Source: Siphonodentalium dalli (lineage: Eukaryota > Mollusca > Scaphopoda > Gadilida > Siphonodentaliidae). Taken from it: 64,000 nucleotides of DNA. Shown here one piece after another: positions 1-64,000 of the stretch. The position numbers and the translations under genes are program-made. The notes under the pieces are model-generated. The model saw nothing but the letters and a program-made list of their open reading frames with translations, ran no database searches and was not told the DNA's origin. The stretch's first letter is position 1, and each line of letters starts with the position of its first letter. Location of the stretch: positions 192,782,052 to 192,846,051 of the forward strand of contig CP136067.1 of NCBI GenBank assembly GCA_032622095.1, in the 5' to 3' direction.

Positions 1-429
1 CTGCCACAGGGGCTTGTAATGCCCTCCAATGCCCCTTCCCCTCCAAACCTGCAATCCCCTTATGTGCCGTCATTATATATGCGCCTGCTTTACATCATGG
101 TAATATACATGGGCCTCATATATTATTATGAGCGCGTTACAAGCCCATGTGTTTCTGCCATTTGCAATGAATACATGTATTTTGTCAGTTTGTTCTTCAA
201 GTTCTTGTTGTTAGTTAATGGAACAGACTGCAGATGGAGAATTATGTGATTAAAAGTTACAACATATATACTGGGCGACTATTACCCATGTTGGTCATCA
301 CAGCTATTTTACAAGTATGTCAAACGATCAGAAATTTAATTTTGTAATGAAAATTGATAACCATGAAATAAGCAGCAAAATCAGCAACGTGGTCCGGCTC
401 TTCTTTGATAAGCGCTCTGAATGAATATT
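1..429. other. AT-rich intergenic DNA, nothing recognised
   Basis: No convincing gene, RNA or repeat is seen here. The short open frame near the left edge has ordinary AT-rich composition and no motif, so I treat it as chance. Confidence 0.5.
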
Positions 430-719
430 ATGCTTGCCACTTCAGTTATCAGAATCGGTTAATTGCCCAAAAATAATGTATAAACTTGTCTCTTAGCCTC
501 ATCCGCAATGTAGTCCGAGACCGTCTTCTTGTCGACTTTTTACTGGCCCACCGTGGGCACTAAAAAGTTACAGTGGTGAAAAATAATAGATTTCAAAAAT
601 CGATATCTGATCACTCTGACCTTTGATGGGTAGGTTCCTCGACTCGAATCAAATATTTTTTACCCCGAAGCCAAGGAAATAGTAACCTGCGAGCGTCAAT
701 TCGGATTGAGTACCTTTAA
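430..719. mobile_element. TTAA-family MITE, 5'-truncated copy
   Basis: The right end reads GGATTGAGTACCTTTAA, and the internal block with TCGACTCGAATCAAATATTT matches the other copies of this family in the window (2952, 3753, 8723, 9348, 13085, 38734). The left terminal repeat is missing, so the copy is truncated. Confidence 0.6.
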
Positions 720-881
720 AATCTAGAAAATCGCTATAAATTTGGCAAGTTTAATTCAAGCTATCTAAAGTCCGTATATATACATCAATATTATGTGTAT
801 TTATCTATCTGTATATCTCCGGCTCTTTCCAAATTACGTAGTCATAATACGGAGGTTCAAATCAACCCTTTCATGACTAGA

Positions 882-1090
882 GTCGCGCTGGTGCAGCATT
901 AAATATCATGTGCCAGCGCCTTCTCTTATATATGCGAGTCTCCCATAGGGAGCCTCGCATATATAAGAGAATGCACTGGCTTACAATGTCAACGTAAATA
1001 GTGTGAGGCCAATGTATTCTCTTATATATGCGAGCTGCTCCCTGTGGGTCCATTATGGGAGACTCGTACATATAAGAGAATGCATTGGAA
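882..1090. mobile_element. Degenerate twin-hairpin MITE
   Basis: Two consecutive imperfect palindromes each contain TTCTCTTATATATGCGAG and its reverse complement, and the first ends in GCACTGGC. It is a diverged member of the family best preserved at 2211, 9896 and 14877. A sister copy with the same flanking text (GCAAAATTTCAGGAAGCTCC) lies at 23,411-23,620. Confidence 0.6.
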
Positions 1091-1447
1091 CAGGGTTTTC
1101 GCAAAATTTCAGGAAGCTCCTGCCATGGAAGGGTTGAGGACCATGCACAGATGACCGTTCGATCGCAGTCATTCATCAAATGCACTTCCGGTTCCGTCTC
1201 TATCGAATTAAGTTCCGACTCTTTCGCCATGTGTAAACAATTATTAAGTTTTGATAGGCTGTTTATACACTGAACGTCAATACAGAAAGTATTCTCCAAT
1301 AACAATCGACAGATTAGGTATTTGATGATAAGATTTTCGGCCTTATAACATTTAAATTTGGCTGGAACTTGTCAGGTTTTATGATCGAACATTAAGATAT
1401 TATAATGCAATACCTCCCGACGGTTCCTCGCAGTACTATTCCTTCAA

Positions 1448-2822
1448 ATTAATCCCTCAAAAAAGCAATGAAAGGTTCCGATTCTATTGTGATTTTTATG
1501 TTCACGATCGGTTCTTTCGTTCCTTTTTAAAGTATACATTTCTATTCGATTAGATTATCTGATTGTGCATCTCTAGTTGCCCAATTTTCATATATGGTTC
1601 AAAATGTAGCCACGGTAATGTCAATAGATGAATTTTACGATCACATGCAGGTCAAATATTAAAGATGATCAGCCCATCAATTTTAATAGCAACCACAAAG
1701 GGTGCGTATACATAAGGCAGGTGAATGACGTCATATAATTTTTTCTATATCCATCAGTGATTTTTCAAGATCGCGGGTATAGATTTTGGAGAAATTGTCA
1801 CGTGACTTCCGGTTAGCGATCATGTGAGGATTGCAAAAAACGCGGAATTGGAAATGAATGCATCGCGATAAAAATGAAAGTAACTACTTCACAATACGAA
1901 GAATTCACATGTGATTTAAGTCTATTAATTTCATTTAGACCAATTTCGTTGGTCAGCTTAATGAAAACGAAAAATGAAGAAGTCATGACGATAATCCAGA
2001 CAAGATTTGACAATTTGGCATGTCGTCTCAGTCGTGACCACTGCATGATTTTACATAAATTATTCTTAGTGTTATATCGCCGAAAAAAGGGAAAATTTGA
2101 GGCACATCATGTGTGGTTACTCCGTGTCACGTACGATTCATATTATCTAACTTATGATGCTTTGGGACTGAAAACCTCATATTGGTGTTGCTGAGGCTAC
2201 ATTTTGAACCATATATGTGACCCGCCATATCAAATCCAGTCGGAAGTCGGGATTTTTTACCCTGTGCCAATGCATTCTCTTATATATGCGAGTCGACCAT
2301 AGGTCGCCTCGCATATATAAGAGAATGCATTGCCCTAACAATTTTTTACAATTTTAATAATTTTTTCTTGTATTCTTTAACAATTTTATAATTTCACCCA
2401 TACAGAGCCCCAGACAAACATGAGCAGACGACACTCTTCTATATGCTTCTATATATGTGTGGGGCTCCCTGCAGGGTAATGGATGTTTTTTTTTTATGTC
2501 CTAAAAATTGTAAGAAACATTTATTTAAAAAACATGATAAAAAATTGTTAGGCCAATGCATTCTCTTATATATGCGAGGAGACCTATGGTCGACTCGCAT
2601 ATATAAGAGAATGCATTGGCACAGGGTAAACAAATCCCGACTTCCGACTGGATTTGATATGGTGGGTCACATATATGATAATATGGCAACTAGAGACACA
2701 CAAATTAATAATCTGGTCGAATATAAAAGTGCCTTAAATGGGGGCGAAAGAACCGATTGTGTACATAATAATCACATTATAATCGGATCATTGCGTTGCT
2801 TCTTTTGAGGGATTAATTTTAG
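1448..2822. mobile_element. Older inverted-repeat element with a nested MITE
   Basis: Roughly 148-bp arms at 1448-1596 and 2675-2822 are diverged reverse complements. Shared landmarks are AAATTAATCCCTCAAAA, a CGATCGGTTC-like block and ATCTCTAGTTGCC. The interior contains unrelated sequence and the twin-hairpin MITE at 2211-2678. No coding capacity was recognised, and the outer ends are uncertain because the arms are diverged. Confidence 0.5.
2211..2678. mobile_element. Twin-hairpin MITE, full copy
   Basis: The outer inverted repeat starts TATATGTGACCCGCCATAT and ends with its near-complement ATATGGTGGGTCACATATA. Inside each end sits a near-perfect hairpin of about 66 bp, at 2267-2332 and 2553-2619, with core CCAATGCATTCTCTTATATA and loop around CGACCATAGGTCG. 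The AT-rich middle has no ORF. A near-identical element is at 9896-10424. Confidence 0.75.
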
Positions 2823-2951
2823 GGTCTTTTACTATGAGGAGCCGCCGAGGGGTGTTCTGTGATAGTGTCGTGCAGTTCGATCATACAATGAGACATGGTC
2901 CAGCCCTATTAAAAGGCGACAAGGCCCATAAACTGATCATGAAATTGTTGC

Positions 2952-3437
2952 TTAAAGGTACTCAATCCGATAAAACTCCTCTCAATTACTATTTCAATGG
3001 CTTCGGGGGTCAAAAATATTTGATTCGAGTCGAGGAAGTCACCCATCAAAGCTCAGATTTGTTAGATATCGATTTTAGAAATCTATTATTTTTCATTATC
3101 GGGAATTCTTTCTGGCCCAGAAGACAGTCAAAATTTCGTTATTATTACCACTTGATTATAGAGTTATCCATCCTTGTCTGTTTGAATAGAGTTTTGGCAT
3201 AAATCTCGAGCAGGTTACCAAATTGACGGCAGTTATTAGTACTCATCTCGAGCAATTAACAAATTTCAAAAATCAATATCTAATAACTCTGAGCTTTGTT
3301 TGATGGGTTCCTCGACTCGAATCAAATATTTTTTACCCCCAAAGCCAAAAAAATAGTAATATAGGACCCTCTGATCGGATTGTTGTTGTTGGAATCTGTT
3401 GAGATGGGGACCCTCTTTACGGATTGAGTACCTTTAA
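2952..3437. mobile_element. TTAA-flanked piggyBac-type MITE
   Basis: The left end is TTAAAGGTACTCAATCCGAT and the right end is the complement GGATTGAGTACCTTTAA. The ends are bounded by TTAA, the target preference of piggyBac-type transposases. The internal short open frames have no recognisable domain. Confidence 0.7.
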
Positions 3438-3752
3438 TTCACATAGGAAATGCACACAAGCGCATTACGCCTTTAAGTATGCACACAAATACATTATTTC
3501 GCATTATTATCACCAATAAGCACGATCAAAGGCCTAATCAACGGATACTTGTTTAGAAATAGTTGTGTTTTGACATTTAGTATATAAATGGCGGTAAAAA
3601 CTTTGATAATATTTGATTTAAATCGCGAAAGAGTCGGGACTTAATACGATAGAGACAGAACCGGAAAGGCGATAGAATCGATTTTTGTGAAACAGTTTCC
3701 CCCCAGTGAAATGTGCCCGTCCTCGTCGACATATTTATGCAATTTTTGAAGC

Positions 3753-4213
3753 GTTAAAGGTACCCAGTCCGATCAGACGGTCCCCATATCATCAAGTTAC
3801 CACAACAACAACATTTCTTCAAAATAAGCTTTAGTTATCAGAATCGATTAATTACAACAAAATAATGCTAACACTGAACTAAGGTATAAAATTTCTCAAA
3901 ACGTGTTATTTATCAACAAGTTGTTAAACGAAATTTGGCCGTATTATCACTTGATTATCACGAAATTTGGCCGTATTACCACTTGATTTTAGAGTTTTAC
4001 ATATTCATCCGTAAATTGATCGGTTTGACGAATATTTGCCAGGTGGAAAAAAGTACGTATCTCGAGAAATAACATATTTCAAAAATCGATATCTGATCAC
4101 TCTGTGCTTTGATGAGTGGGTTCATCTACTCGACTCATATCAAATATTTGTTTTATTCCCGAATCCAAAGAAATAGTAATTTAGGGGTGTTTAATCGGAT
4201 AATGCATCTTTAA
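3753..4213. mobile_element. TTAA-flanked MITE, diverged copy
   Basis: The left end is TTAAAGGTACCCAGTCCGAT and the right end is a decayed version (GGATAATGCATCTTTAA). The interior has the family block with CATCAAGTTACCACAACAAC and AGTTATCAGAATCGATTAAT. Confidence 0.6.
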
Positions 4214-4349
4214 GTTTACTATGGTTAAATGATGTTCATTTACTCGACATAAAATGCGGTATGTATTTCCAGTAACACCATAGGCGACTTCTCTGCATGG
4301 TGTTTTACTCTTTCTTAACTGAGTGGATTCCCCAATCCGCTATAAAAAG

Positions 4350-7179
4350 CATTATACACACTGACAGGGACGTATATAGCGACATGGGTGTGAGTGCATT
4401 ATACACACTGACAGGGACGTATATAGTGACAGGGGTGTGAGTGTAAAGCATTATACACACTGACAGGGACGTCTATAGCGACAGGGGTGTGAGTGTAAAG
4501 CATTATACACACTGACAGGGACGTATATAGCGACATTATACACACTGACAGGGACGTATATAGCGACATTATACACACTGACAGGGACGTATATAGCGAC
4601 ATTATACACACTGACAGGGACGTATATAGCGACATTATACACACTGACAGGGACGTATATAGCGACAGGGGTGTGAGTGCGTTATACACACTGACAGGGA
4701 CGTATATAACGACAGGGTGTGAGTGCATTATACACACTGACAGGGACGTATATAGTGACAGGGGTGTGAGTGCGTTATACACACTGAGAGGGACGTATAT
4801 AACGACAGGGGTGTGAGTGCGTTATACACACTGACAGGGACGTATATAACGACAGGGTGTGAGTGTAAAGCATTATACACACTGACAGGGACGTATATAG
4901 CGACAGGGGTGTGAGTGCGTTATACACACTGACAGGGACGTATATAGTGACAGGGGTGTGAGTGTATTATACACACTGACAGGGACGTATATAACGACAG
5001 GGTGTGAGTGCATTATACACACTGACAGGGACGTATATAGCGGCAGGGGTGTGAGTGTAAAGCATTATACACACTGACAGGGACGTATATAGCGACAGGG
5101 GTGTGAGTGCATTATACACACTGACAGGGACGTATATAGTGACAGGGGTGTGAGTGTAAAGCATTATACACACTGACAGGGACGTCTATAGCGACAGGGG
5201 TGTGAGTGTAAAGCATTATACACACTGACAGGGACGTATATAGCGACATTATACACACTGACAGGGACGTATATAGCGACATTATACACACTGACAGGGA
5301 CGTATATAGCGACATTATACACACTGACAGGGACGTATATAGCGACAGGGGTGTGAGTGCGTTATACACACTGACAGGGACGTATATAACGACAGGGGTG
5401 TGAGTGTATTATACACACTGACAGGGACGTATATAGCGACAGGGGTGTGAGTGTAAAGCATTATACACACTGACAGGGACGTATATAGCGACAGGGGTGT
5501 GAGTGTAAAGCATTATACACACTGACAGGGACGTATATAGCGACAGGGGTGTGAGTGCGTTATACACACTGACAGGGACGTATATAACGACAGGGTGTGA
5601 GTGCATTATACACACTGACAGGGACGTATATAGCGGCAGGGGTGTGAGTGTAAAGCATTATACACACTGACAGGGACGTATATAGCGACATGGGTGTGAG
5701 TGCATTATACACACTGACAGGGACGTATATAGCGGCAGGGGTGTGAGTGTAAAGCATTATACACACTGACAGGGACGTCTATAGCGACAGGGGTGTGAGT
5801 GTAAAGCATTATACACACTGATAGGGACGTATATAGCGACATTATACACACTGACAGGGACGTATATAGCGACATTATACACACTGACAGGGACGTATAT
5901 AGCGACATTATACACACTGACAGGGACGTATATAGCGACAGGGGTGTGAGTGCGTTATACACACTGACAGGGACGTATATAACGACAGGGTGTGAGTGCA
6001 TTATACACACTGACAGGGACGTATATAGCGACAGGGGTGTGAGTGCGTTATACACACTGACAGGGACGTATATAACGACAGGGTGTGAGTGCATTATACA
6101 CACTGACAGGGACGTATATAGCGGCAGGGGTGTGAGTGTAAAGCATTATACACACTGACAGGAACGTCTATAGCGACAGGGGTGTGAGTGTAAAGCATTA
6201 TACACACTGACAGGGACGTATATAGCGACAGGGGTGTGAGTGTAAAGCATTATACACACTGACAGGGACGTATATAGCGACAGGGGTGTGAGTGTAAAGC
6301 ATTATACACACTGACAGGGACGTATATAGCGACAGGGGTGTGAGTGTAAAGCATTATACACACTGACAGGGACGTGTATAGCGACATGGGTGTGTGTGTA
6401 AAGCATTATACACACTGACAGGGACGTATATAGCGACAGGGGTGTGAGTGTAAAGCATTATACAGACTGACAGGGACGTATATAGCGACAGGTGTGTGAG
6501 TGTAAAGCATTATACACACTGACAGGGACATATATAGCGACAGGGGTGTGAGTGTAAAGCATTATACACACTGACAGGGACATATATAGCGACAGGGGTG
6601 TGAGTGTAAAGCATTATACACACTGACAGGGACGTCTATAGCGACAGGGGTGTGAGTGTAAAGCATTATACACACTGACAGGGACGTATATAGCGACAGG
6701 GGTGTGAGTGTAAAGCATTATACACACTGACAGGGACGTATATAGCGACAGGGGTGTGAGTGTAAAGCATTATACACACTGACAGGGACGTATATAGCGA
6801 CAGGGGTGTGAGTGTAAAGCATTATACACACTGACAGGGACGTGTATAGCGACATGGGTGTGTGTGTAAAGCATTATACACACTGACAGGGACGTATATA
6901 GCGACAGGGGTGTGAGTGTAAAGCATTATACACACTGACAGGGACGTATATAGCGACAGGGGTGTGAGTGTAAAGCATTATACACACTGACAGGGACATA
7001 TATAGCGACAGGGGTGTGAGTGTAAAGCATTATACAAAATGACAGGGACGTATATAGCGACAGGGGTGTGAGTGTAAAGCATTATACAGACTGACAGGGA
7101 CGTATATATCGACAGGTGTGTGAGTGTAAAGCATTATACACACTGACAGGGACGTATATAGCGACAGGGGTGTGAGTGT
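4350..7179. repeat. 2.8-kb minisatellite with higher-order structure
   Basis: Tandem units of about 52 bp have core CATTATACACACTGACAGGG followed by ACGTATATAGCGACAGGGGT. Shorter 46-47-bp variants lack the GTAAA tail, and a truncated 33-bp variant lacks the GTGTGAGTG part. The 33-bp units occur in blocks of four or five at about 4501-4665, 5213-5345 and 5807-5938. The GACGTCTATA variant marks the start of repeated super-blocks at about 4468, 5182, 5775, 6164 and 6630. The open frames within it are by-products of the periodicity. Confidence 0.95.
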
Positions 7180-7189
7180 CTCATGCATG

Positions 7190-7400
7190 CACCCCAACTT
7201 TGGTTTAAAAATTTCAAGATAGCTAAGTTGATTAATCAATATAGTAAGTTGATTAATCAAGATCGCTAACATGATTACGCAAGATAGCAAAGTTGATAAT
7301 TCAAGACAGCAAAGTTGATTAATTGGGATAACTAAGTTGAATAATCAAGATAGTAAGCTGATTAATCAAGACAGTAAGTTGATTAATCAAGATAGTAAAT
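7190..7400. repeat. 22-bp AT-rich tandem repeat
   Basis: About nine degenerate copies of AAGTTGATTAATCAAGATAG abut the minisatellite directly. Confidence 0.8.
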
Positions 7401-7562
7401 AAAAGTGGTGTGGTATTTCTACTCTGCCGTGGACCAACATTTGCTTATTTTCCTACTTTTGGCTTCTTTTGGTAAAAATGTTTGACTGAGATGGCCATCA
7501 GCTGGACATTTTCCAACCTTATGGGTAGCGTCAAGTTGGAAAGTGTCACATTTTTTTTTTAA

Positions 7563-7740
7563 AGCTTGAGGCCAGTCTAGATGCTATAGGATTGTGCAAT
7601 TTTCATGTTCCGTTTTCAAATTTTTCTCACTCTGTGCAACAATATGTTTTGAAAAGCCTGAGGCCAGTCTAGATGCTATAGGATTGTGCAATTTTCATGT
7701 TCCGTTTTCAATTTTTTCTCACACCGGGCCCGGTGTGTCA
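7563..7740. repeat. 93-bp tandem duplication
   Basis: GAGGCCAGTCTAGATGCTAT and the following text through GTTCCGTTTTCAA occur twice, 93 bp apart. Confidence 0.8.
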
Positions 7741-8144
7741 TGGCCTCTCCTTTTTCCCTCTCAAATGCGGCTTATTATTTTTTAAACAAATCTGGGTGCT
7801 AATTTGACTGGCGTTAGACCACTAGATTTTAGAATTTTGACATTTTCCGGTTCAGATATCAAAATGTTCTCATATTGGGCCGATCCTTGCATGATAGGCA
7901 CAGTGGATTGTGTCACACACTCCTCCCCTGGCTAGTGGCAACAAGACTACTGTTATATTTATAATTGGTTACCACCCAGGCCTGCAGCTGTGATAGGAAA
8001 AATGGAAGCTGAATCGAGACTTTTTAGCCATGTACAATGGAATGGTATATCATTCATTTGCATGGAGGGATGACTGGGAAAAAATTCTGCCGAAACATAA
8101 TTACAAGTGATCGTTTGTTGAACTATTATCTGGACATTTCCTAA

Positions 8145-8262
8145 GTGAAATACTCATCTATAAGTATTTAGTACTCATCTATAAGTATTTAGTACTCATC
8201 CATAAGTATTTAGTACTCATCTATAAGTATTTAGTACTCATCTATAAGTATTTAGTAAACAA
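8145..8262. repeat. 21-bp tandem repeat, five copies
   Basis: TACTCATCTATAAGTATTTAG is repeated five times with one substitution. Confidence 0.9.
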
Positions 8263-8722
8263 AGGCTTAAAGTACACCTTTGTGGGATAAAACAATTTTA
8301 AAGTAGGAAATAATCATTATTAAAAGCAAAAAATTTAAAAGGTCGTCTAAAATATGCATAAAAATATCACAATGAGATGAAAGAAGTTCAATTACACAAA
8401 TAATACATGTAGACTGTAGGATGGCACAATAGAATACATGTATAGGATAAGTATTTACAAGTTATGTTATGATAGCCTAATATCTCAGGAATGTATATTG
8501 CAAAGGGTCTGTGTACAGCAACTGTTACTGGCCAAATTAAGTTGGCTTGTTCTGGTTGTTCCAGCTTGGGCCTTAATGATATATATTTTATGACGAACAC
8601 CGACAAGTCCCAAATTGTTTATCACCTGCCTCAACTCCAAATGAAAAGATGTGATCCCCCCCCCCCCCCAGCACCATGCACACCACACATTCGCCCTCGG
8701 AACAATGACTGTCATCCTGAGA

Positions 8723-9212
8723 TTAAAGGTACTCAATCCGTAAAGAGGGTCCCCATCTCAACAGATTACAACAACAACAATCCGATCAGAGGGTCCTATA
8801 TTACTATTTCTTTGGCTTTGGGGGTAAAAAATATTTGATTCTAGTCGAGGAACCCATCAAACAAAGCTCAGAGTTATTAGATATTGATTTTTGAAATTTG
8901 TTATGTTCTCGAGATGAGTACTAATAATTGCCGTCAATTTCGTATCTGCTCGAGATTTGTACATCAAAACTCTATTCAAACAGACAAGGATGGATAACTC
9001 TAAAATCAAGTGGTATAATACTAACGCAATTTTGCCTGAGATCTGGGCCAGAAAGTATTCCCGATAATGAAAAATAATAGATTTCTAAAATCGATATCTA
9101 ACAAATCTGAGCTTTTATGGGTGACTTCCTCGACTCGAATCAAATATTTTTGACCCCCGAAGCCATTGAAATAGTAATTGAGAGGAGTTTTATCGGATTG
9201 AGTACCTTTAAA
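8723..9212. mobile_element. TTAA-flanked piggyBac-type MITE
   Basis: The left end is TTAAAGGTACTCAATCCG and the right end CGGATTGAGTACCTTTAA. The interior carries both orientations of the family's TCGAATCAAATATTT block, so the copy is itself partly palindromic. Confidence 0.7.
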
Positions 9213-9347
9213 GGGAACCGGTGTTGCCAATATAGAGTTGCATGTTATGCATATGGCAATAATTTTACCAGTGGGTGGACATAAATGTTTTGTTAGATCT
9301 CGAGTTCTGCTGGGCCGATTATGTAGATGCATGTATTTCGCATATGT

Positions 9348-9814
9348 CTTAAAGGTACTCAATCCGATCAGGCGCTCCTAAATTACTATTTCTTTGGGTT
9401 CGGGGGTAAAACATATTTGATTCGAGTCGAGGAACCCACCCATCAAAGCTCAGAGTGATCAGATATCGCTTTTTGAAGTTTGATATTTCTCGAGATGTGT
9501 AATAATGTGGCCCAGAAGAACGTGGTCAAACGGGGGGGGGGGGGGGTCTCGGGCAAAATTGCAGATGAAGATGGATAACTCTAAAATCAAGTGGTAATAC
9601 AGTCAAATTTCGTGTTATACTTTAGTGATAATACGGCCATATTTTGTTGAGCAAAATGTTGATAAATAACTAGTTTTTTTGGAAATTTGATACCATAGCA
9701 TTATTTTTGATGCAATAAATCGATTGTGATGACTAAAGTGCATTTTGAAGAAATGTTGTTGCTGTTGTATCGTGATGGTATGGGGATCGTCTGATCGGAT
9801 TGAGTACCTTTAAC
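9348..9814. mobile_element. TTAA-flanked piggyBac-type MITE
   Basis: Ends are TTAAAGGTACTCAATCCGAT and ATCGGATTGAGTACCTTTAA. A pure G run at about 9532-9547 lies inside. This copy starts about 135 bp after the previous one ends. Confidence 0.7.
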
Positions 9815-9895
9815 ATACGTGTACATGGACGTCTCTCTCCAGTGATACACAAGGAGTTGGTCGTAATTACCATTGCACAATGATGAGAATATTCT

Positions 9896-10424
9896 TTGAT
9901 AAAAAGTAATCTAAGAACAGTATATGTGACCCGCCATATCAAATCCAGTCGTAGGTCGGGATTTTTTTACCCTGTGCCAATGCATTCTCTAATTTATGCG
10001 AGTCGACCATAGGTCGCCTCGCATATATAAGAGAATGCATTGGCCTAACAATTTTTTACAATTTTAATAATTTTTTCTTGTATTCTTTAACAATTTTATA
10101 ATTTCACCCATGCAGAGCCCCAGACAAACATGAGCAGACGACACTCTTCTATATGCTTCTATATATGTGTGGGGCTCCCTGCAGGGTAATTGATGTTTTT
10201 TATTTTATGTCCTAAAAATTGTAAGAAACATTTATTTAAAAAAATGATAAAAAATTGTTAGGCCAATGCATTCTCTTATATATGCGAGGCGACCTATGGT
10301 CGACTCGCATATATAAGAGAATGCATTGGCACAGGGTAAAAAAAAATCCCGACTTACGACTGGATTTGATATGGCGGGTCACATATATACTGTTCTTAGA
10401 TTACTTTTTATCAAAGAATCTTCT
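9896..10424. mobile_element. Twin-hairpin MITE, full copy next to the receptor gene
   Basis: The outer inverted repeat extends to TTCTTTGATAAAAAGTAATC and its complement, ending about 40 bp from the receptor stop codon. Inside it are the family's TATATGTGACCCGCCATAT ends and two hairpins at 9977-10043 and 10263-10329. The interior is almost identical to the 2211 copy, which suggests recent activity. Confidence 0.75.
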
Positions 10425-10461
10425 CCTCGTTGTTCAAAATTTTCGTGGAAGCGAACATTCG

Positions 10462-11682
10462 TCACTGCTCTTGACTAGCAACGCAAAAATAGAGTAATGT
10501 GCCAGCTGCAAAGGCTATCGAAAACATCCAAGAAAATATAGTGTCAACTGTCATTGAAATACAACGCCACGTAATAGGAGGCAATTGTTTAATCCCGCCC
10601 CCGTCGTCACACGTCCCGTAATCATTGGCTGTTTTTTGGCCCTTCTTCGTCCATTCTTTTAAAGCGACGACAAATTTAGGCACTTCATCTGTTCGCTTCG
10701 AAAGTGAGGTCGTCACGGCTGCCAGAATCACTGTCGTGGCACTCATGACATAGAGACACCCTATATAGATGATTAAATACGGTATACGTTCTCCATTCGG
10801 CGGGAACGTCGACGAAATGTAGCTATGAACTACAGAGAACGATAGTAAGATCGTGAGGTTAGCTCGGGCTTTGTCGGTGGTTTCCGGTGGAATCTTGAAG
10901 AAACATATGTTGAGCAATGATAAAACGAGAATCGGAAGTATCGTAGTGATAACTATTGTAAGGGAACGCCTCTCTAGTTTTATTGTGTACAAAATCCAAG
11001 GATACGTTAAATCTCCAACTTTAGTGTCGGTGCTAATTTTAGACGATGTTCCCTTTATTTCCCATTCCGAATTGGTCGCGTAGAAAGTTGTTCCATTTAA
11101 TACGTCAGCGAAGTCTTCGTCCAATGAAATATTGATCATACGGCTATCGAAATTAGAAGACCCGAACTTCAGTGTGCATGTTTGTACATCGAAGGGGAAA
11201 TGTGTCGTATCAATCTGACAGTAACTTGCCACGTGACCGCCTGGGTACCAAACTGTATCTCCTGTATGATGAATAAGCATAAACTCCCTGCTCCACGTGG
11301 GCACATTGGAAGCGCGGTCGCGGGTGTATAGAGGCATTAGGTCCGGTGTCCAGAAATTTGCCACAGGAACGTGTATATATGTCAAATTCCCGAATTGGGC
11401 AGGATCCCATTTAGTGAACTCATTGGTCCAGATCATTCTAATAAATAGGTCGACTGAGATATACTGCTCGATCTGGTTCAGAGTGATAACACTGAATAAG
11501 TTTACTGATGCACGCACCATCATGGCTTGGTCATCGTTATCTACCGGAATAAGTTCGGGTTTGCTGCGATTTCTAATGAAATCGTATAAATCCGCTCTAC
11601 TCGAGGCTGAGGACTCACATATCCGTAAAAGCACAACGGAAAACACGAGAGAAAACGGTAGACAAAGTTGCAGCAAAACCAT
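10462..11682 (-). CDS. Divergent nicotinic acetylcholine receptor-like (Cys-loop) subunit, intronless
   Basis: A complete 406-residue pentameric ligand-gated ion-channel subunit in one exon. A hydrophobic signal peptide covers residues 1-27. The ligand-binding domain carries the diagnostic Cys-loop (C155 and C169 separated by 13 residues, with FPFD inside) and N-glycosylation sites at 99, 184 and 196. Four membrane helices lie at about 239-263, 271-292, 300-325 and 379-400. The M3-M4 loop is short (about 50 residues), so the protein is shorter than most family members. There is no adjacent Cys-Cys pair before M1, so it is not a classical alpha subunit. Aligning DK at the start of M2 with the canonical -1'/0' positions puts Leu280 at the 9' gate and an unusual Arg273 at 2'. 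The start is the first Met before the signal peptide. The ligand is unknown. Large lineage-specific expansions of such receptors are known in molluscs. It could be a silent retrocopy, but the frame is intact. Confidence 0.92.
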   Translation of the reverse strand: MVLLQLCLPFSLVFSVVLLRICESSASSRADLYDFIRNRSKPELIPVDNDDQAMMVRASVNLFSVITLNQIEQYISVDLFIRMIWTNEFTKWDPAQFGNLTYIHVPVANFWTPDLMPLYTRDRASNVPTWSREFMLIHHTGDTVWYPGGHVASYCQIDTTHFPFDVQTCTLKFGSSNFDSRMINISLDEDFADVLNGTTFYATNSEWEIKGTSSKISTDTKVGDLTYPWILYTIKLERRSLTIVITTILPILVLSLLNICFFKIPPETTDKARANLTILLSFSVVHSYISSTFPPNGERIPYLIIYIGCLYVMSATTVILAAVTTSLSKRTDEVPKFVVALKEWTKKGQKTANDYGTCDDGGGIKQLPPITWRCISMTVDTIFSWMFSIAFAAGTLLYFCVASQEQ

Positions 11683-11805
11683 ATTGTTGTAGTATACTAC
11701 GGTCGTCTCAAAAATAACTATAAATCAGCTCTCCTGGAGACTGAAGACTGACACATCCACAACACCACGACGAGAAATCAGAGAGAAAACGGCAGAGACA
11801 ATTTA
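11588..11805. repeat. Duplicated segment spanning the receptor 5' end
   Basis: The stretch at 11588-11672, which encodes the receptor's N-terminal signal region, is about 75% similar to 11728-11805 immediately upstream of the gene. Shared landmarks are TATAAATC(C/A)GCTCT and GAGAGAAAACGG. A weaker match sits at about 23,725-23,795. This indicates a local duplication or a repeat incorporated into the coding sequence. Confidence 0.65.
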
Positions 11806-11829
11806 ATCACGGAAGCGCTGTCAGTGTAT

Positions 11830-12080
11830 GCAGCTAACACCCGACGTTTCCAGTCAGTCCTCACATATACTCCACGAGTTTGCAATTACAATACAGATCG
11901 ATGGATGTGCATTTTATTGGAGTCCCTTGTGGTAGACAAGCCATTCCATTAATGTTGTTTTATGTACAGAATAAGGTTTTCACCAATCAGTGAACAGCGT
12001 GCCTTGTCGAAGACTTCGAATGTAATGGTTAGGTTCCGCATTGCAGCAAATCTTGCTTGGTTCAGCACAATGTTCAGCTA
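11830..12080. repeat. Interspersed repeat, copy 1
   Basis: A block containing ACAATACAGATCGATGGATG, AGACAAGCCATTCCATTAAT and a CATTGCAGCAAATCTTGCTT-like tail recurs, diverged, at about 23,030-23,290 and 23,800-24,000. No coding potential is seen. Confidence 0.6.
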
Positions 12081-12317
12081 ATGACCCACACAAGGAAGAG
12101 AACACAGACAAATTACGGTATAGAGCCAATTTAACCATGCATGCACAGTCATGCCTTTGCAGCTGACAGTAGCAGTTTGCAGAAAGAACCAGTCAGCACT
12201 GCCCGACATTTTACAATGCTGATCGATACAAGAGAATTTTATTGAAATCCCTTGAGGTACATGTAGACCTTCCATTATGCATTACGGTACATAAGAGGGG
12301 TTCCGCCAGGCAGTGTG

Positions 12318-12755
12318 CAAGTCTGCAAATAGCGTGTCTGTCATTTGCAGAATGAGGTCCGCAGAGGGTGAATTTAGTGACGCTATCCCGCATAGCGGGC
12401 TAGCATCACTAAATTCACCCTCTGGGGACCTCATTCTGCTTAGGCGCTCAACTGCTATGGTAGATCAGATTGAAGTTCCCCAGTTGAAGTTGGTGATGAC
12501 CACCCATTGGGCACCTCGATTATGGGTGTTACCTTCTGCAAGTTAGGGGATATAGAAACTCCCAGATGGGAAAACGTAACTAAAAACAATGTTAATTTGA
12601 TACTATAGATACTTCCCAGAAGATGAGGCCTAAGCAGAATGAGGCCTCCAGATGGTGAATTTGGTGATGCTAGCCCGCTGTGCGGGATAGCATCACTAAA
12701 TTCACCCTCTATGGACCTCATTCTGCAAATGACAGACACGCTATTTGCAGACTTG
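12318..12755. mobile_element. Composite palindromic MITE with two inner hairpins
   Basis: Outer inverted repeats are CAAGTCTGCAAATAGCGTGT and its complement. Each end is followed by a hairpin of about 90 bp (12,349-12,438 and 12,634-12,727) built from GCAGAATGAGGTCC, GAGGGTGAATTTAGTGA and the loop CCCGC...GCGGG. Related copies lie at 37,302-37,624 and 40,363-40,751. Confidence 0.75.
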
Positions 12756-13084
12756 CTGCGTATACGTATATAGGGAGAATTGATATATAATGATTTAGGC
12801 ATGGTAACGCATTGCCGCAAACCTTGTTTAGTCCATCGCAACATTGAACAGCTGACGACTCACGCAGATGGAATATTTTATTATGGATGCAATGGGGATT
12901 AATGCTTATATATCAAATACGAATCGCTCTCAGGAGAAGCCAGATTAAGTATCCTCCTTTGCAACTCATCAGAAAATTGAGAGCGATATAATGATTGAAG
13001 ATGACGAAGTTCCAATTAAAATATGCAACCATGTTGTCAAAATGTGGCAGGCTTGTTACCTTATGCTGGTATGACCGGTGTTAC

Positions 13085-13453
13085 TTAAAGGTACTCAACC
13101 CGACCAGACGGTCCCCATACCATCAAGATACAACAACCACAACATTTCTTCAAAATATGCTTTAGTTATCAGAATCGATTTATTGCAACAAAATAATGCT
13201 AACCACTGTCAACTATGGTATCAAATTTCCCAAAAAGTTTTATTTATCAACATTTTTATTCAACAAAATATGGCCGTATTATCACGTGATTCTGGGCCAC
13301 ATATTATTACACCTCGAGAATTAACAAACTTCAAAAATCGATATCTGATCACTCTGAGCTTTGTTGGATGAGTTCCTCGACTCGAATCAAATATTTTTTA
13401 CCCCCGAAGCCAAAGAAATAGTAATTTAGGAGCGTCGGATTGAGTACTTTTAA
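13085..13453. mobile_element. TTAA-flanked piggyBac-type MITE
   Basis: The left end is TTAAAGGTACTCAACCCGAC and the right end CGGATTGAGTACTTTTAA. The interior shares TTATCAGAATCGATTTATTG with the copies at 3753 and 38734. Confidence 0.7.
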
Positions 13454-13529
13454 TATAGTGCGCGCTTGGCCTTCTTTTATTCATACATATATCTCGACCA
13501 GTATAAATACCCTATACTAGAATTTGTTC

Positions 13530-14343
13530 AGATCAACATGATCTTAATAAAGCTTGTAACATTCTCTTTCAATCTCTTATTCGTCGAGGCTACTCAATAC
13601 GCCAACTAAGAAAAATTAAATCTAAAACAATTTATGAATTTCGTCAATTTAAATCACCTTCACCTCCTTTCAAAATTACACCCGAACAGCCGCTACTTCT
13701 CGAACGGAAAGGTCACTTACTGCAAAAAGAAGCGTTTCGCCATGAACACCAGACAATATATTCAGATAGGGAAATTCTTTCAGAGCGAAACCACACAATA
13801 TCGGATCACTCATCAAATGGATCGCTACTCTAAATGTAAATTTTCTTATAACTGTCAGTTTAGCAGATTCCAATATGTAGGCAGACCAAAACTTAACTCA
13901 TAGTCCGCATGAGGTTACATCTCTCAGACATCAAATTGAAGTTGGACAAGCCAGTTGCCAACCAATCCTGTTCACCGGGACATAACGTTATCACTGACTT
14001 TCGTTTCATGCCCATAGAAATGGTGCCTTTCTGTGAAACAGAAGAGGACACTAAATCTATGAGACTGCAGCGAGAAGAAGTTTGGATATCCACACTCAAA
14101 ACCACAACTCCTTATGTAATGAAGGTGTATCAACCAGCTCCACACAACAGCTTGCTGTGTCTTCCTCGCCGCAACACAGAAATTCCGCGAATATACAAGG
14201 AGGAGGCGATCAAGTTGGAAGGAGAACTGACTGAACCACTCAACAAAAAAGTGATACTCGCATTTAAGAAGAAGAAGAATCTTCAAGATTCCTTCTCGGA
14301 AACAAAAAATGGGGTCAGTCGCGCCAAACATTTCGGAATTTAA
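13530..14343 (+). pseudogene. Decayed retroelement tail (reverse-transcriptase type, Penelope-/DIRS-like?)
   Basis: Two broken frames are seen. The first (13,530 to about 13,840) contains LIRRGYSIRQLRKIK, resembling the segment that follows the polymerase core in some reverse transcriptases. The second (13,909-14,343) contains RLQREEVWISTLKTTTPYV, resembling the C-terminal R-x-x-RE-x-x-WI-x-x-LKT-x-x-P motif found near GIY-YIG ends of such elements. Catalytic motifs are absent. The 3' part (14,290-14,400) recurs inverted at about 21,085-21,225, supporting a repeat origin. The family assignment is inference from short motifs. Confidence 0.4.
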
Positions 14344-14876
14344 ACGAAAAACCTAACCCTCCCCAAACGAGAAAATGAGCATATTTTTTTTTTCTCAAAA
14401 TTTTGGCAATAAATGTGACAAATGTCAAATGGAAACCATTATTAACAACCGATAGTTATTTAGTATTGCCATTTGGGCTTATATATTGACATTCGTCATA
14501 TTTGCGGGGGAAATGGTACATCCGTTTTCCCTAATTCTCCGGCCGCAGCGGTACTGATGTTGCATGTTTTGGCCAATGAGGTGTTTTGCCAAGACGTCCG
14601 CTTTCCAATGCCGTAAGTAGTCAGCTATATAGCTGTGATAATTAATTTCTATCCTATTTAGAACATCTTATGACATTTCTGGGACAATATGAAAGGCTAT
14701 TTTAGAACAGAAATCGGAGCGTAAACATTCGTAGCTTGGCAAGGCCGTACCAAATCAGAGAACTCTATCTAGTTACCCCAAATCAAATCCAATTGCATTT
14801 CAGATAAGAGATTTACAGTAAATTACGATCGAAATCAACCATGCACTTTATTGTGGTCCCTTTGCCCAACAGAAGG

Positions 14877-15097
14877 GCCCTGTGCCAATGCATTCTCTTA
14901 TATATGCGAGTCGACCATAGGTCGCCTCGCATATATAAGAGAATGCATTGGCTTAACACATTAAAAATTATAAAATTGTTAAAGAATGTAAGAAAAAATG
15001 TTTAAAAAAGATTTTTTTTAGGCCAATGCATTCTCTTATATATGCGAGGCGACCTATGGTCGACTCGCATATATAAGAGAATGCATTGGCACAGGGC
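14877..15097. mobile_element. Twin-hairpin MITE, short form
   Basis: Outer repeats are GCCCTGTGCC and GGCACAGGGC. Hairpins at 14,885-14,951 and 15,023-15,089 are nearly identical to those at 2267 and 9977. It lacks the TATATGTGACCC outer arms, so the hairpin pair is mobile or conserved as a unit. Confidence 0.75.
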
Positions 15098-15099
15098 AT

Positions 15100-15669
15100 A
15101 ACTGTAACTATCACAATGTGGTCAAGGAGCCGGTTCCAATGATATCCATATTTGTATGGTTCTATTGAGACAGATCGAAGATATTTTAGGCTGTTGAAGT
15201 TTTGTTTGGCCGGTTTTGGCCGTTTTGTTGGGTATTTTTAAGGGTTAAATATCGTTTTATAGACAAATAATATACATCGTCTTCAGTTGTACTGTACTTG
15301 ATTCATAAAGCTAGTTTTAGTATAAAAATCGTGATTTATAAATAATAAGTTGTTGTCGTAATTGTGGCTGGAAGTGATAGACAATCTTTAAAGTCTTTCA
15401 GAATATCCATTTCCTATGAACGGTCAACCATGCAGCAAGGCAATTAAGCCGGTTTTGGCGTAGGTAGTTTTTTTGCTAAACTGATTACAATATATTATGA
15501 TATTGTCCCGATCAGGAATAGCTTTACTATGATGCTGACATAATTGAGTATTTAGAGATTTTACACAAAACACATGGCCATGATGGACGTCCAAGTGTCC
15601 AATTTACCACACTCTCGGTAGTCGACTGTAGCTGTGATAAATGATTTAAACGAAAATTGCCATGCATTA
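15100..15669. other. Intergenic, nothing recognised
   Basis: No gene, RNA or repeat structure is apparent. Confidence 0.4.
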
Positions 15670-15986
15670 GTGTACCTTCAGACGACCACGATACAATCGT
15701 AAGTGGAAAGATTTCCGTCGTAGGAAGTAACCGGAATATGGACTGCGCATGCCCACGTCAAAATCGTAGGTCATAAATTAATATCAAGCGATGTTTGATT
15801 TTAGATGCGAAATTGTGGCGTATCCTTGGTTACCTCTACTTGCGACGTAATCGCAGTCATGTGTACGTAAAAATCGTAGCTGGAAATGACCGTATGGTCG
15901 TCAATCACATGCTTTAGAACAACCTACGATCTCGTCGGGCCCGATTCCTCCACTTACGATTGTATCTTGGTCGTCTGACGGTACAC
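15670..15986. mobile_element. 317-bp MITE
   Basis: Inverted ends are GTGTACCTTCAGACGACCAC and the complement of GTCGTCTGACGGTACAC, extending inward through CGATACAATCGTAAGTGG. There is no ORF. Confidence 0.7.
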
Positions 15987-17165
15987 AATTAGATGGCGAT
16001 TTATTGTTACAATATGCACTTAAACGTGAGGCATTAAAGCGACGTGGGACATTATGTTGGGTAATATAGAATAAAGTAGTTATTTTCATAAATTGTATAC
16101 ATGTATCTGGATTGGCAGCACACAACGCCATTCGTACATAGGAATTATATACAGCGACTCCCGTTGGTCAACTTGTTGTCGTGTGTTTGCCGATGATGAT
16201 TCGTTCCGAATCTATCAACGTTGTGTTTTCTCAAATGGTACCAACGGTGTGGGTATAATTTTCGTTATTAGTTGATTTCTCAGTTATTTGTTCGATGGAC
16301 ACCTGAGCACCCCACCCCCCCCCCCCCCCTTCCAGTGTTATTCGCTGAAATAAGTACATACTATGAATAAGAACTGGAACCTGGAATTCTTATAATGTAT
16401 ATATCATAAATTAATGATTTTGTTTTATACGTCTTATACATGGCATGTCTTTCGTATCCGCCAATATCTTTTATTTGTTACAGACGTCCACAGTTGCATA
16501 TCACTAGCCATGGACCTGTGCAGCATTGCATTTGAGTCTACAGTATTTTCAAGGATGTTGATAGAACAAGTCAATCAAGGGTGAATCTTGGTATTGCACC
16601 AGATGTTAGTTGCACTGGTTTGGTATGGATACATGCTATATGCGGCCATTGTTCTTTGATGTTCATATTACTGGACATTTCCGATATGCTTATTGTATAA
16701 TTATTTGTGTCGGTTGGCCCTCTTCGGATCGGCCTCTTTGGCAATAATGATATAACCAGAAGTATATATGCACATTTCTCTGGTGTATTTTGCGTCCGAC
16801 TTCCCAATCCGCGCTTCTCTTTTATCCGTTAGAACCATTAGACTGGGGTCGATAACACATACAGACAAGGGATTCAATGGTATATACGTCCCGCATATGA
16901 GTAACATCCCATTATAATTCTCTAAATATGCAGAACCGTCTATACAGTAGTTGATGATGTCTAAACCAAACCCCTACGCCAAATAAAGCTATTGTTGGTT
17001 ACCTGCATGGCAACTGTACAAATGCGAAAATTTATGACAAAATATAAGTCAGGACAATGTTCTGTAACCACCAAGTATAGTTCAACAATGAAAACGAATT
17101 AACTTCACTGATTATTTCTATGACGTATATGATTACCATCCTCATATGTGATCCGACAAAACGTG
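15987..17165. other. Intergenic, no gene recognised
   Basis: Contains a poly-C run near 16,312-16,329 and AT-rich DNA. Short open frames show no domain or codon signal. Confidence 0.4.
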
Positions 17166-18132
17166 TTAAGGGGGAGACGCACGTTTTGCATAAATCACAG
17201 TAAATCCAGCCAGAAATGGCAAGTGATTTTCAACAAACAATTTCTCTGGATCTATCTGGTGAAAAATCTTGAATTTTACATATGATAATTTTCATTATAT
17301 ATAGAATCAGAGCAATTATAAAGAGACAATAACAATAATGGGATTTTAATACATTTGAGAGGTTGAAAATATTTGTTTCGTTTCTGTCCCTTTAGGTACC
17401 GAGAACTGCCAGAAAAATTTATAATTTCAAACAACATGTCAACCATCAAATAGCTTATTGTCTTGACTCCATGAGAGGAGGCTTCATTTGTATCATAATG
17501 TTGAGTTAGCTTTTTAATTGCATATTATAGCATCATACCCCATGTAATATAATGAAGAATAAAGCAGTCACAAATATGCCAGCCCAATGAAAACAAATGT
17601 TCAAATGTGGTGCTGTCCACTCAAGCAGGGAGCAATCAACAGAAATTAGGCCACAGTGTTAAGAGATATGGTGGTCAGATTTAACTTGGTTATGAACCCA
17701 TGACCCAGAACTCAACTGAGCCCAATTTTTCAATGACCAACAAGCATGGCATGAAAATTCTCAATAATAAAAAAATATTTATGGTAGTTGTCTTTCTGAA
17801 TGAAAATAATCATTTAATTTCATGAATCAAGAAAAATTAAGTCTCCTCTCATGATCTTCAGATATGATATCATGCATATATGAAATGCACTTTCGAAAAA
17901 AATCTGTTTTACAGTAGTTCTCGGTACCTGAACACAGTGAAATTTTAAAGATTTTTCATGCCATAAAAGTAAAGTAAATGAGATTATAATAACCAAATGT
18001 CCAATGGTTCTTATGTATGGTACCACAATAATCTCTTGTACAAAATTTCACAAAGATATTCCTGATAGATTTAGAGAAAATACATTTTGAAATACCAGGA
18101 ATTTTTTGGCAAAACGTGCGTCTGACCCTTAA
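17166..18132. mobile_element. 967-bp TTAA-ended non-autonomous element
   Basis: The left end is TTAAGGGGGAGACGCACGTT and the right end AACGTGCGTCTGACCCTTAA, giving a roughly 20-bp imperfect terminal inverted repeat bounded by TTAA. No transposase is seen inside. The TTAA boundary points to piggyBac-type mobilisation. Confidence 0.65.
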
Positions 18133-21080
18133 GACGCGGGTCGTTTATATTGATGTTATGCATTAGGGACAGTTCATGTCTTTTAAATTGGGCCGTCAAA
18201 ACAGAAAATATTCAGGTCATTCCATTATGGTTGGAGAGATTCCGCATACTACTTATCTGGTTTATTCTGAGGATTGTCTGGGGTACCGTTGCGGGTTGGC
18301 AAGAACTGAGTTCTTATGTTTTGACTCTTGATTAGGAAAGACATCGTCGATTGTCAATCACTATACTAAGAAATGAGAATTTGTTCACGTTCACCGACGC
18401 AAGCACATTTGAAGCAGTCAACACTCATATACCGAGTCCGTGTATCCATACATCTGATATATATGTATGGACCCATCGTGTCATTCGTGCAAATAGTGCG
18501 TGACCCACAGATGGGACACATGCATGACCGAATCGTCATGTATTTTAATATAGCCTGCAGCAGACATGTGATTGTGGTTAAATTGTGCTAACAAACGTCC
18601 GAGCGAGGCTAAGTCCCATGTCTTCTCGCACTCAATATCAATATATTAGTCATCGTTTATATCCTAGATTTCTCTATCAGCGATATTTCGCAAGACCTCT
18701 GTTAAATTGAGAATGTTCTACCAGTTTTGATCATCCTTGACAATGTGGATCAAATTGACAGTATGTTCTGATAGTGGCATGCATGCAGCTGACAACACCG
18801 GCAGTTCTTATCCAAATGTTTCATCATATAATCCAACACAGATGAACGATGTGAAAGACATTCCTTTAAATATCTCGTATACGGTGTCACGCTAAAGCGG
18901 TCATGTCGATAGTTGACCACCTCTCATACTAAACGATGACGAGGGATTCTATGGCGTGGGTAATAACTTTAAATTTCTCTGACTTGTTATAAAATTCCAA
19001 CCCAAACGATGTGTGCAAATAGAATGCTAAGATGGACAACACACTGGCAGATGCCCTCTATATCCACGGCCTCCCACATCAAGATATAGAAAATAGTTTA
19101 ATTTCGCCAAAACAAGGCGAAAACGAACACCTCACTCCAAGATGTGACAGTTGATGACAATGAATTAACTGTCGTGGTAAAGCCATCGCTCTTCAGGCTC
19201 ACTCTATACGTCCGACTTCGAACATATCATGGCTGTATACCAACCCACCCGTTTGAACAGACATAATGTGTGATTGTGCGAATATAATATAATTTAAAAT
19301 TTTCTACCATAAACTGTTTTGCATGTTTGTATTCACGATTATGTGGAGTTTTTTTTATCAACTTATAACGAACCAAAGCCGGGCGGTTTGGGTCGTCTGA
19401 TTTTGTGACTTCACCAATTATTATCTAATACGACGCAGCTGTTTTGAACTTCACGAGCGCCTTTGTCGCACATTAGATCGGTGGGCTTACTGTGTCTTTC
19501 GATTACTGGTATTGCAAATGAGAATTATGAACATTTAATTACAATGTAAGTTCATTCGTAGCGTTAGTTTACCTTTTATTGAGAAAATAAGACACAATAA
19601 ATAACGACACTATAGTAACTACATTCTACACATATCGGGGCGAGTGAAAAGTGATCGAAATTCCTGATGTGAAATATAATAAGAATGTCATCACGAATTT
19701 ACTGTGCGAAGGTGGGCATTTAATGTACAGCATTTGGTACGGTACGGTACTGTGCGAAACGAAATAACATATAAGGAATTAATTGTTATCATAAGACTAT
19801 ATAGTACATACATGCATGTGCTAATCCATAAATACACTATTTTCTGGAATTCAAAGGAACACATAATTATGAACAAAGCAGAAGATACATTCAGGCGAAC
19901 TCGGTCAATGGGGAAAGTTACACGATGACGTTGTTCGTCGAATTTCGTTGAAATCGACACGGTGACACATTTGCATGAAATGGACAGCTATGAAATGGAC
20001 ACGCTTCTCGGTATAGTATCTCCGCCGCAGTGCTCACCCAGCGTCAAGAAAAGAAATAAATTAGTTAAATTCATTAAAGATGTTCCCGTTCCCCTCTCGA
20101 CAAGTTACTATCAGGAAATATAGCCTCATTCACAGTGAATCTTATTTGGAGGGAATATCAGATAATTTATAAACTGATTTTGATAATAAAAAAAGCCACA
20201 GCTACCCTCATATGAGTGGTTTTGCGTTGGATCGTTAATTACGCTAGCGTATGATCATATTAGTATATACCGGTATGTATGCAGATTATATGTGTGTATA
20301 GTTGTATTTGAACGAAGACAAAAGGGCTACCCTGCTGTCTCTATACTATCCAATTAAATAATTATCAATCAAGTGAATTCGTAGCTGTTAATCTATAATA
20401 TTATATTAAGTTTTTCGAGTAAATCAAGTTAAAACAAGCCGACTACTGATGGTGTGGATAATTTGACATTTTGACGGCCATCTTGAATTTTATGGGACAT
20501 CTCGGAATACTCAATTCTTTCAGCTTTCTAGTACATATATTCTACATAGGAACATCACAATTTATTATGCATGATCCGCCAATACCTGGTAAATTGCCTT
20601 AATTGGTTACTGGAATTTTAGAGGAAAATTGATAATTGAAAGACTTTTGGAATTCCCGTTCCCTTTCTTGTTTGGTAATATTGGAATATGTTGAACGCAA
20701 AAAATTACCAACAACATGAATCCCGGTTTCCGTTTGTCAACCATCACATTCATAATGTACAGTTAATAGCAGATTGCTGATGGCACGGGAAAGCGGAAAT
20801 GTTTTGACAGTCATCTTAGATTTATGAAAAAAACTGGTAATTCTCAGTTCTGTCTCCTGTACAGTTACGATATTCTTTAAAGAAACGAGAAACTAGTTAT
20901 TCATTTAGAAGAAAAAAATCTTCATTGTCCAAAAGACGGAGCATCGGTACGTTGGCGGTCGGATCGGTATTACGCAAAATGGATATTTTACTGAATTATA
21001 CGAGTTTGCGGTCCCATTTTCCGAATGTCAATATATGAGACCAAATGATAATAGTAAATCAACAAAGAGTGTTAACAACG
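18133..21080. other. Gene-free intergenic stretch
   Basis: No recognisable gene, RNA or terminal-repeat structure was found. A GGTAC(GGTAC)n microsatellite-like spot is at 19,737-19,750. Confidence 0.4.
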
Positions 21081-21084
21081 CTTT

Positions 21085-21225
21085 TCGTTGGACATTCCTC
21101 ACCCTTATAGCCAACATTTTGAAAAATGTTAATTTTCTCGTTTGGGGGAGGGTTAGATTTTTCATTTTAATTTCGATCATTTTGACGCGACTGACCCCAT
21201 TGTTTGTTTCCGAGAAGGAGATTGA
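21085..21225 (-). repeat. Inverted fragment of the 14.3-kb retroelement-associated repeat
   Basis: Read on the minus strand it matches 14,290-14,400 (TTCTCGGAAACAAA, ATGGGGTCAGTCGCG, CTAACCCTCCCC, AAACGAGAAAAT). Confidence 0.65.
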
Positions 21226-21952
21226 ATGTAATTTCATATGGTATGTCACTTGATTACATATTTCGCCAAATGCGAATGCTACAAAGATTGAAAGGTGGTG
21301 CTTTGTCTGAATCGTCACGAAAAAAAATGCGCGAAACATAATTCGAAAGGGCATGACGTGACGCTTATCTATATATAACTTGGCTATAAATCGTTCATTT
21401 CCTTTTAGGAAGCAATCAAGTACAAGCTATTTTACGACAAAAAGGTCGGACATCCTTTCTATTTTTGTAGTTTTATAACGAAAAGTTAAAATTGGCCATT
21501 TTCGAAAAATTACATGAAATGCGGTGTAAATTTCTTCAGATAATCAGCCGTATCCAAAAACGCGTCCTATTACGTCTATGCGAAAACCGGATCGTGAAAT
21601 TTCTGTTATCTGCCGATTTCCACCAAATTGATACATATTCTTCTCCATGACACGAGGAATCTAGTCGTGTGATTTAAAGAATCCAAAGTGGTGCTGTTTG
21701 GTGAGAGAAGGAGAGGAGCACTAAATCGGATAAGAATTTGTTTAGTTGTCGATTACCACCATACTTATACATAATTATTTGCATGATATCTGGAGTCTAA
21801 TGTACGTGGGTTAAATGTGTCAGAAGTGTCACCGTTAGAGTCATGAATCAGGAGGGGAACCAAAGCTGATACAACTAATTATGTTTAGCAGTAATTTCCA
21901 CCAAATTCATAAAAGTTCTTCTAAAATGATACGACGAGTCAAATCGTGTGGG

Positions 21953-22529
21953 TTAAAGGGGTACTGTACCCAAGATGTTGTTGTTGGTTTCTATAATCCC
22001 CGAGTCGGAGAATAAGATAACAACTTTTCCATTTTTTGAAAGTCTGTTGAGTACGAAGTATTGTTACGGATGGCAAATTTACCGGAATGCAAAAATACAA
22101 ATTGTCGTTGTCGAGTAATTTTTGTACAGTTTTCAACCAAATGAATCAAATAAACATTATATTATATGCTTAGTAGTGTATGGTCACTAGTCAATGAGTG
22201 GCTTGGGTTTTCTCCCCGTATAAGCATAATGTTTCAAACGATCGTGTGTGCAATTGTTTTATTAATCCAGTATCCCTCAATTATAATTTGATTACGTTTT
22301 GTACACGGAAATTCCAATTTTAAGAGACGCCATTTTATGGCTGGAGCCATAAAATCAATTTATATTAAATTATTAACTTTTAAATTATTAAATTTTAAGA
22401 TAGCCTATCAACCTGAGCGTTTACAGAATACATCTTCGACTCAAATTACTTATATTTCTATATAGTATCGATAATAGATCGTTGTTATCACCGGGAATTT
22501 ATTGAAAATGGCGTACAGTACCCCTTTAA
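21953..22529. mobile_element. 577-bp TTAA-ended MITE, second family
   Basis: The left end is TTAAAGGGGTACTGTACCC and the right end GTACAGTACCCCTTTAA. A related, left-truncated copy ends at 43,512, sharing the AACCAACAACAACATCTT-type subterminal block and the TATTATATGC region. Confidence 0.7.
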
Positions 22530-23029
22530 AGACACAACATTTGTGGTACCGCTTGGGCCAGGGATGGAGAGAGGAGGGGTTAAGAATGTTACAGTTAAAT
22601 ATGTGCCCTTGTGTTCATATATATATATATATTCAGTATAATGGATCAAAGAAAATCAAAGATATATACACAAATGATCCACATATACAGTCATTGCACC
22701 TGATATAGCTAACATCCGAAGTTGCCAGAAGAAACCATGAAGTCGGTATTAATTTATATTTCCCGAACATGGAACATGGAACACGGACCACTGATCTGTT
22801 GCTTGATTATTTGGGTATATTTCCACAACCTAAAAATTCAAAACTCGACTCAGCCCGCAGGCTGCAGCCTGCAGCCCGCATTTATTTGAGAACTGTATTG
22901 AACATGTGCAGGCATGCTTAGGATCACCTCTAGATGGGAGCCATCGAAATTGAAAATTTTCGATGAAAAACATGGCCGCCAGTAGCCATCTTGGATTTTG
23001 CTCTTTGCATCACTAAATAACATCCAAAG

Positions 23030-23290
23030 TTGCCAGAAGAAACCATAAAGTCGGTATTAAGTTATACTTCCTGAGTTAACATTTACAATGCAGATCGATA
23101 GAGGCCTATTTTTTTTGGAGTCCACTTGGTAAATCAACCATTCCATTAGTGTTATTTCCCACATGTATAAAGAATATGTTTTTATCAATCAGCGAGCTGT
23201 TTGCCTTGTCTGAGACGTACACTATGAAGAGATTAAGTTACGCATTTCAGCAATCCTTGCTTACTTTGGCACAATAGAGAACTGCTGATG
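23030..23290. repeat. Interspersed repeat, copies 2 and 3 nearby
   Basis: Diverged copy of 11,830-12,080 (ACAATGCAGATCGATAGAGG, CAACCATTCCATTAGTGTTA). Another partial copy follows at about 23,800-24,000. A 24-bp tandem duplication (GAACATTAGGGAGCTACACA) at about 23,305-23,355 adjoins it. Confidence 0.55.
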
Positions 23291-23410
23291 ACTCACAACT
23301 CGAACATTAGGGAGCTACACACGAGAGAACATTAGGGAGCTACACACGAGAGAACACGGTAAATAATTCTCACCAGAGCCATTGAACCGTATCGTTTTCG
23401 TTCATGGTAG

Positions 23411-23620
23411 GAGCTGCACTGGCGCAGCATTAAAGATCATGTGCCAGTGAATGTTCTTATATTTGCGAGTATCCCATGTGGGGCATCGCGTATATATAAG
23501 AGAAAGCACTGGCTTACAGGTCCAATGTAAATATCGTTAGGCCAATGTATTCTCTTATATATGCTATAGGCTCCTGTGGGAGACTCGCATATTTTAGAGA
23601 ATGCATTGGGGTTTTTGCAA
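23411..23620. mobile_element. Degenerate twin-hairpin MITE
   Basis: Same layout and flanks as 882-1090, with eroded hairpins around TTCTTATATTTGCGAG and TTCTCTTATATATGC. Confidence 0.6.
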
Positions 23621-24235
23621 AATTTCAGGAAGCTCCAGCCATTGAACCTTATTATAGCCATAGGTTGCAGTTATTCAAATGAGGACGAACAAGGCCGTTC
23701 CGAGACTATTGCCAGCCCAACAGTTATACATATAAATCCGCTCCTATATACGGAGATACACGCATCCCCAACATGACGACGAGAAACTTGAGAGATATAT
23801 AGTACATTTATAATGCTGATCGATAGAATGAGCATTTTATTTATAAGCTTGTAGTAGACAAGCCACTCCATTACTGTTATTTCCTGTCTTAGTATGGTTT
23901 TTACATAAATCGGCGATTTGTATGCATTGTTTGGGTATTATTGATTGCGTAACGCTGTGGTAATGCACGAAACCTTGTTTAGTTCTTCCCAACAGGGATC
24001 TGCATAATCATCGGGTGATTTATAGAATTATCGCAATATTGCTTCGGGTTGGCACGAGGAATTGTCAAACCGAGGAATTGACACTCTATGAATATTGACT
24101 AATATTGGCTTTCAAGCCCAAGGGTTGACGCAAACTACAGCTGCAGATGCTGCACAGAGCTTATCGACCCATGCAAAGGAGCACACTCGCTACATGGAGT
24201 GGAAACGTTATTCTAGATAATGTTGGACGTTTCGA

Positions 24236-24350
24236 TGTAGTGCCGAAATGTCCAAGTGCTTGTGCCGAAACAACCAGGTGCCGAAAACACAGACGCCGAA
24301 ACTTCCAGATCACGAGGTGCCCAAACGTCCAGGCGTTGAAATGTCCTTCA
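24236..24350. repeat. Degenerate 16-bp tandem repeat
   Basis: About six copies of a GTGCCGAAA(C/T)GTCCA-like unit. Confidence 0.65.
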
Positions 24351-25459
24351 TTTATTCAAGATATAATATACCGACCGTGGGGTACTTTTAACCGGAGACA
24401 ATAAGGAGCATCTCCAACGCCCGACCGCCAGTTTGTGCTGCAATAGAACAATCTGGGTTACTCAAATGCTTTGGGAACGAATCAGCATTCACTGAGCGTA
24501 TTGACTGCCTACATAATATAATATTTACATTCAGAGCACAATCCCATTGTTGCAATCGTTCCCTGATTTTTGCTAAAGCAAACCAATTCCCAAGGCTGGC
24601 GAAGGAATAGTTCAGTGATTATCCCATTGTTAGGCACACGCAACTCATAACAGACAAATCGCACGGACGCTTCAAAGTGGGACCAGTCCGTGTTGTTTCG
24701 GGCATATCTATCCACATTCAACGGCGATCAGTTCATGTTAATCACGTTGTTGAGCGTGGCTAACCGGCTATTGTGTCCAATCGCGGCCAACGCACAGATT
24801 GTGCGTCGTGGTCAAAACACGCTCAACGGCACATTACCAGTTCATTGCATTATGTGGGATCATGCAATTGTGCTCTGAGTCGGACAGAGCACGCGAATAG
24901 TTCTTTACCTGAATAAATATTGTCGACTCGATTGATTCTGGTAGCCAATCGATATATAATCATTTTAGTGAATAAATATTTTATTAAAGTCGTTTGCGGT
25001 GTATCAGTTATAGTCCACTGTCGTTCTTCCATTTGTAGCGTGTAACGTTCGCCAATCAATTGGTTGTGATGGGTTCTATTGATTTGTGTACTCCACAGAA
25101 TAGTAGCTACCCTTAATTGATTCGTTCATACAAAGGGAAAGTAGTCGTTGGATCTACATGGGAACACATCTTAAATGTACATGTGTATACGTACTGTACA
25201 TTACTAGGACCCCGGCTAAGATAATGGTTCCAATATCACCACAGGTGTCCAACTCCAACTTTCTTACTAGCCGTTTCGTGAACTAGTTGGATCAAATTCC
25301 TGCATGAAACGCTGATTAATTCCATGCAGCCGATGCCTCAACTTTTCAGATTTGGGGAATTCCAACCCAGTATACATCAAGTGTGGTTGAAATATACATC
25401 TTTTACTCTAAATAATGGTTGGTTCAACTTGGTTGCACCCATTGTGGCTTAAATGTGGT

Positions 25460-25568
<109 letters not shown>

Positions 25569-25827
25569 TCGAGAGAGAGACAGACAGACAGACAAACAGC
25601 TAGACAGACAGACCACCGAATATTGTTTCCGGAGAGCGTAAATTTCCAGATTGATCCAACTCAGGAGCAATGGCCGATATGTTCCTCTGATTTCACCCCC
25701 CATACAGCTTACTATAATTAAAAATCGGTCAAACGATCAACTAAACATCTAGAGCTCAGTGATTTCTTGTCGGCTAATAATTTATTTACTCATACAAATC
25801 AACACATCGTCAGTAAACAATTTTTAT

Positions 25828-26057
25828 AGAGGCGAAATCTGTCGATAATTCTAATTTTGTTTTCATTATTTTCACACAGCTCCTCATTTTAATTTTCATT
25901 ACGACCTGACCTCGATTATAATACTGAGCGGTGATTGGCTGTTTCTACTATGGCAGGCGTGGAAAGGTCAGGTCATAATGAATATTAAAATGAGGAGCTG
26001 CGTGAATCGTAAAAATATTATGAAAACAAATTAGAATTATCGACAGATTTCGCCTCT
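25828..26057. mobile_element. 230-bp palindromic MITE
   Basis: Ends are AGAGGCGAAATCTGTCGATA and its complement. The inverted repeat continues inward through ATTCTAATTTGTTTTCAT and GCTCCTCATTTTAAT, so almost the entire element can fold back. Confidence 0.8.
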
Positions 26058-26107
26058 CTGGCGTGTTTGTTTATTTGAGCGCACTAAGTGTCTCTTGTTG
26101 AATACCT

Positions 26108-26666
26108 TACTCATATTTAAATTCGCGTGGTACCATTTTTCGCTCAGTTTGGAATTCGCGCACTTTAAATTCGCGCACCTAGCTGCGCGAATTCAAAACT
26201 GACAAAAAATATGATTTCCGTGATATTTTCATATATCTTGGAGCTGATGACAGTTTCGGTTCTTAGTATATGTGTATATATATTAAACACCATCGCGGCG
26301 GATTTACATCGTGCAGACAATAAACTAGTAACTACATAAATCATAATTTTATGGCGACCTGGACTATTATAATTAGTATTTCTTATACAAGTATTTCAAC
26401 AATGTCTATGTTACCATGATTTGACGCTTAGCGTTGTGATCAATAGTCCTGATAGCGGTTGATCGAATGTAAATATATGCATACATGTATAGGCGTAATT
26501 GTCTATTCAACCGTTCATAATATATGTAAACTCAGCAACATAGCCCTCAACATTGTATTTCCTATGAACTGTGGTTTAGATTAAACTTGGGAGTACTATT
26601 TTTCGCTCAGTTTTAAATTCGATGGGTGCGCGAAAAATAGTACTGCGCGAATTTAAATACGAGTTA
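26108..26666. mobile_element. MITE-like inverted-repeat element
   Basis: Ends ACTCATATTTAAATTCGCG and CGCGAATTTAAATACGAGT. Subterminal copies of TATTTTTCGC(TCAGTTT) occur in both halves. Confidence 0.6.
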
Positions 26667-27467
26667 GGTAGACTGGTTTCTGGGCGAAAGCTGCAAACAT
26701 CTGAAAAAGTAATAACCCGACCCTCCAGCTTTACGACCGTGTGTTCCCTGTTGAAATGATCGGCATAATTATGGCCTTTAACAAAGGTGTTTTTATCACA
26801 TATTTACACCAATTATTATATGTGTGCACCCCCACTCTCACATGATACATACATAAACAATGTACAGGTTTTGAAAATTTGCTAAAGAGTACACCGGTTT
26901 TGCAATATCGTTCTAACTTCTAATTGATGTTTAATTAGTTTTCGTGTCTGCCATGATTTCTGTTAGAGAATAATTGTTTGCGTTCCAATGAAAATTAAAA
27001 TGAACTGAAAACAAACTGCTGATGTGCGCCACACTTTCAGGAACACAGTTGAAGTATCTTTGTCAGTGCCGACCACAAACCCTGTGTACACTTCAGCACA
27101 TTTTCAAAATATGTGTACTCTTCAGTACTTTATTTTTGTGAGAGTGACCTCTTCAGTGGCTCAGCACTACTAACATGGCAATAACATGCAATTTACGTGT
27201 ATCTGTAACAATAATTGTCCCTGTACTGCAATGTACAGATACAAATAGATACGGTAAGGGTTTGCGATCGGTGTTGCTATTAAAACAAAACTGCTTTAAT
27301 GGTGTATGTGATTGATTCCGTTTCCGTATTCCGCTGCCGCTCCGTCCTCTACTCACGTTCCTCATTTTGGACGTCGAAAATTACGAATTATCTCCCTTCG
27401 CAACCACCAACAAACCATTTCGGCATTTTTCAATCAAGGACGGAATTTTCAACAATTTTCTTCCAAA

Positions 27468-27557
27468 ATGAGTAACAAACAAGCTGGTTTGCAAACTATT
27501 GATATAACACAACTTCCTATTAACCAGTTGAACCAGTTATCTCAACAGTTAGAACAG
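27468..27557 (+). CDS. PFDN5: PFDN5 coding exon 1
   Basis: 30 codons starting [20 protein letters not shown] and ending at ...QLEQ, followed by donor GTTTGT. It encodes the start of the N-terminal helix. A translation start in the context AAAATGAG is the first in-frame Met. Confidence 0.93.
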
Positions 27558-30500
27558 GTTTGTTTCGTCGAAAGAACATTTGAAAAATTATGTTTCCAAT
27601 TTTCGTGTGTTTGGCAAACTTGTCCTTTCAAGTTTCACGCACATTGGATTTAGATTATACTTGTTGGCAAAGATTGGGTAGTATCTACACTTCAGCTAAA
27701 GCTAAGCAAGCTATATATTGGTAATATGCCCCATCAAATTAATTTTGTCACCAACCCCCACCCCCTCCCTATAGCCGGGAACGGGAAGATTCGGCGGAGG
27801 GAAGTTTCGGCCATGTATTTTTCGGCGGAGGGAAGATTCGGCAGGGAAGATTCGGCCAGTCGTTTGATCTAACTAATTAGTGGATGGGTTACGGCTTGGG
27901 GATTACGGCTTATGTGGGACTAAGCTTGTGTGCCCACTTATTCTTTGTTGTAACAATAACAACTAATTAGAGGGATTATAGGGTCTTGATTAACTCATTT
28001 TAGTAATGACATATTTTATTAGACTTATTAGAATGGATGAAACATATTTACACAAGCTGATATAACATAAGGTGTAACAGAAATACAAACAAAACAATTT
28101 AAAATACATTTATAACGGCATTCTTTATTTGAAACATACAAAATCAACTAATAGTCTTGTCTTGTTATCTTCTTGTCGTCTTGTCTTCTTATTTCTTTGC
28201 CTTGCCGATTCTGTAGATCTTGGTCACTTCTTGTAGAAATTCCGATGGTCTGATGTCCTCTTCTCTGTATTTTGCCCATAGGTCGCTGATCTTCGTATCT
28301 ATTTCTGTGTATTTCTTCCTCACGTCTGTCTCGAGATCCCTGGCTGCAACGGCAATTTCTACATGGGCTGCTTCAAGTTGAAGAATCGGCACCAGCTTGT
28401 AGAAATGTCGCTGAGAAATGCCGGTATTGCATGTTCTGTGTTGCCATTTGCCGCATGTGTCGCCGTCAACTGCTTAAATTTCATTCAACTATATAGTCTA
28501 AAAGTCGTTAGATCTGATGCGGTAAAACAAACAACTGATCAGTTCTAACTGAAATGCACTCAGCAAACTTATCTAAACAAACATCGAATAGTTCTCACTG
28601 AGATCATATCAGCATCAGAAAGACAACTATGTATATTCTACTGACTGTTATGCAAACACTTGGTGCCAACGTGAACAGAGTGTGAACAACAGTTACTGTC
28701 AAAAAGTTTATTCGTTTTCTCATTGAATCTTCATTAATCATAATTCCTTATAGTGTTCGAACGTGATATTTGGATTTACCACGTAATTTGTAAGTAATAA
28801 CTTCAATATATTCACAATAAACTTACCTTATCATAAACCTAAAATAATCTCATAAAATATGTCAAACAAACTAATGACAAAACATCATAAAAGTAATAAC
28901 AAAAGTAATAATAAAAGTAATTTATTCTTCTAAAACATTCACTCATAAAACATACAAATAATGTCAAACAAAACATCATAAAAGTAATAGCTTCATTTAA
29001 TTTAATTTATTCATCCAATATATTATTAAAAAATATGTCCACATAATTCATAAAACTTAAAACATAAAATCTCCCGTCCCAATATATTGGTATAAACCTA
29101 GGAAGATTCGGCCGATAAAACCCGCCGAATCTTCCCTGCCGAATCTTCCCTCCGCCGAATCTTCACGGACCCCTATAGCCTAGCCCTAGACCCGAAAGGG
29201 CCTAGATCATGCCATGAATCTCTACTCTGTCTCAGTCCAACAAATTAGACTATTCGGTAAGATTAAGAGGTCCGTAAACGTCCAAATATTAAAATTCCTC
29301 TTAATCCGAAAGTCTAATTTGTTGGACTGCTCTGTCTGACGCCTGTAGAGATCATATTCCACCAGTACAAGACCCGGGAACTTTTTTAAGTTTTGACAGG
29401 GAACCTTATAAAGTCGAAAAATAATGCGGGGAATATATTTCTTTGCTAATAACTGTTGTTTAATAATTTATTCATCAGTACCGTAAACCGGGGTAACTTG
29501 AGACAGTTTTGAGGGTATTTTAAAGCTAACTTGAAATAAATGTTTTGGACCCTAGCCACATCACTTGACACTTCTCAAACAACTTCTCAGCTATTGATCT
29601 CTAATAGTTCTAACCTGTTGTAGCATTGTATATGGCAAAAATAGTGGCCTGAACGGGTGTCTCAAGTCACCCCGGCAATGGGGTGACTTGAGACAGATAT
29701 GCCTCCTAATCTCATATAACATCTTGTTCCACTGCCCCAAATTGACTCCAGTAGTAGGACAGACCGATAATGATGCAACAGAGAAAGATTACTTTAATAA
29801 GAATTATAATTGAGATTTTAGCAATCTATATTTGCTATTCACCACTATCCAGGCTGTATAATAATAATCATGTGTCGATATTAGAATGCAATGCCATTGT
29901 ATCATGTGATGCTGAAATAGGCGCAGCAATAATTTAATGGATCGGCATGTTCGTACTACTTGTCATCTTAGAAAACAAATAGTATACCTTACCTATTATT
30001 TCAGGATTATTATAAACATTTCAAGAAATATATAAGAGAACAAACTGGATGGCGCTTAAGTGGCTTTTAATAACACTTTCTTTACTGAATACTCATAGCC
30101 GAGTAGTGGCCTAAGAAAATGCTCAGATAACAACTTCAACAAACAGACATAGACCATTTGTATAACTTATTGTCTGAACGCTTCCCCACCATTGCAATAA
30201 GCGAGATCACTGATTTGCTACCGTATTAGATCCATCCAGCCCGTTCTGTGCATTCAGTGCTATAGGTCAAAGTTCTGTCTGGAGTAGCATATTTCTTTTA
30301 AATATTCATGAATTCCATATTGCTACATCAAATAATTTAGGCTTGGGGTTATAATATAGGGCTCATGTTGAACTAGTGAAAGGGTTATGGTTTGCTTTAG
30401 GGTTAACCATTAGGGCACCCTTTAGGGTAAAATCTCACCCCCTCGATCACATGATTAGGGTTAGGGTTCATCCTTTATGGACAAAACGTATCCTCTTGAT

Positions 30501-33500
30501 CACAGGTTTAGTGTTAGAGCTCACACTTTAAGGGCAAATCCAACCCCCGAAATCACAGGTTTAGGGAAAGGGGCTCATCCTTTATGGGCAAAGCGTATCC
30601 CCTCGATCACTGGTTTATGGTTATGGCTCATGTTGATCTAGTGAACGAGTTAGGGTTTGCTTTAGGGTTAGGGCACCCTTTAGGGTCAAATTCCATCCCC
30701 TCGAACACAGGTTTAGGGTTTGGATTCACCCCTTATGGGCAAATTCCATCCCCCTCGATTACAGGTTATGGCTCTTCCTTTATGGGCAAAGCGTATCCCC
30801 TCGATCACAGGTTTAGGTTTAGGGCTCATCTTGAACTAGGTAAAGGCTTAGGGTTTCCTTTTGGATTAGGGCACCCTTTAGGGTCAATGCCCACCACCTC
30901 AATCACATGGTTAGGGTTCGGGTTATCGGAGATACGAGTCTTGGAGCCATGGTCCATGGCTACATAACGAAGATACGAGTCTTGTATCCGTGGAGCCATG
31001 GCTCCATAAAGGAGATACGAGTCTTGGCGCCATTTCTCCATAACGAAGATACGAGTCTTGGAGCCATGGCTCCATAACGAAGATCTCGTTTGGAGCTATG
31101 ACATACACTTAGGCTCCATGGCTCCTAGACTCGTATCTTCATTATGGAGCCATGGCTCCATGGCTAAAAGACTTGTTTCCTCGTTATGGAGCTATGGAGC
31201 CATATCGGAGACACAAGTCTTCGAGTCGTGGAGACATGGCTCCATAACAAGTCTTGGAGCCATAACGAAGATACGAGGTTTGGAACAATGACATACTTTC
31301 GTGTGGCTCCATGGCTCAGAGACTCGTATCTTCGTTATGGAGCCATGGCTCAAAGACTCGATTCTTCGTTATGGACATATGGAGCCATATCGGAGCCACG
31401 AGTCTCAGAGCCATGGCTCCATAATGAAGATACGAGTCTTGGAGCCATACGAAAGTTTATGTAATGGCGCCATAACGGTGATGTATGTATTCGTGTAGCT
31501 GTTGCTTCGTGGCTTTATGGCACCATGGCTCCATGACACGTATCTCCGTTATGGATCCATGGCTCCATGGCTCAATGCAAGACTCGTATCTCTGTTATAT
31601 CCTAATCCTGTGATCGAGGGGATACGCTTTGCCCATAAAAGATGAGCCCTAACCCTAAACCTGTGATCGAGGGGGTGGGCTTTGACCCTAAAGGGTGCTC
31701 TAACCCTAATTCAACATGAGCCCTAACCCTAAACATGTGATCGTAGTACTTGCAGTCAGTCAGCTACACATATGTAGATTATCATTCAATTTCACTTGTG
31801 CAACTTATCATGTGCATTAACTGAGATATACTATAGTAGTTAGCAACTAAATAGCACATGTAGCCATATATAGCATGTATAGGGCATATCCGGGTGACTG
31901 TCTCAAGTCACCCCGAGTATATCGAAAATCATGTTTTTCTTAGAAAGCATAAAATATGTAACTACATACATAAAATGACAATCTGTTGACACATCAGATA
32001 TATATTTCTGGAGTCTTGGTCATATTCATCTCCATATAGTCCGCATGGTGTATGCGGTGCAGTGGAAGTTTGCAAGTGGTCAAATTTTTGCGAAAAAAAA
32101 TCAATGAAATTCTCAGACCAGTTGCTCCATTTTTTTTCAATTGCATCTCATTATTTATAGATTATTATCAAATAAATATACCTGTCATCAGAATAAATAA
32201 GATTTATTTGAATGTAAGAACAATAGAGAATGATTATAGTGCCTGAAATATGGCACCATCCTGTTTTGTCTCAAGTTACCCCGGTTTACGGTACGTGAAG
32301 TTCCCAGCTCGATTTTACATTATTTACATGACTTTTGACTCCCAATTCCACGATAAATATTTATTTTATTCCCTGTCATCAAAGTACACCGATAATATCC
32401 TAAGCGACCCAACGCAGAAGCAATTCTGATTGGTCGATCGCCAAGCTGCGGTTTCGGTCATTCTCTCACTGCGTATCCCATTTCTATCATTTCCCAGGGT
32501 ATTTTACTTTTTTTGTTCATGCGGTAAACAGAGAATAAATCATGAAATTACTCGGTCCTCGTAAAAGCTGAACATAACGAACACAAGTTGAAATAATGGG
32601 AAATACAACTGAAAAACAATTTAACAAATAAAGCTCATAGGCAATTAGTCATGTATTCATGTTCAAACTATTAATATACAAAGTTTGGTTCAATAATAGG
32701 TGTTTTATTAGATGTTTTGTATAAACGCTTTAAAAATTGTATATCGATTAAAATGAAGGTAGTCGTCCGCGATTGTATTGCATATTTTATATTGCAGACA
32801 GTTTTTCTCGATAATTATTTATGAAGCTATATCAAATAAAATTGGTGATACGTTAAGTATTTAAAGTAATTATGCTTTATTCTCAGTCAATATTCCTGGG
32901 GCATGCAATGAAATACTTTTGTATGAAAGTTGAGTCAACTTGAACACCAAAAGCAAGCCGCCGAAAATAAGTTGCGATCGCTTGATAATTGCAAAAGATG
33001 TTGTTTGATATAAAGTCAGTCAAACATTATTTTTAGCAAGGACCACTGCTGGCCACTGACTTCAATGGCATAGAATTTTAGATCTTGAGTGTTGGAGGTA
33101 TCCGCTTTAGCCAGAAAATGTGAACGCAAGTGTCAGTCATTGTTAAATACGTGTTTGCGCTGTGGGCTCCAGGTGCAATAATAATTGTTATTGACTCTAC
33201 TTTGACATTTGGGGATATATTTAGCGTTTATCCTCAATTGCATGTTATCACTGGTATTTATATCATGATGAATTCCCATTATATGTTTTCTGGATGCATG
33301 TTCCACGTTGAAAGAATCTGCTTATTTTTGTGTGACCCATGGGCATCAGAGGGTTTAAATTTCCTTTTGTAATATGCCTAACCCTCCTTTTTAATCATCT
33401 TGTACCGTCACGGTACTACTACATGTAGTACCATGACAGTTATCAAAAGGAATTGTAGAATATGAACTTCTGAGATCGAGAGACACATTAATTATGTGAT

Positions 33501-36500
33501 CATCAGTGAGGGGATTGAGGCCACTTTAGGGATGCTGATACCTACAAGTGGTTAGTCTCTAGACAGATGCACGTGGGACACGCCGTGACAACATATGGAA
33601 TCTCTAATGTCACAGCATTAAATCCTAATTTCGAAGGCTGATAGTTTTTTTATATTATAATTACATTGTACTATACCGGTATAAGTAACTTCAGAATCCT
33701 ATCGTGAATAATTAGATAATGAATAAAAATCACCGCATTTCACATTTAATTCTCAATTAATCCTAGAATACACTAAACATAAACTTAATTAACCATGGCC
33801 TGGTTATATTATATTCACATTGTACTATATAAGTAACTTCCGAATCCTATCGTGAATAATTAGATAATGAATAAAAATCACCGCATTTCACAATTAATTC
33901 TCAATTAATCCTAATTATAACCCAATAACCGAAGGAAATGGTGGGTATACTGGATTACATGCATCCGATCTGATCATCTGACCGTCCATCCAGGCAGATA
34001 TCTGAACCACTGTTTGTCGGATCTCAATTTGTAATTTGGTATGGATGTTTACTACTATGAGGACATTCAATAGTTTTGTTTGGGTTTTCCGTTCTAGAGT
34101 TATTCTTCTATATTTATCTGGAATATTTTTGTTTTGTTCGTCCGAGCATTTATCTCAGGCACAGGTTGTCGGATCTCAATGTGTGTATGTTCACCACTAT
34201 GAGGGTATTCAGATGAGTGTTCAATTGTTTTGTTCATGTGTTCCGTTCTAGAGTTATTCATCATTGTTTATCTTAAAATGTTTTATTATTTTTGTTTGTC
34301 TGCCTGAGTATCTCAGTCATAGGTTATAGTTATGCCCACCACACTCGGCGGTATGCCACATGGGGGTATGCCACATCGGGGTATACACCGCCCGGGCAAC
34401 AGCAGCTATTGCTATGGTTTTTTTGGCGTTCCGAGTGCCCCATACTTGATCGCCCTGCAGTAAGATAGTTTTAATCGTTAACTCTATGGACATAGCCATA
34501 GTGGAGATTCATGACATGAGTTAAATTTTTGACTGATGAGTGATGTTCTGACTCCTGGGTGGCCTTCCTGTCAATCGATGACGTCCATATCTACCAGTAT
34601 AAAAAACAACTTGCAGTTACGCTAGATTATGTAAATCTGGCTGCACTATGACATAATTGTCACATGTTGTCAATAGCAACATGTTATATATTCAAAATTT
34701 GTTCAATTTGGACGATGTCGATGAATCGAAAACTAAAGTTGGCAGTTATCGCCCAATCAAAATATGTGTTTTAGGCTAGAAAAAAATATTGAGTTGAAAC
34801 TTGAATTATATTGTTGTACATTTATTACACTAATTTTAACATTTCATTTTTACAGGAAATAGAATTCTTCACAAATTCACTGAACCAGCTTAAGCTGGCC
34901 CAGACAAAGTTCCATGAGTCTCATGAAAGTCTCAGCAAAATAACACCAGGCAATGAACACAAAGATATACTGGTACCCCTTACCAGCTCTGTATCCTTAT
35001 AAAACTGTTTACCATGTTATTAATGAACACAAAGATATACCAAATCTTTGGAATTGATCAAAATAATTTTTGTCAAGATCAAGCAATTATGAAATATTAT
35101 GGTGAGGGCAGCAGCGCCAGTAAGTATTATACATAGATTGGGACTCGTAAATCTATAGACTGCAATGCTTGTGTGATTTTAACGAAACGTAATAATAGCG
35201 TGTGCCAATTGCAAATGACCAACAGAAAAAGAGAACAATTGGTTCTATAGTGCGTTCACGATAACATATTCCATGGCGCAGGTGTAAACTTATTTTGGAG
35301 GACACCTAAGCCAAAATTTATTAGTTCTGGCTGACCAGGTGTTTCTTTCCCTGCAGTTTACAATGAGTTACATGTATGCTAGTATGTGATGCAGCATTGG
35401 AAAACGACACTCATACTGTAACTGTAATCACTTCATCATTGAAAATATACAATAGGGACCTATGGTAGCTTATTGGGTAAGCTTGAATTTAAGTTCACGT
35501 GCGGGTATATGGAAGTCAGTCGGCATGTCTCGCCGATCTAGTGAACTTGTGAAGTGCCTGTATGAGAACATGTATTTGGCTGTAGTCCCTCCCCTGGTGC
35601 CACCCTTTGTTGATAATGTGAATGTCATAAATGAATAACAAAGGTCAGATGACTCGTATTATAGTAACTCATAATGTTGAGCGATAAAATTTTCCAATAG
35701 CTGTGTCGAAGATGAAGCCTTGGAAAACGGGTATACTTTGAAGCATTGTAGTGCTTTTTAGCTCACCTGAGACAAAGTCTCCAGTGGAGCTATATTCATC
35801 ACTCATCATCCGTCTGTCAACAATTCTTTGAACATCTTCTTCTCCAGACCCATCGGAACAAATGGGTTCATATTTGGTGTGGATGTTTCCTAGGTGATTC
35901 ACATTTAGATTTTTTCAAATGAGGTCACTGGGTCAAATAGCTGCGAAGCCAGGGCCATAAATTTTTCTCTCCATAGTAATTCTTAAAATGATTTCTTCTC
36001 AAGAACCATCGGGCCTATTTAGTTTATATTTGGTATTGAGGGTCCTTGGGTGACTGGGGTTCAGATTTGTTCACATAGGGTCACTGGGTCAGATATGGGT
36101 GGAGCCAGGGACATAACTCTCAAAACAGTTTCATTAAGCTTACCTGACTGGTATGGTTATCTAAAACCTTTCATACACTTTTCAGATTTAAATAAATCTT
36201 CTGATGGATGTTAGTGTAATACATTTTTTTGTCTTCCAACACATAATGCACATATTAAATGTCAACATCTGAATCTCATATCAGGTTTGCTCAAATTGTG
36301 TTGGCTATTCAAGAAGGGGCAGTTCTTGCAGATTTTATACTCTGCCTTCAAATTAATTGAATTAAGAATGTGTATGTATGTCACTGTGAACACTTTAATT
36401 TCTAAGCTTAGTGTATAGTTCAAACTGCTTAGTTTGAAGTAAATTTGACAAGTACTGACTGTTGTAGTCTTCAAAGTCTGGTGAGCGACCCACAGTCATT

Positions 36501-39500
36501 GACTGTCTTATTGTGTGAACATTATTGCCTTAACACCCCTTAGATGTATGTGGAAGGGAAGCTGAGCAACGTGGAAAATGTTATAATAAATATCGGCACT
36601 GGTTATTATGTTGAAATGGTGAGTAGCATTTTTATCACTATTATATAGATTCAGCTTTGATGAATTACTGTTGTTATAATTGAATGATACGGCAGCCCTC
36701 TTAATTATACCCCCACTTTCGAAGAAAATGGGGGGTATACTGGATTGACTGCGTCTGTCCGTCCGTCACGTTTTCTCTGTCCGGGTGTCCGTCCGTCCGA
36801 CCTCATAACTCGAACACCTCATTTTCGCGCTTATTTTGACTTAGAAAATTCTGTCCGACTTAATAACTTTAACAAATATGAACCGATTTCAATAATTTTT
36901 GGTATACATGCTTCTCACAATACCCTCTCTACATGATGCGGCTAGGGATTGGCTCAGACTGTTTTTCGTAATATTACACTTCATTTTCGACTTATTTTGA
37001 CTTAGAAAATTCTGTCCGACTTAATAACTTTAACAAATATGAACCAATTTTGAATTGTTTTTTCTGCACAAGCTTCTTGTGACACCATATCGATATTATT
37101 AGTCCGAATTTTTCTTTAAAGTTAAAAATCATTTTTGTTGGGTTAACGGATAATGTGGGTTGAATTTGCCACGGTGGGGGTATGCTAGCACTCGAGTGCA
37201 CACCTCTTGTTCAGATTGTTTGGCTTCGGCAATCCACTATGGCAACCCTTTGCTGTGGCCCAGTTTGATTCAGCATTGCTGATTGCCGTAGCCAATTATG
37301 AGGGCTGGATACGGAGACCCTCAAATGTGTGAATTCAGTTATGCTACCCTACACAGCGGGCTTGTGTCACCAAATTCACCCTCTGGAGACCTCATTCTGC
37401 TTGGGCCTCATCTTCTGAGAAGTATCTATAGTCTCAAATTAACATTGTCTTAGTTACTTTTTCCCTTCTATCCAGTTTTTATATCCCATAATTTGCAGAA
37501 TATAAATTGCATAAACTTCAACTGGCAAACTTAAATATGATCCTCAGTTCCGATAGCAGTTGAGGCCTAAGTAGAATGAGGTTCCCAGAGGGTGAATTTG
37601 GTGATGCTTCTGCAAATTTCAGACAAACTATAACCTGATGTCTGAAAATCAATGTCTGTGAAGAGTAGAGTATTCCAATGTACACTTTTTAAAATGTTTA
37701 ACCACACTTAACTGTCTTTCACAAATATGAGCATCATCTTTTTCAATTGCAGGTTGCAGAAAAAGGAAAGGATTATTTCAAGAGGAAAGTTGATTATCTG
37801 ACGAAGCAGATAGAGAAAATACAACCATTACTGCAAGAGAAACATAAAATGAAGCAAGGTGAGAAATTATCCAACATTACAGACAGGGATGACCTTCACG
37901 ATGGTATTGCTGTTAAAATAGTCACGTTAAAACCGCCATAAATAGAAAGATTATTAAAATATAGACAGACATTGTTCTTATAACAATCATGAATATCGCG
38001 TAAATTGTATGTTATTGTCAAGTTTGTATGCAATGTTATGTAAAAAAAATCCAAGTTATGTTACAGTACAATACGTAGAGAGAGTGCGATAGAAAAATAT
38101 TCAACACTGGGGAGACCCCACTTATTAAACTTTGGTTAAAACTGCCACCATGTTGTTTACAACATACCGGTATAATCCTCGTCACTCAAGATTTTGGTGT
38201 TCAATTAGGCCCCTGCGAATCAGGAGATTACAGTCGATTTGAATCTTGAATTGAATCAGGGTGAGATTCGCGAATCGAATCAAGTATAGATAGATAGATA
38301 TATTTATTGCAATTCACGAATGAATTAATACTCCCCTTGCTCCAAACTATGATATATTGCAAAATCAAAGCAAAAATAAACAATTAGGGAAATATTAAGA
38401 GCTAGCCAGAGATATCCAATAAGCTTATTGGTGGAAATGTGAGGCCTACTATGCTGAGGACGTAAATTAACTTATAAATGTTATCAGTACACAATTCATT
38501 AAGGCACAGCACAAGTTACTTGCGAATTCATACACTTTATATTACTCACATACATAACTATTTTCTGGTCAAAAACACAACCCACACTCTCTGAATTGTA
38601 GTGGCATTAATAATGAGAAGCAACATCACTTTGCTTCCTGTCCATCCACACAAGGCACCACGTACTCAACACGTTCATTTCAATATGATATATCTTCATG
38701 GGCAATATTTTGGTATGATAATACCAGTTTCAGTTAAAGGTACTCTATCCGATTTAATGCTCCTAAATTACTATTTTTTTGGCTTCGGGGGTAAATAATA
38801 TTCGATTTGAGTCGAGGAACCCACCCATCAAAGCTCAGAGTGATCACATATCAATTTTTGAAGTTTGTTATTTCAATTGTTTGTGGCCCATGTTATTTCA
38901 ATTGTTTGTGGCCAAATTTTGTGAATACCCAACAAGTGATAATACGGCCATATTTCGTTGAACAAAATGTTGATAAATAACACATTTTGGGAAATTTGAT
39001 ACCATAGTTGACAGCAGTTAGCATTATTTTGTTGCAATTAATCGATTCTGATAGCAAAAGCACATTTTTAAGAAATGTTGTTGTATCTTGATGATATGGG
39101 GACCTTCTGATCGGATTGAGTACCTTCAACCTGGGTAACAAACTAACAGTTTTGTGAATCTGTGAAATTTGAACCCCAAAAATCATGGCATAAAGAACAA
39201 TTCAGCAGTATGACTCTTTGTACTGGGGCAAAATTTGGTGCAATTGCAAGGACATCGGTTGGTAATGGATTGTGTTAGTATAAGACGCACTGGCCTACCA
39301 CTGGAAGTTTCAGTCACAAAAACATTTTCTCATCTTCAAATTATAAAGGCCGATACAGATTGTGTTTCAAAAATCATGAACATTGTAAGTCTGTTAGTAT
39401 ACATGCATTTAAAGAATGCATTGAAGTACATATATCTGATTAGTCAAGATTGTTTGCAGTCGTAAAATGTTTTCAATATATCTAACGATGCCCTACATTT

Positions 39501-40922
39501 GCGTCATCAGAGGAGAAATGCACTTTGTATTACTGTTACGTCTTTGGGAGGTATATGGTATAAATCAATGCAATAAGACACAACAGTGAGTTAGGTTGGG
39601 TATGTAAACTTTCAGGCGTTATTCTAATAGACATATACAGATTTATGGAGGCACAGACTCAGTATGAGTGTTCATTGCTTCAAATGTGCTTGCTTCAATG
39701 GGCGCGAACAATGCATCTTTAAGCTTGTGTTCCTTATCACCCACAAGAATGCCAAGAAGTGTGATTCGAAAATATACTAATCCTACATTGGAAAAATCGA
39801 ATCGGCAACCCGATTCATGAATCGATTCGAATCTCGAAGCTTCACAGGGGCCTATGTTGAATGGGTCACCATGAATCACTTTTCCACAAAAAAAAACACA
39901 CCACAATGTTGTGTGTTTTGCTTATCACACACTCTTTACATGTGTATATAAACAAACACTCGGCACACACAAAGTGTGTTTTGTGGATAATACCACATTC
40001 ATACTATCATTATGTTATACTATTAGATATTCTTGAGGAAAATTTCACAATTTGGTAACTTTTATTTCTAAATTATAACCTACAACCAAAGCCGTCCATG
40101 CCTTTAAGCAGACAGTTAGTTCGAACCTAGAAAATTATTTCTATAAAATTATAAAAAAAAGGATAAGATAGGTCAATAAATACTCTAAATACTAATGTTT
40201 CATGCTGCCCATGCCTCAGAAACATTTTATAAAGTCAAAGCAATTCTCCAGCTGTTGTTCAATTTTTTGTACATACCAGTACATGTGCTAGTATTTAAGT
40301 AAGTGAGATAAACGCTCTTTATTTTAACATATTTACCAAATTCGGAACCCAATTTTTCTACATTTGCAATATGAGGTCCTGCTTAGTGACTCTACCACGA
40401 ACAGTGGGTTAGCATCACTAAATTCACCCTCTGGGGACCTCATTCTGGTTAGGCCTCATCTTCTCTGGAAAGTTCAGTATTATCATATTTCTATGGAAAC
40501 TTAGATCATATTTCATTTTTATTGTTTAGTTTCTCTATATCCCCAAATCGGCAGACGATAAATTGCATAATCAAGGTTTCCAATGGGTGCACATCACAAT
40601 ATTCACCATTTGGGGAACTCAATCTGAGTCTATGTCTCCCATAGCAGATGAAGCCATGCAGAATGAGGAACCCAGAGGGTGAATTTGGTGATGCTAGCCC
40701 ACTATGCGGGATAGTGTCACTAAATTCACCCTCTGGGGACCTCATTCTGCACACTGAACTCAGACTTGACCAGGGGTGAGTTCCTGAATTTATAAAGAAA
40801 TATTAAAGTCTGTGTGGTTTTAAAATTGTTATATTCTTCCTTTTTCAGCGACTGTTGAAATTCTACAGATGAAAGTGCAAGCCCAAATGGCATCACAGCA
40901 AACCGCAGGAACGGCAAAATAG
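27468..40922 (+). CDS. PFDN5: Prefoldin subunit 5, five coding exons (genomic span)
   Basis: Exons at 27468-27557, 34856-34990, 36544-36618, 37753-37858 and 40849-40922 join in frame to a 159-residue protein, the usual PFDN5 length. All junctions are GT-AG; introns 1-3 are phase 0 and intron 4 is phase 1. PFDN5 is an alpha-type subunit of the cytosolic hexameric prefoldin chaperone, which hands nascent actin and tubulin to the chaperonin TRiC/CCT. Visible hallmarks are an N-terminal coiled-coil helix (exons 1-2), the conserved beta-hairpin block LVPLTSS-MYVEGKL, the NIGTGYYVE motif (exon 3) and a C-terminal coiled coil with [20 protein letters not shown] (exon 4). The first ATG gives the expected N terminus. 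Introns are long (the first is 7.3 kb) and packed with mobile elements that do not disturb the splice sites. It is the clearest housekeeping gene in the window. Confidence 0.96.
27775..29170. mobile_element. MULE-like non-autonomous element in PFDN5 intron 1, 8-bp TSD
   Basis: Complex inverted termini are built from GGAAGATTCGGCGGAGGGAA and GGCAGGGAAGATTCGGC and their complements. The element is flanked by the direct repeat CCCTATAG (27,767-27,774 and 29,171-29,178). It carries a host- or transposon-derived coding fragment on the minus strand. TSD length and PHD-like cargo fit Mutator-like elements, but hAT is not excluded. Confidence 0.65.
28189..28473 (-). pseudogene. PHD-like/coiled-coil gene fragment carried by the element
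   Basis: An open frame of about 94 codons starts after a stop and probable acceptor AG, with no ATG. Its beginning, [20 protein letters not shown], resembles the W-x-H-x-x-C end of a PHD-type zinc finger found beside FLYWCH/MULE-transposase domains in invertebrate proteins. The remainder is charged and helical ([20 protein letters not shown]). Zinc ligands upstream are missing, so it is a fragment. Family naming is by motif memory only. Confidence 0.4.
29233..29329. mobile_element. 97-bp hAT-type MITE with 8-bp TSD
   Basis: A near-perfect hairpin with ends CAGTCCAACAAATTAGACT and its complement. The direct repeat CTCTGTCT (29,225-29,232 and 29,330-29,337) flanks it exactly, the TSD length of hAT transposons. 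Confidence 0.85.
29481..32291. mobile_element. 2.8-kb non-autonomous TIR element in intron 1
   Basis: The terminal repeat CCGTAAACCGGGGTAACTTG pairs with the complement CAAGTTACCCCGGTTTACGG, flanked by TA on both sides. A second inner pair, GGGGTGACTTGAGACAG (about 29,688) and its complement (about 31,890), lies inside. No transposase is recognised; the centre is tandem repeats. Confidence 0.7.
30340..31745. repeat. Inverted pair of tandem repeats with TTAGGG-like units
   Basis: The left half has GGTTTAGGGTTAGGGCTCAT-type units of about 60-95 bp containing CCCCTCGATCACAGG; the right half (from about 31,600) has the complement. Between them (about 30,930-31,600) lies a 35-40-bp repeat with GAGCCATGGCTCCATAACG and AGATACGAGTCTTGGAGCC, itself partly palindromic. 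The open frames are by-products. Confidence 0.8.
33683..33910. repeat. 147-bp tandem duplication
   Basis: AAGTAACTTC(A/C)GAATCCTATCGTGAATAATT and the following text occur twice, 147 bp apart. Confidence 0.8.
34018..34260. repeat. Diverged direct repeat
   Basis: GTCGGATCTCAAT through TTCCGTTCTAGAGTTATTC occurs twice with internal substitutions and indels. Confidence 0.65.
34856..34990 (+). CDS. PFDN5: PFDN5 coding exon 2
   Basis: 45 codons after acceptor TTTTTACAG, from [13 protein letters not shown] to LVPLTSS, followed by donor GTATCC. It covers the rest of the first coiled-coil helix and the first hairpin strand. Confidence 0.94.
35758..36130. repeat. Molluscan-type interspersed repeat
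   Basis: Contains AGCTCACCTGAGACAAAGTC and the repeated GGTCACTGGGTCA(A/G)ATA pattern, text I associate with dispersed bivalve repeats. No ORF. Confidence 0.5.
36544..36618 (+). CDS. PFDN5: PFDN5 coding exon 3
   Basis: 25 codons after acceptor [27 protein letters not shown] then YYVEM, followed by the strong donor GTGAGT. It encodes the alpha-prefoldin beta-hairpin core. Confidence 0.95.
36709..37197. repeat. Interspersed repeat in PFDN5 intron 3
   Basis: Begins near ATACCCCCACTTTCGAAGAA and ends near ACGGTGGGGGTATGCTAGC. It contains TCTGTCCGTCCGTC and a 56-bp internal direct repeat (GACTTAGAAAATTCTGTCCG). The same Gs/CCGTCCGTC style is seen at 33,940 and 59,757. Confidence 0.6.
37302..37624. 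mobile_element. Diverged composite palindromic MITE
   Basis: Carries the ACCAAATTCACCCTCTGG and GACCTCATTCTGC blocks and, inverted, AGAATGAGG and AGAGGGTGAATTTGGTGATG; the same family as 12,318-12,755. It lies just upstream of exon 4. Confidence 0.6.
37753..37858 (+). CDS. PFDN5: PFDN5 coding exon 4
   Basis: 106 nt after acceptor TTCAATTGCAG. It encodes the start of the C-terminal coiled coil and ends one base into the next codon before donor GTGAGA. Confidence 0.95.
38206..39854. mobile_element. 1.65-kb hAT-like non-autonomous element with 8-bp TSD
   Basis: Ends TAGGCCCCTGCGAATC and the complement CTTCACAGGGGCCTA, with subterminal GATTCGAATCG-rich DNA on both sides. Flanks TGTTCAAT (38,198-38,205) and TGTTGAAT (39,855-39,862) match at 7 of 8 bases, fitting an aged 8-bp TSD. 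A TTAA-family MITE is nested inside. Confidence 0.65.
38734..39129. mobile_element. TTAA-family MITE nested in the hAT-like element
   Basis: Ends TTAAAGGTACTCTATCCGAT and ATCGGATTGAGTACCTTCAA. Inserted after the host element. Confidence 0.65.
40363..40751. mobile_element. Composite palindromic MITE in intron 4
   Basis: Two hairpin halves contain ATCACTAAATTCACCCTCTG and its complement, with the GCAGAATGAGG end. It lies about 95 bp upstream of exon 5 and is a member of the 12,318 family. Confidence 0.7.
40849..40922 (+). CDS. PFDN5: PFDN5 coding exon 5 and stop
   Basis: Preceded by a polypyrimidine tract and CAG. The two bases CG complete the split Ala codon, followed by [20 protein letters not shown] and a short tail, then TAG. 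Confidence 0.93.
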
Positions 40923-41017
40923 GCCACACCCATTCTCCATATATGAACTGAACTGTCGATTGATGATTGGACATTCTCCCATCCCTGTTATTCATTATTT
41001 GTATATCTCATTTTATG

Positions 41018-41023
41018 AATAAA
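41018..41023 (+). terminator. PFDN5 poly(A) signal
   Basis: A canonical AATAAA about 95 nt after the stop codon, with GT-rich DNA downstream. Confidence 0.75.
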
Positions 41024-41426
41024 TTAAAGCTGTGAATTCTCTAGTGATTTTGAAGGTGACCTGCATAATGGATGTTAAAAACAGCATTTATTATGTTCAA
41101 AGGCCCACTTAATTTTTGAGTCGCCAATTATTTTTTATAGTGACTTGATATACGGTTTTAATAACAATCTAGAATGCTATAAAATATGATTAAAATACTT
41201 TATTACACTCCTTTGTGCGATTTCCATTAAAAACGTCGTTAATTAAAAATGGTAAAGTCACAAGTGACTTACGTCATTTCTCGTGACGTCATTTACGTTA
41301 GGTCGCTTACTGATCTGGACTGAATTTTCTATGGTTGATCTTTCTCCACATCGGGACTTCGTGCAACAGTTCTGGGTATTTTAGTCATATTTGGCAGACC
41401 AAATTTATGTACAAGCATAATAAATA

Positions 41427-42079
41427 GAGTACTCAATTAGTTCCGAGAATTACGTTAAATAATTTACTTGAGGCGAGAGACGTTTAGGTAACAAACTCGT
41501 GCGCTAAAGCCAGGGTTCACGCTGCCACTTGCCAAAGTTGCCAATGGCAAAAAATATTTGCATTTGGCAAAAAATATTTTCATTTGGCAAAAGTTTTGGC
41601 AAGTAACTTTTTAATTCTTCAAGATAGTTGACAAATACCAATATTAAGATGCAGTTAATCTAAAATCTATTAGTATCGATGGGTGGAGGGATTACCCGTA
41701 GGCCTATTTTAGTGTGGTGGTGGTGTTTACATTGCTAATCCTCTTGTGGTGTGCCCTTCTGATGAAGCAAGCCTGCTATAATTTTATTGTTCGGTGATTG
41801 GTTTATTGTTGCTTCCTATCGATATCAAAAGTCGTTCAAACCGCGAATGTCGAAAAATAAGATTTAATGTTGCAGAAAATGGTACTATCAGGGATAGATA
41901 GATTTGGCAAATTCTGAAAGAATTTGGCAAAAAAAAAATTCATTTGGCAAATTATTTGGCAAAAGTAAATTTCTGTGCAGCGCGGAACCTGGCTAACGCG
42001 CACTCGTTTCTTACCGACGTCTCTCGCCGCTCTTGAATTATTTAACGTAATTCTCGGAACCAATTAATTACTCTCTATA
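41427..42079. mobile_element. 653-bp MITE with long inverted repeats
   Basis: Arms of about 90 bp share CCGAGAATTACGTTAAATAA, GGCGAGAGACG and GCGCTAAAGCCAGG-type blocks in inverse order. The centre has inverted TTTGGCAAA-rich segments, giving a second internal fold-back. Confidence 0.75.
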
Positions 42080-43100
42080 TAATTCATCACCATTGAAACG
42101 TCTGTGTCTCAGAAGATGCCCATACAGAAATAGAAAACAGCTGAAATCATAGAAAGATTCCCCCCATTTTGGCTCCCAGAATGCAACAGAATTCAAACTA
42201 AAGATGTATTTTCTATGGAAGGGAAATAACTATGTCTTTTAGATATAGAGTTATTCCCCCTCCATTGAAAATAGTACACTGTTTACTACAAACTAGATGA
42301 CAAAAACATGTCAGTAACTCAACAAAAACAACATGTACACACTTTATTAGACCGCATAAGTTGATAAAACAATGTTTTGAGCTTCCTCTTTCAAATGTTA
42401 TATAATATGGCATATATTTTATATATGAGATCTGGGGGGTTCGAAAATTTAGTGGCCTTTCAAGTTTTATCTTAGTCCGCATGTATATAGTAGCACAGGG
42501 CTTCAGTTCATTAGTTTTCAGTTTAGCTTTATCCTAAAAAATGTTGATAAAAGTTGAAATATAAGACTTCCCAATTATCTTTTTAATTTCTTCTATTTGT
42601 AATTAGCATAGCTTATCACAAACCAAAAATAAACATTTTTGGCTATATATATATAGTAACAACAATAAACGAAATTGAAACTCCCAACTACAACATTTTC
42701 CTGACTCGGACTACAACTTTTAGTGTGTCCCTTAACTTATAATCTAGTGCCCTGCAAATCGATTCGATGCGATTCGGAATCTTTTGTCTGATTCAATTCG
42801 ATTCGAAATCGGCTGTCCAGATTTGAATTGTATCGAATCACTGGCACCAGTTGTATTCTCATTACGGCAATGGACAATATTGCTTTTTCGCGAAGATAGT
42901 TTATGATACCATTGAAAGACCACACATTACAAACACTGTTGTAGACTGAGCTATACTATATAGACCACCGAAGGATTGCTCGACTAATGAAACTGATCTA
43001 GCAAAATTTCATGTCGAGCTTCAGCTACGTGAATGCTTACTGACTCCATTATTGCTTATGATAACATTTTGATATTATATAGCAGAGATAGCCACAATGG
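42080..43100. other. Intergenic, no gene recognised
   Basis: AT-rich; a GATTCGAATCG-rich patch at 42,755-42,840 resembles the subterminal DNA of the element at 38,206. Confidence 0.4.
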
Positions 43101-43189
43101 CATAGATTGCTGGTTATAACTAAGTTATGAATTTCTATGTACAAGACGTAATGAAATTAATTGACAGATAATGGATTGGGCAACGCGTG

Positions 43190-43512
43190 GCACACATTGT
43201 GTAAAACAAATATGTTGCCACAGGCTTGAACCCAACCCACTCAGTCTCACTCACTATACATTAAAATTAATGAGTATTCTGTGACTATTATGCATATAAT
43301 ATAACATTTATTTGATACATTTGCCTGAAAACTGTACAAAAATATATCGATGACGAGCGTTCTATTTTTGCATTCTGGCTTATCTGTCATCTGCAACATT
43401 ACTTAGTACTTAACAGTCAGTAAAATATTGGAAATCTGGTTACCTTATTCTACGAGGCACAGAATATAGAAACCAACAACATCATTTGAGTACAGTACCC
43501 CTTTAATGGGCC
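43190..43512. mobile_element. Truncated TTAA-ended MITE (second family)
   Basis: The right end GTACAGTACCCCTTTAA and subterminal AACCAACAACATCATT match 21,953-22,529 in inverse orientation. The left end was not found. Confidence 0.6.
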
Positions 43513-44028
43513 ACTTAATTTTTGAGTCACCGATTTGCGGGGGGATACTGTGCATACTATTTGTCATGGATGTTAAGATTGACACGTAAATAGGAACGAG
43601 TCATTTTGGGGTAATTCGGCCAAAAACACATGGCTGCCAGCAGCCATCTTGGATTTCAAAATTCAATCCATTAGCATGGGCTACAGGCTATACTGTTTGT
43701 CTGATCATCATGAAATTTTTCATTTATGTTAATATTAACATTCTAAGGTGTTTTAAGCCAAACTCATTGCAAAAACAGTCACAAATACTTGCAGGAAAAA
43801 AAATTTGAGTTGCGGGAAAAAAAATTTGTTGTTGGTCCCATCGACCACCCACACACCCCGGCATACGTGACCGGAAAAAATCCCCCCCCCCGGTTAGGTC
43901 GGAAATTTCCAACACTTGGAGAGCCTGGTCCAGTCTATATAAAGATGCTAGGATTTTGCAGTTTTCGGATTCAGATTTTTTTCCCGCTGGTTGAGGGCTC
44001 CTGATCCCTTCTCGGTGGCCAATCACAG

Positions 44029-44034
44029 CCGCTA
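44029..44034. repeat. Target-site duplication, left copy (CCGCTA)
   Basis: Exact 6-bp match to 59,561-59,566, immediately outside the palindrome. Confidence 0.8.
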
Positions 44035-44394
44035 TGATGATAGGGGGTCTGGCTGGGGTATAAGGGGGCGTGTCTTAAGCTCCCCCAATTTCTAAAGGTT
44101 CCACAATGCGTCAATGGGTCCTTTGTCCCCCTTTGTTTCGCCCTATTGTCTTAATGGGCCAATGGTAGGGATTTATTAGGGGTCCTTATTGTATGAAAAC
44201 CCATCCTTTTCCTTCTCACTTATATGATAGGTAGAATGAATTAATGAAGCCCCTCCTTTTCGTTCTTAATTATTTGATAGGTTTTAATTAATTAAAGTCG
44301 CTCATTCTTAATTATATGATAGGGTACCGAAACTCCTCCTTATTCGACTCAACAATGGCCACCAGAATTATTCTGATAACCGAGCGCCAATGAT

Positions 44395-44600
44395 AGAACC
44401 ACACGTGAATCGTGCACCTGCTTAGACCGCGCGTTTTCGATGCACCTGCATAGTCACCTGGTTAGACCACGCTATCCTGAAACAATGGAATAGTGCACCT
44501 GGTTAGACCACGCTATCCTGAAACAATGGAGTACCGCCACAATTATTTAGCGTCACGCACGCCTCGTGCACCTGCTTAGACCGCGCGTTTTCGAAAGCGT
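44395..44600. repeat. Subterminal interleaved direct repeats (left; mirror 58,995-59,200)
   Basis: GTGCACCTGCTTAGACCGCG appears twice and CACCTGGTTAGACCACGCTA twice, interleaved. Multiple short subterminal repeats are the usual arrangement of transposase-binding sites. Confidence 0.7.
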
Positions 44601-44679
44601 GCCCAAACCTGACTAATTTATTCACCCACACCACACGTTCCCCGAACAATGGAATTCATATCTGCATTTGATGGTTGAA

Positions 44680-44915
44680 TATTAAATGCTATGTCTGGTT
44701 GAATATTAACTGCTATGTCTGGTTGAATATGTGAAGAAGGGCCGTTTTGATGGTCATTTTGGAGCTTATTAATTATATTTCAGTAAACTTTCGTACCCGT
44801 AACCGCTGGTTGAATGCTAGCTACATTTGCTGGTTGACCATTAGCTGCGTTCGATGGTTGAATATTAGCAGTTTTGTCTGGTTGAATGTTAGCTGCGTTT
44901 TCTGGTTGAATGTTC
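44680..44915. repeat. 24-bp tandem repeat (left; mirror 58,680-58,915)
   Basis: Repeated TCTGGTTGAATATTA and GCTGCGTTCGATGGTTGAAT units of about 24 bp. The apparent periodic peptide (WLN every eight residues) is a by-product. Confidence 0.75.
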
Positions 44916-45539
44916 CCCTCACACACCCTCACACATGAGCAACACATGTATATGATGAATGTGTAACTGCTATAATTATTGAAATTCTCTTAAATCTCGT
45001 TTGCTTTCCAAAATGTCAATTAACAAACATAATCATACATGGGTTGTGTGTATATATGACCATTTCACTCCCGTCCAACAGTATGTTTAAACATCATATA
45101 AAATTCGAGCCTTCCGGAGGTTAAATGAATCACAAATCGCGCGTTCTTAGAATATGAAAACCGAGCATTGTGGAAATAATTATATTCAAAAGTTTATCTG
45201 TTTTATCAGACAACATGTCATTTGGCAAACATCTAGCGTATATTCAATAGACGCTATTATATACAGTTGCATTTACTATATAAAGTTTATCATAAAGAAA
45301 CAGCGTGAACAGTTCGAAAATCTGCTTTCATCTAATTCATTTGAAATTTTTACTCAATGCGCGTCAATCAATTGGACAATCGATAATAGATTTGACATAT
45401 GCACTCTTTGTAAACAAATTGAAGTTATCTCCACCTGTCCCGTCTGACATTGTCCATTCGATGCAACAATGTATGAATGGAGTTACTGATTGTTATTCAC
45501 TTCATAAATGGTTCATATAGCGTACTATTATACTTGTGG

Positions 45540-46470
45540 ACACTTACCTTAAAGGTACACGTCACTTTAACCTAATTCAGCGTATCCATCGATATAAACG
45601 CTCTTTAGTTTCAAAAAGTGTCTGAATCTCTATCGTTTACTAAAGTATGTTTAAAATTGAGCATTTAAACCTAATGGAACTATAAATAATAAATAAAAAA
45701 CGCTCTTTATTTTCAAAATTGTCTGAATTTTGATATTGATTTTAGCAATATGCATGCTTTCATTCATATGAAATTGCCATCATGGACGTTAAATGACAAC
45801 ATCTCTTAGCATATTAGCCTTAAAGTTATACGTCACGCGTACATTCGATGCACAAGTTAACACATTACATATATGGTTGAACATATCAACCATAGTAAGC
45901 TCATTTAAACAAAATGGTATTCAATTTAAACGCAGGTTAATTCGATGCAGCAATGTATGAATGTAGGGTTTTGCTTTGTCATTACTCCAGAAATGGTTCA
46001 GACGATACACTACATTTGGTTCACATACCTTAAAGGTACCCGTGATTTAAACCTAATTATTCATTAATAAAACGCTCTTTATTTTCAAAATTATCTGAAG
46101 GTCCCATCGTTTTGTAAGTTATACGTAGCGTGTTCATTCGAGGTAACCCTGTACGAAATGAAGGTAATCGTTGTGTTATTCACTTCATAAATGCGTCATA
46201 CGCTGGACCACATTTGGGTCACGTGCCTTAAAGGCACACGTCACTTTCGGAAATTATATAATCAGATAATACATTACATATCAGGTTGGACGTATCAACC
46301 ATATAAAGTTCATTTAATTCATTGGGTCTTTCAAATTATACGTCACGTATTCATTCGGGATACTAATGTAGGAAATGAAGGTATTGATTGTTATTCACTT
46401 CATAAATGGCTCCCATTTCCTATAATAGCGGACTATTATACCTTAAAGGTACACCTCATTTAAATATAAT
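45540..46470. repeat. Long-period degenerate repeats (left; mirror 57,125-58,055)
   Basis: About five spaced copies of CCTTAAAGGTACACGTCACT, each accompanied by TTCACTTCATAAATG and/or AACGCTCTTTATTTTCAAAA, spaced about 200-280 bp. Confidence 0.7.
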
Positions 46471-46855
46471 GCAGCGTGTCCATCAAAACAGACGCTCGTA
46501 GTATTGTAACCCGCGGTCGATTGTTTCGTTTCTGTTAATGATACGGTGTTATTTACTTTAAAAAATGCGCCCTCACTCTTCACTTTGACTAATATGCAAG
46601 CATTTGTATCATTTAGAATGTCAAAATCTGGTTCAAAGCAGTCGTATTTGTTATATATAAGGCAAATTTCCTTTCAAATTATAACATATTAAAACTATGC
46701 ATAAATGTTATGTACTTGGAATATGATAGGTCTCCATGGCCTTATTTGGACATATAATCTAACCGAGCGATGTTCATTCTCTAATCGATTACGTGTCTAT
46801 AGAATATTGAGGGTAGATTAAGCATACTAAGATCCAGGTAGACAGTCTATATTCG

Positions 46856-47420
46856 GGCCTCATTTTATGGGGCCTTTGTCTCTATGAACATATAGTCTTA
46901 ATTTTGGGGCCCTTTGTCGTATTTCTATGGATCTATTGTCTGTGTAATTCTATGGACCTATTGTCTGAAATAAGGGGCCTTTGTCTGTGTAATTCTATGG
47001 ACCTATTGTCTGAAATACGGGGCCTTTGTCTGTAATTCTATGGACATATTGTCTGAAATACGGGGCTTTTGTCTGTGTAATTCTATGGATCTATTGTCTT
47101 AATTATGGGACCCTTTGTCAGTGTAATTCTATGGATCTGTTGTCTTAAATACGGGACCTTTCGTCTGTATATTTCTATGGATCTATTGTCTGAAATACGG
47201 AGCCTTTGTGTATTTCTATGGACCTATTGTCTGAAATACGGGGCCTCTGTCTGTGTAATTCTATGAATCTATTGTCTTAATTCTGGGACCCTTTGTCAGT
47301 GTAATTCTATGGATCTGTTGTCTTAAATACGGGACCATTTGTCTGTATATTTCTATGGATCTATTGTCTGAAACACAGGGTCTTTGTCTGTGTAATTCTA
47401 TGAACCTATAGTCTTACAAA
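46856..47420. repeat. 44-bp minisatellite (left; mirror 56,175-56,739)
   Basis: About twelve degenerate copies of TGTAATTCTATGGACCTATT followed by GTCTGAAATACGGGGCCTTT. Confidence 0.9.
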
Positions 47421-48103
47421 ACCTTTTGTTCTGTTCATAAACCACACGGTAAGCTATTTATAGATATGGGATAACAAGCGATTTTATGCCTAAAGAAGTA
47501 GGAACTGAGGTTCTGTATTCTTGTCACCAAGTATATGTAGTTTAAATCCTCTAAATATCGTCTGTTATACAGAAGAACGATTGACCATGTGACAGTCTCA
47601 TGTCACAAAAGACCTATTATGGGGACACATTTCATTCCCCAAAAACGGTATATATAGGTGGGTATCAAACATTGGTCTGGAAAAGACATGGCATATGGAC
47701 GTGGGTATTTACTAGATGTATTTTTTAAACGTTCATTTCATATACGTGAACTCTTTATTGTTGTTCAACTTTTTAATTGGTAACCAATTATCGTATATAC
47801 TTTTGTTTGGAGTGTTCATATACATCACTATACGAAACACAGCTTCTAATAAACTAGTCGATGGTTAAATCACCACAGCCAATATCCCCAACGGTAAGCT
47901 ATTTTTTAGCGCATGGGGTACATTCATGACTAAAGAAGAAGGAAATGAGGTAAATTATACTTTATTATTTGATCACTTAACACACAGAACAGGTTTTGCT
48001 GACTCGCTCTGTGTAACCTATTTCTAGTATGTAGCAGTATGTTCAGCAAACACAGGTAAGCGACGCCTACGGTTGTAAGTGGTACTCGTCAGTGATCACT
48101 GAG

Positions 48104-48709
48104 TTAGGTATGTGGTTCAGAACCAAGCTTTTTAGTTTTCAGTGTATAATCACCATAATTCCTGATTATTCCCAAGGTCCAAATGAGTTCACTATCTAGT
48201 TCTGAAATAGTTTTAGTTGTGTTTACAATGTAATCCAATACTAGTTGTTCATTAAACATCTTTTCAATCGTGAAAATTTCACAAGGTTCTGGGAGAATGA
48301 TGTAACCGCATATTGATGTTTCTTCTTCGAATATCCGACTTCTTTCATTGAAAAACACGTCCTTGTAAACAGAAATTCGAACAAAGTTATCTCCAACGAG
48401 TTCACGAATCCCACGTATATCGTTATTTTTAGCAATACCTCTAATTAGCCAACAGTCAGAGAACAGTTGATCCACAATATCTAGTAAGAAATCTGTTTCA
48501 AATTCTGTTCTCTCCAACAAAGATTCCAATCTCTCTCTACCATCAACAAAATGTCCTTCCAAAATTAACTTTATTATTAGCTTCTCCTCCCTTCGAAACC
48601 AAGTTTGCTGTAATTCATTCTTGATTTCTTCACATAGTGTTGATGAGTTAACTAATGCTTTGTACACTTTCTGACGCATTTCTGCTGGTAGCATATCAAT
48701 TACCTCCAT
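48104..48709 (-). CDS. Hypothetical 201-aa protein, left-arm copy
   Basis: The only substantial ORF in the arm, read outward. The start MEVIDMLPAEMRQKVYKALV gives a helical, charged N-terminal half; no signal peptide or membrane helix. The centre contains DNFVRISVYKDVFFNERSRI and then CGYIILPEP. That order (hydrophobic strand, D-V-x-F-x-NE, later strand with x-P) loosely recalls the D-V-R-F-x-NE segment of phage T4-type deoxynucleoside monophosphate kinases. No P-loop is visible, so I do not assign that function. It lies between the 44-bp minisatellite and the 329-bp repeats. The protein is identical to the right-arm copy. Codons are AT-rich, with a GAA/GAG and ATA load unlike the receptor gene. 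Confidence 0.7.
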   Translation of the reverse strand: MEVIDMLPAEMRQKVYKALVNSSTLCEEIKNELQQTWFRREEKLIIKLILEGHFVDGRERLESLLERTEFETDFLLDIVDQLFSDCWLIRGIAKNNDIRGIRELVGDNFVRISVYKDVFFNERSRIFEEETSICGYIILPEPCEIFTIEKMFNEQLVLDYIVNTTKTISELDSELIWTLGIIRNYGDYTLKTKKLGSEPHT

Positions 48710-48959
48710 AAGTCCTTACGAAACACTCTGTTTATTCGAGGTAATCCACTACAACACAGGGTATTGATCGTGAGTTTCTCACAAAATTAGCACCAGTGTT
48801 ATACAATCGGTGCTCATACTGTACATAGCGTTCACACTCTAAAGACGTTCGGAAAAGTATTTATTTCTTATTATACTATGTATAACAACCAATCAAAACC
48901 CGTCGTTCAATTTAACTATACACGGACAAGCGGTATGATAACAACCGTACAACAACTTG

Positions 48960-49800
48960 ATGTATACTAGTCATATTACATATTATTATTCTAAAATCTC
49001 CATTACATGGAGTGAAATAAAGAGCGTATATGATGTAGACTGGTGTATAAATACTTAGTTATTTCTTTTTATCAATTACATGTATTGTAACTCCTATAAA
49101 TATAGTCTGTTATACCGAGTAAACATGTACCACGTGGAAGTCTCACGATAGGCATACTATGTGAAAACATGTGCATATCACATATTCTTTTTACCGTTCA
49201 TCCGTACGTAATCCAACCTCTCTGTTAATACACAGGCATCAAACCATTGGTGTGGAAAAGACCTACTATGTGAATGCGTGTATTTACTTGATGTATACTA
49301 GGCCATTCATATTATTACTCTGAAATCTCCATTGCATGGAGCAAACTAAAGAGCGTGTATGGCGTAGACTGGTGTATACATGCTTAGTGATTTCTTTCCA
49401 TCAATTATATGTATTGTAACTCCCATAAATATAGTCTGTTATACAGAGTAACCATGTACAACGTGACAGTTTCACGATAGGTCTACTATGTGAAAGCATG
49501 TGTATATCACATATGTTTTTGCAATTCATTCGTATATAATCCAAGCTCTCTGTTAATACAGAGGCGTCAACACATTGGTGTGTAACAGACCTACTATGTG
49601 GACGCGTCTATTTGCTTGATGTATACTGGTTCATTCATAGTATTACTCTAAAATCTCCATTACATGGAGCAAAATAAAGAGCGTATACGATGTATTCTTT
49701 TCATAAATTATATGTATTTTGACTCCTGTAAATAGTCTGTTATACAGATAAACCGTGTACCACGTGACGGTCTCGCAAAAGGTGTATACACATGTATTCA
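48960..49800. repeat. 329-bp tandem repeat, about 2.5 copies (left; mirror 53,795-54,635)
   Basis: CATGGAG(T/C)(G/A)AA(A/C)TAAAGAGCGT recurs at about 49,007, 49,336 and 49,665. Each is followed by a TAGTCTGTTATAC block and a TACTATGTG(A/G)A block. A diverged partial unit lies at about 47,540-47,900 beyond the ORF. Confidence 0.8.
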
Positions 49801-50529
49801 ATGTATTCTTTAATAAGTCATTTCTCTATTATTTTCGTTCATTTTAGTAGTAATATTGGTAGAAATGTAGTCTGAAATCGTCTGTATAGCGTCATATAGC
49901 TTTATTGGTGAATACGTCCATATTTCTTAAAGTACAGTACATATTCATAATGTCAGGCATTATCAGCCAACTATTTATAGAAATACCTGTTATATGAGAT
50001 CATATCGTAGCTGAATCTGGGATGCGACCTACCTCAACGGCGAAGTGCGCTCAAATGAAGTTACACATATTATATGAGCCATTATATGGATCGATGAGGT
50101 GTTATCTCAGTATGTCCGTACAATATTAGTGAACTACACCCCCTACCTATTACGTATACCAAGCGAGCGAAACAAACATGACATATCGATTATGTATATA
50201 TAGTGATGAATCTATGCCTGGTCTCACAGACAAATGTTCATATTTAGAGTAAATACATATGTGTATCCTTTAATGTAATGTCAGCAAATGTATAGAAACG
50301 CAGCGTTCAAAATAGTAAAAAGTATACATTTTTTACTTAAAATTTCATTGTTTATGGTTAATTTCCTGTTATGAAACGTGTCATTTTATAAACGCGTAAT
50401 ACGCAATAAAAAAAATACCTGTTTGACAAAACTTTTAAACGCTATTATGACTATATTTGGCGAATAAAAAAGGGGCTATTTGACGTAGTACAACAACGCG
50501 AAATGACTACTTTTTTAAACGCGAATTTG

Positions 50530-50590
50530 AAACAAAACTAATATACAAAAGAATTTTAAACAAAACTAATATACAAAAGAATTTTAAACT
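50530..50590. repeat. 28-bp direct repeat (left; mirror 53,005-53,065)
   Basis: CAAAACTAATATACAAAAGA plus ATTTTAAA is repeated twice next to the 186-bp module. Confidence 0.8.
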
Positions 50591-50770
50591 AAATAATAAG
50601 TTTGGTTGATGTATTTTCTCACAAAGAAGCGCTCGTATACGATGTAGCGGTATGTTACAGAGTTATCGTTCTTTTCGAGGCTAAAAAAAGCGCAGACCGG
50701 CCCCTCCCTCTCCCCCCATTTTAAAAGGGGCGGGGTTAAGGGGAGCGATCGCGCGTCACGAAAAAATGTC
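50585..50770 (-). repeat. 186-bp GC-rich module, left-arm copy
   Basis: Inverse of 52,825-53,010. Contains a CCCCGCCCC GC-box-like core, CGTGACGCGCGATCGC and a purine-rich GGGGGGAGAGGGAGGGG run, in contrast to the AT-rich surroundings. Possibly a promoter or origin; not shown. Confidence 0.75.
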
Positions 50771-51300
50771 ACCCCCATTTTACACATAACCCTTCTACAT
50801 ATTTACCACAATTCTACTTTTACCCTTACCCAATATAACCCCTTCCCTTCCGAACTTCTTATGTCCCTGTCATTTCCTATAAGTTTACACCATTCTTCAT
50901 GTGTTCTCCTTTTTACTACTGTGTCCTTAATACACAAACCCCCAAGTTCATACACATATACGTAATACTTTCCAGTTATTCTCTGCTTCATGTTTACTCT
51001 TTTGTCGCGTTACATCCCCCTATGTTTTCGACCAACTGCTTACACCTAAATTATATATATATATGTCCCTTTTTACCCATCTCGTTCCCTCTTCACCCCA
51101 GTTGATATGATTTAGTTATACCTTTTCCCCTATAGCCCACTTTTCTCACTCCCTCTGCTTTCCTCTACCTGATACCATTTTATTTTCTATACTATTTTAA
51201 GCCCCTTGCCGGCTCTTACCCTCTAATTACTGTCTGCAATCATAGTTACCCCTCTCCTTCCAAAGCAAAACCCCCACATTTCATATGATTTAGGTATATA

Positions 51301-52294
51301 CTCAATGATTATTCTTATCTCATCTACTTTAATTATGTACATGTCCCCCACCCCAGCTCTCCGCTATACACCTCTATTCATTGTACCCAATACCCCATTT
51401 ACCTTTATCCACATAACCACCTTTCATTCTTTTTTACCTTCCCCTTTTGTACCTCTAAACACTTTGTTCTTCCCACAACAATCCCAATGTTTTCCTAGGA
51501 AAATAATGCTTACTACTCAATGTTTTCTCCAAATTATACCCTTCTGCTCCCATTTACTTGCCTCTCACTCTCCCCATCGCCTTCCCCTTTTTACACATGT
51601 ATAAACCTCTGTTTAGTGGCTTTTCTTAGCCTCCTATATCTTCGCTATACACCTCTATACACTCTCCCACTGCCCTTTTACCCCTTTTTCCCTTTCATTC
51701 TTTTCATGTCTCCCTTTTCCCATTTTATACAACTCTTATTTTACCTCTGTTCTACCCACAACAATCCCAATGTTTTCCTAGGAAAGTAAGGCTTACACCT
51801 CAATGTTTTCTCCAAATTATACCCTTCTGCCCCAATTTCTTGCCTCTCGCTCTCCCCATCTCCTTCCCCTTTTTGCACCATATACATGTATAAACCTATA
51901 TTGAGTGGCTTTTCCTAGCCTCCTAAGCTCTTCACTATATGTTAATTCATATATTAAAAACCATGAACAGTGTACACTACCTAATCCATTATCATCTCCA
52001 AGTAATACACGGTCATATCATCCCATCCCTATTTCCCACACTCCATTACCCCTCATACTGTGTCGTTTCCCCCATCCATTTCCTCTGACTTATACTTTTC
52101 TTCTATGACATTTTTTCGTGACGCGCGATCGCTCCCCTTAACCCCGCCCCTTTTAAAACGGGGGGAGAGGGAGGGGCCGGTCTGCGCTTTTTTTAGCCTC
52201 GAAAAGAACGATAACTCTGTAACATACCGCTACATCGTATACGAGCGCTTCTTTGTGAGAAAATACATCAACCAAACTTATTATTTAGTTTAAT
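51301..52294. other. Asymmetric centre of the palindrome
   Basis: The only part of the element without an inverted partner. 51,350-51,930 is two diverged 283-bp direct repeats (ACAACAATCCCAATGTTTTC, CTCTCCCCATC), strongly pyrimidine-rich on the plus strand. The rest is AT-rich, ending in a third 186-bp module. Open frames here are low-complexity and unconvincing. Confidence 0.75.
52107..52292 (+). repeat. 186-bp GC-rich module, unpaired third copy
   Basis: Direct repeat of 52,825-53,010 with one visible difference (AAAACGGGG versus AAAATGGGG). Ends two bases before the right arm begins, so the inner 532-bp segment is bracketed by direct module copies on the right only. Confidence 0.85.
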
Positions 52295-52824
52295 ATATAC
52301 CTAAATCATATGAAATGTGGGGGTTTTGCTTTGGAAGGAGAGGGGGTAACTATGATTGCAGACAGTAATTAGAGGGTAAGAGCCGGCAAGGGGCTTAAAA
52401 TAGTATAGAAAATAAAATGGTATCAGGTAGAGGAAAGCAGAGGGAGTGAGAAAAGTGGGCTATAGGGGAAAAGGTATAACTAAATCATATCAACTGGGGT
52501 GAAGAGGGAACGAGATGGGTAAAAAGGGACATATATATATATAATTTAGGTGTAAGCAGTTGGTCGAAAACATAGGGGGATGTAACGCGACAAAAGAGTA
52601 AACATGAAGCAGAGAATAACTGGAAAGTATTACGTATATGTGTATGAACTTGGGGGTTTGTGTATTAAGGACACAGTAGTAAAAAGGAGAACACATGAAG
52701 AATGGTGTAAACTTATAGGAAATGACAGGGACATAAGAAGTTCGGAAGGGAAGGGGTTATATTGGGTAAGGGTAAAAGTAGAATTGTGGTAAATATGTAG
52801 AAGGGTTATGTGTAAAATGGGGGT

Positions 52825-53010
52825 GACATTTTTTCGTGACGCGCGATCGCTCCCCTTAACCCCGCCCCTTTTAAAATGGGGGGAGAGGGAGGGGCCGGTC
52901 TGCGCTTTTTTTAGCCTCGAAAAGAACGATAACTCTGTAACATACCGCTACATCGTATACGAGCGCTTCTTTGTGAGAAAATACATCAACCAAACTTATT
53001 ATTTAGTTTA
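52825..53010 (+). repeat. 186-bp GC-rich module, right-arm copy
   Basis: Mirror of 50,585-50,770. A 67-codon frame stays open through all three copies but has no recognisable protein character; the module is short and GC-box-like, so I favour a non-coding role. Confidence 0.75.
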
Positions 53011-54885
53011 AAATTCTTTTGTATATTAGTTTTGTTTAAAATTCTTTTGTATATTAGTTTTGTTTCAAATTCGCGTTTAAAAAAGTAGTCATTTCGCGTT
53101 GTTGTACTACGTCAAATAGCCCCTTTTTTATTCGCCAAATATAGTCATAATAGCGTTTAAAAGTTTTGTCAAACAGGTATTTTTTTTATTGCGTATTACG
53201 CGTTTATAAAATGACACGTTTCATAACAGGAAATTAACCATAAACAATGAAATTTTAAGTAAAAAATGTATACTTTTTACTATTTTGAACGCTGCGTTTC
53301 TATACATTTGCTGACATTACATTAAAGGATACACATATGTATTTACTCTAAATATGAACATTTGTCTGTGAGACCAGGCATAGATTCATCACTATATATA
53401 CATAATCGATATGTCATGTTTGTTTCGCTCGCTTGGTATACGTAATAGGTAGGGGGTGTAGTTCACTAATATTGTACGGACATACTGAGATAACACCTCA
53501 TCGATCCATATAATGGCTCATATAATATGTGTAACTTCATTTGAGCGCACTTCGCCGTTGAGGTAGGTCGCATCCCAGATTCAGCTACGATATGATCTCA
53601 TATAACAGGTATTTCTATAAATAGTTGGCTGATAATGCCTGACATTATGAATATGTACTGTACTTTAAGAAATATGGACGTATTCACCAATAAAGCTATA
53701 TGACGCTATACAGACGATTTCAGACTACATTTCTACCAATATTACTACTAAAATGAACGAAAATAATAGAGAAATGACTTATTAAAGAATACATTGAATA
53801 CATGTGTATACACCTTTTGCGAGACCGTCACGTGGTACACGGTTTATCTGTATAACAGACTATTTACAGGAGTCAAAATACATATAATTTATGAAAAGAA
53901 TACATCGTATACGCTCTTTATTTTGCTCCATGTAATGGAGATTTTAGAGTAATACTATGAATGAACCAGTATACATCAAGCAAATAGACGCGTCCACATA
54001 GTAGGTCTGTTACACACCAATGTGTTGACGCCTCTGTATTAACAGAGAGCTTGGATTATATACGAATGAATTGCAAAAACATATGTGATATACACATGCT
54101 TTCACATAGTAGACCTATCGTGAAACTGTCACGTTGTACATGGTTACTCTGTATAACAGACTATATTTATGGGAGTTACAATACATATAATTGATGGAAA
54201 GAAATCACTAAGCATGTATACACCAGTCTACGCCATACACGCTCTTTAGTTTGCTCCATGCAATGGAGATTTCAGAGTAATAATATGAATGGCCTAGTAT
54301 ACATCAAGTAAATACACGCATTCACATAGTAGGTCTTTTCCACACCAATGGTTTGATGCCTGTGTATTAACAGAGAGGTTGGATTACGTACGGATGAACG
54401 GTAAAAAGAATATGTGATATGCACATGTTTTCACATAGTATGCCTATCGTGAGACTTCCACGTGGTACATGTTTACTCGGTATAACAGACTATATTTATA
54501 GGAGTTACAATACATGTAATTGATAAAAAGAAATAACTAAGTATTTATACACCAGTCTACATCATATACGCTCTTTATTTCACTCCATGTAATGGAGATT
54601 TTAGAATAATAATATGTAATATGACTAGTATACATCAAGTTGTTGTACGGTTGTTATCATACCGCTTGTCCGTGTATAGTTAAATTGAACGACGGGTTTT
54701 GATTGGTTGTTATACATAGTATAATAAGAAATAAATACTTTTCCGAACGTCTTTAGAGTGTGAACGCTATGTACAGTATGAGCACCGATTGTATAACACT
54801 GGTGCTAATTTTGTGAGAAACTCACGATCAATACCCTGTGTTGTAGTGGATTACCTCGAATAAACAGAGTGTTTCGTAAGGACTT

Positions 54886-55491
54886 ATGGAGGTAATTGAT
54901 ATGCTACCAGCAGAAATGCGTCAGAAAGTGTACAAAGCATTAGTTAACTCATCAACACTATGTGAAGAAATCAAGAATGAATTACAGCAAACTTGGTTTC
55001 GAAGGGAGGAGAAGCTAATAATAAAGTTAATTTTGGAAGGACATTTTGTTGATGGTAGAGAGAGATTGGAATCTTTGTTGGAGAGAACAGAATTTGAAAC
55101 AGATTTCTTACTAGATATTGTGGATCAACTGTTCTCTGACTGTTGGCTAATTAGAGGTATTGCTAAAAATAACGATATACGTGGGATTCGTGAACTCGTT
55201 GGAGATAACTTTGTTCGAATTTCTGTTTACAAGGACGTGTTTTTCAATGAAAGAAGTCGGATATTCGAAGAAGAAACATCAATATGCGGTTACATCATTC
55301 TCCCAGAACCTTGTGAAATTTTCACGATTGAAAAGATGTTTAATGAACAACTAGTATTGGATTACATTGTAAACACAACTAAAACTATTTCAGAACTAGA
55401 TAGTGAACTCATTTGGACCTTGGGAATAATCAGGAATTATGGTGATTATACACTGAAAACTAAAAAGCTTGGTTCTGAACCACATACCTAA
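54886..55491 (+). CDS. Hypothetical 201-aa protein, right-arm copy
   Basis: The translated protein is identical to that at 48,104-48,709, again read outward from the centre of the palindrome. The start codon ATG follows CGTAAGGACTT and is the first in the frame. As in the left arm there are no other plausible genes in several kilobases of arm. Conservation of an intact 201-codon frame in both arms, in otherwise repetitive DNA, argues for a real gene or for very recent arm homogenisation. Function unknown. Confidence 0.7.
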   Translation: MEVIDMLPAEMRQKVYKALVNSSTLCEEIKNELQQTWFRREEKLIIKLILEGHFVDGRERLESLLERTEFETDFLLDIVDQLFSDCWLIRGIAKNNDIRGIRELVGDNFVRISVYKDVFFNERSRIFEEETSICGYIILPEPCEIFTIEKMFNEQLVLDYIVNTTKTISELDSELIWTLGIIRNYGDYTLKTKKLGSEPHT

Positions 55492-58400
55492 CTCAGTGAT
55501 CACTGACGAGTACCACTTACAACCGTAGGCGTCGCTTACCTGTGTTTGCTGAACATACTGCTACATACTAGAAATAGGTTACACAGAGCGAGTCAGCAAA
55601 ACCTGTTCTGTGTGTTAAGTGATCAAATAATAAAGTATAATTTACCTCATTTCCTTCTTCTTTAGTCATGAATGTACCCCATGCGCTAAAAAATAGCTTA
55701 CCGTTGGGGATATTGGCTGTGGTGATTTAACCATCGACTAGTTTATTAGAAGCTGTGTTTCGTATAGTGATGTATATGAACACTCCAAACAAAAGTATAT
55801 ACGATAATTGGTTACCAATTAAAAAGTTGAACAACAATAAAGAGTTCACGTATATGAAATGAACGTTTAAAAAATACATCTAGTAAATACCCACGTCCAT
55901 ATGCCATGTCTTTTCCAGACCAATGTTTGATACCCACCTATATATACCGTTTTTGGGGAATGAAATGTGTCCCCATAATAGGTCTTTTGTGACATGAGAC
56001 TGTCACATGGTCAATCGTTCTTCTGTATAACAGACGATATTTAGAGGATTTAAACTACATATACTTGGTGACAAGAATACAGAACCTCAGTTCCTACTTC
56101 TTTAGGCATAAAATCGCTTGTTATCCCATATCTATAAATAGCTTACCGTGTGGTTTATGAACAGAACAAAAGGTTTTGTAAGACTATAGGTTCATATAAT
56201 TACACAGACAAAGACCCTGTGTTTCAGACAATAGATCCATAGAAATATACAGACAAATGGTCCCGTATTTAAGACAACAGATCCATAGAATTACACTGAC
56301 AAAGGGTCCCAGAATTAAGACAATAGATTCATAGAATTACACAGACAGAGGCCCCGTATTTCAGACAATAGGTCCATAGAAATACACAAAGGCTCCGTAT
56401 TTCAGACAATAGATCCATAGAAATATACAGACGAAAGGTCCCGTATTTAAGACAACAGATCCATAGAATTACACTGACAAAGGGTCCCATAATTAAGACA
56501 ATAGATCCATAGAATTACACAGACAAAAGCCCCGTATTTCAGACAATATGTCCATAGAATTACAGACAAAGGCCCCGTATTTCAGACAATAGGTCCATAG
56601 AATTACACAGACAAAGGCCCCTTATTTCAGACAATAGGTCCATAGAATTACACAGACAATAGATCCATAGAAATACGACAAAGGGCCCCAAAATTAAGAC
56701 TATATGTTCATAGAGACAAAGGCCCCATAAAATGAGGCCCGAATATAGACTGTCTACCTGGATCTTAGTATGCTTAATCTACCCTCAATATTCTATAGAC
56801 ACGTAATTGATTAGAGAATGAACATCGCTCGGTTAGATTATATGTCCAAATAAGGCCATGGAGACCTATCATATTCCAAGTACATAACATTTATGCATAG
56901 TTTTAATATGTTATAATTTGAAAGGAAATTTGCCTTATATATAACAAATACGACTGCTTTGAACCAGATTTTGACATTCTAAATGATACAAATGCTTGCA
57001 TATTAGTCAAAGTGAAGAGTGAGGGCGCATTTTTTAAAGTAAATAACACCGTATCATTAACAGAAACGAAACAATCGACCGCGGGTTACAATACTACGAG
57101 CGTCTGTTTTGATGGACACGCTGCATTATATTTAAATGAGGTGTACCTTTAAGGTATAATAGTCCGCTATTATAGGAAATGGGAGCCATTTATGAAGTGA
57201 ATAACAATCAATACCTTCATTTCCTACATGAGTACCTCGAATGAATACGTGACGTATAATTTGAAAGACCCAATGAATTAAATGAACTTTATATGGTTGA
57301 TACGTCCAACCTGATATGTAATGTATTATCTGATTATATAATTTCCGAAAGTGACGTGTGCCTTTAAGGCACGTGACCCAAATGTGGTCCAGCGTATGAC
57401 GCATTTATGAAGTGAATAACACAACGATTACCTTCATTTCGTACAGGGTTACCTCGAATGAACACGCTACGTATAACTTACAAAACGATGGGACCTTCAG
57501 ATAATTTTGAAAATAAAGAGCGTTTTATTAATGAATAATTAGGTTTAAATCACGGGTACCTTTAAGGTATGTGAACCAAATGTAGTGTATCGTCTGAACC
57601 ATTTCTGGAGTAATGACAAAGCAAAACCCTACATTCATACATTGCTGCATCGAATTAACCTGCGTTTAAATTGAATACCATTTTGTTTAAATGAGCTTAC
57701 TATGGTTGATATGTTCAACCATATATGTAATGTGTTAACTTGTGCATCGAATGTACGCGTGACGTATAACTTTAAGGCTAATATGCTAAGAGATGTTGTC
57801 ATTTAACGTCCATGATGGCAATTTCATATGAATGAAAGCATGCATATTGCTAAAATCAATATCAAAATTCAGACAATTTTGAAAATAAAGAGCGTTTTTT
57901 ATTTATTATTTATAGTTCCATTAGGTTTAAATGCTCAATTTTAAACATACTTTAGTAAACGATAGAGATTCAGACACTTTTTGAAACTAAAGAGCGTTTA
58001 TATCGATGGATACGCTGAATTAGGTTAAAGTGACGTGTACCTTTAAGGTAAGTGTCCACAAGTATAATAGTACGCTATATGAACCATTTATGAAGTGAAT
58101 AACAATCAATAACTCCATTCATACATTGTTGCATCGAATGGACAATGTCAGACGGGACAGGTGGAGATAACTTCAATTTGTTTACAAAGAGTGCATATGT
58201 CAAATCTATTATCGATTGTCCAATTGATTGACGCGCATTGAGTAAAAATTTCAAATGAATTAGATGAAAGCAGATTTTCGAACTGTTCACGCTGTTTCTT
58301 TATGATAAACTTTATATAGTAAATGCAACTGTATATAATAGCGTCTATTGAATATACGCTAGATGTTTGCCAAATGACATGTTGTCTGATAAAACAGATA

Positions 58401-59560
58401 AACTTTTGAATATAATTATTTCCACAATGCTCGGTTTTCATATTCTAAGAACGCGCGATTTGTGATTCATTTAACCTCCGGAAGGCTCGAATTTTATATG
58501 ATGTTTAAACATACTGTTGGACGGGAGTGAAATGGTCATATATACACACAACCCATGTATGATTATGTTTGTTAATTGACATTTTGGAAAGCAAACGAGA
58601 TTTAAGAGAATTTCAATAATTATAGCAGTTACACATTCATCATATACATGTGTTGCTCATGTGTGAGGGTGTGTGAGGGGAACATTCAACCAGAAAACGC
58701 AGCTAACATTCAACCAGACAAAACTGCTAATATTCAACCATCGAACGCAGCTAATGGTCAACCAGCAAATGTAGCTAGCATTCAACCAGCGGTTACGGGT
58801 ACGAAAGTTTACTGAAATATAATTAATAAGCTCCAAAATGACCATCAAAACGGCCCTTCTTCACATATTCAACCAGACATAGCAGTTAATATTCAACCAG
58901 ACATAGCATTTAATATTCAACCATCAAATGCAGATATGAATTCCATTGTTCGGGGAACGTGTGGTGTGGGTGAATAAATTAGTCAGGTTTGGGCACGCTT
59001 TCGAAAACGCGCGGTCTAAGCAGGTGCACGAGGCGTGCGTGACGCTAAATAATTGTGGCGGTACTCCATTGTTTCAGGATAGCGTGGTCTAACCAGGTGC
59101 ACTATTCCATTGTTTCAGGATAGCGTGGTCTAACCAGGTGACTATGCAGGTGCATCGAAAACGCGCGGTCTAAGCAGGTGCACGATTCACGTGTGGTTCT
59201 ATCATTGGCGCTCAGTTATCATAATAATTCTGGTGGCCATTGTTGAGTCGAATAAGGAGGAGTTTCGGTACCCTATCATATAATTAAGAATGAGCGACTT
59301 TAATTAATTAAAACCTATCAAATAATTAAGAACGAAAAGGAGGGGCTTCATTAATTCATTCTACCTATCATATAAGTGAGAAGGAAAAGGATGGGTTTTC
59401 ATACAATAAGGACCCCTAATAAATCCCTACCATTGGCCCATTAAGACAATAGGGCGAAACAAAGGGGGACAAAGGACCCATTGACGCATTGTGGAACCTT
59501 TAGAAATTGGGGGAGCTTAAGACACGCCCCCTTATACCCCAGCCAGACCCCCTATCATCA

Positions 59561-59566
59561 CCGCTA
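59561..59566. repeat. Target-site duplication, right copy (CCGCTA)
   Basis: Exact match to 44,029-44,034, directly abutting the right terminus. Confidence 0.8.
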
Positions 59567-59571
59567 ATTAT

Positions 59572-61165
59572 TGTCCCCCGACGTTCTTCCGTCCGTCACA
59601 CTTTTGAGTACCTTCATGGTGTAATCATCTCCTCCTACAGATTTCATCCCAGAGATTTGAAACTTCAGAATATTGTTGCCCATATATTGAAGATATAAGA
59701 TATAAAAATCATTTTTATACGCCCTTTTGAAAAAAAGGCCGTATTATAGTATTGGTCTGTCCGTCCGGGCGGGCGGGCGGGCGTCCGTCCGTTCGTCCGT
59801 TAACCTGTTGTCCGGATGATAACTTTAGTTAGAGTGAACCAAAATTAGTAAAATTTGGTATGTGGGTTTATTAGCCGAAAAGTAAGTTCAAGTTCGAATT
59901 TGGGTTCCGCCCGCCAATTTTCACCGGAGTTATGCCCCTTATTTAACGTTTTTTTACTTAGAAAATCCTTGAAATTTGTTGTCCGGATGATAACTTTAGT
60001 ATAGTTTATCGGAATGAATCCAAATTTGGTATATTACTTTCGCCCACCAAAACACAGGTCAAGTTCGAACATGGGTTCTGTCCGACCTTTTTTGGCAGAG
60101 TTATGCCCCTTTTTCGACTCAGAAAATTCAGTTTTTCTTATGTTTTTTGGTTTCCGGATGATAACTCGATTTTGGAATGTTTATACGCAAAACCCGTTTT
60201 TTTGTGGATTACATATATCGAAATACAGCTCAAGTCCGAATTTCGTTTTAATCCGATATTTTTTGCGAGAGTTATGGCCCCTTTTTTGACGTAATTTGAC
60301 TTAGAAAATCCCTGAAATTTGTTGTCCGGATGATAACTTTAGTTAGAGTGAACCGATTTCAATCAAATTTGGTATGTGTGTTTATTAGGAGAAAAGACAG
60401 CTCAAGTTCGAATTTGGGTTCCGTCCGCCAATTTTCACCGGAGTTATGCCCCTTATTTGACGTAATTTGACTTTGAAAATCCCTGAAATTTGTTGTCCGC
60501 ATGATAACTTTACTAGAGCTTATCGGATTCAATGATAATTTGGTATATTACTTTCTCCCACCAAAACACAGGTCAAGTTTAAATTTGAGTTCCGTCCGCC
60601 AATTTTTACCAGAGTTATGCCCCTTTTTGATCAGTTTCCGCCGACCCAAGAGAGGGCGTATATTGCACGCCCAGCGTAGCTCTTGTTTGACGGAGTTATT
60701 AACCCTTTTCGACTTTTAGAATTTCAACATTTTTTATAATTTTCAGTATGAGGGTACGTACCTTTATTGTGTAATCAACTCCTCCTACAGTTTTCATCCT
60801 AGAGATTTGAAAATTCAGAATATTGTTGCCCATATATTGAAGATGTGCAACATGTATATAGATGACGGAAAAATTATTTTTGACGGAGTTATTAACCCTT
60901 TTCGACTTAGAAAATTTCAACATTTTTTATAATTTTCTGTATGAGGGTACCTTCATGGTGTAATCAACTCCTCCTACAGTTTTGATTGTAGATATTTGAA
61001 ACTTCAGAGTATTGTTACCCACATATTGGAGATGTGCAACATGTATATAGATAACGGATATTATTATTTTTTAGGGAGTTGTTAACCCTTTCACCTTAGA
61101 ACATTTCAACATTTGTTTAAATTTCTTTAACAAAGCGGCATCGACTTGTCGGGGGACACTGTGGT
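59572..61165. repeat. Interspersed repeat cluster with GTCCCCCGAC ends
   Basis: Starts near TGTCCCCCGACGTTC and ends near CTTGTCGGGGGACAC, an inverted pair. Inside are three copies of the CTTCATGGTGTAATCA(A/T)CTC module (59,620, 60,760, 60,950) and about four copies of TGTTGTCCGGATGATAACTT. The left part holds a CTGTCCGTCCGGGCGGGCGG tract. The open frames are repeat translations. Confidence 0.6.
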
Positions 61166-61644
61166 CGTCTGACCTTTTATTTATTTTTTAAATAGAGGCC
61201 TGAATTTGCCTGGAGTAAGTGGAGTTACACCTCTTAGATGCCATGATTTTGCAGTTTTCAGTTTGATTTCAAAATGTTCTCCCATGGGGGCCGAGGGCTA
61301 GCTCCTGGTTCAAATTTAGCGGAACAATTTGCTACATTTAGACGTTTATCGTCCAATTTGTTATTACCGAAATGTCTCTCAGTTGGAAATTTTCCATAGG
61401 GCGTGTCAGATCTAAAATTGTCCAAAAGTTGGAAATTTCAAGATCCCAGTTGGATTCCAACGCAAGGTGGGCGGGTACATTTGAAATTTCTGACAGTTGG
61501 AATTTCATGGTTCAAGGGGAATTCCAAGCCGGACAACCCCAGCCCTCCCTCGACGGAAATTCTATATAAAGTTTAATCAATGGACATTCATACAGAGCTA
61601 TTGCGTGCATTCTATACATACACATTATAGGCATATATGTTCAT

Positions 61645-61785
61645 CTCCCTATTAGTGATGGGGACCGGACCGGACAACCTTGGGTGGTCCGGTCCACTGC
61701 CAAGGCGGTCCAGTCCGGTCCGGTCCAGGCCATTTCGGTCCGGTACACATGTCTGGACCGGTCCAAAACGGTCCGGTCCACCTAT
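61645..61785. repeat. GGTCC-rich simple repeat
   Basis: Dense overlapping CCGGTCC and GGACCGG units. Confidence 0.8.
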
Positions 61786-61889
61786 AATAGGCTATATGAG
61801 TAGTATTGTCTACCCTTTCTAGTAGACGGTTTGATCATGATTTGCTCCGCTCCTGATCCTGATCCATCAGGGGATTATAGGTCACGCCG

Positions 61890-62330
61890 CGTGGGTGTAT
61901 ATATCGGTGAAGGTTATCGCCATAATAACGCGTGGCGGGTACGTCTAGGTCAAGGACGAACAAAATATTTCCGCAACAAGCGGGCCGAGGTTATCACGAG
62001 AACAGCGCGTGATCGGGGGGCGTGTATGTCTAAGTTATATATAACGAATCGGCGAAGGTTATCACCATAATAGCGCGTACGTCTAGGTCCCGGGCGAACA
62101 AATCGGCGAAGGTTATCACGAGAATAGCGCGTGATCACGGGTGTATATATCTAGGTCACGGGTAAACGATATATTCCGTAACAAATCGGCGAAGGTTATC
62201 ACGATATTAGCGCGTGATCGGATGGGGGCGGGTACGTCTAAGCAAACAAAAATTTCTGCAACAAATCGGTCGAGGTGATCACGAGAATAACGCGTGATCA
62301 ACAAACAGCAATTTAGTTACAACAACTCGG
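61890..62330. repeat. Six dyad-bearing repeats upstream of the viral-like cassette
   Basis: Units of about 55-82 bp share AATCGGCGAAGGTTATCACG, AGAATAGCGCGTGATC and TACGTCTAGGTC-type text. The best units contain the imperfect dyad ATCACG-n9-CGTGAT. They end about 50 bp before a TATA box, as expected of an enhancer or replication-origin array. Confidence 0.7.
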
Positions 62331-62381
62331 TTAATGAGATAAGCACGCCGCAACAAGGTCACACACTACAGTAACACGTCT

Positions 62382-62390
62382 TATATAAAT
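62382..62390 (+). promoter_or_regulatory. TATA box of the first cassette gene
   Basis: TATATAAAT, about 90 nt before the ATG at 62,479 and just after the repeat array. GC-rich CCCCGCCCAG follows. Confidence 0.6.
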
Positions 62391-62478
62391 CCCCGCCCAG
62401 CATCAAAAGTAGTACAGCTAACAACGTATTATCATAGCGGCTATCATCACAAAGGGGAAGATATTATATAGAAGATAA

Positions 62479-62883
62479 ATGAAAGCCGTTCGAGTAACCG
62501 AATTATTAGCCGATATCGCTGATAAAAAGATACCTATGCTATATATTGGTACTATAAAAGGAAAATATAACGCGGTTATATTACGAGCATATATAATAGA
62601 TCAAAGAATAAAGAATAATACCAAGAAAGCAAAGGCCAACACTCTATATCGACCGGCTATTCTGCGTCAAAAAAGAAAAACCGCGGTATCAACCCAGCAA
62701 TATAACGTACTATCAAAAGTATCAAGGAAGCGCAAACAAATCCTTCAACCCAGAACAGACATATATCCGGAAAAAGAACCTATAATGGATAATATAGCAT
62801 CACCGTGGGACCAACCAGATCTATACTGGGACGTTATACCGGATATAGATACAAAAGTACCTTTTACCGAAATTTTTATATGA
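62479..62883 (+). CDS. Hypothetical 134-aa basic protein
   Basis: A complete intronless frame, first ATG after the TATA box. The N-terminal 45 residues (MKAVRVTELLADIADKKIPM, then alternating hydrophobic residues and IKGKYNAVILRAYI) could form a small alpha/beta fold. The middle is very basic (KNNTKKAKA, RKRKQ), suggesting nucleic-acid binding. The acidic, aromatic tail contains SPWDQPDLYWDVIPDID. No recognised domain. It ends only 18 nt before the kinase start, on the same strand, so the pair could share a transcript. ATA-rich codon use differs from PFDN5 and the receptor. Function unknown. Confidence 0.65.
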   Translation: MKAVRVTELLADIADKKIPMLYIGTIKGKYNAVILRAYIIDQRIKNNTKKAKANTLYRPAILRQKRKTAVSTQQYNVLSKVSRKRKQILQPRTDIYPEKEPIMDNIASPWDQPDLYWDVIPDIDTKVPFTEIFI

Positions 62884-62901
62884 TTCTAGGAGGGAAACAA
62901 A

Positions 62902-63529
62902 ATGGAAGGAAGCAAATACACAGTGTGCGTAGAAGGTAATATAGGGGCCGGAAAAACGACTTTCCGTAGTTATTTTCAAGAGGATCCGCGAGTGAGTATA
63001 AACGCGGAACGCTTTGGAATTAATGTATATGAACGCAAAAAGGTGGGCAATGACGTTTCAATCCTACGTTCAATTGACGTCTACCGAACGCCACAAACAA
63101 GAAACTACCGAGCCGATAAAAATTATGGAAAGGTCACTATACAGCGGACATTATATATTTACAGAAAATATGTTTCGAAACGGCAACCTGACCGAAATAG
63201 AATATAATATTTTGACGGAATGGTTCGTGTCCCTTTTGGAAAACTCGTATATAAAAGCCGACCTTATTATATATTTACGAACAAAACCGCAAGTTGTCGC
63301 TGACAGGATTAAAACACGAGCCAGAAAGGAGGAAGAGACGATAAATTTAGAATATATTCAATCGCTTCACCAATTGCACGAGGAATGGCTTATAAAACAG
63401 ACAAAGTTTTTAGTACCGGCTCCCGTTATCATACTCGATGGTAACGTAAATGCGGCAGAGATGAAAAATATTATCCGACGTAATATAGACGGAATTTTAT
63501 GCGGGTATTCCGAAACCTCGCAAAAATAA
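62902..63529 (+). pseudogene. Deoxynucleoside kinase, broken (dNK/TK2 family)
   Basis: Family enzymes phosphorylate deoxynucleosides for DNA synthesis. The start frame gives the P-loop GNIGAGKT at residues 12-19. The homology then stops near codon 33 and resumes in a different frame (from about 63,005) with LMYMNAKRWAMTFQSYVQ, the ERS motif in MERSLYSGHY, and an Arg-rich lid around RIKTRARKEEETI, ending at TAA 63,527-63,529. The segment expected between the two parts, with the substrate-side P-V-x-x-W motif, is missing, so this is a frameshifting deletion rather than one extra base. No adequate intron fits. AATAAA overlaps the stop. A sequencing or assembly error is possible. It resembles animal-type enzymes, which several large DNA viruses also carry. 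Confidence 0.8.
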
Positions 63530-63587
63530 ATACTTATAAGAAAATGCGAGGGCAGTACACCCGTCAGTTCCCTAATCACTTCGTGCT

Positions 63588-63848
63588 ATGGATGACGTTG
63601 ACACCATAGAGAGAGCGACGTCCAACAGGTCGACTAAATGGGATTGGATGGGTAGAGAAATTTCTCGAGCGCAAATTGTATATTTCTGCCAGGTAACCGT
63701 TATTATGATAGTGATCGTCGTAAGCTTGGTAAATCTAAGTGCAGGAACAAATCAGACGGCGTTCTGGACGAGTTTAGTAAGCGGATGCCTGGGTTATATG
63801 TTACCGGCCCCGTCTATACAACGCACCGTCGACGTACAACCTAATTAG
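63588..63848 (+). CDS. Small membrane protein, 86 aa
   Basis: Begins MDDVDTIERATSNRSTKWDW; a polar N terminus precedes a strong transmembrane helix at about 31-52 (AQIVYFCQVTVIMIVIVVSL). A second, weaker hydrophobic stretch at about 59-76 ends in GYMLPAPSI. Intronless, complete, 58 nt after the kinase. I have an impression of similar small proteins with an LxSxxxGYxLPxP ending in invertebrate virus-like elements, but I cannot name a family. Function unknown; a membrane or virion-associated role is guesswork. Confidence 0.65.
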   Translation: MDDVDTIERATSNRSTKWDWMGREISRAQIVYFCQVTVIMIVIVVSLVNLSAGTNQTAFWTSLVSGCLGYMLPAPSIQRTVDVQPN

Positions 63849-63906
63849 GAAGTTCTATATATAACACACCCGCTATAACGCTGAGCGGGAGGTATTCTGG
63901 ATAAAA

Positions 63907-63924
63907 ACCGGTTCGAGCCGGTTC
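63907..63924. terminator. Short perfect hairpin after the membrane-protein gene
   Basis: AACCGGTTCGAGCCGGTT can pair six bases each side of TTCGAG. It lies between the gene and the next TATA box; role unknown. Confidence 0.35.
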
Positions 63925-63933
63925 AGCTACCGG

Positions 63934-63943
63934 TATATAAAGG
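63934..63943 (+). promoter_or_regulatory. Second TATA box
   Basis: TATATAAAGG, 53 nt before the ATG at 63,987, repeating the TATA-then-ORF layout of the first cassette gene. Confidence 0.55.
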
Positions 63944-63986
63944 AAGAACGTTTAGTATATTCTATTATTTTATCCAGGGAACAAAA

Positions 63987-64000
63987 ATGTTTTACCTCGG
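63987..64000 (+). CDS. Start of another cassette gene (cut by window edge)
   Basis: ATG in the context ACAAAAATGTTT followed by codons for Phe-Tyr-Leu. Too short to identify; supported only by the preceding TATA box and the shared strand. Confidence 0.4.

Follow-up and report, generated by a model that had tools for sequence, protein, structure and literature searches.

A palindromic element family with Maverick ends in a scaphopod genome, probably formed by replication fold-back

The 64,000 nucleotides of Siphonodentalium dalli DNA that we analysed (the window) contain a 15.5-kb palindromic insert. It is one member of a mobile-element family with the ends of Mavericks, which are virus-like transposons, but with no recognisable Maverick enzymes. 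The descent of this palindrome family from Mavericks is well supported. Probably, the insert derives from a Maverick/Polinton, is palindromic and non-autonomous, was formed by fold-back during replication, is moved in trans and belongs to a satellite lineage.

A sequence-only reading of the window had described a near-perfect palindrome whose arms mirror each other base for base. The near-perfect palindrome is confirmed (Table 1), with a refinement of the mirror. Across 7,267 alignment columns the arms differ by substitutions and a gap, and the simple mirror stops near 51252 and resumes with a 1-nt shift up to 51300. The hexamer CCGCTA is duplicated exactly outside both ends, as that reading had claimed. 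At this composition the chance of a 6-bp match at a fixed place is 3.4e-4.

A further, inverted copy of a 191-bp piece of the inner arm lies beside the right arm at its inner end. Six relatives (C4_12.9, C5_192.1, C1_214.8, C5_115.2, C7_38.8 and C7_139.8) have arms that stop at the equivalent of position 50771 and loops of about 1.33-1.40 kb. Hence, the innermost ~530 bp of the insert's arms look like a later extension. GC skew is -0.62 in 51001-52000, the region of the ancestral loop. The inner ends of C3_155.4, C4_12.9, both C2 copies and C1_214.8 were taken from BLAST coordinates.

Table 1. Features of the palindromic insert, in window positions (TSD, target-site duplication).
Feature	Positions	Strand	Remark
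TSD, left copy, CCGCTA	44029..44034	.	exactly 6 bp
Left arm	44035..51300	+	99.88% identical to right arm; 8 substitutions, one 1-nt gap
Twice-repeated terminal trinucleotide, TGATGA	44035..44040	+	compare vertebrate Maverick end motifs in PMC8097293
Maverick-derived terminal repeat, left arm	44035..44658	+	95.9% to left end, 96.7% to right end of C8_188.8
45/46-bp tandem array, left arm	46936..47414	+	mirror copy 56181-56659
Conserved 201-residue ORF, left copy	48104..48709	-	including stop codon
191-bp innermost piece of ancestral arm	50581..50771	+	its end is the arm/loop boundary of relatives
Ancestral loop, ~1.33 kb, strongly C+T-rich	50772..52105	+	first ~530 bp now arm sequence
Unpaired centre, present-day	51301..52293	.	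from arm alignment
Extra inverted copy of 191-bp piece	52106..52296	-	
Right arm	52294..59560	-	reverse complement of left arm
Conserved 201-residue ORF, right copy	54886..55491	+	including stop codon
Maverick-derived terminal repeat, right arm	58937..59560	-	95.6% and 96.4% to C8_188.8 ends
Twice-repeated terminal trinucleotide, right end	59555..59560	-	
TSD, right copy, CCGCTA	59561..59566	.	exactly 6 bp

Searched in six frames, the insert has no Pfam match, no integrase and no protein-primed DNA polymerase B. This agrees with the sequence-only reading, which had recognised no transposase, integrase or polymerase and had overlooked the conserved 201-residue gene. Rfam and tRNA searches, as well as comparisons with phage records and viral contigs, gave nothing useful. 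Herpesvirus-like inverted repeats, another reading that we considered for the insert, are rejected because the six frames lack Pfam matches. LTR-type ends are rejected because the end has no second direct copy. Ginger DNA transposons have TGTNR ends and a 4-bp TSD (PMC2836005); the insert ends in TGATG and has a 6-bp TSD, so Ginger ends are rejected as well. It had also been suggested that a hairpin-ended linear replicon integrated as a head-to-head dimer. The head-to-head fold-back of a linear replicon fits our results. This replicon would be of the Maverick type with terminal repeats. Nothing that we saw indicates closed hairpin ends, and the terminal folds are no better than those of shuffled sequences.

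A 16.3-kb Maverick/Polinton in the same genome (C8_188.8, 16,343 bp) has as its terminal repeat the sequence that makes up the first ~0.62 kb of the arm; its family has terminal inverted repeats (TIRs) of 668 aligned bp. The L010 copy of this family encodes an integrase core (Pfam rve, 2.3e-11) with PDB matches to retroviral integrases and, at its C-end, to chromodomains, and an integrase is present in C3_190.9, C6_21.6 and other relatives. Weaker matches, below the Pfam cut-offs, are those of C8_188.8 to DNA_pol_B_2 (4e-5) and of one of its ORFs to A32/AAA-like ATPases; a 414-residue ORF may encode a capsid protein. PHROGs searches with the Maverick ORFs gave nothing beyond transposase-like integrase matches. 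The earlier guess that the insert is non-autonomous and related to an integrase element with a 6-bp TSD is supported: its ends are the terminal repeat of a resident Maverick whose integrase is of the retroviral type.

Vertebrate Mavericks have a 6-bp TSD and a terminal trinucleotide that is repeated twice; reported elements are 12.7-24.6 kb long, with TIRs of 46-1447 bp and the terminal motif AGT or AG (PMC8097293). The insert resembles Mavericks in its TSD, in its twice-repeated trinucleotide, in the terminal repeat that it has in common with the resident Maverick and in its length, which falls within the reported range. Unlike Mavericks, it has 7.3-kb arms (7.27 kb, far outside the TIR range; Maverick TIR makes up no more than the outer ~0.62 kb), a single gene in two copies and no recognisable integrase or polymerase. 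Its terminal triplet is TGA, not AGT or AG. Relatives carry three TGA units (C6_21.6) or AGCAGC (subfamily 2). The terminal short-repeat motif of Mavericks is present in letters that differ from the vertebrate motifs, with a putative role in protein-primed initiation.

Long inverted repeats, tandem arrays within the arms and non-autonomous copies are also features of the foldback transposons Galileo and Tetris (PMC4168063 and PMC4079207). However, the insert's arms are far longer and near-perfect in each young copy, and its ends, 6-bp TSD and relatives are of the Maverick type. Foldback/P-superfamily transposons have a 7-9 bp TSD and P-type ends. The 6-bp TSD and the Maverick ends rule out membership of the insert in this superfamily.

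Left-left and right-right palindromes are found among the Mavericks, too. C3_190.9 is a mirror of Maverick positions 16343-9331 at 99.1%, and C9_120.2 is a mirror of positions 1-5030 with a loop of 313 bp. In another Maverick family, inverted integrase pairs are palindromic in 4/4 fetched cases, with differing centres. Neighbour gaps among 114 scored integrase matches (of 3448 candidates) yield 10 inverted pairs less than 15 kb apart, comprising 20 matches. Five fold-back junctions were measured; those of C3_190.9 and L059 could not be placed on a parent. Three junctions have inverted microhomology of 7-11 bp (C9_120.2, 11 columns with 10 matches; L057 and L060, 7 bp each), and the remaining two of the five have 0-2 bp (L058, 0; C3_155.4, 2 bp and a new 45-nt loop). 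C2_196.0 looks like a left-left palindrome from its ends, but we rejected it because ordinary Maverick sequence fills its centre. In this Maverick, 1,579 bp of the left end have replaced the right end.

Snap-back during protein-primed replication would make such palindromes. A nascent strand that begins at one terminal repeat would stop, and its 3' end would find a short inverted match within that strand and pair with it. Extension of the paired end back to the strand's own start would then create the mirror form. Because this product would have the same terminal repeat at both ends, it could be replicated and could be integrated with a 6-bp duplication. The Maverick integrase would insert it, and the lineage may have become a satellite that carries a gene. 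Since both ends of the insert are the Maverick terminal repeat, the integrase of the resident Maverick could act on them in trans, and its protein-primed polymerase may do likewise.

Defective and symmetric adenovirus genomes, like other products of protein-primed fold-back, are left-left or right-right palindromes with the same origin at both ends. They arise when a nascent or displaced strand folds back. At the level of structure, our palindromes appear similar in that they keep one origin end twice. Unlike the adenovirus products, they sit between TSDs in the genome of an animal, one lineage persists over many insertions and the gene is under selection.

By sequence comparison, the 201-residue gene is under purifying selection. 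Its dN/dS between subfamilies is 0.38. Between the insert and C2, 2/606 sites differ in the ORF vs 112/4306 elsewhere in the arm interior (Fisher 7e-5). Among the 150 matches that were scored (of 1495 candidates), 125 have no stops and 110 are arranged in divergent inverted pairs (55 pairs). Pfam and PDB searches with the ORF sequence gave nothing useful, and AlphaFold2 without an alignment gave a mean pLDDT of 36. The gene may serve the satellite.

Subfamily 2 is ~64% identical in protein and has the same arm/loop boundary. Its ends differ and are those of another Maverick, the 17.7-kb C5_224.9 (92% over ~590 bp). The candidates scored in the genome included no non-palindromic parent for the interior of the arms. 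Because the lineage is palindromic across two subfamilies, has its own selected gene and has taken its ends from two different Mavericks, we read it as a satellite that follows its helpers, and the family would have a satellite role relative to these Mavericks. It is unlikely that the insert is a one-off defective by-product, its ORF a captured host gene without a role, and that there is no satellite lineage. Mavericks do yield one-off palindromes (C3_190.9, C9_120.2). However, such a by-product would not account for a common boundary in two so different subfamilies, nor for the dN/dS and the many paired copies of the ORF, and the ends of two different Mavericks point to a lasting lineage.

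Virophages and provirophages are smaller elements that depend on another virus-like element. By analogy, the insert may likewise depend on a virus-like helper. According to PMC6431247, virophages and provirophages are related to Mavericks. Unlike them, the insert has no recognised capsid or polymerase gene and a mirror-image genome, and its helper would be an integrated Maverick.

The two arms evolve together between insertions. Twenty comparisons between insertions, covering 7 loci with C2 entered as two, each show 2-103 differences that are fixed in the two arms alike; left/right splits that are shared occur at no site in 19 comparisons and at one site in the other. C3_155.4 has only 2 fixed sites each against C4_12.9 and C5_192.1, and its arms do not group together in a tree whose branches are near zero there. 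Within copies, 6-32 interior differences separate the arms. The two C2 copies are a single insertion that was duplicated with its flank (right flank 399/400). They have 6 shared left/right splits, and 30 changes are confined to a single arm, against 1 copy-fixed change. Therefore, in this control of one insertion, the arms drift apart after insertion. Joint change between insertions and divergence afterwards imply that each copy starts near-perfect.

Chromosomal gene conversion, well known in palindromes such as the large ones of sex chromosomes, would also leave both arms with the same fixed differences, and few splits would be shared. The element would then be moved by cut-and-paste or by an integrase, with giant terminal repeats that are kept alike in the chromosome and no fold-back in each replication cycle. 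We consider this quite improbable. Conversion does not fit the C2 duplicate, where single-arm changes and inherited splits far outnumber the copy-fixed change, and it leaves unexplained the differing fold-back centres in Mavericks and the new loop of C3_155.4.

The sequence-only reading had named, as a sign of mobility, further copies that share the ends but have other flanks and their own 6-bp duplications; such copies exist in the same genome. Our family search used the end of a palindrome as query in this genome and one assembly; 40/189, 150/1495, 114/3448 and 40/203 candidates were scored, and the shares that we report are not genome-wide rates. An exact 6-bp TSD is present at 19/21 insertions with both ends read. 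The two without a TSD are the palindrome C3_293.4 and the Maverick-like pair C4_12.5. TSD letters vary, with no hexamer common to different insertions (18 compared). That a 6-bp TSD recurs with differing letters rules out chance and leaves an assembly fold very unlikely.

Palindromes could also form once a Maverick has integrated, through break repair or an inverted duplication of the chromosome beside it. Template switching at replication forks does give inverted duplications (PMC10766183 and PMC4689423), and one palindrome lacks a TSD. Yet 13/14 of the palindromes read end on either side in the terminal repeat and are flanked by an exact 6-bp TSD. This identifies the palindrome itself as the integrating unit and leaves a post-integration origin highly improbable. 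Palindromes are a known artefact of long-read libraries, but the probability of missed-adapter folded reads or haplotypes joined head to head is negligible here: the 6-bp duplications lie between flanks that differ, many insertions of two subfamilies have one arm/loop boundary in common, and the arms differ in their interiors.

A broader reading goes beyond fold-back origin and movement in trans. It sees a long-lived, mirror-image satellite virus or transposon lineage on Mavericks, in which one arm is remade from the other every cycle, ends are exchanged with different helper Mavericks and the selected gene perhaps exploits or restrains the helper. We hold this reading with even confidence. 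Among the titles and abstract openings of the literature that we searched, neither a palindromic Polinton nor such a satellite layer of parasitism is described. With its gene and its ends from two Mavericks, the palindromic family would represent, in an animal, a satellite of a virus-like element that is itself integrated. Its 7-kb arms make a strong test case for assemblers and for the tolerance of long palindromes in germ cells. The replication of Mavericks/Polintons has so far been deduced mainly from their polymerase. If the satellite-lineage reading is true, the arms would be a direct genomic record of Maverick strand displacement with snap-back of the nascent strand. Palindromes with fold-back junctions, terminal triplets and joint arm evolution would make this replication model testable from genome sequence alone.

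The window's palindrome has its arms at 44035-51300 and 52294-59560. Their alignment spans 7,267 columns and contains 8 substitutions and a single 1-nt gap. The arms are 99.88% identical and CCGCTA is exact on both outsides, which bears out the sequence-only reading of a palindrome with a 6-bp target-site duplication (TSD). At their inner ends the arms look extended by about 530 bp into the loop. In its ancestral extent (window 50772-52105) the loop has a strong C+T bias on one strand, where G is scarce and the GC skew is -0.62. Six frames of arm and centre yielded no Pfam match with E<0.4, the best one being far under its cut-off. The window lies on contig C7 (192782052-192846051) of an assembly of 2.23 Gb in 9 contigs. 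An ion channel gene, whose matched part has no introns, and a deoxynucleoside kinase gene show that the window outside the palindrome is animal genome.

Features of the palindrome arms and of the surrounding window
Feature	Position	Strand	Remarks
ORF, left-arm copy	48104-48709	-	201 residues from first Met
ORF, right-arm copy	54886-55491	+	201 residues from first Met
Ligand-gated ion channel gene, acetylcholine-receptor-like, intron-poor	10465-11724	-	one-frame long ORF, Neur_chan_LBD 1.6e-37
Deoxynucleoside kinase gene, near the insert's right flank	62479-63529	+	dNK 3.6e-39
Tandem array, 2.8 kb	4346-7179		52-bp units with 33-bp subarrays
Two satellite-like arrays	59806-61124		units of 171 and 189 bp; 240 bp beyond the insert's right end

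The terminal 206 bp of the palindrome recur in the genome at 92-100% identity (best 40 of 189 candidates), and these best 40 matches are mostly plus/minus pairs spaced 10-23 kb. Ten further end pairs were examined as halves and additional loci as ends or centres; the search set out from the end of a palindrome, a single assembly was searched, and all shares hold among the matches listed and are not genome-wide rates. Both ends were read at 21 insertions. The 6-bp TSD is exact at 19 of them and absent at the other two, C4_12.5 and the palindrome C3_293.4. At C2_198.05, a duplicated locus counted together with C2_197.9, the TSD has one mismatch. No two of 18 insertions compared have a TSD hexamer in common.

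The ends of the palindrome, judged by sequence identity, are Maverick ends. The outermost ~0.62 kb of its arms are 95.6-96.7% identical to both ends of the Maverick C8_188.8; the remainder of the arm has no match anywhere in C8_188.8. This element and C6_21.6 are ~16 kb each, carry ORFs of Maverick type, and have terminal repeats of ~0.67-0.73 kb with no palindromy beyond these. The integrase of the family, taken from copy L010, matches Pfam rve (2.3e-11) and, in PDB, retroviral integrases and chromodomains. Matches to DNA_pol_B_2 (1e-4 and 4e-5) and to A32/AAA-like ATPases (6e-4 and 1e-3) all fall under their cut-offs and are weak assignments by score. The terminal triplet is doubled at ends of the window's type (TGATGA) and tripled in C6_21.6. 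Vertebrate Mavericks are reported to be 12.7-24.6 kb long with terminal inverted repeats of 46-1447 bp and 6-bp duplications, and to have an end triplet repeated twice, a feature connected with the jump-back step of protein-primed initiation (PMC8097293). The window's palindrome has the doubled triplet and the 6-bp TSD in common with them.

The resident Maverick also carries an IAP-like BIR and RING gene (L014:2855-3481), a TBP-like gene (L014:3791-4324) and a PC4-like gene (L013:2042-2524). To our knowledge, these are unusual Maverick cargo. L065 (G000:C1:121662850-121669550) measures 6.5 kb and has the TSD CACCGT; its inverted ends, 1.24 kb each, are of the second type described below. By eye, its 203-residue ORF resembles the PC4-like ORF, and the element may be a different sort of short Maverick derivative. 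In a further Maverick (G000:C2:196005759-196023005) the right end is replaced by 1,579 bp of the left end, giving longer terminal repeats.

Fold-back recurs among Mavericks themselves. In C3_190.9 the right part of a Maverick forms a palindrome, mirroring C8_188.8 from 16343 to 9331 at 99.1%, and each arm contains integrase and ATPase ORFs. In C9_120.2 it is the left part that is mirrored; the strand reaches position 5343 and resumes in reverse from 5030, and the overlap at this junction covers 11 columns, 10 of them matching. Among the best 114 of 3,448 candidate integrase hits there are 10 inverted neighbour pairs within 15 kb, and all five inspected by sequence (C3_190.9 and four more) are palindromic round their centre. 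The other four belong to a second Maverick family (~64% integrase identity), are 99% alike and fold at different places; three junctions could be placed, with overlaps of 7 bp, 7 bp and none. In C3_155.4, which is closely related to the window's palindrome, a new fold-back lies inside the old loop; its loop measures 45 nt and its overlap 2 bp. These Maverick palindromes, the fresh loop of C3_155.4 and the ~530-bp arm extension are the traces to be expected of recurrent snap-back of a nascent strand.

In the most likely mechanism, protein-primed synthesis begins at a terminal repeat. A stalled 3' end would then anneal to an inverted microhomology in the same strand and be extended along its own arm to the point where synthesis began. 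The product, with the identical end twice, may be replicated and integrated by Maverick proteins, as its TSDs and the ends it shares with Mavericks suggest. If the template is already a palindrome, a nascent strand past the centre could switch to its own first arm. Such a switch in each cycle would make both arms alike.

Are the arms homogenised at insertion or in the chromosome? Outside the outer 0.75 kb, which is mosaic and was excluded, the two arms of one copy are distinguished by 6, 6, 12, 32, 9, 19 and 20 sites in seven first-group loci. Different insertions (20 comparisons) are separated by 2-103 fixed differences, which both arms of a copy carry. Splits between left and right arm that two insertions share are absent from 19 of these comparisons, and the remaining one has a single such site. 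The sole control, C2_198.05 and C2_197.9, is one insertion duplicated along with its flanks (right 399/400 identical; left 256/400 ungapped, lowered by an indel). This pair has 30 single-arm changes, 6 inherited left/right splits and 1 copy-fixed change. These counts argue that arms drift separately in the chromosome and that homogenisation occurs at or before insertion. Judging from this one control insertion, the arms would be remade at transposition, each drifting alone afterwards. The tree counts against arm remaking: the arms of C3_155.4 do not group together, on branches near zero.

The arms contain one clear ORF, of 203 codons stop to stop, a length that was reached once when the arm was shuffled 500 times with dinucleotides preserved. 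We searched the genome with its protein and scored the best 150 of 1,495 candidates. Among these 150 hits, 110 form 55 divergent pairs and 40 are unpaired; neighbours on the same strand form two pairs, and convergent neighbours are absent (0). The ORF has no stop in 125 of the 150. Several copies lie within 0.45 Mb on C3 (G000:C3:18173450-18621554), perhaps a local duplication cluster.

By identity the hits form two main groups: most of the first lies at 91-100%, with a tail of decayed copies reaching 69%, and the second lies at 62-65%. C2_203.0, of the second group, is a 16.0-kb palindrome whose arms agree at 99.9% over the inner part that was read. Its arm/loop boundary coincides with that of the first group, and this second subfamily retains the ancestral loop at 88% identity. 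Its ends, AGCAGC, do not match those of C8_188.8; they are 92% identical over about 590 bp to the ends of C5_224.9, a 17.7-kb element with a 6-bp duplication, Maverick-type ORFs and an integrase 71% identical to the query. Hence, the two related palindromic groups bear the ends of two different Mavericks; the palindromes with this ORF look like a lineage that has persisted. Twelve of 16 end pairs of this second type enclose ORF copies from the protein search. Comparison of the window's palindrome with C2 gives 2 differing sites among 606 in the ORF and 112 among 4,306 in the other arm interior, and dN/dS of the ORF between the two groups is 0.38. The conserved ORF suggests that the palindrome is more than a by-product.
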